NCBI GenBank assembly: GCA_020426005.1
Contig: JAGQQW010000028.1
Coordinates: 1-34,445, forward strand
Source: Planctomycetota bacterium
Lineage (GTDB): Bacteria; Planctomycetota; UBA1135; GCA-002748355
DNA length: 34,445 nt
Direction of reading: 5' to 3'
The translations under genes and the position numbers were made by a program. The stretch's first letter is position 1. Each line of letters starts with the position of its first letter. A model generated the notes under the pieces. That model had not been told where the DNA came from and searched no databases. It saw nothing but the letters and a program-made list of their open reading frames with translations. Below are positions 1-34,445 of the stretch, in pieces.

Positions 1-1
1 G

Positions 2-2467
2 GACGTCGCGAATAGTCTGGCCAGTGTGGCGTGCTGCCTCCACTCGCTGGGCCGCTCAGCCGAAGCGTTGCCGCAGTATAAGGCGGCGCTGGCCATGGAG
101 CGTCGGATCTACGGCGAAGAAGATCATCCGGACGTGGCGTTGGGTTTGAACAATGTGGCGGGCTGCCTCCAGTCGCTAGGCCGCTTTGCGGAAGCGTTGC
201 CGCAGTATGAGGCTGCGTTAGCGATGCGTCGTCGGGTGTACGGGGATGAAGATCATCCGTATGTGGCGATGAGTCTTAACGACGTGGCGGTCTGCCTCAA
301 GACTCTTGGCCGCTCGGCGGAAGCGCTAGGGCGGTACGACACTGCGCTAGCAATGTCGCGTCGAATGTACGGTGAGAAGGATCATCCTTACGTGGCGAAG
401 ACTCTGAACAACATGGCTGCATGCCTCGACTCGCTCGGTCGCTCGATCGAAGCCTTGCCAAACGCTCGCGCAGCCTGCTCCATGGTAGAGCGGCTCCGCG
501 ACAGCAGCCGGGTTTCGACGGACTTGCGGCAGTCCTTCTTCGACGAGCTCAAGCGTGGAGGAGCCTTCGATCGTCTCCAGAAGCTCGCGCAGAAGACGAA
601 GCACGTCGACGAGGCCATGCGCGCTGCGGAGCGCAGTCGCGCCCGACGCTTGCTGGACCTGCTCGAGCAGTCGCGCGGAGATCCCTGGCTCGAGGCGCAA
701 CGCCGCGCGTCGCTGCGCGGCGACACGGCCCTTGCGACAAGCATCCCGCAAATCCGTGCAGAACTCGAAGCGAGCCGACTCGAAAGCGATCGCTTGCTCC
801 ACCAGCTCACCGCGCTGAGCAGCGCCAAGCTCGAGGTGGAGGAGCGTGCTGCCAGGCGCGCGAAGTTGCTCGAGGAAGCGAGTGTGGCGAAAGCGACGAA
901 GGATCGACTCGAGAACGAGCGGGCGCGCGTTCTCAGCGATGTGCTCCCTATCGGGCGCGTGCGGACATCGACCGAAATCCAAGCTGCCCTGCAGCAAGGC
1001 GAGCTGCTCCTGCAATACACGGTGACCAAAGATGTCGCCTTGCTCTACGTGCTCGGCCCTGAGGGTGCGGTCGAAGCGATCGCCCTGCCGACGGCGCACG
1101 CGAGGCTCGAGCGCGAGCTCGAGCCTCTGCTCCAGCTTGTTGCGCATCGGCAAGAGCAAGGAAAGCGAGGAGAGACGCTGAAGACTCGTGCCGCCAAGAA
1201 GGCCCCGAGCTCCTCAACGGCTCTGTTCGAGGCATTGATCCCGAAGCAGCTTTGGCCGCGCGTAAAGTCGGCCCGTCGCGTCTTCATCGCGCCACACCGT
1301 GCGTTGCACCGCTTGCCGTTCGAGGCGCTCGTGACCGAAGTGCGGGAGGGCAAGCCGCTGTATTGGCTCGACGCCGGCCCCGCGATCTCGTACGTGCCGT
1401 CAGGCACGGCGCTGCACTGGTTACGCAAGCGGGCGAAGGAAGCGAGCGACGACGATACGGCGATCGATCTCCTGGCTGTCGGCGATCCCCGCGGCCTCGA
1501 TGAAATGCCCGAACTCCCCGAAGAAGGCGTCTTCGTTGTGAAGGTCAACGACGCCGGCCCCGGCGCACAGGCGGGTATCCACCCTGGCGATGTGCTCGTG
1601 AGCTACGACGGTAAGCCGCTCACGGATGACAAGTCCCTGCGCGACTTGGCAGACAAGACCAACGCCGCGATCGAAGACGGGGAGCGCGACAACAGTGCGA
1701 TCCCGATCGGCGTGTGGCGACGGGGGGAGACCCTGCACGTCGAAGTGCACGAGCGTGTACTCGAGATCGAAGTCGGGCGAGGTCCGGCACGCAGCGCGTA
1801 CAAGACCTACCTCGCTGCACCCGAGCGGATGCAGACGGTCACGCGTGCCGGCGAGCTCGAGCGCCTACGAGCATTGCCAGCTCTGCTCGGTGCGCGCGCC
1901 GAGACCGAAGCGATCGATGCCGCGATTCGGGCCAAGGGCGGGAAGACGCGCACGCTGCTCGGTTCGCAGGCGAGCGAGCCGGCGGTGTTCGAGCTGGCGG
2001 CGCAAGCGAAGTTCTTGCACTTCGCGTGTCATGGTGTTGCGGAAGAGTACGCCGGGCAGAGCCTCAGCACGCTCGTGCTGAGTCAGCCCGAACATGTGCT
2101 GCCGGGCGAGGACGGCTTGCTGAAGCTCGAAGACCTGTTGACGACATGGCGCGGTCGGTTGAGCTCCTGCCAGCTCGTCGTGCTCTCGGCGTGCCGGACG
2201 AACGTCGGGCCGACGCTGCGGGACGAGGCACCGCACGCGTTGCCGATCGGGTTCATGTACGCGGGCGCGCCATCCGTGGTCTCTTCACTGTGGGCGGTCG
2301 ACGACGCATCGACGCGGGAGTTGATGACGGACTTCTACGCGCGGCTGATGGCGGGCGAGACGGATCGGCTCGCTGCCTTCACGGCGGCGAAGAAGGCGCT
2401 GCGCAAGAAGTATCCGGACCCATTCCATTGGGCGCCCTTCCTCTTCATGGGAAGCCCTGGGTCCTAA
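2..2467 (+). CDS. TPR-CHAT protease-like protein with internal PDZ-like domain (5' end outside window)
   Basis: The reading frame is open from base 2, and the sequence before the GTG at 26 still reads as TPR repeat, so the true start lies upstream. Residues below count from that GTG. Residues 1-150 are kinesin-light-chain-like TPRs of 43 residues each. Residues 150-320 are helical and charged. Residues 320-480 form the first part of a CHAT (caspase HetF-associated with TPRs) domain. Residues about 492-588 look like a PDZ domain (GAQAGIHPGDVLVSYDGKPL). The CHAT catalytic part then follows, with His669 in HFACHG and Cys723 in LSACRTN, the expected caspase-like dyad. The end, FHWAPFLFMGSPGS, is typical of CHAT proteins. 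By family it should be a cytoplasmic, TPR-regulated cysteine protease. The target is unknown and no partner gene is visible. The family call is firm; protease activity is inferred. Confidence 0.9.
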   Translation, partial: DVANSLASVACCLHSLGRSAEALPQYKAALAMERRIYGEEDHPDVALGLNNVAGCLQSLGRFAEALPQYEAALAMRRRVYGDEDHPYVAMSLNDVAVCLKTLGRSAEALGRYDTALAMSRRMYGEKDHPYVAKTLNNMAACLDSLGRSIEALPNARAACSMVERLRDSSRVSTDLRQSFFDELKRGGAFDRLQKLAQKTKHVDEAMRAAERSRARRLLDLLEQSRGDPWLEAQRRASLRGDTALATSIPQIRAELEASRLESDRLLHQLTALSSAKLEVEERAARRAKLLEEASVAKATKDRLENERARVLSDVLPIGRVRTSTEIQAALQQGELLLQYTVTKDVALLYVLGPEGAVEAIALPTAHARLERELEPLLQLVAHRQEQGKRGETLKTRAAKKAPSSSTALFEALIPKQLWPRVKSARRVFIAPHRALHRLPFEALVTEVREGKPLYWLDAGPAISYVPSGTALHWLRKRAKEASDDDTAIDLLAVGDPRGLDEMPELPEEGVFVVKVNDAGPGAQAGIHPGDVLVSYDGKPLTDDKSLRDLADKTNAAIEDGERDNSAIPIGVWRRGETLHVEVHERVLEIEVGRGPARSAYKTYLAAPERMQTVTRAGELERLRALPALLGARAETEAIDAAIRAKGGKTRTLLGSQASEPAVFELAAQAKFLHFACHGVAEEYAGQSLSTLVLSQPEHVLPGEDGLLKLEDLLTTWRGRLSSCQLVVLSACRTNVGPTLRDEAPHALPIGFMYAGAPSVVSSLWAVDDASTRELMTDFYARLMAGETDRLAAFTAAKKALRKKYPDPFHWAPFLFMGSPGS
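26..412 (+). repeat. Tandem 129-bp TPR-coding repeats (three units, fourth degenerate)
   Basis: Units 26-154, 155-283 and 284-412 each encode one 43-residue TPR. A fourth, diverged unit starts at 413. Units 1 and 2 differ at about 26 of 129 bases by my hand count, so they are roughly 80% identical. This points to fairly recent internal duplication. More units probably precede the window. Confidence 0.85.
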
Positions 2468-2483
2468 CAGGCTGCTGCTCCGA

Positions 2484-2506
2484 CTTCGCTGCGGTCGACT
2501 GCGAAG
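2484..2506. terminator. Possible hairpin between convergent genes
   Basis: CTTCGC and GCGAAG flank an 11-base loop, 17 bases after the CHAT gene stop and before the convergent aspartyl protease stop. There is no T-tract, so a terminator role is only a guess from position. Confidence 0.25.
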
Positions 2507-2557
2507 CTCACGACCTTCGACATCGGGCGTGACAACGGCTTTTGAATCGACCAGGCA

Positions 2558-3553
2558 TCACCGAGTGTCGGCGCTCGAGTCGTCGTGCACCTCTCGTCGA
2601 GCCAGGATGCAAAGGTGTCCGCGCGCGCAGTTCAAGAGCCACGGCACGCGAGAAAGCACGTCTTGTCCGAGCAGCCCCTCCGATTCGTGCGACTGCACGA
2701 GTAGGTCCGTCGCCTCGAACGATCCGAGCCGAAGCGCTTGCAGGCGATGCAAGCCGTTGACGACCGATGTCCCGAACACGCCCGTCAACTGACCTGGCTC
2801 CGCGTGTTTGACCCGCACCTCGACGTTGGGTGCGTTGGTCGTGACCTTGAAGTCGCGAATCGCCTTCGCCGTGCGTTCTCGAGCGAGTGCGCGTCCGTCA
2901 GGAAGCGCCATCGCCCGCGCGTCGTCCGCTGGCACGATGGTCTTGGCGGCGCCCGTGTCGAGCAACATGGAGACGCGCCTGCGCCCATTGAGCGTCACCT
3001 CGACGCGCGGCCGCATCCGCCCCGACAGCGGGACGATGCTGACTACTTCGTAGCCGAGTTCTGCGAGCTTCGCCTCGCCTAAATCCGCATCGAGAATTCG
3101 CAACTGCGAGCGCTGAACATCGAACAGCCACGCGCCGTTGGCCATCACCGGCATACCGGCCACGAGGTCGATCATCCACGCGCCGCCGCTGGGGCTTGGA
3201 GGCAGCACGATGGCCGAGAACGGAACCAACTCCATCCCACCGATACGCAAGTCACGAAGCTCGACCGTTTCGAGCCCACCGCGTTCTGTGCCGGTGATGT
3301 CGATCAATGCCTCCTGTCCTCCTGCCGGCTCCAGTCCGAGTCGACGCAGGCTGTGCTCGGTCACGATGACTCGGTCGCAGCCGGTGTCGAGCAGCACCGT
3401 CACGGGCTCTCCGCCGAGCGTCGCGGGCACGTGGGCAACCTGCATGCGAAGCACGCTCGGCGTCATGCTCTGCAACGCGATCGGTGTCGTCGTGCAGGCG
3501 ATCGGGACCATGACGGCCAGCAGGTATAAAGAAGGTCGGAGCGGATCGAGCAT
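2558..3553 (-). CDS. Exported retropepsin-like aspartyl protease with two active-site motifs
   Basis: This is a 331-residue protein. A hydrophobic N-terminus (residues 8-20) suggests a signal peptide. Cys20 follows VPIA, a poor lipobox because of the proline, so lipidation is uncertain. Two half-domains each carry an aspartyl protease signature: LLDTGCD (Asp56-Thr-Gly58) and LLDTGAAKTIVP (Asp199-Thr-Gly201). The second half also has the usual downstream glycine-rich strands, and LLGQDVL near the C-terminus matches the conserved LLG motif of the clan. Two DTG motifs in one chain resemble the duplicated layout of pepsins built from single-domain retropepsin units. It probably cleaves peptides in the periplasm. 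It converges with the CHAT gene. A similar protein occurs at 13777-14685. Confidence 0.82.
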   Translation of the reverse strand: MLDPLRPSLYLLAVMVPIACTTTPIALQSMTPSVLRMQVAHVPATLGGEPVTVLLDTGCDRVIVTEHSLRRLGLEPAGGQEALIDITGTERGGLETVELRDLRIGGMELVPFSAIVLPPSPSGGAWMIDLVAGMPVMANGAWLFDVQRSQLRILDADLGEAKLAELGYEVVSIVPLSGRMRPRVEVTLNGRRRVSMLLDTGAAKTIVPADDARAMALPDGRALARERTAKAIRDFKVTTNAPNVEVRVKHAEPGQLTGVFGTSVVNGLHRLQALRLGSFEATDLLVQSHESEGLLGQDVLSRVPWLLNCARGHLCILARREVHDDSSADTR

Positions 3554-3745
3554 GGATGGGTGGCAGGTCGCATCGGCGGACGGTACTCGGCCACTTCAGG
3601 ATACGGCCACGCGGATCGCCCGTCGCAGAACTCGACATGAAGCTCTCGAGCGAAGCTTCGTCCCGCTCGCCGTGTCGACAGTGTCTCGGCCTTGTGCTAC
3701 CACAGGTCGCGACGGCGAACCACGCCGGCGCCAGAGGACACCCTC

Positions 3746-4660
3746 ATGAAGAACGTCAAGATCCAGAGTCGCAACGGACAGGACATCACCATCGCTGCCG
3801 TGCTGCATTTCCCATCCGGCTTCGACGAGGAGAAGCCACAGCCGGCAATCGTCGTCGCCCATCCAGGCGGTGGTGTGAAAGAGCAGGCCGCCGGCCTGTA
3901 CGCGAAGAAACTGGCCGAGCAGGGACTCGTCGCGATCGCGTTCGACGCGTCGTTCCAGGGCGAGAGCACGGGCCAGCCGCGGCAGCTGGAGAACCCGTAC
4001 ATCAGGACCGAGGACATCAGCGCCGTCATCGACTACTTGACGACGCTTCCGTACGTCGATCAGGAACGGATCGGCGCGATGGGCATCTGCGCGGGCGGTG
4101 GCTACACGGCCAACGCCGCGATCAATGACCGCCGAATAAAAGCGATCGCCACGGTCAGTGCCGTGAACATCGGCTCGATGTTCCGCAACGGCTGGGACAA
4201 CACGATCCAGGACGCGGAAGCGACTCCTGCGCTGCTCGGCGGCTCGAATGCTCGCACGGCAGAAGCACGCGGCGCCGACATCGTCACGATTCCGCTGGCA
4301 CCGCTGAAGAAGGAAGACGCGCCGAACGCCGAGCTGGCCGAGGCGTGGGAGTACTATCACACGCCGCGTTGCGAGCACCCGAATGCGCCCGGTTTCGCGA
4401 CTGCACGCAGTCTCAACCAAATCATCACGTACGACGCCTACAACAAGGCCGAGGCCTTCCTGACGCAGCCGCTGCTGGTCATCGCCGGATCCAAGGCCGG
4501 CAGCAAGTGGATGAGCGATGACTTGGTGGAACGCGCCGCGAGCGAGGACAAGCACGCCTACGTTGTCGAGGGCGCCAACCACATGTCGCTGTACGACGTG
4601 CCGACGTACGTCGACGAAGCCGTCTCGAACCTCGCGTCGTTCTTCAAGGATCGGTTGTAG
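3746..4660 (+). CDS. Alpha/beta hydrolase with cysteine at the nucleophile elbow (YcjY/dienelactone-hydrolase-like)
   Basis: The ATG at 3746 is chosen because AGAGGA precedes it by about 8 bases and the protein begins cleanly there (304 residues). Longer in-frame starts add unconserved residues. The oxyanion region is VVAHPGGG (about residues 37-43). The nucleophile elbow is GICAGGG with Cys115 in place of serine, as in dienelactone-hydrolase-type enzymes. The C-terminal VVEGANHMSLYD supplies the catalytic His279. There is no signal peptide, so it is cytoplasmic. By family it hydrolyses small ester or lactone substrates; the substrate cannot be read from sequence. It is a single gene with a repeat copy 23 bases after its stop. 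Confidence 0.85.
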   Translation: MKNVKIQSRNGQDITIAAVLHFPSGFDEEKPQPAIVVAHPGGGVKEQAAGLYAKKLAEQGLVAIAFDASFQGESTGQPRQLENPYIRTEDISAVIDYLTTLPYVDQERIGAMGICAGGGYTANAAINDRRIKAIATVSAVNIGSMFRNGWDNTIQDAEATPALLGGSNARTAEARGADIVTIPLAPLKKEDAPNAELAEAWEYYHTPRCEHPNAPGFATARSLNQIITYDAYNKAEAFLTQPLLVIAGSKAGSKWMSDDLVERAASEDKHAYVVEGANHMSLYDVPTYVDEAVSNLASFFKDRL

Positions 4661-4683
4661 CTATCGGGCCAGTACAGGCCTGA

Positions 4684-4759
4684 GAACTCGCGCGTCAGCG
4701 CAACGAGATTGCGCGCTTTGCTTCGGTTGCCACCGGTGGGGCGACCGATCTCAGCGAAT
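4684..4759. repeat. Intergenic repeat, copy A
   Basis: This 76-bp stretch aligns without gaps to 9095-9170 on the same strand, at about 77% identity by hand count. Shared blocks include TTGCGCGCTT and the GAACTCGC start. Read on the minus strand, both copies give similar peptides containing ARN(L/F)VAL and EF(S/A). On the plus strand both give ELARQR followed by N or D. It may be a fragment of an old coding or mobile sequence. The rest of 4661-4907 shows nothing I recognise. Confidence 0.6.
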
Positions 4760-4907
4760 ACTCGGGCGTTGCACTAGGAAACTACTGCAGCGATTGCGAC
4801 AGCGCTTGGTGGCGACCGCTTCGACGCTCGGGCTCGTCCCGCCGTCATCGCGCAGCTCGGCTACACTCAGGGGGCCCAAGACAACGACTCATCCCCGGAC
4901 CCATCCC

Positions 4908-6071
4908 ATGAAGAGCACGACTCCCAGCATCGCCGCACTGACCGCGAGCCTCCTTCTCGCCCTGCCTGGCCTCGTTCGTGCACAACGAACACTCCGCGTC
5001 GATGCGACTGGTTTCGGCGGGGCCTTCACACGGATCCAGCCTGCGCTCGATGCGGCGCAGCCAAGCGACACGATTACCGTGAAGGCCGGCACCTACGAAC
5101 GTGAGATCTACGTTCGCAAAGGCGTGCATCTCGTCGGTGAGCCAGGAGTCCAGCTGACCATCGAGGGTTTGGACACGCCTCGAATCTTCGTGCTCTCAGT
5201 ACCCGCCGGCCAGTCGGCGACGGTTCGGGCGATCGGTGCCGTGCCGATCCTTGCCGGTGTCACGGTCGAAGTCGGCTTCAACGTCGGGCACGTGCATCTC
5301 GAGGATCTGACGATCCGAAGCGGGATCTACCAATTGCAAACGACGCTCAGCTCGATCGAGCAGTGCAGCAACGTCACTCTGAGCCACTGCGATGTCGTGG
5401 CTGGTGGTCTCGGAATCGATGCGAGCACGGTCGCCATGACTGGGTGCACGATTCGGGGTAGTCGCCCCAAGAGCGGATATGCCCAGGCGCCGCTGCAACT
5501 CGTCAACGGCTCGCGCGTGTGGTTCGCAGAAGGGCAGTGCACAGCGCTGCAGGCTATCTTCGGCGCGCCGGCAGTCGACGTGATAGGTAGCACGCTCTTC
5601 GTCGCCGGTGACGGTACGACTTCGCTGACGCCGCTCGGCGCGTTGTCTGCCGTGCAAACGACGGGGGCTGCGTCGTCGGTCGTCGTCGATTCTCACGTGA
5701 CCCTGCCGAGCAACGCCCACAGTGGCACTGGGCGCTTCCGCATCGCGACGGTGCCTTCGATGCTCGTGTCCTACTCGACGGTTTCGTCGCTCGATACGCG
5801 CCTCTTCGCCCCTGGAGCGAACATCGTCGTGACGTTGTTCAGTCTGCCGGCCGCGTCTCCGGTACTCGCCGGCGGGTTGGGAGATGTCTATGTCTCCAGT
5901 ACGCATTTCGTGCTCGATATCGGGCCTCTCTTGACCGGTGGTGTTCGGAGATCGTCGACGACGATTCCTTCGGGTCTGTTGCGGGGTGTTCCCGTGGTCG
6001 TGCAGGGGCTCGCCGTCTATCCGAACGAAGTGCTTCTGACGGCGCCCGCGCCGACGACGATCGGCCGCTGA
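4908..6071 (+). CDS. Exported right-handed beta-helix protein
   Basis: The ATG at 4908 gives a clear signal peptide (K2, hydrophobic residues 8-20, AXA-like site LVRA-Q near residue 25). An upstream in-frame start would bury it. Residues 28-100 resemble the start of pectate-lyase-like parallel beta-helices: an IQPALDAAQPSDTITVKAGT motif in which a list of events is turned into coils, then short strands such as VTLSHCDVVAGG and VAMTGCTIRG to about residue 260. The last 85 residues (303-387) match a beta-rich module found in three other exported proteins here. I see no catalytic residues of a lyase, so a structural or binding role on the cell surface or in the periplasm is as likely as an enzymatic one. 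No gene partner is obvious. Confidence 0.8.
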   Translation: MKSTTPSIAALTASLLLALPGLVRAQRTLRVDATGFGGAFTRIQPALDAAQPSDTITVKAGTYEREIYVRKGVHLVGEPGVQLTIEGLDTPRIFVLSVPAGQSATVRAIGAVPILAGVTVEVGFNVGHVHLEDLTIRSGIYQLQTTLSSIEQCSNVTLSHCDVVAGGLGIDASTVAMTGCTIRGSRPKSGYAQAPLQLVNGSRVWFAEGQCTALQAIFGAPAVDVIGSTLFVAGDGTTSLTPLGALSAVQTTGAASSVVVDSHVTLPSNAHSGTGRFRIATVPSMLVSYSTVSSLDTRLFAPGANIVVTLFSLPAASPVLAGGLGDVYVSSTHFVLDIGPLLTGGVRRSSTTIPSGLLRGVPVVVQGLAVYPNEVLLTAPAPTTIGR

Positions 6072-6196
6072 ACATACGCTCCGGTTCGCTGTCCAGTCGC
6101 GCGACAACGCCGTAGGTACGGCTGGCTCAGGAAGAAGCCGGACGACTGTCGATAGTCCCAAGCGTGCTCGCATCGACCCTTCTCGCTCCAGACCCG

Positions 6197-6574
6197 ATGC
6201 AGCCTCTTGCGGCTCTGGCTCTGATCGTGCTCTGCGTGCGTGCCCTCATCGCGTGGCTCTCACCTCACCTCTTGTCTCAGTCGCGAACACACGCGATCGC
6301 GATGGGCATCATCACCGTGGCCTTCGTATTGCACCGCGTGGAGGTCGGTCACTACAGCTTGCTCACTTGGATCGAGCTCTGGGATTGGACCATCACCGAC
6401 GGTCAGTTCCTCTCGAACCCCGAGGGCATGACTCGCGCCCTGCGCTGCTATCTTCTCCCCCTCAGCGTCCTCGCCTGCGGGCTGTGGATCGGCGCATCGC
6501 GCGAGCCCAAATCCGTTGGCCCTGAGCAAGTCGCGGAGTGGATCGACGACGAGCGCGGCTCTTCAGACGCCTGA
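6197..6574 (+). CDS. Small membrane protein of unknown function
   Basis: The protein has 125 residues from the ATG at 6197. A GTG at 6164 would add 11. No clear ribosome-binding site decides between them. There are about three hydrophobic segments: LAALALIVLCVRALIAWL, a central one around AIAMGIITVAFVLH, and CYLLPLSVLACGLWIG. The end is short, acidic and soluble (EQVAEWIDDERG). I do not recognise the family. It stands alone, 125 bases after the beta-helix gene and on the same strand, so it could be cotranscribed with it. Confidence 0.6.
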   Translation: MQPLAALALIVLCVRALIAWLSPHLLSQSRTHAIAMGIITVAFVLHRVEVGHYSLLTWIELWDWTITDGQFLSNPEGMTRALRCYLLPLSVLACGLWIGASREPKSVGPEQVAEWIDDERGSSDA

Positions 6575-6746
6575 GCGAAGCCACCTAGCGCCGTGCCGAC
6601 GTCTAGCGGCTGCTTCTTCGCCATCGTCGAAGGCCGAGCGGGCGACGTGTGGGGCGGCCGATTGAGTATCGGCGGCGGCGCAACCCGAGGGGTTCGGTCT
6701 CGAGCGGAGAATGGTTGGCGCCGATTCGAGTTCGGATACGAATTGG

Positions 6747-7502
6747 CTAGTCCGACCGTGATGTACTCGACGCGAATTCGCTACTGATCCGAGGCATCCA
6801 CGCTCGCACGCGCAAGCCCGTCGCGAAGCGCGCGTGCGGCGCTTGCTGCGGCAGCTCTACGCCAGCGAGCCGCGTCATGTCGCACTGCTCGATCTCGAAG
6901 TTTGCGGGCTGCAACGGCCACGGTTCGTGCCAGATGTCCCCGCGGCGTGCGCGCCCTCGGCGGTCCACGACGAAGAGGCTGTAACGCTCGACGAGGAAGT
7001 GCTCGAGCGATCCAGGTTCGGCGGCGGACGCGGCGCCACGCGGTGCGTAGCGTGCGCGGAAGCTCGCCGGCGGCGTTCCGCGATGCGTGCGCTCGCACTC
7101 ATATTCGATCCCGCCATCGACGGAGCGACACGACATCCGTGCATCGAAGTAGGGCAGACCGAAGCTCGCGCGCGCGACGCGCACCGCGAGCTTCTGGTGG
7201 GCGTCGAGGCTGTAGAAGAAGACGCCGCTGTGCCCGCCGTGACGCACATACGTGCGGAGGTTGAGTTCGGGGAAGGTCGAGATCCACGGCAAGGGCGGCG
7301 TGCAGCGCGCGCGCACGCGAGCCATGCGGAAGGGCACGACGCCGAGCCACGCTTTGCCGTCGAAGGTCTCGAGCTCGAGCGGGGCGGGGATCGATGGGCG
7401 TAGGGCCTCGGCGCCGATCGGCCAGTGCAAGAAGAGCAAGTCGTTCCAGTCCATCGACATGGCCCAGTGGCCTTGGCGCAGTTCGTCGTGCGGTGCTGAC
7501 AT
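6747..7502 (-). CDS. DUF2071 (YqjF-like) protein
   Basis: This is a 251-residue protein, starting at the ATG at 7502. A start 14 residues in (MSMDWNDLLF) is an alternative. Hallmarks of the DUF2071/YqjF family, a fold related to acetoacetate decarboxylase, are the early MDWNDLLFLHWPI, then IPAPLELETFDGKAWLGVV, FPELNLRTYV and FFYSLDA, and the later LVERYSLFV. There is no signal peptide, so it is cytoplasmic. The biochemical role of the family is not settled. The C-terminal tail (SSEFASSTSRSD) is low-complexity and unlike the family. The gene lies 92 bases after the sulfatase stop on the same strand, so cotranscription is possible. Confidence 0.85.
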   Translation of the reverse strand: MSAPHDELRQGHWAMSMDWNDLLFLHWPIGAEALRPSIPAPLELETFDGKAWLGVVPFRMARVRARCTPPLPWISTFPELNLRTYVRHGGHSGVFFYSLDAHQKLAVRVARASFGLPYFDARMSCRSVDGGIEYECERTHRGTPPASFRARYAPRGAASAAEPGSLEHFLVERYSLFVVDRRGRARRGDIWHEPWPLQPANFEIEQCDMTRLAGVELPQQAPHARFATGLRVRAWMPRISSEFASSTSRSD

Positions 7503-7594
7503 CGTGCTGTCGTCGTTCAAGTCTCGTCTACCGGTTCCCGCCAATGGGGTTCCGCGGCCGATACGTGGCTTTCGAGCCTCATCGCGTCGACCAC

Positions 7595-9073
7595 TCAGCG
7601 ACGCGCGGGCGGCATGCGCCAAAGGTTGCGTGTCTCGTCGGGCAATGGCTGCGTCAACGCGTAATCCATGTCGTACAGCCGCGCGTTGTAACTCGACCAC
7701 TGGGGTGCCGAGACGAACACGGGGTTGCGCTCGAGGGTCGCTTCCCAGGCGTTGAGCCGGCGAAGCAGCTTGGCCGCGAGCTCCGGTTTTGCAGCGATGC
7801 GATCGTTCATCTCGCTGATGTCGTTCGCGAGATCGTAGAGCTGGGGCAGCTGGCTGTTGGGGCGCACGAGCTTCCAATTGCCGACGCGTACCGCGGAGCC
7901 GCGCAACGCCATGCGCCAATAGAGCGCCTCGTGCGGATTGCCGTCGCTGGTCCCGCCAAGGAACGGCATCAGATTGACGCTGTCGTAGATAGGCCCGCGC
8001 TGCGCTGGCCGGCCTCGACGCTGCTGGCGAGTTCCCGGCTCAGGTGCTGTGCCGCCCGCAGCGGTGACGAACGTTGCCATCACGTCGAGTGCGCTGACGG
8101 GCCGGTCGTAGATACGCGGCGACAAGTGTCCCGGCCAGGACCAGATCATCGGGACGCGGATGCCACCCTCGAGAAAGGTGCCCTTGCTGCCACGAAGCGG
8201 CGCATTGATCGCGTGGCTTGCTTCGACCGAGCCGCCGTTGTCCGACAAGAACACGGTGATCGTGCGCTCGCGTTGACCGGTCTTCTCGAGTGCGGACATC
8301 AGCTCGCCGATCTTGCGGTCGAGACAGCGCTGCATCGCGCAGTACTTGCGCCGCGCAACGTTCTGGATGTGAGCGAACGCGGCGAGGTCCTCCGGCGTTG
8401 CCTGCAACGGAGTGTGCGGCGTGTTGTAGGCCAGGTAGAGGAACCACGGGCGATCGTTCTCGGCAGTGACGAAGTCGATCGCTTCGAGCGTGAACCAGTC
8501 CGTCAGGTACGGAGTGCGAATCTCCTTCGGCGGATCTTCACCGCGTAGCAGCGTGTTCTTCTCGAGTGTCGGCCAGTAGTCGTGGTGACCGCCGAGCATG
8601 CCGAAGAAGAAGTCGAAGCCACGCGCCCGCGGGTGATGCTCGGGGACGGACGATCCGAGGTGCCACTTGCCGACGAGGCCGGTGCGGTAGCCGAGATCGT
8701 GCAGGCGTTCGGGCAAGAGCGGCTCGTCGATCGGAATGCCGGCGAACGCATCGACGACGTGGGCCGGGTAGGAGAGGTTGTGTTCGAAGCCGAAGCGGCA
8801 TCCATGCCGACCGGTCATCAGTCCCGCTCGTGACGGCGCGCACACCGGACCAGAGACGTACGCGGCAGTGCAACGCACGCCGCTCGCAGCGAGTGCATCG
8901 ATGTGGGGCGTCGCGATCTGTAGCGAGCCCTGGCACGACAGGTCGCCGTAGCCCATGTCGTCGGCAACGATCAGCAGCAGGTTCGGCGGCCGCGCCGGGG
9001 CGTCCTGACCCGTCGCCACAGAGGAGGCGGCGAGGGGCAGAGCGATGGCGATGAGGGCGAGCAGCTTTTGCAT
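7595..9073 (-). CDS. Exported sulfatase (formylglycine-dependent type I)
   Basis: The protein has 492 residues with a signal peptide (residues 1-22, ending near ATG-Q). The sulfatase signature CAPSR (Cys78-Ala-Pro-Ser81-Arg82) is the site where a formylglycine-generating enzyme converts the cysteine. Metal and substrate residues are in place: Asp38-Asp39 (VADDMGYGD), Lys136 and His138 in GKWHLG, His220 in NTPH, Asp278-Asn279 in FLSDNGG and Lys297. It should remove sulfate esters from organic or polysaccharide substrates outside the cytoplasm. Multiple sulfatases are typical of planctomycetes and some Bacteroidota. No formylglycine-generating enzyme gene is in the window. The substrate is unknown. 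Confidence 0.95.
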   Translation of the reverse strand: MQKLLALIAIALPLAASSVATGQDAPARPPNLLLIVADDMGYGDLSCQGSLQIATPHIDALAASGVRCTAAYVSGPVCAPSRAGLMTGRHGCRFGFEHNLSYPAHVVDAFAGIPIDEPLLPERLHDLGYRTGLVGKWHLGSSVPEHHPRARGFDFFFGMLGGHHDYWPTLEKNTLLRGEDPPKEIRTPYLTDWFTLEAIDFVTAENDRPWFLYLAYNTPHTPLQATPEDLAAFAHIQNVARRKYCAMQRCLDRKIGELMSALEKTGQRERTITVFLSDNGGSVEASHAINAPLRGSKGTFLEGGIRVPMIWSWPGHLSPRIYDRPVSALDVMATFVTAAGGTAPEPGTRQQRRGRPAQRGPIYDSVNLMPFLGGTSDGNPHEALYWRMALRGSAVRVGNWKLVRPNSQLPQLYDLANDISEMNDRIAAKPELAAKLLRRLNAWEATLERNPVFVSAPQWSSYNARLYDMDYALTQPLPDETRNLWRMPPARR

Positions 9074-9394
9074 CCACGGAGTCTAAGGCTCGCGAACTCG
9101 CTCGACAGCGCGACGAAGTTGCGCGCTTCGATTCGGTAGCCGCCAAGGCGGCGATCGATCCGCGCGAATCGCGGTCGGCGTGATCAAGTCCTGGACATGA
9201 TTCGATACTCGGTCAAGGTTGTCGCTCCATAAATGCTTTGGTTGGCTCAAGCCGTTCCTATCCAGCTCCAGTCGAACGGTCTCCAGGGCTTGCTGGTCAC
9301 GTTCTCGCGTAGTACGGGGCCGAGGAAGGCTTGCACGGCTCGGGAGGTGACCATGCACTGCAAGAGCATGGCGGAGTTTTGAAGCTCCGCAGAC
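9074..9394. other. Intergenic region between divergent sulfatase and HEAT-repeat genes
   Basis: This 321-bp stretch separates two divergent genes and must contain both promoters. It holds repeat copy B (9095-9170). The remainder, about 9171-9394, gives no protein, RNA or hairpin I can support; the short open frames in it have no recognisable content. Confidence 0.6.
9095..9170. repeat. Intergenic repeat, copy B
   Basis: This is the partner of 4684-4759: a gapless 76-bp alignment with about 17 mismatches. It lies 21 bases upstream of the sulfatase start codon, so on the minus strand it sits in that gene's 5' leader. Copy A instead follows the stop codon of a gene on the other strand. The two positions therefore do not suggest one shared regulatory role. 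Confidence 0.6.
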
Positions 9395-12300
9395 GTGAAC
9401 CAGCGAATGTCGAGGCCGAATCCAGCCGTCCTGGGACGAACGTCTGCAGTCCTGCTCACAGCCATGACCCTCTCCGTGCCCCCGCTTGCTGCGCAGGAGG
9501 GGGAGCAGCCGTGGACCTATGAAGGGCTTTCGACGACGGAGTGGAATCGCGAGTTGCGGTCTGCATCGGACATCGAGAGTTGGACCGAAGAGTCAGGCCA
9601 GCACGTCGAGCGTTCGTTGCGTGCATTGTTCGCGCTCGCCGAGGTCGAGCCCGAGGCCAAGGTCATCGCATACGAGGCGCTTACATCCAGCCGATTCCTG
9701 TCCATGTCGATGGCCATCCTCGGCAGAACGGTGGACAAGCGCGCGATCGAAGTGTTGCAGTCGCAGGTTCAACGCCATCCCGAAGCCACGGAGTTCCTGA
9801 TCGCGCTCGGTGGGTTGGGGCGCCGGGCAGTCCCCTCCGTGCTTCGCCTTGCGCGTCAGCGGTCTCTCGCGCGAACGACGGGCCACGAGGAGACACGCGA
9901 TGTCCTGTCTCGCATCGCGTCCGGTCGCGAGGACATCGACGTATACGACGTGATTGGGAACATCGGCGAGGCGGCAACCCCGTTCGTTCTGAAGTTGCTC
10001 GAGCGCGAAGGCGACGTTCGACACGAGGTCGCGTGGCGTTCGATCCGCTCGTTACGAGCGGATGCGGCGGCCGGAATTCCCGCGTTGGTTCTCAGCGCAC
10101 AGCAGGGCCTGGATCCCGAACTCTTCCGGACGTTGTCTCACTGTGGACCCACGGCCACGAGGGTCTATGTCGCGATGCTCGAAGAAGAAGCTCCGTTGCC
10201 AGATGCGATCGAGTGCACGGACGGCTTTCGCTACGACCCGAATGACCGGGAGCTCTGCGCACGGCTCGTTTCCGTCGTGAATGCGGGCAAGCTTCCGCAT
10301 GCGATCCACGCGGCCCGGTTGTTGGCGCGCCCACTCACGACCGACATGCAATCCGATGCTCGATCGAACCTCGCGGCTTCACTGCGCGCGATCGCGCGAT
10401 CACCCGGCAAGCACGGCGCGGCGCTCCGCTCGGCAGTCGTCGATACGCTTTCGATGCTCGCGCCGATCCAAAACTGCGATGTCTTCGGCGAGTTGATCCG
10501 GGATACGGATTGCGCACGCGCGGCGGTTCGCGCGTTGATGCGTGCGGGGCCGAGCGGTATCCCTGCGCTGATCGCTTCGTGGAAAGTTCTTCCGCATGCT
10601 ATGAAGAGCGAAGTCTCGGCGTTCTTCGCTAGATATCCGCTTGCAGCTCACGACGCTGGCCCCGTGCTCTTGAAGGAGCTCGATCAGCGTGGTTACGACC
10701 TGAGCTTGACGAGGGACCTAGCCGCGATTCGGCCCGACCTGTTACAACGCCGGCTTCCGAGCTTGGTGCGCGAGCTCTGCAGGAACGGCGACGTCGACGG
10801 GCGAGCGCGCCACATCGTCGCGAAGTATGCGATGCACGCGTCACCGTTGTTGTCGGACTTGTTGGCGCCAGACCGACGACCGGTCGAAAGCTACCTCGGC
10901 AAGCTCGGTCCGCGAATCTTGCCGGACCTGCGTGAACTCTTGACCAACGCGGATTCGCGACGCTTCGCGATCCTGGTCGCGCACACGATGGGAGAGGATG
11001 CGCGCCCTCTCGGACGGGCTATCGCGGCCTTCATCGACGACCGTGACTATTCTGCCGTCGCGCTGCGTGCACTTGCAGAGATCGACCCGGACCGACTACG
11101 GCGCTTGATCGAGACGCAGCGAGACTCACGCTTGGCGATTGCACGATTGGTTCTGAACCAATCAGGTCGTTCTATGGACCGGTCCCGTGACGCACTCGCT
11201 CTTCGGTTTCCCGGATTGAAGCAATCGTCACTCTTCGAGTTCGACCTCGAACTTTGTGAGCGAATGCAACGCGGCAAGGGTGCCGTTCCAGAGCTCGTTC
11301 GGTTGCTCGATCTCCAGGATCCGAAGCTGCGATGGAGAGTCGTTGCTGCGCTGGGCTACCTGGGAAGTCAGGCCGAAGCTGCGGTTCCGAACCTCGTTCC
11401 GTTGCTGGCCGATCGTGCCAGTGATCTGTGCCACGCGGCGGGCTTCGACAACGTCCATGTACACATGCTGGATGCGGATCGTCGCCATTCGCGTGCCTCG
11501 CTTCGAAAGTCGCAGGCAGAACAGGGGCCATTCTGGGAAGTTCGATGCCAAGCTGCTTGGGCCTTGCTCCAAGCGGGGGATGCGGGACGGCAGGCGCTGG
11601 AGCATGCGCTCGAGACAGGCAACATGCTCGATGACCTCCTGCCGGTTCTCGAGTGCCTCGGTGAAGAGTGTCGTCCACTCACTCCGTGCGTCTTGCGAAT
11701 GCTACGTGCTTCGCGAAACTCCGGTGATGGGGGAGCTCAACGACAGAGTTCACTCCTGCACATCCTCGCAGCCGTTGGTGATCGAGTGACGGACGCTCGC
11801 GAGGCGATGCTCGAGGTCGTGAGCGATCGATCTGTGCGTAATTGGAGTGTTCGGCGTTTGGCCTTCGAGTGCATCGAGTCGACGGCGATTCCCGCCGCGC
11901 GACTCGCGAACGTCGTGGATGTGCTCGTCGATGAACACGACCGCGCCGCGCTCGCGGTCGCACGAAGCTTGATCGCAGCTGCGACCTGTGAATCTGCTGA
12001 TGATCTCGCCGCGTGCCGATCGTGGTTGCGGCTCGCCGATCCACGACTTCGCGCAGCCTGTGCGCACGCGTTATCACGAACACGCAATGCCGACGGGTAC
12101 GAAGTCTTTCACGTCGGGCTGTTCGACGGAGATGTCGACGTGCGGATCGCGTTCCTCGCGGCACTTGCCCACAGCTCCAATCACCTTGTCGACTGTCGTG
12201 AGGATTTGGCGCAGCTCATTCGTGTCGGCTCGACTGCGGAGCGCCGCGCCGCCTTGCGCGCAATGGCACGTGCCGCGAGCTGCGTCGTGACCGAAGCCGT

Positions 12301-12496
12301 GTTACCTCGGCTCGAGGACGAGGATCCCGTGACGCGGTGGCATGCGATTCTCGCGATCGTTTGCGCGGGTGACGAAGCCATTGGCAGCGCAGAAGCTTGG
12401 CTTGCCAACCGTGTTTCCCTCGAGCGTGCGCGCGACGCACGGTCCAAGGAACGCACGCGCTGCACCAGGGTGCTTCTGCAGCGCCTCCGATCGTAG
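9395..12496 (+). CDS. Very large exported HEAT-repeat protein
   Basis: The protein has 1033 residues from the GTG at 9395. An ATG at 9407 is an equally plausible start. A signal peptide (VLLTAMTLSVPPLAAQ) ends near residue 34. The rest is almost wholly alpha-helical, with HEAT-type repeats: paired helices with patterns such as ALGGLGRRAVPSVLRLA, VAALGYLGSQAEAAVPNLV and DEDPVTRWHAILAIVCAGDEA. I see no catalytic motif. Exported HEAT proteins usually act as scaffolds or binding platforms, and some planctomycete versions are linked to membrane-bound c-type haem domains, which are absent here. It converges with the next gene, leaving a 10-base gap. Function unknown; the repeat class is clear. Confidence 0.82.
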   Translation: MNQRMSRPNPAVLGRTSAVLLTAMTLSVPPLAAQEGEQPWTYEGLSTTEWNRELRSASDIESWTEESGQHVERSLRALFALAEVEPEAKVIAYEALTSSRFLSMSMAILGRTVDKRAIEVLQSQVQRHPEATEFLIALGGLGRRAVPSVLRLARQRSLARTTGHEETRDVLSRIASGREDIDVYDVIGNIGEAATPFVLKLLEREGDVRHEVAWRSIRSLRADAAAGIPALVLSAQQGLDPELFRTLSHCGPTATRVYVAMLEEEAPLPDAIECTDGFRYDPNDRELCARLVSVVNAGKLPHAIHAARLLARPLTTDMQSDARSNLAASLRAIARSPGKHGAALRSAVVDTLSMLAPIQNCDVFGELIRDTDCARAAVRALMRAGPSGIPALIASWKVLPHAMKSEVSAFFARYPLAAHDAGPVLLKELDQRGYDLSLTRDLAAIRPDLLQRRLPSLVRELCRNGDVDGRARHIVAKYAMHASPLLSDLLAPDRRPVESYLGKLGPRILPDLRELLTNADSRRFAILVAHTMGEDARPLGRAIAAFIDDRDYSAVALRALAEIDPDRLRRLIETQRDSRLAIARLVLNQSGRSMDRSRDALALRFPGLKQSSLFEFDLELCERMQRGKGAVPELVRLLDLQDPKLRWRVVAALGYLGSQAEAAVPNLVPLLADRASDLCHAAGFDNVHVHMLDADRRHSRASLRKSQAEQGPFWEVRCQAAWALLQAGDAGRQALEHALETGNMLDDLLPVLECLGEECRPLTPCVLRMLRASRNSGDGGAQRQSSLLHILAAVGDRVTDAREAMLEVVSDRSVRNWSVRRLAFECIESTAIPAARLANVVDVLVDEHDRAALAVARSLIAAATCESADDLAACRSWLRLADPRLRAACAHALSRTRNADGYEVFHVGLFDGDVDVRIAFLAALAHSSNHLVDCREDLAQLIRVGSTAERRAALRAMARAASCVVTEAVLPRLEDEDPVTRWHAILAIVCAGDEAIGSAEAWLANRVSLERARDARSKERTRCTRVLLQRLRS

Positions 12497-12506
12497 CGCG
12501 CACGCC

Positions 12507-13601
12507 TCAGCTCCGGAACATCATCACGAGGCCGTTGTTGTACGTGTTCATGATCGCGGTCACCGAGTCCGGGTCCGCCGCGCTCGTCTTCATGCGGATG
12601 ATGCCGAGATTCGTGATGGCGGCGCCGCCGCCGATGCCGTTCTCGAGACCGCGGCTCGTGATGATGCCGGGTCCGTTGGCCGCCGCGTCGATGAAGATCA
12701 TCTGCGAAAGGAAGGACACGCGGTGCAGCTTGGAGTCGTTCGGCAGTGGGAAGGTGAGCGTGAGGTCGCCGGCTGCGTTCGTGGCCCCGGCAATCATGAG
12801 GAGCGGGTCGTTGACGAGGTTGCAGCTCGTGCCTGGGATCGTGGCGTTGATCTTCGTAGCGCCGATCGAGAGGATGCCCGGAATCGTCGGCAAGAAGCTG
12901 CGTCCGATGAACGACGCGTTCGTGCTTCCGACGAAGAGCTGGTTCGTCGGGACATCGTGCTCGACGACTTTGCCGGCGTTGTTCTTGCAGCCCGCATAAC
13001 TGCCGTTTTGCAACGACCAACCGTAGCCCCGGACTGCGGAGCTGCTGACGAAGTCGAACGGGTAGCCGCCCGAGTAGGCATAGCAACGTGTCTCGACCGA
13101 GAGGGACTTGCTCGCGCTACCGGACAGCAGGAAGAACGATGCGCTGTCGAACGGGAAGTCGATGTCGAAGATCTTCAACTCATCGGGGGTCGTGCCCGAC
13201 GTCGGGTAGCTGATCTTCTTTCGAGTAAATACCGTCTTGACGCTAGCCATGTCGAAGTTGCCGTCGAAGGTCCCGGCCGGAGTTTGGCTCGTCACGCCCT
13301 TCGGTGCGTCGCCCATGCGGATCATGACTTCGACCGTGCCACCCGCTCGGTTCAAGTAGGTCGTCTGGTTCGAAGGACGGTACGCGAGGCCACGCGTGAG
13401 CGTCACGCTCGTCGACGTGAAGGTCCAACCATCGTGGATTTGCATGTAGCGCATCGGCGATGTGGCGTACGGCCAGACGTTGTTGGAGTTGACCTGCCCG
13501 AGGGCGTAGCTCGGCGAGTAGGTCACGGTCTGCGCCGTGAGAGCTCCAGTGACGAAGAGGGCAGCTGAAGTCGCTGCGATCGAGAATCGAGAGTGGCGCA
13601 T
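12507..13601 (-). CDS. Exported beta-rich protein of unknown function with shared C-terminal module
   Basis: The start at 13601 is supported by GGAGG about 5 bases upstream. A longer reading frame to 14063 has no support. The protein has 364 residues with a signal peptide (ATSAALFVTGALTAQ, residues 10-24). Residues 28-235 are rich in Tyr, Ser, Thr and short strands. The region around residues 240-325 matches the module seen in the beta-helix protein, the multicopper oxidase and the lectin-like protein: a glycine-rich turn, then LTFPLPND, then a Leu-Ser-Gln. Three cysteines (173, 205, 260) could make a disulfide. I do not recognise a named family. It is probably secreted or surface-bound. It is divergent from the aspartyl protease at 13777, with 175 bp between the starts. 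Confidence 0.78.
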   Translation of the reverse strand: MRHSRFSIAATSAALFVTGALTAQTVTYSPSYALGQVNSNNVWPYATSPMRYMQIHDGWTFTSTSVTLTRGLAYRPSNQTTYLNRAGGTVEVMIRMGDAPKGVTSQTPAGTFDGNFDMASVKTVFTRKKISYPTSGTTPDELKIFDIDFPFDSASFFLLSGSASKSLSVETRCYAYSGGYPFDFVSSSAVRGYGWSLQNGSYAGCKNNAGKVVEHDVPTNQLFVGSTNASFIGRSFLPTIPGILSIGATKINATIPGTSCNLVNDPLLMIAGATNAAGDLTLTFPLPNDSKLHRVSFLSQMIFIDAAANGPGIITSRGLENGIGGGAAITNLGIIRMKTSAADPDSVTAIMNTYNNGLVMMFRS

Positions 13602-13776
13602 GTGCCTCCAATGGCAATCGGAAAGAAGGGACACAGAGCGTACAGGGTCCAGGGCCTCCTCGCAGGTGGGTCGCAGGGTCCAGCGCGAATTCGGCGTCGC
13701 GCTAAGATCATGGCTGCGGCTGCGCCGTGCGACGCAGCGGGAACCGCGATCCACCTGGCCACGCGCCATACGTTTC

Positions 13777-14685
13777 ATGCCTCCAGGTCTCCGATCCCGA
13801 ATTCTCGCTCTCCTGCTCGTGCCGTGCTTCACCTCGCTCGTTGCCTGCGCATTCGATGCCAACGCATCGCCGCGCGCGACGATCCTGGATGCTGCGGGCG
13901 TCGCTCTCGTGACGTGGAACGACAACCTGTGCATCGCGCACGTCCATCTCGATGGGCATGGGCCATACAGGTTTCTGCTCGATACCGGCGCCTCTGCGAC
14001 GTTCGTCACGCCGGCTTGCGCGCAGGTCGCCCGACTGGAGCTCACGGCGGGGAAGCTGCACATCGACGCTGCCGGTGCGAGCCGTACGCGTCCAGTAGAG
14101 CAGGCCGTCGTCTCCGAGCTCCGGCTCGGCGGTTCGCGCTTCCAGAACGTGCCGGTCGTCGTGGTCGAGATGGAGGATGCGAGGGGGCTGGATGGTGTGC
14201 TCGGGTTTCCCGTGTTCGCCGACGTGTTGTTGACTCTCGATGGTCCTGGGCGGCGCCTCGTGCTGGAGCATGGTCGCCTACCACGACCGAACGGTGCAGA
14301 TGTCCTCGCACTCGAGAAGGGGCGACTGGAACACGAGTGTCCGCGCGTTCGAGGTCACGTCGGTGGACAGCCGGCGGTCTTCTTGATCGACAGTGGCTTC
14401 GATGGGTTCGCGTGGATGGAGAGCAGCTTTCCGCGACGGTACGGTCTCGCGTTCGAACCGGATCCTGACGGCGAGGGCACCGTGTCGACCGAGGGCGGCC
14501 GCCGGGACGTGGTGCACGGACGATTGCGAGAACGCATCACGATCGGGTCGCTCACGGTGGTGGACGTGCCCGTGATCGCAGGTCGCGGCGCGACGTGGCT
14601 GCTCGGCGGTGCCTTCCTGAAAGACTACGTCACGACGTTCGACCAGGCGTCGCGTGCCGTGCGCTTTCGGCGTACATCGAACTGA
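13777..14685 (+). CDS. Retropepsin-like aspartyl protease, probable lipoprotein
   Basis: The start at 13777 puts a signal peptide at residues 6-23, followed by a good lipobox, SLVAC, with Cys24 as the lipidated residue (302 residues in all). The first active-site motif is FLLDTGASATFV (Asp69-Thr-Gly71). The second is FLIDSGFDGF (Asp205-Ser-Gly207). DGVLGFPVF (around residues 139-147) and WLLGGAFLKDY near the C-terminus are the hydrophobic-Gly motifs that follow each half in this clan. The layout matches the gene at 2558-3553, but the sequences are well diverged. It should be a periplasmic or outer-membrane-facing peptidase. Substrate unknown. Confidence 0.83.
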   Translation: MPPGLRSRILALLLVPCFTSLVACAFDANASPRATILDAAGVALVTWNDNLCIAHVHLDGHGPYRFLLDTGASATFVTPACAQVARLELTAGKLHIDAAGASRTRPVEQAVVSELRLGGSRFQNVPVVVVEMEDARGLDGVLGFPVFADVLLTLDGPGRRLVLEHGRLPRPNGADVLALEKGRLEHECPRVRGHVGGQPAVFLIDSGFDGFAWMESSFPRRYGLAFEPDPDGEGTVSTEGGRRDVVHGRLRERITIGSLTVVDVPVIAGRGATWLLGGAFLKDYVTTFDQASRAVRFRRTSN

Positions 14686-14751
14686 CGAGATCTCGTAAGC
14701 TGACGTCGTTCGACGGACATCGTCCCTCGGAACGAACCTCGTTTCCGAATC

Positions 14752-14993
14752 CGCGCGCACGCGACAAGACCGATTACGTGCCGCGTGTCCGCCAGCCGAC
14801 GTTGATGCTCAATGGTGAGTTCGACTTCTTCTTCCCCGTCGAGACCTCGCAGAAGCCGATGTTCGAACTCCTCGGCACGCCTGCGGAACACAAGCGATAC
14901 GAGGTCTACCCCGGCGCGCATACGATTCCGCGTAGCGAGGCGACGGCGCAGATGCTCGGCTGGCTCGACACGTACCTGGGCAAGGTCGAGTGA
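14752..14993 (+). pseudogene. C-terminal remnant of an alpha/beta hydrolase (dienelactone/prolyl-oligopeptidase-like)
   Basis: About 80 residues starting near RDKTDYVPRVRQPTLMLNG match the tail of a hydrolase often fused to serine/threonine kinases. The catalytic Asp (GEFDFFFPVETS) and His (YPGAHTIPR) of the triad are both present. The nucleophile elbow and the whole N-terminal two thirds are missing: the fragment begins 66 bases after the aspartyl protease stop with no credible start codon or ribosome-binding site. A short expressed peptide cannot be ruled out, but a decayed or deleted gene is the simpler reading. It keeps an intact stop (LGWLDTYLGKVE). Confidence 0.72.
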
Positions 14994-15017
14994 GGCGTGG
15001 ATCGTCAGAGTGTTTTC

Positions 15018-15527
15018 TCAGTCGGGAGACCCGGCGGTATCCACCTGGTGCGCTTGCCAGTATCGGAACGACTGGAAGGCCATCGCGCCGATCACGATCA
15101 AGGTCAGGAAATACCACACCGTGCGTCCGGCCGACAGCAAGCCGATCACCTGGGACGAACGCCCGAGGTAGATCAGTGCGCACAGGGCCGCGAGCGCCGA
15201 CGCGGCGAGCGGCAGGATGGCTGCAGTCCGGCGTGGAATCGTGAAGAAGCCCTGGCTGACGATCACGGGAATCGCCGCAGTCACCAACGCGCACACGAAG
15301 ACGAGGATGCCCTCGGCGAAACTGAAGCCGTTCCAGCTCATGCCCGCGTCGAAGCCGCCGGGCATGCTGAGCTTGCCAGCAGCGTTGCTCATGGACACGG
15401 AAAACCAGGGCAAGAAGCAGCAGAGCGCCGACGCGCCGCCAAGCACGCTGACGAGCTTCTCCCGCTGCGTCATCGCTCGTGGTGTGGGCTTCTGCTCACT
15501 CGAATCGCGACTCTCGAACTCTGCCAT
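15018..15527 (-). CDS. Four-segment membrane protein of unknown function
   Basis: The protein has 169 residues. Its start at 15527 is supported by GGAGA about 9 bases upstream. A hydrophilic N-terminus (residues 1-24) is followed by about four transmembrane segments: VLGGASALCCFLPWFSVSM, FAEGILVFVCALVTAAIPVI, ILPLAASALAALCALIYLG and FLTLIVIGAMAFQSF. The Cys-Cys-Phe-Leu-Pro-Trp stretch at the first segment is reminiscent of small planctomycete membrane proteins, but I cannot name a family. It lies 72 bases downstream of the lectin-like gene on the same strand. Confidence 0.72.
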   Translation of the reverse strand: MAEFESRDSSEQKPTPRAMTQREKLVSVLGGASALCCFLPWFSVSMSNAAGKLSMPGGFDAGMSWNGFSFAEGILVFVCALVTAAIPVIVSQGFFTIPRRTAAILPLAASALAALCALIYLGRSSQVIGLLSAGRTVWYFLTLIVIGAMAFQSFRYWQAHQVDTAGSPD

Positions 15528-15599
15528 TTGGGCGTCTCCAGTTGCATGGACTACACCCCGTTCTACGACGGACGGACTCGAGACGCGAATGCGGATGGG

Positions 15600-16637
15600 T
15601 CAGTTCGGCACGAAGCGAACCCAGTCGAAGCTCGCCTGCACCGAGTTCGGCGAGGTCCACGAGAACACGTTCAGCCCGACCTGCAGCGTTGCCGGCAAGT
15701 CCGGTCGATGGTTGCTGCGGAGGAGTCGCCACGCGGTCGCGTTCGGTTCTCGAACGTAGAAGTCGACGAAGGCGCCATGCCGCACGGCGCGGATGTCGGC
15801 GCGTGCCGCCTGCAGCGGAGTCAGGCGAAGCGTGCTGTTCGAGTCGACGGTCGTCTTGTCCTCGACGGTGATCGGCACCTGACTCGTGCCGCCGCCGACG
15901 GCGATGTGGAGCCAGTTCCGGCGCCCCGGCTGGGATCCCGGATCGCGAATCGTGATCCCGCCCATGCGGTAGCTGATCGGCGGCGGGAGCGTCGGCTGCG
16001 CCGGGTCGTAACTTCTCACGCGCACGCTGAGGTCGAAGTCGCCGGATACGAGTTTGTAGAGCATCGGGCCTTCGCCATCGGCGTACCACGTGACCGGCGG
16101 ACCACTCTGCGTCGGACGCATGTGCAGCTCCCCGCCGGACACACTCGCGGAGACGAGGTGTGGATTGTGGATGCGCCAGCTCGGGTCGAGGGTCGTTCCG
16201 TTGAACTCGTCACCCTTCGCGGCAAGCGTCACGATGCTGGATTCGATCGCGTTCGATTTGGCGAAGGCGAACGGTGTCGTGCGCAGATCGATCGTGATCG
16301 CCTGACTCGCGAGCGGGATCAGTGGCACCGAGACCGGGACGACGAAGGGCGCGACGACGCTCCCGCTCGCATCGGCGACGAGTGGCGGGAAGTAGAAGAC
16401 CGGCTCGCGCACGTCGAGGCACAGCGAGATCGGAGACGGAAAGCACGTGCCACTCCCGAGGCCCGACGCCGTGAAGCCGAACAAGACGACGGCGTTGGGG
16501 CTCGCCGCGTCGAGCGCGAAGTGCGCGACGTTGCCGCGGACGAGTTGGGTTCGCGTGTGGATCTGCGCGCTGGCCGTGGTCGCCGCGACGAGCAGGGCAG
16601 CGGCGGACAAGAGGGTCGTTCGACGTCGTGTGTTCAT
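15600..16637 (-). CDS. Exported lectin-like protein (shared module plus concanavalin A-like domain)
   Basis: The start at 16637 has GGAGAAG about 7 bases upstream and gives a signal peptide (residues 8-24, TASA-Q). The protein has 345 residues. Residues 32-135 carry the shared exported module: VVLFGF, then LCLDV, VADASGSVVAPFVVPV, and a final Ser-Gln and Ser-Asn. Residues 143-345 look like a concanavalin A-like/DUF1349-type beta sandwich, starting at DEFNGTTLDPSWRI and continuing with FDLSVRVRSYDP, YRMGGITIRD and VDFYVRE. Such domains bind or cut carbohydrate. No catalytic residues are obvious, so binding is the safer reading. It is probably secreted or surface-exposed. Confidence 0.78.
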   Translation of the reverse strand: MNTRRRTTLLSAAALLVAATTASAQIHTRTQLVRGNVAHFALDAASPNAVVLFGFTASGLGSGTCFPSPISLCLDVREPVFYFPPLVADASGSVVAPFVVPVSVPLIPLASQAITIDLRTTPFAFAKSNAIESSIVTLAAKGDEFNGTTLDPSWRIHNPHLVSASVSGGELHMRPTQSGPPVTWYADGEGPMLYKLVSGDFDLSVRVRSYDPAQPTLPPPISYRMGGITIRDPGSQPGRRNWLHIAVGGGTSQVPITVEDKTTVDSNSTLRLTPLQAARADIRAVRHGAFVDFYVREPNATAWRLLRSNHRPDLPATLQVGLNVFSWTSPNSVQASFDWVRFVPN

Positions 16638-16692
16638 GCTGTGCTTCTCCGGACCTACGTTGGAGCGTCGTGCCGCACGAGAAGCGCACGGG

Positions 16693-16709
16693 CGAAATCG
16701 ACAATTTCG
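16693..16709. promoter_or_regulatory. AT-rich inverted repeat upstream of the lectin-like gene
   Basis: CGAAAT and ATTTCG flank a 5-base loop, 55 bases from the start codon of the gene at 15600-16637. It is conspicuously AT-rich against GC-rich surroundings. It could be a regulator site; no known regulator matches. Confidence 0.3.
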
Positions 16710-16792
16710 GGTTCGCCGGTCCTGCATGGCGTGCTCGACGTGAGCAACACGTTGCAGTGGTCGGCCGGCTACGGCGATGATACGTGCCGTCG

Positions 16793-18187
16793 CTACTTCG
16801 CGATCGCGCGCTGCACGAGACGCAGGTGCATGCGCACGTTGTAGAGCTCTTCGGTGTAGCCGAGCGGCACCTGCACTTGCGCGATCTCGCCATCGAGGGC
16901 CTGGAGATCACGCTGGACGCGTTCGATGGTCGTTTCCGATGGATCTTCGCGGACGCGGTCCTCGGCGGCGAGGAGCGCGCGATACCACTTGGTGATCCGT
17001 CGACGGATACGCCAACGATAGAGCGGTGGAGCGAGCTTGATCAGAGGCAAGAACAGGGTCAGCAGCGGGAGCAGCAGGACCTTGAGGCGGTCGAGGGTCG
17101 CCGCGATCTGGAACGGCAGCACGCGATACAGCCACGACAAGCCACGGCGGTAGTAGTTGTCCGCCGCGGGTGCGAGTTCGTATTCGAGTCCGTTGGGGCT
17201 GGGAAACTGCCCGGCGTCCTCGAAGAGACCGCGGGCACCGTAGATCTCCTCGGCAGCTCGGATCAACTGTGGCACGACAGCCGCGTGCAGGCCTTCGCGA
17301 GCGACCCAGCCGGCGGCGGGTGCCACGAGCTCGATGTTCTCGGACGGCGTGTTGCTGGCGAGGTTCAGCATGCCGGGAGTCAGCATGAGAGGCTCGAGGT
17401 AGGCGAAGTGGCGGCTGATCGCGTGTGCGCGCGGCAGGGTCATCACGCGTGTATCGCTGGATGCCGTGAGCTTCCGCACGGTCTCGGAATGTGGCGACGA
17501 GACCAGGAGAACGGCATCACAATCGCCGCGTTGCAACGCGGTGGCGGCGACCTTCGGATCGTCGCCGAGCAGCGTGGCGTCGTCGATGCCGGTCGCGTTC
17601 AACAACGCGGTCGTCACGCGACGCGTGCCACTGCCGGGTGAGCCGACTTGGAGTCGACGCCCATGCAGACCGGCGATTCCCTGCGTGCTGTCCACGTCAG
17701 AGCCGACGAAGATCCACAGCGGCTCGAAGTAGAGGCTCGCGATGCCCTGCAAGCCGTCGTCCGCTGCCTTCGATTCGCTGGTGTCGTTGGTACCAGCCTC
17801 GGTCGACGCTCTCGCCGCGTCCTCGATCGAACGCACCGCCGCGCGCGCCATGCTGCGCTCCGGCGCTTCGACTCCGCCCTGAACGAAGGCGACATCGACC
17901 GAGCCCTTCCGCAGCAGCGCGAGGTTCTCGATCGACCCCGCAGTGCGGCGCAGCTCGACGTCGATCCCAGAATCCTCCAGCTGGGACTTCAGCGCCTGCC
18001 CACCAAGGTCATAACCGCCGCCCTCGGGGCCCGTCGCGACGACGATCGTGCGCGGTGGCGCTTCGCCGACGAACTGCCACGCGATCGCGAACCCGATGAC
18101 GAGGATGAGCAGGCTCCAAAGCCCCACGTGGCGTGCATCGTTGTCGGCTCGTGCTACGGCGGCGAGTCGTTTCATTCTTGCGACCAT
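16793..18187 (-). CDS. TAXI-family TRAP-type solute-binding protein, membrane-anchored at both ends
   Basis: The protein has 464 residues from the ATG at 18187; another ATG lies at 18175. An N-terminal segment (residues 22-40, LWSLLILVIGFAIAWQFV) anchors the protein. Residues 46-330 resemble TAXI/NMT1-like periplasmic binding proteins: IVVATGPEGGGYDLG, NLALLRKGSVDVAFVQGG and LHGRRLQVGSPGSGTRRV. A second hydrophobic region around 363-389 is followed by a basic, helical cytoplasmic tail of about 75 residues. By family it would bind small organic acids such as glutamate-like ligands. No TRAP membrane subunits are adjacent, so it may sense rather than import. It is last in the sigma factor operon, 9 bases after the preceding gene. 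Confidence 0.85.
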   Translation of the reverse strand: MVARMKRLAAVARADNDARHVGLWSLLILVIGFAIAWQFVGEAPPRTIVVATGPEGGGYDLGGQALKSQLEDSGIDVELRRTAGSIENLALLRKGSVDVAFVQGGVEAPERSMARAAVRSIEDAARASTEAGTNDTSESKAADDGLQGIASLYFEPLWIFVGSDVDSTQGIAGLHGRRLQVGSPGSGTRRVTTALLNATGIDDATLLGDDPKVAATALQRGDCDAVLLVSSPHSETVRKLTASSDTRVMTLPRAHAISRHFAYLEPLMLTPGMLNLASNTPSENIELVAPAAGWVAREGLHAAVVPQLIRAAEEIYGARGLFEDAGQFPSPNGLEYELAPAADNYYRRGLSWLYRVLPFQIAATLDRLKVLLLPLLTLFLPLIKLAPPLYRWRIRRRITKWYRALLAAEDRVREDPSETTIERVQRDLQALDGEIAQVQVPLGYTEELYNVRMHLRLVQRAIAK

Positions 18188-18196
18188 ACGCGTGCG

Positions 18197-18499
18197 TCAC
18201 GTCGCGATCGCATCGAATCCCGTTTCAGCCGGTTGCGAATGAGCACTGTTCTTGAAGAGGTGCGCGATGCCGATCACGAGTCCGCACACGGCGAGGATGA
18301 TGCCGTACTCGCTCAACATCGCTTGTACGTCGGGATACTTCACCGAGTACGCCTTCGTGAACGGCAACGCACGCTCGGCCATGAAGTGAAAGCGGCAGTT
18401 CATCTCCGATGCCGGGATGCGCATCGGGGGCACAAGTGATACGAAGAGGATGCCGGTCAGTCCGAGGAGGCCGACGAACGTGGGGAAACGACTATTCAT
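18197..18499 (-). CDS. Small two-segment membrane protein
   Basis: The protein has 100 residues. Its start at 18499 overlaps the preceding stop as ATGA, and GGAG lies about 8 bases upstream inside that gene, so translation is probably coupled. There are hydrophobic segments at residues 6-25 (FVGLLGLTGILFVSLVPP) and 66-84 (YGIILAVCGLVIGIAHLF), with a loop between them containing CRFHFMAERALPF. No family recognised. Confidence 0.75.
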   Translation of the reverse strand: MNSRFPTFVGLLGLTGILFVSLVPPMRIPASEMNCRFHFMAERALPFTKAYSVKYPDVQAMLSEYGIILAVCGLVIGIAHLFKNSAHSQPAETGFDAIAT

Positions 18500-18789
18500 G
18501 GTCTCGACTCCAATGCGGAATATGGCGTTCGTTGTGCGTCTCGCGTCGTGAGCAGGTCGCGAATGTCGTTCAAGGCTTGGTGCGAGCGATATCGCAGGAT
18601 GCTGTGTTCGATGACGAAGCGCGTCATCACCGGGCCGAAGGTTGCGGACATGACCCACGCCCAGTTTCCGTGCGCGAAGAGCCACCACGTTCCGTAGAGC
18701 GTTCCACCGATGCCGCCCCAGAACAGGACCTGGAGCAGTAGGGGGGCCATCAGGGTGCGGAACAGCAAGAAGTCGATGACGTGTTTCAT
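18496..18789 (-). CDS. DUF4282-like membrane protein
   Basis: The protein has 97 residues. The ATG at 18789 is preferred over the one at 18795 because GAGG sits about 7 bases upstream. The N-terminus DFLLFRTLMAPLLLQVLFW is the hallmark of DUF4282 (a short acidic/aromatic start, then Pro and a long hydrophobic helix), and a second segment runs to about residue 40. The tail TRFVIEHSILRYRSHQALND also fits the family. Function unknown. It follows the sigma factor gene by 39 bases and overlaps the next gene by 4 bases. Confidence 0.75.
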   Translation of the reverse strand: MKHVIDFLLFRTLMAPLLLQVLFWGGIGGTLYGTWWLFAHGNWAWVMSATFGPVMTRFVIEHSILRYRSHQALNDIRDLLTTRDAQRTPYSALESRP

Positions 18790-18828
18790 GATCATCCTCG
18801 TGAAGTTCGCGTTTCAGGGATGCTGCGG

Positions 18829-21051
18829 TCAGTTCCAGGGATCGAAGACTTCGAGTCGTCCGTCGAAGTGACGCAACACGAAGCGATGGGGCAGGCCGAG
18901 CGGCAGGCGCTTCTGCCATGTGTGTTCGCGCGCGGTGTTCGCGTCGAGTCGTACGGTGTCGATGATGTGCCACTGTGCAGTCGCACCCGTCGGTTGCAGC
19001 ATCAGCTCGAACCGCAAGTGCGCCTTCTCGATACGGAAGCGATCGAGAACCGAACGCAGCGGAAGCTCGCGCGACACGCGGTCTGCGAGCCACTCTCCTT
19101 GCGACTCGCGAATCGTTGACGTTGTCTGCGCAACGCGCGTGCAACGACAGACGCGGCCGTCCTTTCGGAGGATCCACCCGACACGCCAATCGCGAGGAGC
19201 AGCGATCAACTCGAGCCCGCTCGCATCGATTCGATAGCCGAAGGATCGGGTACCTGCGAAGTCGAAACTCTCGACTGGTTGTCCAACGGAGATGGAGCCG
19301 TCCGCACGCTCGAGCAAGATGCTGTGCTCTTCGCCATTTGCAAAGTCTTGGATGAGGATGTGATGTGGCGCGTTGCCTTTCCCGCGAACGAACTCGATCG
19401 GCTCGTGCGTGAGGCGTTCTCCGAACGCGACGCGTGAATCGAAGACTTCGCCGTCCTCCATCAGGACCCACAGTTCGTAGTCCTTGGCCTCGAACTCGCC
19501 CCAACCGATCCTCGCGATGCCGTCCTCGATCGGCATGGAGAGGCTGGACGCCTGATCGCGCAGAACCCATCGCCCCGACACTTTGGTCGGCTGCATCGAG
19601 CCCGGGTCGAGCACGCGAACCGTGAGCGTGCGCTGAGGCGCTCCGGCTCGGAGTACGGTCCGTCCCGGTGCCGTCACGAGGTGTTCCGCTTGTTCGAACA
19701 CGAAGGAGAGTGCGGAAGCCGTGATCCGATACTCGGCGCCTTCGAGAACTTCGAGATGGAGGTCGCGGGGCCCCACGGCTTCGAGCTCTGCACCGCTGCG
19801 GATCACGACGGCCTGTCCGTGCGTGCTCGGCGCACTCGGGCGACCGAAGACGCGTGCCGGATCACCCTCGATGGCCCAGGCGGGGTCGAGATGGATACGC
19901 CAAGGCTCGTCGATCGCTGCGCCGACACACGCCACGGTGAGCGTCGAGAAGGCAGGAAGCGTGAACGCGCGCGCCGTGTCGTCACTCCGGATCTCGAAGC
20001 CGATACGGTCCTCGTTTCTCGCGATGATCCACAAGGTGCCCTGCGACGACGCCTCGGGTCGATCGAGTTCGAATGCGCCTCGTGCGGTCGTGATCTGCGC
20101 ATCGCCAGGCGGTGTGATCGTCAGAGCCTCTTCGCGACTCTTCGGCAAGCGGGCGTTCCATGTGATCCAGTAGTGAAGCCCGGCGGCTGGACTACCGTCC
20201 GCGTTCTGCACCGTCCAGTTCTCGCTGACGTGGCTTGCGTGCTGCCCAGCCTCGGTGCGCACACTCGTCGTTGCCGTTGTTGCTGGCTGTGTCGCTCGCT
20301 CGCGATCCTGTGCCTTCGCGTTCTCGCTCGAAGTCAGGGGCGCGCTGGGCAAGAGTCGAGGTCCGTCATTGGCGCTCCACACCGTGACGGCCACGAAGAT
20401 CGACGCCGCGAACAGTGGCAACGCCAAAGCCGTCGTCAGCAAGGTCTTGTTCATCATCACTCCAAGGATCATCACGCTGCCGCTCGTCGTGCTCAGGGCG
20501 CGTCCGGGATGCGCCAGCGGGATCAGGCTCAGCTTCCACGCCGATCGATCACCGTCGAACTCGGCATCCAGGTCGGTGCGCAACAGGTCGAGTGCGCGCT
20601 TCAGTCTCGTACGTACGGTTGCGCTCGGAATCCCGAGTCGAGCGGCGATCTGCTTCGGCTCGAGGCCTTCGAAGTAGCGCAGCAGGATGGTGCCGCGATA
20701 CGGCTCAGGCAGCGCGACCGCGCATCGAACGACGTGCGCGCGCGTGGCTTCGCGGTCGAGGATCTCTGCGGTCGACGGCACGGCTTCGGGTCTCGCCGCG
20801 GACTCTTCTCGTCGGCGAGCGGCTCGTCCCTGCGCCCTGCGATTGAGCGCGAGATTCCGCACGACCGTCGCGAGCCAGCCCTTGAGCGCACCGGCCTCGC
20901 GCGGAGGCTGCTCGACTGCCTTCAGCCAGGCCTGTTGCACGACATCATCGATGTCGTTGTCGTCGAGCAGCAGCGTGCGCGCCAGACCGCGCAAGAACGC
21001 CTCGTGCGCGAGGAGGGTTTCGACAGCGGGCTGTGCATGCGAGGCGACCAT
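18829..21051 (-). CDS. ECF RNA polymerase sigma factor fused to a transmembrane segment and large extracytoplasmic domain
   Basis: The protein has 740 residues, against about 180-200 for an ordinary ECF sigma factor. Residues 15-80 form sigma region 2 (ARTLLLDDNDIDDVVQQAWL, GWLATVVRNLALNRR). Residues 105-158 form region 4, with the helix-turn-helix PKQIAARLGIPSATVRTRLK. A single transmembrane helix follows (about residues 202-225, TLLTTALALPLFAASIFVAV). The remaining roughly 510 residues are beta-rich and would lie outside the membrane. No separate anti-sigma gene is adjacent, so the tail may itself hold the sigma part at the membrane until a signal arrives. It is first in an operon with DUF4282, a small membrane protein and a TAXI protein. 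Fusions of this type are known mainly from planctomycetes. Confidence 0.88.
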   Translation of the reverse strand: MVASHAQPAVETLLAHEAFLRGLARTLLLDDNDIDDVVQQAWLKAVEQPPREAGALKGWLATVVRNLALNRRAQGRAARRREESAARPEAVPSTAEILDREATRAHVVRCAVALPEPYRGTILLRYFEGLEPKQIAARLGIPSATVRTRLKRALDLLRTDLDAEFDGDRSAWKLSLIPLAHPGRALSTTSGSVMILGVMMNKTLLTTALALPLFAASIFVAVTVWSANDGPRLLPSAPLTSSENAKAQDRERATQPATTATTSVRTEAGQHASHVSENWTVQNADGSPAAGLHYWITWNARLPKSREEALTITPPGDAQITTARGAFELDRPEASSQGTLWIIARNEDRIGFEIRSDDTARAFTLPAFSTLTVACVGAAIDEPWRIHLDPAWAIEGDPARVFGRPSAPSTHGQAVVIRSGAELEAVGPRDLHLEVLEGAEYRITASALSFVFEQAEHLVTAPGRTVLRAGAPQRTLTVRVLDPGSMQPTKVSGRWVLRDQASSLSMPIEDGIARIGWGEFEAKDYELWVLMEDGEVFDSRVAFGERLTHEPIEFVRGKGNAPHHILIQDFANGEEHSILLERADGSISVGQPVESFDFAGTRSFGYRIDASGLELIAAPRDWRVGWILRKDGRVCRCTRVAQTTSTIRESQGEWLADRVSRELPLRSVLDRFRIEKAHLRFELMLQPTGATAQWHIIDTVRLDANTAREHTWQKRLPLGLPHRFVLRHFDGRLEVFDPWN

Positions 21052-21181
21052 CGTGAATCAAGACAGTGTGCCCAAGCTCCGCGTTTCATGAGTTGGTGAG
21101 AAATCTCGACAGTGGTCTCGTCGTTTCGAAAGCGTCTGGCCCCGTGAGGATGTTGCCGAGGATGTGCAAGGCCGTCGAATC

Positions 21182-22306
21182 TCAGCCCCGTCGAACCGAA
21201 ATCGCCAAGACCGCCAGGACCGCGCCCATGAGTAGCAGCGCCACGTAGGCCGGAAGGAGCAGCGACACGATGCCAGCGACGAACAGCGCCGCGCCGCCGA
21301 TCCAGTGCGCACGCCACTGCGCGTGCACGATCCGACCGAGATACAACCCTTGCGCCGTGAGGAAGACGATCGGGCCTCCTCCGAGCAAGAGGCTCAGAGC
21401 GAGCGAACCGCGATCGTGTGGATGCAGGATGACCTTCTCGCTTCCCACGGCGACCGCGATGAGTCCGGTGACCATCCCGAAGACGGCGACGACGGCGTGG
21501 CGGCTGACGTGGACGGGATCCTCCGTGCCTTCGACGTGTTCCGATACGAGATCGTGCGAGCGGCCGAACGTCAGGGACCACAGTGCGACGGTCGCAATCA
21601 TCGAGGCTGTACCGGCGAGCAAGGTCATCGTGTCGACCGCGCGCTCCGAAAGTGCGATCCCCGAGGTCAGAATCGTCTCACCGAGCGCGATGATGAGAAA
21701 CAGTCGACAGCGTTCGATCATGTGCTCGGCATCGAACTCGAACTCTGCTGAGCGCAGTCGCCGCGGTCCGATCGGATGGGCGAGCCAGGTGCCGATGAAG
21801 TCGACGACTGCTGCCGTCGACCACCAGAGGAGACGCGTGTCTGCATCTACCGTCGCACCGAGGATCCACAACGGAGCGGTCGCCGAGAGCCACAGCAGCA
21901 CGCGCACGAAATGCGCGCGATAGAGCCGGTCGGGCGCGAACACGATGGTCCACATCGTGCGCCCCAACTGGATCACGAGGAACGGAATCACGAACGCCCA
22001 CCCCGAATGCGTGAATGCGCCAGGGATCGAGGCGTTCATGAATAGTCCGACCCACATCACGGACAAGACCATCCACAGCGTAGGTAGATCCGTCGCGCAT
22101 GTGATCGTCGCGGCCCAACTCGTGTAGGCCCACACCGTGACCACGGCGAGCAGCAGGGTCCCTGTCTCGAGCGCGCCGTGCCAATCGAGATGGGCAAGGA
22201 GGTGATGGGAGAGTTGCGAGACCGCGAACGCGAAAACGACGTCGAAGAAAAGCTCCAACGGCGTGACCTCGTATCGCGGTGCAGAGGCAGCGGAGGTCTT
22301 GGTCAT
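21182..22306 (-). CDS. Low temperature requirement A (LtrA) family membrane protein
   Basis: The protein has 374 residues with about ten transmembrane segments. The LtrA signature is present at both expected places: ELFFDVVFAFAVSQL (residues 18-32) and ERCRLFLIIALGETIL (198-213). The conserved acidic pairs in these helices are intact. The biochemical role of the family is unknown; the name comes from a cold-growth phenotype in Listeria. No ribosome-binding site is obvious at the ATG. It is divergent from the cupin gene, with 131 bp between start codons. Confidence 0.9.
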   Translation of the reverse strand: MTKTSAASAPRYEVTPLELFFDVVFAFAVSQLSHHLLAHLDWHGALETGTLLLAVVTVWAYTSWAATITCATDLPTLWMVLSVMWVGLFMNASIPGAFTHSGWAFVIPFLVIQLGRTMWTIVFAPDRLYRAHFVRVLLWLSATAPLWILGATVDADTRLLWWSTAAVVDFIGTWLAHPIGPRRLRSAEFEFDAEHMIERCRLFLIIALGETILTSGIALSERAVDTMTLLAGTASMIATVALWSLTFGRSHDLVSEHVEGTEDPVHVSRHAVVAVFGMVTGLIAVAVGSEKVILHPHDRGSLALSLLLGGGPIVFLTAQGLYLGRIVHAQWRAHWIGGAALFVAGIVSLLLPAYVALLLMGAVLAVLAISVRRG

Positions 22307-22385
22307 GAACGGCTGCCCGGATGCGAACCGGGTGTCGTGTTGGGTACTCCGAGATCTTGCCTCGAGGAACGGGATCCTAGTCGAT

Positions 22386-22408
22386 GCTGCTCGCTATCCT
22401 CGAGCAGC
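22386..22408. promoter_or_regulatory. Perfect 8-bp inverted repeat upstream of the cupin operon
   Basis: GCTGCTCG and CGAGCAGC flank CTATCCT, 29 bases before the cupin start codon. The loop contains a -10-like TATCCT, so a repressor bound here could cover the promoter. It could equally be an mRNA hairpin in the leader. No matching -35 is evident. Confidence 0.45.
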
Positions 22409-22437
22409 TCTCGATACGTCCATATGGAGAACTGACC

Positions 22438-22881
22438 ATGCCTGAATCCGATCCATCCACACAGGACATGCAGATCCGCCGCGCTGGTTCCACGAAGGCC
22501 ATCCGTGGTCCGAGCGAGTGGTTCACGGGCCAGGTCCGCATCGACTGGATCTTCAACGCGCCGGCGCCAGCACGCGTCGGTGTCGCTGTCGTCCACTTCG
22601 AACCAGGGGCTCGGACCAACTGGCACAGCCATCCGCTGGGACAAGTCTTGCTCGTGACCGATGGTGTGGGTTGGACGCAGTGCGAGGGTGGGGCGAAGAC
22701 CGAGATTCGGCCTGGCGACCTCATCTGGTGCAACTGCGGTCGCCGACACTGGCATGGCGCGACGTCCGATACCGCCATGCAGCACATCGCAATCAACGAA
22801 GCGCTCGATGGAAAACCCGTCGACTGGATGGAGCCCGTGCCGGACGATGTGTACCTCGCACGCGATGTCGACAAGGACTGA
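22438..22881 (+). CDS. Cupin-domain protein
   Basis: The protein has 147 residues. The start at 22438 has GGAGA about 8 bases upstream; an in-frame ATG at 22384 is weaker. It is a small single-domain cupin. The first motif is GARTNWHSHPLGQ with His63 and His65 and a glutamine at the usual glutamate position (Gln69). The second motif is PGDLIWCNCGRRHWHGA with His104/His106. These would bind one metal ion. The overall sequence is like cupins annotated as (R)-mandelonitrile lyase-like or carboxymuconolactone-associated, but the substrate cannot be assigned. It is followed after 9 bases by an alcohol dehydrogenase, so the two probably form an operon. Confidence 0.87.
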   Translation: MPESDPSTQDMQIRRAGSTKAIRGPSEWFTGQVRIDWIFNAPAPARVGVAVVHFEPGARTNWHSHPLGQVLLVTDGVGWTQCEGGAKTEIRPGDLIWCNCGRRHWHGATSDTAMQHIAINEALDGKPVDWMEPVPDDVYLARDVDKD

Positions 22882-22890
22882 CGACGAACC

Positions 22891-23904
22891 ATGAAAGGCA
22901 CCGTTCTCCATTCCCCCGGCGACGTTCGCTTCGAGACCGTCGACCCTCGCATCGAGGCGCCGACCGACGCGGTCATCCGCATCGCGGCGACGTGCGTCTG
23001 CGGTTCGGACCTCTGGCCGTATCGCGGACTGCAGCCCATCGAAGGACCGACCCCGATGGGGCACGAGTACTGCGGCTACGTCGAAGAGGTCGGCAGCGAC
23101 GTGACGTCGATCGAGAAGGGGCAGTTCGTCATCGGTTCGTTCGCGACGTCGGACAACACGTGTCCGTACTGCACCTTCGGCTACCCGTCGTCGTGCGCGC
23201 AGCGCGAGTTCATCTCGCGTGCGCAGGCTCCCTTCCTTCGCGTTCCGCTCGCGGACGGGACGCTCGTCGCGACGCGCGAAGCTCCGCCCGAGGACATGCT
23301 CGCCAGTCTGCTCACGACGTCCGATGTGCTGGGGACGGGTTGGTTCGCAGCCGACGCAGCGCATGTCGAGCCGGGAGCGACCGTCGTGGTCGTCGGTGAT
23401 GGTGCCGTGGGGCTGCTCGGCGTTCTCTCCGCCAAGCAGATGGGCGCCGAGCGCATCATCGCGATGAGTCGCCACGAATCGCGGCAGGAGCTCGCGAGGA
23501 CGTTCGGCGCGACCGACATCGTCCCGGAGCGTGGCGACGAGGGAGTCGAGCGGATCCGCGACATGACGAAGGGCATTGGCGCCGACTCGGTTCTCGAGTG
23601 CGTCGGCACGAACGAATCGATGATGCAAGCGATCCGGTCCACGCGCCCCGGCGGTCACGTCTCGTTCGTCGGCGTACCGCACGGCGTGGAGTTGGCGGGA
23701 GAAGAGTTGTTCTTCTCGCACGTGCACCTGCACGGCGGGCCAGCACCGGTGCGCCGCTATCTGCCGAACCTGATCCAGCTCGTACTCGACGGCGCGATCG
23801 ATCCGGGCAAGGTCTTCGACCTGACGCTTCCGCTCGAGCAGGTTGCCGAAGGCTATCGCGCGATGGACGAGCGTCGCGCGATCAAGGCGTTGTTGCAGCC
23901 GTAA
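22891..23904 (+). CDS. Zinc-dependent alcohol dehydrogenase (MDR family)
   Basis: The protein has 337 residues. Catalytic zinc ligands fit Cys37 (CVCGSD) and His58-Glu59 (GHEY). The structural zinc lobe is partly degenerate: Cys91, Cys94 and Cys102 are present, but the usual first cysteine is missing, a pattern shared with a known subgroup of these enzymes. The Rossmann motif is VVVVGDGAVGLLG (residues 165-177), and ADSVLECVGT is the typical second half of the coenzyme domain. It oxidises or reduces an alcohol/aldehyde pair with NAD(P). AAGGA inside the cupin gene is a possible ribosome-binding site. It is paired with the cupin gene. Confidence 0.93.
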   Translation: MKGTVLHSPGDVRFETVDPRIEAPTDAVIRIAATCVCGSDLWPYRGLQPIEGPTPMGHEYCGYVEEVGSDVTSIEKGQFVIGSFATSDNTCPYCTFGYPSSCAQREFISRAQAPFLRVPLADGTLVATREAPPEDMLASLLTTSDVLGTGWFAADAAHVEPGATVVVVGDGAVGLLGVLSAKQMGAERIIAMSRHESRQELARTFGATDIVPERGDEGVERIRDMTKGIGADSVLECVGTNESMMQAIRSTRPGGHVSFVGVPHGVELAGEELFFSHVHLHGGPAPVRRYLPNLIQLVLDGAIDPGKVFDLTLPLEQVAEGYRAMDERRAIKALLQP

Positions 23905-24071
23905 CGGCGCCGCTGCGTGGACTCGTGTCGGCTTTCGAGAGCCGTTCGAGTCGACGAAGTGCGTTCCGGGTGCCTATCTGCGTGTTCCTGTCGCGGCTAC
24001 GATTGGGGCGCCCCGCCATCGACACCCGAGCCGCGTCTCGTTTCGACCGCGGCCGTGCAACGAGTGAACGC

Positions 24072-24812
24072 ATGAACCGCACGAGGACCATTGCCGCGCT
24101 CTTGGTTGCCTTCCTGCTCGGTTGGTTCTCCGCATCGTGGAAGAGCGAGAACGGGCACGACGAACGAAGAGTCGAGGACTCCGAATCGGTGCTTGTCTCG
24201 GACAGCGCAACGAGTTCCACTTCGACTGATCGGTTGGATGATCCGGCGGATCTTCGCGTCGAGACTGTGAGCGAACAGGCACCCGAGGTTGTCGCCAAAC
24301 CTCCCGAGGCGCAGCGAGGACCCGTGCCGATGCCAGCCAGCGTTCGTAAGCGAGGAGTCCTCGGCAGCCTGTGGCGGGCCGGCATGAAGATTCGCTCGGA
24401 CACGACCTTGCCGATCCAGAAGTGGGACGAACTCGAACGCGAGTGGATGACGGCGACCGAGTCCGTCAATGCAGCCTTCCACCGGTGGCACGGCCTCGGA
24501 AGGCGCCTCGCAGAGGAACGAAACGCTCGGGGGATCTACGACGAGTATGTATCGCCCGTTGTTCAGCCCGCGGCAACGCGAGAAGGGCGAGACGAGCAAA
24601 GGCGACAGCGCGCTCTGCAGCCATGGAACCAGACGCTCTCGGAAGGCGAGTTCAAGAGCATTCGGTATTACACGAACAAGACCACCGGCAATCACATGGC
24701 TCGAGTGATCCGAATCGCCCCCGGCGACGACCGCGAGCTGGATCGGTTGCGGGCGATCCACGAAGACCTGCAGCGGCGTCGCAACGAGATGGCCTTCGCA
24801 TATTTCCGGTGA
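24072..24812 (+). CDS. Membrane-anchored protein of unknown function
   Basis: The protein has 246 residues from the ATG at 24072. A single N-terminal hydrophobic segment (residues 6-22, TIAALLVAFLLGWFSA) is an anchor or uncleaved signal. Residues 25-95 are acidic, then Pro-rich and probably disordered. Residues 100-246 are helical and charged, with Trp- and Arg-rich stretches (ELEREWMTATESVNAAFHRW and a basic C-terminus). No family recognised. It is probably periplasmic-facing. Same strand as the alcohol dehydrogenase, but 167 bases away. Confidence 0.72.
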   Translation: MNRTRTIAALLVAFLLGWFSASWKSENGHDERRVEDSESVLVSDSATSSTSTDRLDDPADLRVETVSEQAPEVVAKPPEAQRGPVPMPASVRKRGVLGSLWRAGMKIRSDTTLPIQKWDELEREWMTATESVNAAFHRWHGLGRRLAEERNARGIYDEYVSPVVQPAATREGRDEQRRQRALQPWNQTLSEGEFKSIRYYTNKTTGNHMARVIRIAPGDDRELDRLRAIHEDLQRRRNEMAFAYFR

Positions 24813-24901
24813 AGGTCTCGATCACCGCGATCGCGGCGAGGCGACGTGTCGAACACATTGCGTTCCTCGCACGTAAGCCGTCCTCGGTGTAGGACGACCC
24901 C

Positions 24902-25378
24902 ATGAAGCCCAAGAACACGATCTGCCTCTGGTTCGACAAAGACGCACTCGATGCCGCGCGCTTCTACGCCGCGACCTTCCCCGACAGCGAAGTCACCGGC
25001 GTGCACGAGGCACCGAGCGACTACCCGAGCGGCAAGCAGGGCGACGTCCTCACGGTCCAGTTCACCGTGTGTGGTGTGCCGTGTCTCGGTCTCAACGGCG
25101 GGCCGGCGTTCGCGCACAGCGAAGCGTTCTCGTTCCAAATCTTGACCGACGACCAAGATGAAACGGATCGCTACTGGAATGCGATCGTCGAGAACGGAGG
25201 CCAGGCGAGTCAGTGCGGCTGGTGCAAGGATCGGTGGGGGCTGTCGTGGCAGATCACGCCGCGCGTGTTGATGGACGCGTTGTCGGCTGGCGGCGACGAA
25301 GCGAAGCGCGCATTCGAAGCGATGATGTCGATGCAGAAGATCGACATCGCCGCGATCGAAGCCGCGCGTCGGGGGTAG
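24902..25378 (+). CDS. PhnB-like VOC-family protein
   Basis: The protein has 158 residues. It matches the PF06983 group (PhnB/3-demethylubiquinone-9 methyltransferase-like): an N-terminal TICLWFDKDALDAARFYAATFPDS, then VLTVQFTVCGVPCLGLNGGP, a DETDRYWNAIVENGG segment, and CGWCKDRWGLSWQITPRVL, which is close to diagnostic. It is a small cytoplasmic vicinal-oxygen-chelate fold protein. Despite its historical names, the family is not shown to be a methyltransferase here. It converges with the SpoIIAA-like gene. Confidence 0.92.
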   Translation: MKPKNTICLWFDKDALDAARFYAATFPDSEVTGVHEAPSDYPSGKQGDVLTVQFTVCGVPCLGLNGGPAFAHSEAFSFQILTDDQDETDRYWNAIVENGGQASQCGWCKDRWGLSWQITPRVLMDALSAGGDEAKRAFEAMMSMQKIDIAAIEAARRG

Positions 25379-25405
25379 GCCTCTTCGCGAGCGACGATCG
25401 CAGAC

Positions 25406-25765
25406 TCACTCGCCGATCCACGCGCGCGCAGTGTCGATGTCGCCGAGGTCGAAGTAGCGGATCGTTGCCGTCGTGAAGGGCTTGCAGAACATCGCCATGC
25501 CCTTTTCCCACTTCTTGTCACCGACCATCGCGAGTCGCTCGATGTCCTTGAAGTGCTTCACGTCGAACTTGATGTCTTCCCACATCGCGCCAGCGGTCCA
25601 GCCGCCGAAGTCGCGCATGATGAACAGCACGCGGATCTTCCCGTGCTGCTCGATGCAGGCTTCGGCAAGTGGGACGAAGCGGTCATAGTCCGCCTTCTCG
25701 AGCTTCCCGGTGATGTCGACTTCGATGAGATTCGTGTCGACCGATTCGCAAACCGTGAGTGTCAT
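25406..25765 (-). CDS. SpoIIAA-like (STAS-type) protein
   Basis: The protein has 119 residues. The start at 25765 is preceded by AGGAGG about 6 bases upstream, the strongest ribosome-binding site in this region. The order of elements fits the SpoIIAA-like/STAS fold (PF11964): NLIEVDITGKLEKADYDRFVP, IRVLFIMRDFGGW, KHFKDIERLAMVGDKKWEKG and IRYFDLGDIDTARAWIGE. I see no obvious phosphorylatable serine in the position used by anti-anti-sigma factors, so regulation of a sigma factor is not supported. Cytoplasmic, function unknown. Confidence 0.9.
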   Translation of the reverse strand: MTLTVCESVDTNLIEVDITGKLEKADYDRFVPLAEACIEQHGKIRVLFIMRDFGGWTAGAMWEDIKFDVKHFKDIERLAMVGDKKWEKGMAMFCKPFTTATIRYFDLGDIDTARAWIGE

Positions 25766-25865
25766 GAGGTCCTCCTGGTTGCCGGTGCCGGTGCGGCGAA
25801 CTCCGTCGCACGCGACGCCGCCGAACACGAACAAGATGGGGCGAACCTCGCGCGATCCCAATGGG

Positions 25866-26768
25866 TCATGGACACAAGAATCGCAGCGGACCGAGCCGTA
25901 GTGCCCGGATCCGAGGGGCTGGTGAGCCGAGCGGTCCCGCACCTTTATCCTCGAGGGTGAAGCTCTCGACGAAGCTACCGGTCGAGATCCGGTATCGAGT
26001 CCAGTGCGCGTCGCGGAAATAGCCGAACCACGATCGCTGGCCCGCCGAGGGATCGGATTCGTCCGCCAACGGCACCTCATTGAAGCAATGGATGATGGCG
26101 AGGTAGCACCAAAAAACGGACCAAGGCGCGAGCGGTAGGCACGCGTGTGCGGCGAGCGACAAAATGCCGGACCCGATCCAAGCCTCGGTGTACCGACGCG
26201 GGGCTCGCTTGATGAGTGCGAGGCTGCGCCCGAGATCGAACGCGGACATCGTCCGACGCGTCTGGGAGACGGTGAGGAAACCAGCCGGGATCATGAACGT
26301 GATTGCGGCAAACAGCATCCCGACGAGCGCCAGCTCGATCGTCGGGATGTCGACATCGATGATCGCGCTCAGGCGTAGCCAGCAGAGCCATGCCGGCACG
26401 ATCAACGTGGAGAAGATCGGAAACGCCGCGACGAACAAGAAGATCCATATCCACGGCAGCGCGGACCACAATTGCCACTCGGTGGTGCGGAGAGCCATCC
26501 ACGCGTAGATCGGTAGGAAGTAGCCGTGGATCACGCCCATCGCTCCGAGGCCGTGCAGCAGTGCCCGTCGTGTGTTGCCGTGCCAAACGGGCAACAACGG
26601 TCGCGTCCGGTCGAGCAAGTGCTCGGCAAAGAGCCGCCGATATCCGAGCACGATCGGCCAACCGACGAATGGGATCATCAGCAGGAGACCACCGCGGAAG
26701 ATCCGCCTGCGCCAAGCAGGATCGGCGGTGCAAGCGAGTGCGGCGGATCGCCAGTCGAGAGTGATCAC
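25866..26768 (-). CDS. DUF4013-like multi-pass membrane protein
   Basis: The GTG at 26768 is chosen because it overlaps the preceding stop as GTGA, a common coupling arrangement. The protein has 300 residues. It has about six hydrophobic segments, with the DUF4013-type opening AWRRRIFRGGLLLMIPFVGW followed by GYRRLFAEHLL and a Pro-Gly rich second block. The C-terminus is soluble and basic. Function unknown. It is the second gene of a two-gene unit with the membrane protein at 26765-27292. Confidence 0.75.
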   Translation of the reverse strand: MITLDWRSAALACTADPAWRRRIFRGGLLLMIPFVGWPIVLGYRRLFAEHLLDRTRPLLPVWHGNTRRALLHGLGAMGVIHGYFLPIYAWMALRTTEWQLWSALPWIWIFLFVAAFPIFSTLIVPAWLCWLRLSAIIDVDIPTIELALVGMLFAAITFMIPAGFLTVSQTRRTMSAFDLGRSLALIKRAPRRYTEAWIGSGILSLAAHACLPLAPWSVFWCYLAIIHCFNEVPLADESDPSAGQRSWFGYFRDAHWTRYRISTGSFVESFTLEDKGAGPLGSPAPRIRALRLGPLRFLCP

Positions 26769-27292
26769 GATACGGTTCGTCGAAGGCGTACGACCGCGCG
26801 TGCGTCGGCGATCCCGCTCCACAACACGCCGATGGACATGACGGCAAGGAGCGCTTGCACCGTCGTCGGCACCGCGGGTTGTCGCACCCATGCCGTCTCG
26901 AGTTCGAGCCAGGGCCAACCCGCGATGCAATAACACGCGACGAACGCACCGAACAGCATCGCGATGATGCTGTGAAGCACATATTCGCCGGTCGGCAGTC
27001 CGCCCATCGGCATGCGGCTCTTCCGCTCCACGGCGAAGTCCCAGAGTGAGATCGCGATGTCGAACACGAAGAGAGCGAGCATCACGACGAACCATGCACC
27101 GTGCGCCGCGAAGTTGGGCACGACGACGAAGAGGATCGCATAGGTCGGGCCGCGCAAGCTGTGCGTGATCAGCTCGTGCCACGCCGATGGTTGGCGGCGC
27201 AGATCGTGGGCGCGTGTGTGGTAGACGGCGATGTCGAGCGCGCCGAGCACGCCGACGAGCAGGAGAAGATACGTTGCGCTGGCCACGCGCAT
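26765..27292 (-). CDS. Membrane protein of unknown function
   Basis: The protein has 175 residues with about four transmembrane segments. A conserved-looking loop, DIAVYHTRAHDLRRQPSAWHE, has two histidines and lies after the first helix. Another, DFAVERKSRMPMGGLPTGEY, follows the third. Such charged and glycine-rich loops between helices suggest a defined family, but I cannot name it. It overlaps the DUF4013-like gene by 4 bases, so the pair is probably cotranslated. Confidence 0.78.
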   Translation of the reverse strand: MRVASATYLLLLVGVLGALDIAVYHTRAHDLRRQPSAWHELITHSLRGPTYAILFVVVPNFAAHGAWFVVMLALFVFDIAISLWDFAVERKSRMPMGGLPTGEYVLHSIIAMLFGAFVACYCIAGWPWLELETAWVRQPAVPTTVQALLAVMSIGVLWSGIADARAVVRLRRTVS

Positions 27293-27371
27293 ATCATGAC
27301 GTCACGACGGGCGACACGAACGTCTTCGGGGGCCGGGTATCGAGAATCCTGCGATTCGTGCGACACGCGCT

Positions 27372-28589
27372 TCAGGCGGTCGTGCCAGCGAACCACGGCA
27401 GCACGGAGCCGATCACGAGCCATGCGACAGCGGCGCCGGCGAGCCACGTGAGGATGCGTTCGGTGATTCCGTCACTCGAGCCGGAACCGAACCCACTGGT
27501 CTTGGCCTTCCACGTCACGAAGATGCTGCTGACGATCAAGAACGCGAGGTTCAAGAACAGCGTGTAGTCCACGGCGAACCACTCGCGATCCCGCACGGAC
27601 TCACCCGCGGCGGATTCGGGCATCCAGTCGAGCGCCGTGAAGCCGTAGTGCAGCGCGATCGAGCTCGTGACCAACGCGATGAGGAAGATCATGAGAATGT
27701 AGCCGGCCATCTTCCAGCCGTAGTACTTGGCTTGGATGCGGAACACGGGGAAGACGACGAGGTCGCTGAAGAGGAATGCCATGATCCCGGCGAAACTCAC
27801 GTCGTTTTCGTAGAGGACCGCCGCGAGCGGGACGTTGCCCATCGAACCGATGAACGTGAAGAACGCCGCCACTGGACCGACCAGTGCTTGGAGAAGGACC
27901 TCGACGAAGGTCGGATCGCCGCTCTCCGAACCGACGAACAGGGTCTCGAAGAAACTCTTCGGCACGAACGCCGCGATGATCCCCGCGACGGTGAACCCGA
28001 CCGTCACGTCCTTCCAGACCATCAGCCATTCCATGACGTAGCGATTCGCGACGCGGCGCCAACCTTCGCGTGAGCGAATCAGTTCCTTCCAATCGGGTGG
28101 GTCCTCGTCGTCGCTCTCTTGTTCGGAGCGCGCATGCTCGCGTGCGTCTTCGACGAATCGCTTCGAGGCGGTCCACCGCACGACGAGCCACATCACGGCG
28201 ATCAGGAGGACACCGCCGGCGTACTCGCCGACGACGAACTGCCAACTCAAGAACACCGCGATCACGATGCCGAGTTCGATCACGAAGTTGGTCGACGCGA
28301 GCAAGAACGCGAGCGACGGCACGAGCCCGGCTCCCTTCGCGAACAGCGAGCGCGTCGTCGCGAGCGCGGCGAACGAGCACGAACTCGACACGAAGCCGAA
28401 GAACGACCCGAGCAAAACGGAGCGAGCGCCTGCGTCTCCCATGCTCCGCCGCATGCGCTCGCGGGTCATGAAGACCTGGATCATGCTCGAGACGAGGTAG
28501 CCGAGTCCGAAGGCCCACAGGGCCATCCAGAAGAGACCGAGTGATGTGGACGTCGCGGAGTGCCAGGTTTGCAGGAAGTCGTTCGGCAA
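27372..28589 (-). CDS. Permease of the PF03773 (ArsP_1/UPF0718) type
   Basis: The TTG at 28589 is chosen because GGAG lies 7 bases upstream and the protein then begins LPNDFLQTWHSATSTSLGLF (405 residues). A longer ATG form to 28655 has no such site. There are about eight to ten transmembrane helices in two halves, with a long acidic cytoplasmic loop (around DAREHARSEQESDDEDPPDW). The sequence SFFGFVSSSCSFAALATTR holds the conserved cysteine-containing helix of this family, and FTFIGSMGNVPLAAVLYEND is its counterpart in the second half. Family members export arsenical compounds or are of unknown specificity. It is divergent from a multicopper oxidase, suggesting metal or metalloid handling. 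Confidence 0.87.
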   Translation of the reverse strand: MPNDFLQTWHSATSTSLGLFWMALWAFGLGYLVSSMIQVFMTRERMRRSMGDAGARSVLLGSFFGFVSSSCSFAALATTRSLFAKGAGLVPSLAFLLASTNFVIELGIVIAVFLSWQFVVGEYAGGVLLIAVMWLVVRWTASKRFVEDAREHARSEQESDDEDPPDWKELIRSREGWRRVANRYVMEWLMVWKDVTVGFTVAGIIAAFVPKSFFETLFVGSESGDPTFVEVLLQALVGPVAAFFTFIGSMGNVPLAAVLYENDVSFAGIMAFLFSDLVVFPVFRIQAKYYGWKMAGYILMIFLIALVTSSIALHYGFTALDWMPESAAGESVRDREWFAVDYTLFLNLAFLIVSSIFVTWKAKTSGFGSGSSDGITERILTWLAGAAVAWLVIGSVLPWFAGTTA

Positions 28590-28769
28590 GAGAGAGCTCC
28601 GGTGCGGTGCGTCGAAACGGCTCCTACCTGTGGTACGACGATCGAAGCATGGCAAATGACGCGGCCACCGCTGGCTCGGAATGGTGCTTCACTTGCACGA
28701 GTGACAAACGCGCGACTTCGCCGCGGGTGTGGGCTCTTCGGCGACTTGACGCCTCGAGCGGCGACTCGT

Positions 28770-30506
28770 ATGCCCAAGTGCGTGCTCGAAAAAACTTTGA
28801 TGGTCGCGGTCCTCTCCGCGACGTCTCTCCTCGCGCAGACACCGGTCGTGGATCTCACGGCGGCTCCCGGGACGGTCCAGGTCGCGCCGGGAGTGCAGGT
28901 CCAAGGTTGGTTCTACAACGGGACGCTTCCCGGACCGACGCTCCGTGTCACCGAAGGGCAGACGTTGCGGGTGCGCTTCCACAACAAGCTGCCCGATCCG
29001 AGCACGGTGCACTGGCACGGTCAGCCGGTGCGGCTCGGATTGGATGGCGTGCCGGGCATCTCGCGTCCTGCGGTCGCGCCAGGGCAGGAGTTCCTCTACG
29101 AACTTGATGGCCTCGTGCCGGGCACGTACTGGTTTCATCCCCACGTGCATGGAACGCAAGTCGATGCCGGACTGCACGGCGTGCTCATCGTCGATCCGGC
29201 CAAGTCCTCGAATGATCCGCCCTTCGATCTCGAAGAGACGATCGTGCTCGACGATTGGCGCAATCCGCTCGGCGGTGGGTTCTCCGGTCATCTCGTCAAC
29301 GGCCGCAGCAGCGCGGGGCAGACACCGGTCGCGGTGAAGAACGGCCAGAGCTTGCGATTGCGCTTCGTCAACGCTTCTGCGGTTTCGAACTACGTCGTGG
29401 CCCTCGACGGGCACCCGATGACGGTGACGCATGCCGATGGCAATCGCGTACGGCCCGTGGTCGTGCAAGCGATTCCGATCGGCATCGGCGAGCGTTACGA
29501 CGTGATCGTCGACTGCAACAATCCCGGCACGTGGAGCTTGGCGGTGTCGGCGATCGACAATCGCACGCAGACGCTCGCGCGTGCGGTCGTGAAGTACGCG
29601 GGGCAGAACCAACCGATCCCGCCCGAGACGTTCGTACCGACGAATCTCTCGAGCGGAACGCTGCTGTCCTATGCGCAGCTCGCCGCGTTCCACGCGGTCC
29701 TGCCGATCACGCCCACGCCGGACCGGAGCTACGTGGCGACGCTCGGCATGCGGGGCGGTCGCAACGGCATGCAGTTCACGATCAACGGTCAGGCGTGGCC
29801 CAACGTCACGCCCTTCGCAGTCTCGGCGAACGATCAGGTCGAGCTGACGATGACGAACCCGCCGATGATGATGCCGATGTACCACCCGATGCACGTGCAC
29901 GGACATTTCTTCCGGCTCATCGGAACCGCGGGAGGAACGACGGCGCCTCCGATCAAGGACACGGTGCTCGTCAGACCCGGTGGTCAGGTCGGCTCGTCGG
30001 TGCGCGTGCAGATGCTCATGGACAATCCCGGGAGCTGGCTCTTCCACTGCCACGATGTCGATCACATGACGCAGGGGATGATGACGCGCTTCGACTATGG
30101 CGGAGATGCGGACGCGGACGGTGTCGCCAACGCGGTCGACATGGAACCGACGCTCGCATCGCCCGTGGTCACGACTTCGGACCAAGCCGCGGCGTTCACG
30201 CTCGGTGCGACGGGCCAGATCGACGTGCAGTGGACGCCGGGGCAGCCGTTCGTGCTCTTCGCGGGGGGGAAGGAGCTGCCGACGCCGTTGCCGTTGCAGC
30301 CCTTCGGCAGGCTCGTGTTGGATCTCGGTTCGTCCATCTACTTCGGCGGAACGGTGGTGTCGAGTCAGGGGACAGCCAGTCTCCCGTACGCGATCCCGCA
30401 ACTTCCGTCCCTGGTCGGCCTGCGTCTGGGCCTGCAAGGCATCGGCGCCACCCCGCTCGTGGGCGGGCTCCGTCTCTCGACCTATCAGATCCTCACGGTC
30501 CGATAG
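28770..30506 (+). CDS. Periplasmic multicopper oxidase with a C-terminal shared module
   Basis: The protein has 578 residues from the ATG at 28770 (another ATG is at 28800), with a signal peptide ending LLAQ-T at about residue 23. All four copper motifs are present: HWHG (His81, His83), HPHVHG (His123-127), HPMHVHGHFF (His372-379) and HCHDVDHMTQGM (His426, Cys427, His428, His432, axial Met437). A Met-rich NPPMMMPMYHP stretch precedes the third, as in copper-tolerance oxidases. Residues 443-460 (DADADGVANAVD) resemble a calcium-binding repeat. Residues 470-578 are the exported module also found in three other proteins here. It probably oxidises Cu(I) or organic substrates in the periplasm. It starts the rightward metal island. 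Confidence 0.92.
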   Translation: MPKCVLEKTLMVAVLSATSLLAQTPVVDLTAAPGTVQVAPGVQVQGWFYNGTLPGPTLRVTEGQTLRVRFHNKLPDPSTVHWHGQPVRLGLDGVPGISRPAVAPGQEFLYELDGLVPGTYWFHPHVHGTQVDAGLHGVLIVDPAKSSNDPPFDLEETIVLDDWRNPLGGGFSGHLVNGRSSAGQTPVAVKNGQSLRLRFVNASAVSNYVVALDGHPMTVTHADGNRVRPVVVQAIPIGIGERYDVIVDCNNPGTWSLAVSAIDNRTQTLARAVVKYAGQNQPIPPETFVPTNLSSGTLLSYAQLAAFHAVLPITPTPDRSYVATLGMRGGRNGMQFTINGQAWPNVTPFAVSANDQVELTMTNPPMMMPMYHPMHVHGHFFRLIGTAGGTTAPPIKDTVLVRPGGQVGSSVRVQMLMDNPGSWLFHCHDVDHMTQGMMTRFDYGGDADADGVANAVDMEPTLASPVVTTSDQAAAFTLGATGQIDVQWTPGQPFVLFAGGKELPTPLPLQPFGRLVLDLGSSIYFGGTVVSSQGTASLPYAIPQLPSLVGLRLGLQGIGATPLVGGLRLSTYQILTVR

Positions 30507-30510
30507 CGAG

Positions 30511-30559
30511 CACTCGAGTGGCGCGCGCTCCGCGCCCGAGAACGGCGAAGCTCGTTTTT
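30511..30559 (+). terminator. Possible hairpin and T-tract after the oxidase gene
   Basis: The 10-base palindrome CACTCGAGTG (30511-30520) is followed by GGCGCG/CGCGCC around a 5-base loop (30520-30536), then CGAG/CTCG with TTTTT directly after (30555-30559). Together these could end transcription after the oxidase and separate it from the next gene. The last stem is only 4 bp, so support is moderate. Confidence 0.35.
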
Positions 30560-30636
30560 CGCGGACCGCGACGAGGCTCGCGCCGTAGGATACGCCTTGT
30601 CGTCGCCGCCCTGTCGGACGGCACGATGCCCGATCG

Positions 30637-31050
30637 ATGACTGGTTTCCGCAAGTTCTTGGCCCTCGTTTGCTGTGCGCTGGTGCTCACCGGCGGCATCG
30701 CGATGCGGGGCGAGACGTGCAACGCGGGCCATGCCGATCCGGGTGTCGCAGCGGCTGCTGGCTCCTCGTGCTGCGGAGCGGATTGCGGCTGTTGTGGCGA
30801 GGGCGGGGGCTGCGATGTCGCTTGTGCCTGTTCGGTCGATCCCGAGGGCCCGATCGAACCCGAGGCGATCCTCGTCGTGCATCGATCGAGCCCGATGGTG
30901 GCTGCGGAGGCCGAGAAGCCCGAGCCGCGAAGTCCATTGCGACGCCGCGCGAAGCGGGTTCGACCGGTTTCGAGCCAGCTCGGTGCACGGCGGTTCGCGC
31001 TGCACACGAACTGCTCCCTCCACGTCGCGCATTCGGTCTGGCGGTTGTAG
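30637..31050 (+). CDS. Small cysteine-rich exported protein
   Basis: The protein has 137 residues with a signal-like N-terminus (residues 5-22). Between residues 28 and 65 there are nine cysteines (28, 45, 46, 50, 52, 53, 59, 63, 65), including adjacent pairs and CxxC-like spacing (SSCCGADCGCCGEGGGC). The remainder is acidic then basic, with several histidines near the C-terminus. The cysteine density suggests a metal-binding or metal-sequestering protein, consistent with its place between a multicopper oxidase and a Cus-type exporter. I do not recognise a named family. Its start overlaps, as ATGA, the stop of a 4-codon reading frame beginning at 30625, which may be chance. Confidence 0.72.
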   Translation: MTGFRKFLALVCCALVLTGGIAMRGETCNAGHADPGVAAAAGSSCCGADCGCCGEGGGCDVACACSVDPEGPIEPEAILVVHRSSPMVAAEAEKPEPRSPLRRRAKRVRPVSSQLGARRFALHTNCSLHVAHSVWRL

Positions 31051-31055
31051 CGAGG

Positions 31056-31087
31056 CTCGGTGGGGACCGTTCTGTACCCACCGCGAG
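31056..31087 (+). other. Hairpin between the cysteine-rich gene and the efflux operon
   Basis: GGTGGG (31059-31064) and CCCACC (31077-31082) pair around a 12-base loop, and CTC/GAG extend the stem across a 2-base bulge. It lies 70 bases before the TolC-like start. There is no T-tract, so an attenuator, mRNA stability element or operator are all possible. Confidence 0.4.
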
Positions 31088-31157
31088 AAGAGTGACCCCT
31101 GAGTGCGGCGAGGATGCCGCCCTGGTCTTTCGTTTCGATTCTCGAGCCTGACTACCG

Positions 31158-32621
31158 ATGAGTGCATTCCCTGTCGGCGCCCAGCGCCAGCGGCGGAGAC
31201 TCGTAGCGACGTCGATCTGCGTCGCGCTTGGCGGCTGTACGCCGTTCTACGAGCTTGCGCCGGACGTTCGGCAGCGCATCGCCGCCGAGAGCGATGGGCT
31301 GTCCCCGAAGATCTCCGACCACGAAGACGTGCGCCGGGTTGCGGAGCGCGCCGCGCACGGCGTGCTCGCAGACCCTGCGCCGATCGCTGTCCGCGACGGG
31401 TCCGGTCTCGCGGACTACATCCGTTGGGCCTTGGATCGCAACCCGCGGCTGCAGGCGCGAGTCCGCGATATCGAAGCACTCGGCATGCGGGTGCCTCAGG
31501 TTTCGTCGTTGGGCGACCCGATGCTCTCGTTGGTCCCGCCGACGGGGGACCTCGTCCAGACGGCGGGGGGCGCGATGCAGGCGGCCGTCGGTTTGAGTCA
31601 GGGTCTTCCGTGGCCCGGCAAACTCGAGACCTTGGGCAAGGTCGCCGAACACGTCGTGCGCATCGCGATCTCCAACCTCGACACGGAGCGACTCCGCGTC
31701 GTTGCCGACGTCAAGCAAGCCTATTTCGATCTCTATCGCGCCCGGGTCTCGATCGACGTCTCGCGAGCGCTCGAGGTGCTGCTCCAGCGCGTGCGCGACA
31801 GTGCCCAGTCGCGCATCACGACCGGACTCGCGAGCCAGCAGGACTTGCTGCGCACGGAGGTCGAGCTCTACGCGCTCACGAATGCCCGCCTCGACTACGA
31901 GCAGGAGTCGACGACTGCCAGAGCACGACTCAACGTGCTGATGGACCGTCCCGTCGATGCCCGATTGCCGATGCCCGGACCGCTCGAAGCCGCTCCCCTG
32001 CAATGGCGTCTCCTCGCGCTTCTGCAGCGTGCCGACGAGTTCGGGCCTCAGCTGGCCGCGTTGCGCACACGGATCGAGGCCGACCTGCTGCGCGTCGACT
32101 ACGCCGACTTGGCGTACTACCCCGACCTCGGTCTGGGTGGGCTCTTCACGTTCATCGCGAGCGGTGGGCGAAGCCCCGTCGCGGACGGCAGCGACGTGTG
32201 GAATCTCAATCTCGGGGTCACGCTCCCGATCTTCCGAGACAAGCTCGATGCCGGTGTCCTGCAGCGCAATGCCGAGGCAATCGCGAGCGTGCATCGCTAC
32301 CGCGATGGGCGCAATCGAGTGGTCCTCGCGTTGCAGCAGCAACTGGCCCGCGTCGATGCCGACTATCGCAAGGCCGTGTTGCTGCGAGACGGGATCTTGC
32401 CGCGCGCCGACCAGGCGGTGCGCGTTGCCCAGACCGGCTACGACGCCGGAACCGTCGAGTTCGCGACGCTGCTCGCCGCATGGCGCAGGTTGTTCGAACT
32501 CACGCTCGACTATCACCGCGCACTCGCGGCCCTCGAGCACGGAGTCAGCGAAGTCGAATACCTCGCCGGCGGTGACCTGCCGCGCGAAGAGCCAAGGGAA
32601 ATCCAGGAGGACGAGAGATGA
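31158..32621 (+). CDS. TolC/CusC-family outer-membrane efflux lipoprotein
   Basis: The protein has 487 residues. The signal peptide ends in ALGGC, a good lipobox with Cys27 as the lipidated residue. Two repeats of the OEP fold are visible as long amphipathic helices: about residues 85-260 (RNPRLQARVRDIEALG, AYFDLYRARVSIDVSRALEV) and 300-470 (ALRTRIEADLLRVDYADLAY, ATLLAAWRRLFELTLDYHRAL). It forms the outer-membrane channel of a tripartite RND exporter. It overlaps the adaptor gene by 4 bases (ATGA), so the two are coupled. Confidence 0.92.
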   Translation: MSAFPVGAQRQRRRLVATSICVALGGCTPFYELAPDVRQRIAAESDGLSPKISDHEDVRRVAERAAHGVLADPAPIAVRDGSGLADYIRWALDRNPRLQARVRDIEALGMRVPQVSSLGDPMLSLVPPTGDLVQTAGGAMQAAVGLSQGLPWPGKLETLGKVAEHVVRIAISNLDTERLRVVADVKQAYFDLYRARVSIDVSRALEVLLQRVRDSAQSRITTGLASQQDLLRTEVELYALTNARLDYEQESTTARARLNVLMDRPVDARLPMPGPLEAAPLQWRLLALLQRADEFGPQLAALRTRIEADLLRVDYADLAYYPDLGLGGLFTFIASGGRSPVADGSDVWNLNLGVTLPIFRDKLDAGVLQRNAEAIASVHRYRDGRNRVVLALQQQLARVDADYRKAVLLRDGILPRADQAVRVAQTGYDAGTVEFATLLAAWRRLFELTLDYHRALAALEHGVSEVEYLAGGDLPREEPREIQEDER

Positions 32622-34445
32622 ACGCTTCGACCCCAGCATCTCAGGACACACGCCGTCGCCCACCGAAGGCAGGTCGTACGTTGGTCCTCATCCTCGTGCT
32701 GTGCGTCGTCGGCGCTGCCTTGCTCTTCGTCGGCGACCGATACGGCGCGCGCATTGGTGCCTTCTTCGGCGAGGTGCGAAGCGACTTGTTCGGAGGCAAA
32801 GCGGTTCACGAGAAGAAGGACGACGGTCCAGCCTTCTACACGTGCGGCATGCATCCATGGGTGATCCTGCCCCAACCGGGACTCTGCCCGATCTGCCACA
32901 TGGATCTGACTCCGCTGGATCCTTCGAAGTTCGGTGGCGAGATCTCGATCGACCCCGTCATCGCGCAGAACATCGGCGTCCGTACTCGCCTCGTCGAGCG
33001 CGGTCCGCTCGTCGGCACGGTCCGCACCGTCGGGAACGTCGATTACGACGAGACCTCGCTGCACGACGTCAACTTGCGAGTGTCGGGTTGGATCGAGAAG
33101 CTCTACGTCGACTTCCTCGGTGCGGACGTCGAGCAGGGGCAACCGCTCTTCGAACTCGATTCGCCCGAGCTGCTCCAGGCGCAACGCGACTACCTCCTCG
33201 CTCTCGAGCAGGAGAAGCAACCGGACGTTTCGTTCGTTCCGAGGATCGCTGCCGATGCCGCGTCCACGACAGATGCCGTTCGAGCGCGACTCCGATACTA
33301 CGGAATCGACGATGCACAGATCGAGCAGTTGGAGCGCGATCGACGTGCACGCAAGACGATGACGATCCAGAGCCCGGCTTCGGGCACGGTCGTCGACAAG
33401 ATGGCCGTCGATGGCATGCGCGTCGATCCAGGCATGCGTATGTATCGCATCGCGGATCTCGCCAAGGTCTGGGTCACCGCGACGGTCTACGAGTATCAGT
33501 TGCCGTTCGTCGAGCTCGGCCAGGAGGCGACGGTGCGCCTGTCCTACGTGCCCGGCGAGGAATTCCATGGCCGCGTCACCTACGTGTATCCGTGGACCGA
33601 CGAGAAGACGCGCGAGGTGCGTGTCCGTCTCGAGTTCGACAACGGCAAGGGACTCCTCAAGCCGGGCATGTTCGTGAACGTCGAGTTGCGGCGGACGCTG
33701 GCTGCCGAGCGCACGCTCGTCGATCGCTTCGCGGTCATCGACACTGGCGAGAGGCAAGTTGCGATCGTGAGCCTCGGCAAGGGTCGCTTCGAGCCACGTG
33801 ACGTTCGTGTCGGTATCGAAACCGATGGCGGCAAGGTCGAGGTGCTCGATGGACTCGTGCCAGGCGAACGCGTGGTGACGAGTGCACAGTTCTTGCTCGA
33901 TAGCGAGGCCAAGATCCGAGAGGGGCTCGCGCGCATGGTGCGCGGCGACGTCGTCGGGCAAGAAGCGGCCAAGCCCGTCGCGGGTCCCGAACTCGCCTCC
34001 CTGCCACCTGCGCTGCAATCCGCGATCGAGAACGTACTCGCGGCCTATCTGCGCATCGGGGACATGCTCGCTTCGGACGAGACCACGGGTCTCGACGAAC
34101 GAGGGCTCGAGATCGCCGCCGCCGTCGACTCGATGCTCGCAGTCGAACTCGCAGGGCACGATGGGTTCTGGCAAGCGCACGACGAGGTCGCGACCGTGAG
34201 GGGCAAGGCGTTCGCGCTGGCGGGTGGGCCCGATCTCGCGGAGGCGCGTCTGCTCTTCGCGGATCTCAGCATCGCGCTGAGCAAGCTTCTGCGAGCCACC
34301 GGAGTTCCGTCATCCCCGGCGGGACCACTCGAAGATCTGCACTGTCCGATGTTCCTCGAGAACCAAGGTGGCGCGAGTTGGTTGCAGCGCGCCGGCGAGG
34401 TCAAGAACCCGTTCTTCGGCGAGAAGATGCTGTCGTGCTTCGACG
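32618..34445 (+). CDS. cusB: CusB-like RND periplasmic adaptor with metal-binding domains at both ends (3' end outside window)
   Basis: The frame is open from the ATG at 32618 (AGGAGG about 9 bases upstream) to the end of the window, giving at least 609 residues. An N-terminal helix (about residues 24-42) anchors it. Residues 73-100 form a heavy-metal-binding domain: YTCGMHP with Cys76, Met78 and His79, then CPICHMDL with Cys90, Cys93 and Met95. Residues 107-440 form the adaptor core, with lipoyl half-motifs (LRVSGWIEKLYVDFLGADVE and SPASGTVVDKMAVDGM) and a beta-barrel (VWVTATVYEYQLPFVELGQE). Residues about 465 onward form a DUF3347-type domain ending HCPMFLENQGG (His575-Cys576) and NPFFGEKMLSCF. 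It should hand Cu(I)/Ag(I) to an RND pump expected next. Confidence 0.93.
   Translation, partial: MNASTPASQDTRRRPPKAGRTLVLILVLCVVGAALLFVGDRYGARIGAFFGEVRSDLFGGKAVHEKKDDGPAFYTCGMHPWVILPQPGLCPICHMDLTPLDPSKFGGEISIDPVIAQNIGVRTRLVERGPLVGTVRTVGNVDYDETSLHDVNLRVSGWIEKLYVDFLGADVEQGQPLFELDSPELLQAQRDYLLALEQEKQPDVSFVPRIAADAASTTDAVRARLRYYGIDDAQIEQLERDRRARKTMTIQSPASGTVVDKMAVDGMRVDPGMRMYRIADLAKVWVTATVYEYQLPFVELGQEATVRLSYVPGEEFHGRVTYVYPWTDEKTREVRVRLEFDNGKGLLKPGMFVNVELRRTLAAERTLVDRFAVIDTGERQVAIVSLGKGRFEPRDVRVGIETDGGKVEVLDGLVPGERVVTSAQFLLDSEAKIREGLARMVRGDVVGQEAAKPVAGPELASLPPALQSAIENVLAAYLRIGDMLASDETTGLDERGLEIAAAVDSMLAVELAGHDGFWQAHDEVATVRGKAFALAGGPDLAEARLLFADLSIALSKLLRATGVPSSPAGPLEDLHCPMFLENQGGASWLQRAGEVKNPFFGEKMLSCFD

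Follow-up and report, generated by a model that had tools for sequence, protein, structure and literature searches.

Predicted membrane-tethered ECF sigma factor and an orphan TAXI-type binding protein encoded side by side in a Planctomycetota bacterium

Among ECF sigma factors that are fused to a membrane anchor, IutY of Pseudomonas putida (group ECF243) has been studied by experiment: it carries a C-terminal transmembrane (TM) helix, a periplasmic domain and a recognisable fused anti-sigma factor, takes part in iron cell-surface signalling, and is released by Prc and RseP (PMC8999054). The groups ECF48, ECF52 and ECF53 of Actinobacteria, e.g. SCO4117, consist of a sigma part, a zinc-finger domain, a C-terminal TM helix and an extracytoplasmic domain, and their release is expected to proceed likewise (PMC8999054). 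Among TAXI binding proteins, structures are available for VcGluP and TtGluBP (PDB 8s4j and 1us4). VcGluP, whose gene adjoins the gene of its own TRAP membrane subunit, binds glutamate through residues Y45, S75, Q93, and E125 (PMC11574862), and the TAXI-GltS protein BP0403 is a gltS-linked lipoprotein with an extra N-terminal domain (PMC12344293).

Here we describe a locus in which a sigma fusion and a TAXI protein are encoded together. The window, i.e. the whole analysed stretch of 34,445 nucleotides from a Planctomycetota bacterium, contains four consecutive open frames on the minus strand (21051 to 16793), coding for the sigma fusion, a DUF4282-like protein, a small membrane protein, and the TAXI protein in this order. 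The four genes and the gene preceding them are as follows:

21182..22306, minus strand: LtrA-family membrane protein (domain match), ending 130 bases upstream of the sigma gene
18829..21051, minus strand: predicted membrane-tethered ECF sigma factor P0001 (740 aa; Sigma70 domains and hydropathy)
18496..18795, minus strand: DUF4282-like membrane protein P0002 (99 aa; start possibly 18789; homologues L106 and L107 are DUF4282 proteins)
18197..18499, minus strand: small membrane protein P0003 (100 aa; predicted to cross the membrane twice; matches no known family)
16793..18187, minus strand: predicted dual-anchored orphan TAXI binding protein (464 aa; profiles, AlphaFold and Foldseek)

The gaps between the four genes are 33, -4, and 9 bases, the first becoming 39 bases if P0002 starts at its second ATG (18789), and the original prediction of four genes in one direction with gaps of 39, -4, and 9 was correct apart from this choice of start. 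Downstream of the TAXI gene, the next gene starts about 155 bases further on, given an ATG at about 16637. Scans of the locus for promoters and terminators gave signals no higher than the shuffle level. Among about 20 TM-sigma genes with downstream sequence, a same-strand gene less than 50 bases past the stop is nearly unique to the window gene, and a real operon is possible because the window sigma gene is almost alone in this respect; co-transcription of the four genes is plausible from their layout.

Other genes of the window include a TPR-CHAT protein (26-2467; CHAT 5.5e-48, with a PDZ domain within the CHAT match), two proteins that each contain paired retropepsin-like aspartyl protease domains (2558-3553 and 13537-14685), and a region (27372-34445) with an ArsP_1 permease, a multicopper oxidase, an outer membrane efflux protein, and a CusB-like protein with a heavy-metal-binding domain, which is likely a metal resistance cluster.

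P0001 matches Sigma70_r2 at residues 15-74 (E=1.3e-9), Sigma70_r4_2 at residues 109-155 (E=2.4e-12), and TIGR02937 (3e-19). Sigma2 and sigma4, contained in residues 1-165, are its sole sigma regions, as in ECF factors. They are followed by the juxtamembrane stretch GDRSAWKLSLIPLA (residues 167-180) and, by hydropathy, a TM helix at residues 204-222, beyond which lie about 515 residues of predicted ectodomain; a sigma factor with its own helix and about 510 extracytoplasmic residues had been expected from the original reading. P0001 therefore has the arrangement of a tethered member, i.e. a TM helix shortly after sigma4 and a long ectodomain. A second hydrophobic stretch (residues 362-380) would more probably form a beta strand than a TM helix. 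No Pfam match to CarboxypepD_reg was obtained in the ectodomain, no ZAS-type anti-sigma motif (HxxxCxxC-like) was found in P0001, and the single-sequence AlphaFold model of the protein (pLDDT 36) was unusable.

Relatives of P0001 (match at or below 1e-15) were detected in 101 of the 151 genomes searched. The source genome (6.0 Mb in 634 contigs, 67% complete) contains 20 sites matching P0001, many of them in frames of 900-1270 aa. In the complete genome of Planctomycetes bacterium Poly30, a member of the same order which we take to be Saltatorellus ferox, at least 40 ECF genes (Sigma70_r4_2 matches) have frames no shorter than 650 aa, this figure being a lower bound counted by hand from the matches listed. 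Saltatorellus belongs to the Planctomycetota (NCBI). The sigma family thus appears to be widespread, with dozens of putative tethered ECF members per genome in the order, and it may be one of the ECF groups that have been numbered before. Examples of tethered sigma factors across the order are found at L098, L099, L100, L101, L102, L104, and L049. A scan of a collection of genome contigs with the sigma protein alone, which is sensitive to close relatives only, returned no relative.

In 43 of the 50 homologues examined, a TM helix follows sigma4. Between sigma4 and this helix a GDRxxWxxxLxPLA stretch is conserved across the family (G in 78%, D 69%, R 73%, W 85%, L 82%, P 80%, and L 60% of rows); a looser form of the pattern is present in 30 of the 44 TM-bearing members (P0001 included) versus none of the seven members without a TM helix, a contrast due partly to relatedness because those seven are more distant. 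The HxxxCxxC-like ZAS motif is absent from all 44 TM-bearing members (P0001 and 43 relatives), which agrees with the original view of a sigma fusion working without an anti-sigma factor. CarboxypepD_reg repeats, one to five in each protein, were found in the ectodomains of seven out of seven long relatives scanned, making them common in the family, though not demonstrably universal. Since these relatives have the repeats and P0001 does not, the shared part consists of the sigma regions, the motif, and the TM helix.

P0001 and IutY are alike in combining an ECF factor, a C-terminal TM helix and a domain on the far side of the membrane with no separate anti-sigma factor, but P0001 shows no domain comparable to the fused anti-sigma factor of IutY. 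The layout of sigma part, C-terminal TM helix and extracytoplasmic domain is likewise shared with ECF48, ECF52 and ECF53, whereas a zinc finger is found in those groups only. By analogy, P0001 would share its working principle with IutY and ECF48/52/53 without belonging to their groups.

We propose that the locus probably encodes a self-contained transmembrane sigma switch beside an independent orphan TAXI binding protein. In this model, the ECF sigma factor would be kept at the membrane by its own TM helix, with the large extracytoplasmic domain acting as the sensor; in the resting state, the tether and the juxtamembrane stretch would hold the sigma domain off RNA polymerase, or hold it inactive on the polymerase. 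A trigger from outside, be it a ligand, a partner or stress on the envelope, would then free the sigma domain through two-step proteolysis or, less likely, through a conformational change. The TAXI protein, anchored twice and with a cytosolic helical tail, would be independent of the sigma fusion and act as a receptor or with a partner, possibly in transport.

The sigma fusion would most likely be sequestered at the membrane and released by proteolysis, a judgement we hold at about even strength, because IutY works in this way and because an M50 protease is encoded in the source genome (an 878-aa frame split by an inserted stretch, with an RseP-like layout). The protease adds little weight, since M50 proteases are, to our knowledge, near-universal. 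A tethered sigma factor could instead recruit RNA polymerase uncleaved, with binding to the ectodomain shifting the juxtamembrane stretch; this is in keeping with the conservation of the juxtamembrane motif and with the C-terminal extensions of ECF41-type factors, which work by conformation, but IutY, the TM-fused ECF factor studied by experiment, is activated by proteolysis (PMC8999054), and we consider a purely conformational switch unlikely.

The TAXI protein matches NMT1_3 (8.6e-20) and TRAP_TAXI (TIGR02122; 1.2e-25), in the latter case with 90.0 bits, above the curated cut-off of 84.35. In its AlphaFold model (pLDDT 89), an N-terminal helix precedes a two-lobed binding protein, which is followed by a long helix (residues 359-414) and two more helices up to the C-terminus; the predicted topology consists of a TM helix at residues 21-39, the binding fold at about 46-350, a second TM helix at about 366-390, and a cytosolic helical tail to residue 464, so that the long helix would cross the membrane. 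The model and hydropathy agree on anchoring at both ends, as was originally predicted. The C-terminal TM helix and tail are conserved together with the binding domain in relatives, and the double anchor is therefore a family trait. About 30 residues (approximately 112-143) form an insertion absent from relatives in the order.

The top Foldseek matches of the model are TAXI proteins, several of them glutamate-bound. In a HMMER alignment to 8s4j, the four glutamate-binding residues of VcGluP given above correspond, in the same order, to Y59, S85, Q103, and E155; 25 sequences all have Q103, and 11 all have Y59. The ligand is probably glutamate or a similar acid, to judge from these equivalents. 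The window protein thus shares with VcGluP and TtGluBP the fold (Foldseek E about 4e-18) and the equivalents of the binding residues; in contrast to it, the solved chains of those two proteins are without the C-terminal TM helix and cytosolic tail, and its gene has no TRAP membrane subunit gene as neighbour, unlike that of VcGluP. A membrane-anchored TAXI transporter has reportedly been described by Roden et al. in 2023. The window protein resembles such transporters and BP0403 in being tied to the membrane or, as far as the 67%-complete genome shows, in being without a TRAP partner, but it is not accompanied by gltS as BP0403 is.

Orthologues of the TAXI protein are present in 10 of 150 relatives, and the GTDB species set contains 110 loci with a relative, including Planctomycetota, Burkholderiaceae, Rhodospirillales, and Thermoanaerobaculia; relatives also occur on plasmids, where several bear the name TAXI family TRAP transporter solute-binding subunit. 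At the loci of the 10 genomes and of the GTDB set, the gene neighbours differ from those in the window. No neighbour shared across families was found at the TAXI loci of other bacteria, the shared neighbours of the Burkholderiaceae loci being confined to Burkholderiaceae and left aside here. The TAXI proteins would thus form a widespread orphan family that extends to other phyla.

The TAXI protein could also, though this is unlikely, belong to a transporter whose membrane subunit is distant, unrecognised or unassembled, in which case the sigma factor would control at most the expression of TAXI. Known TAXI proteins pair with TRAP subunits or GltS (PMC12344293, PMC11574862), the source genome is 67% complete, and a DctM match is present in 7 of the 10 other TAXI-bearing genomes of the order. 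Against this, neither DctM nor GltS was detected in the source genome at that completeness, no DctM was found in TAXI-bearing G020, G056, and G075 (88-91% complete), and the TAXI loci of other bacteria have no cross-family neighbour. Glt_symporter was not matched above the cut-off in any of 11 genomes. A search of the source genome for a TRAP or GltS transporter that might use the TAXI protein from another site yielded no candidate in the 67%-complete assembly; the description of the TAXI protein as being without transporter subunits holds within that coverage.

For the small membrane proteins, P0002 scores 13.8 bits (E=0.09) against DUF4282 (PF14110), with a gathering score of 27, but its homologues L106 and L107 match above the cut-off (1.3e-13 and 6.3e-16), and because of these matches P0002 probably belongs to the DUF4282 family. 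Homologues of P0002 are few, and neither sigma nor TAXI genes lie beside them in the short stretches seen. No relative of P0003 was found in 151 genomes.

No other instance of the four-gene order was found (151 genomes and 110 GTDB TAXI loci), an outcome that the original reading had named as refuting it. When the surroundings of ten full-length TAXI genes of the order were searched for relatives of the sigma protein, only Poly30 gave one, and Poly30 was again the sole case of a sigma gene among 75 named loci from which the TAXI gene could be recovered. A genome of the same genus has no TAXI gene, and the closest full-length sigma homologues in G053 and G056 lie on contigs other than that of TAXI. 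In Poly30, one sigma gene (L049) is divergent from TAXI with one gene between them; another (L052) is directly divergent from a second TAXI copy, truncated after about 160 residues. Around this truncated copy and its TM-sigma gene (L052:5026-5548 with 6148-7242), a transposase-like frame was noted by reading. A TM-sigma gene lies within 6 kb of TAXI at 3 of the 12 TAXI loci of the order (the window and two in Poly30), versus 0.5-1.5 loci expected by chance (P 0.02-0.18), under rough assumptions in which TM-sigma densities were estimated with fractions of 0.25-0.7, and counting the window itself favours association. Gene density roughly allows this count, with room for a loose association; the adjacency of sigma and TAXI appears to be a local arrangement.

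The original prediction is therefore upheld for the tethered sigma factor, the missing ZAS motif and the lack of a detectable TAXI partner, but not for its signalling route, in which a solute sensed by the TAXI protein would be signalled to the sigma fusion by way of the DUF4282-like protein and the small membrane protein: despite the close packing on one strand, including an overlap of 4 bases, the conserved cytosolic TAXI tail, the lack of a detected transporter partner and the three loci within 6 kb, we regard such a four-part sensor as highly improbable, given the unconserved gene order, the TAXI-free genome of the same genus, the separate contigs in G053 and G056, the divergent or truncated pairs of Poly30, a chance expectation of 0.5-1.5 loci, and a P0003 without relatives. 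Equally remote in our estimation is contact of the TAXI tail or the small membrane proteins with the sigma fusion, which would make a locally assembled, solute-responsive switch that recurs loosely in Poly30.

With the self-contained sigma switch as the preferred reading, two families at this locus look under-studied: tethered sigma factors with no recognisable anti-sigma domain, and double-anchored TAXI proteins, for which a transporter is often lacking. Should a stimulus set the sigma fusions free, one-protein switches would handle much of the envelope sensing in this order, and Poly30, with its complete genome, would be well suited to testing them.
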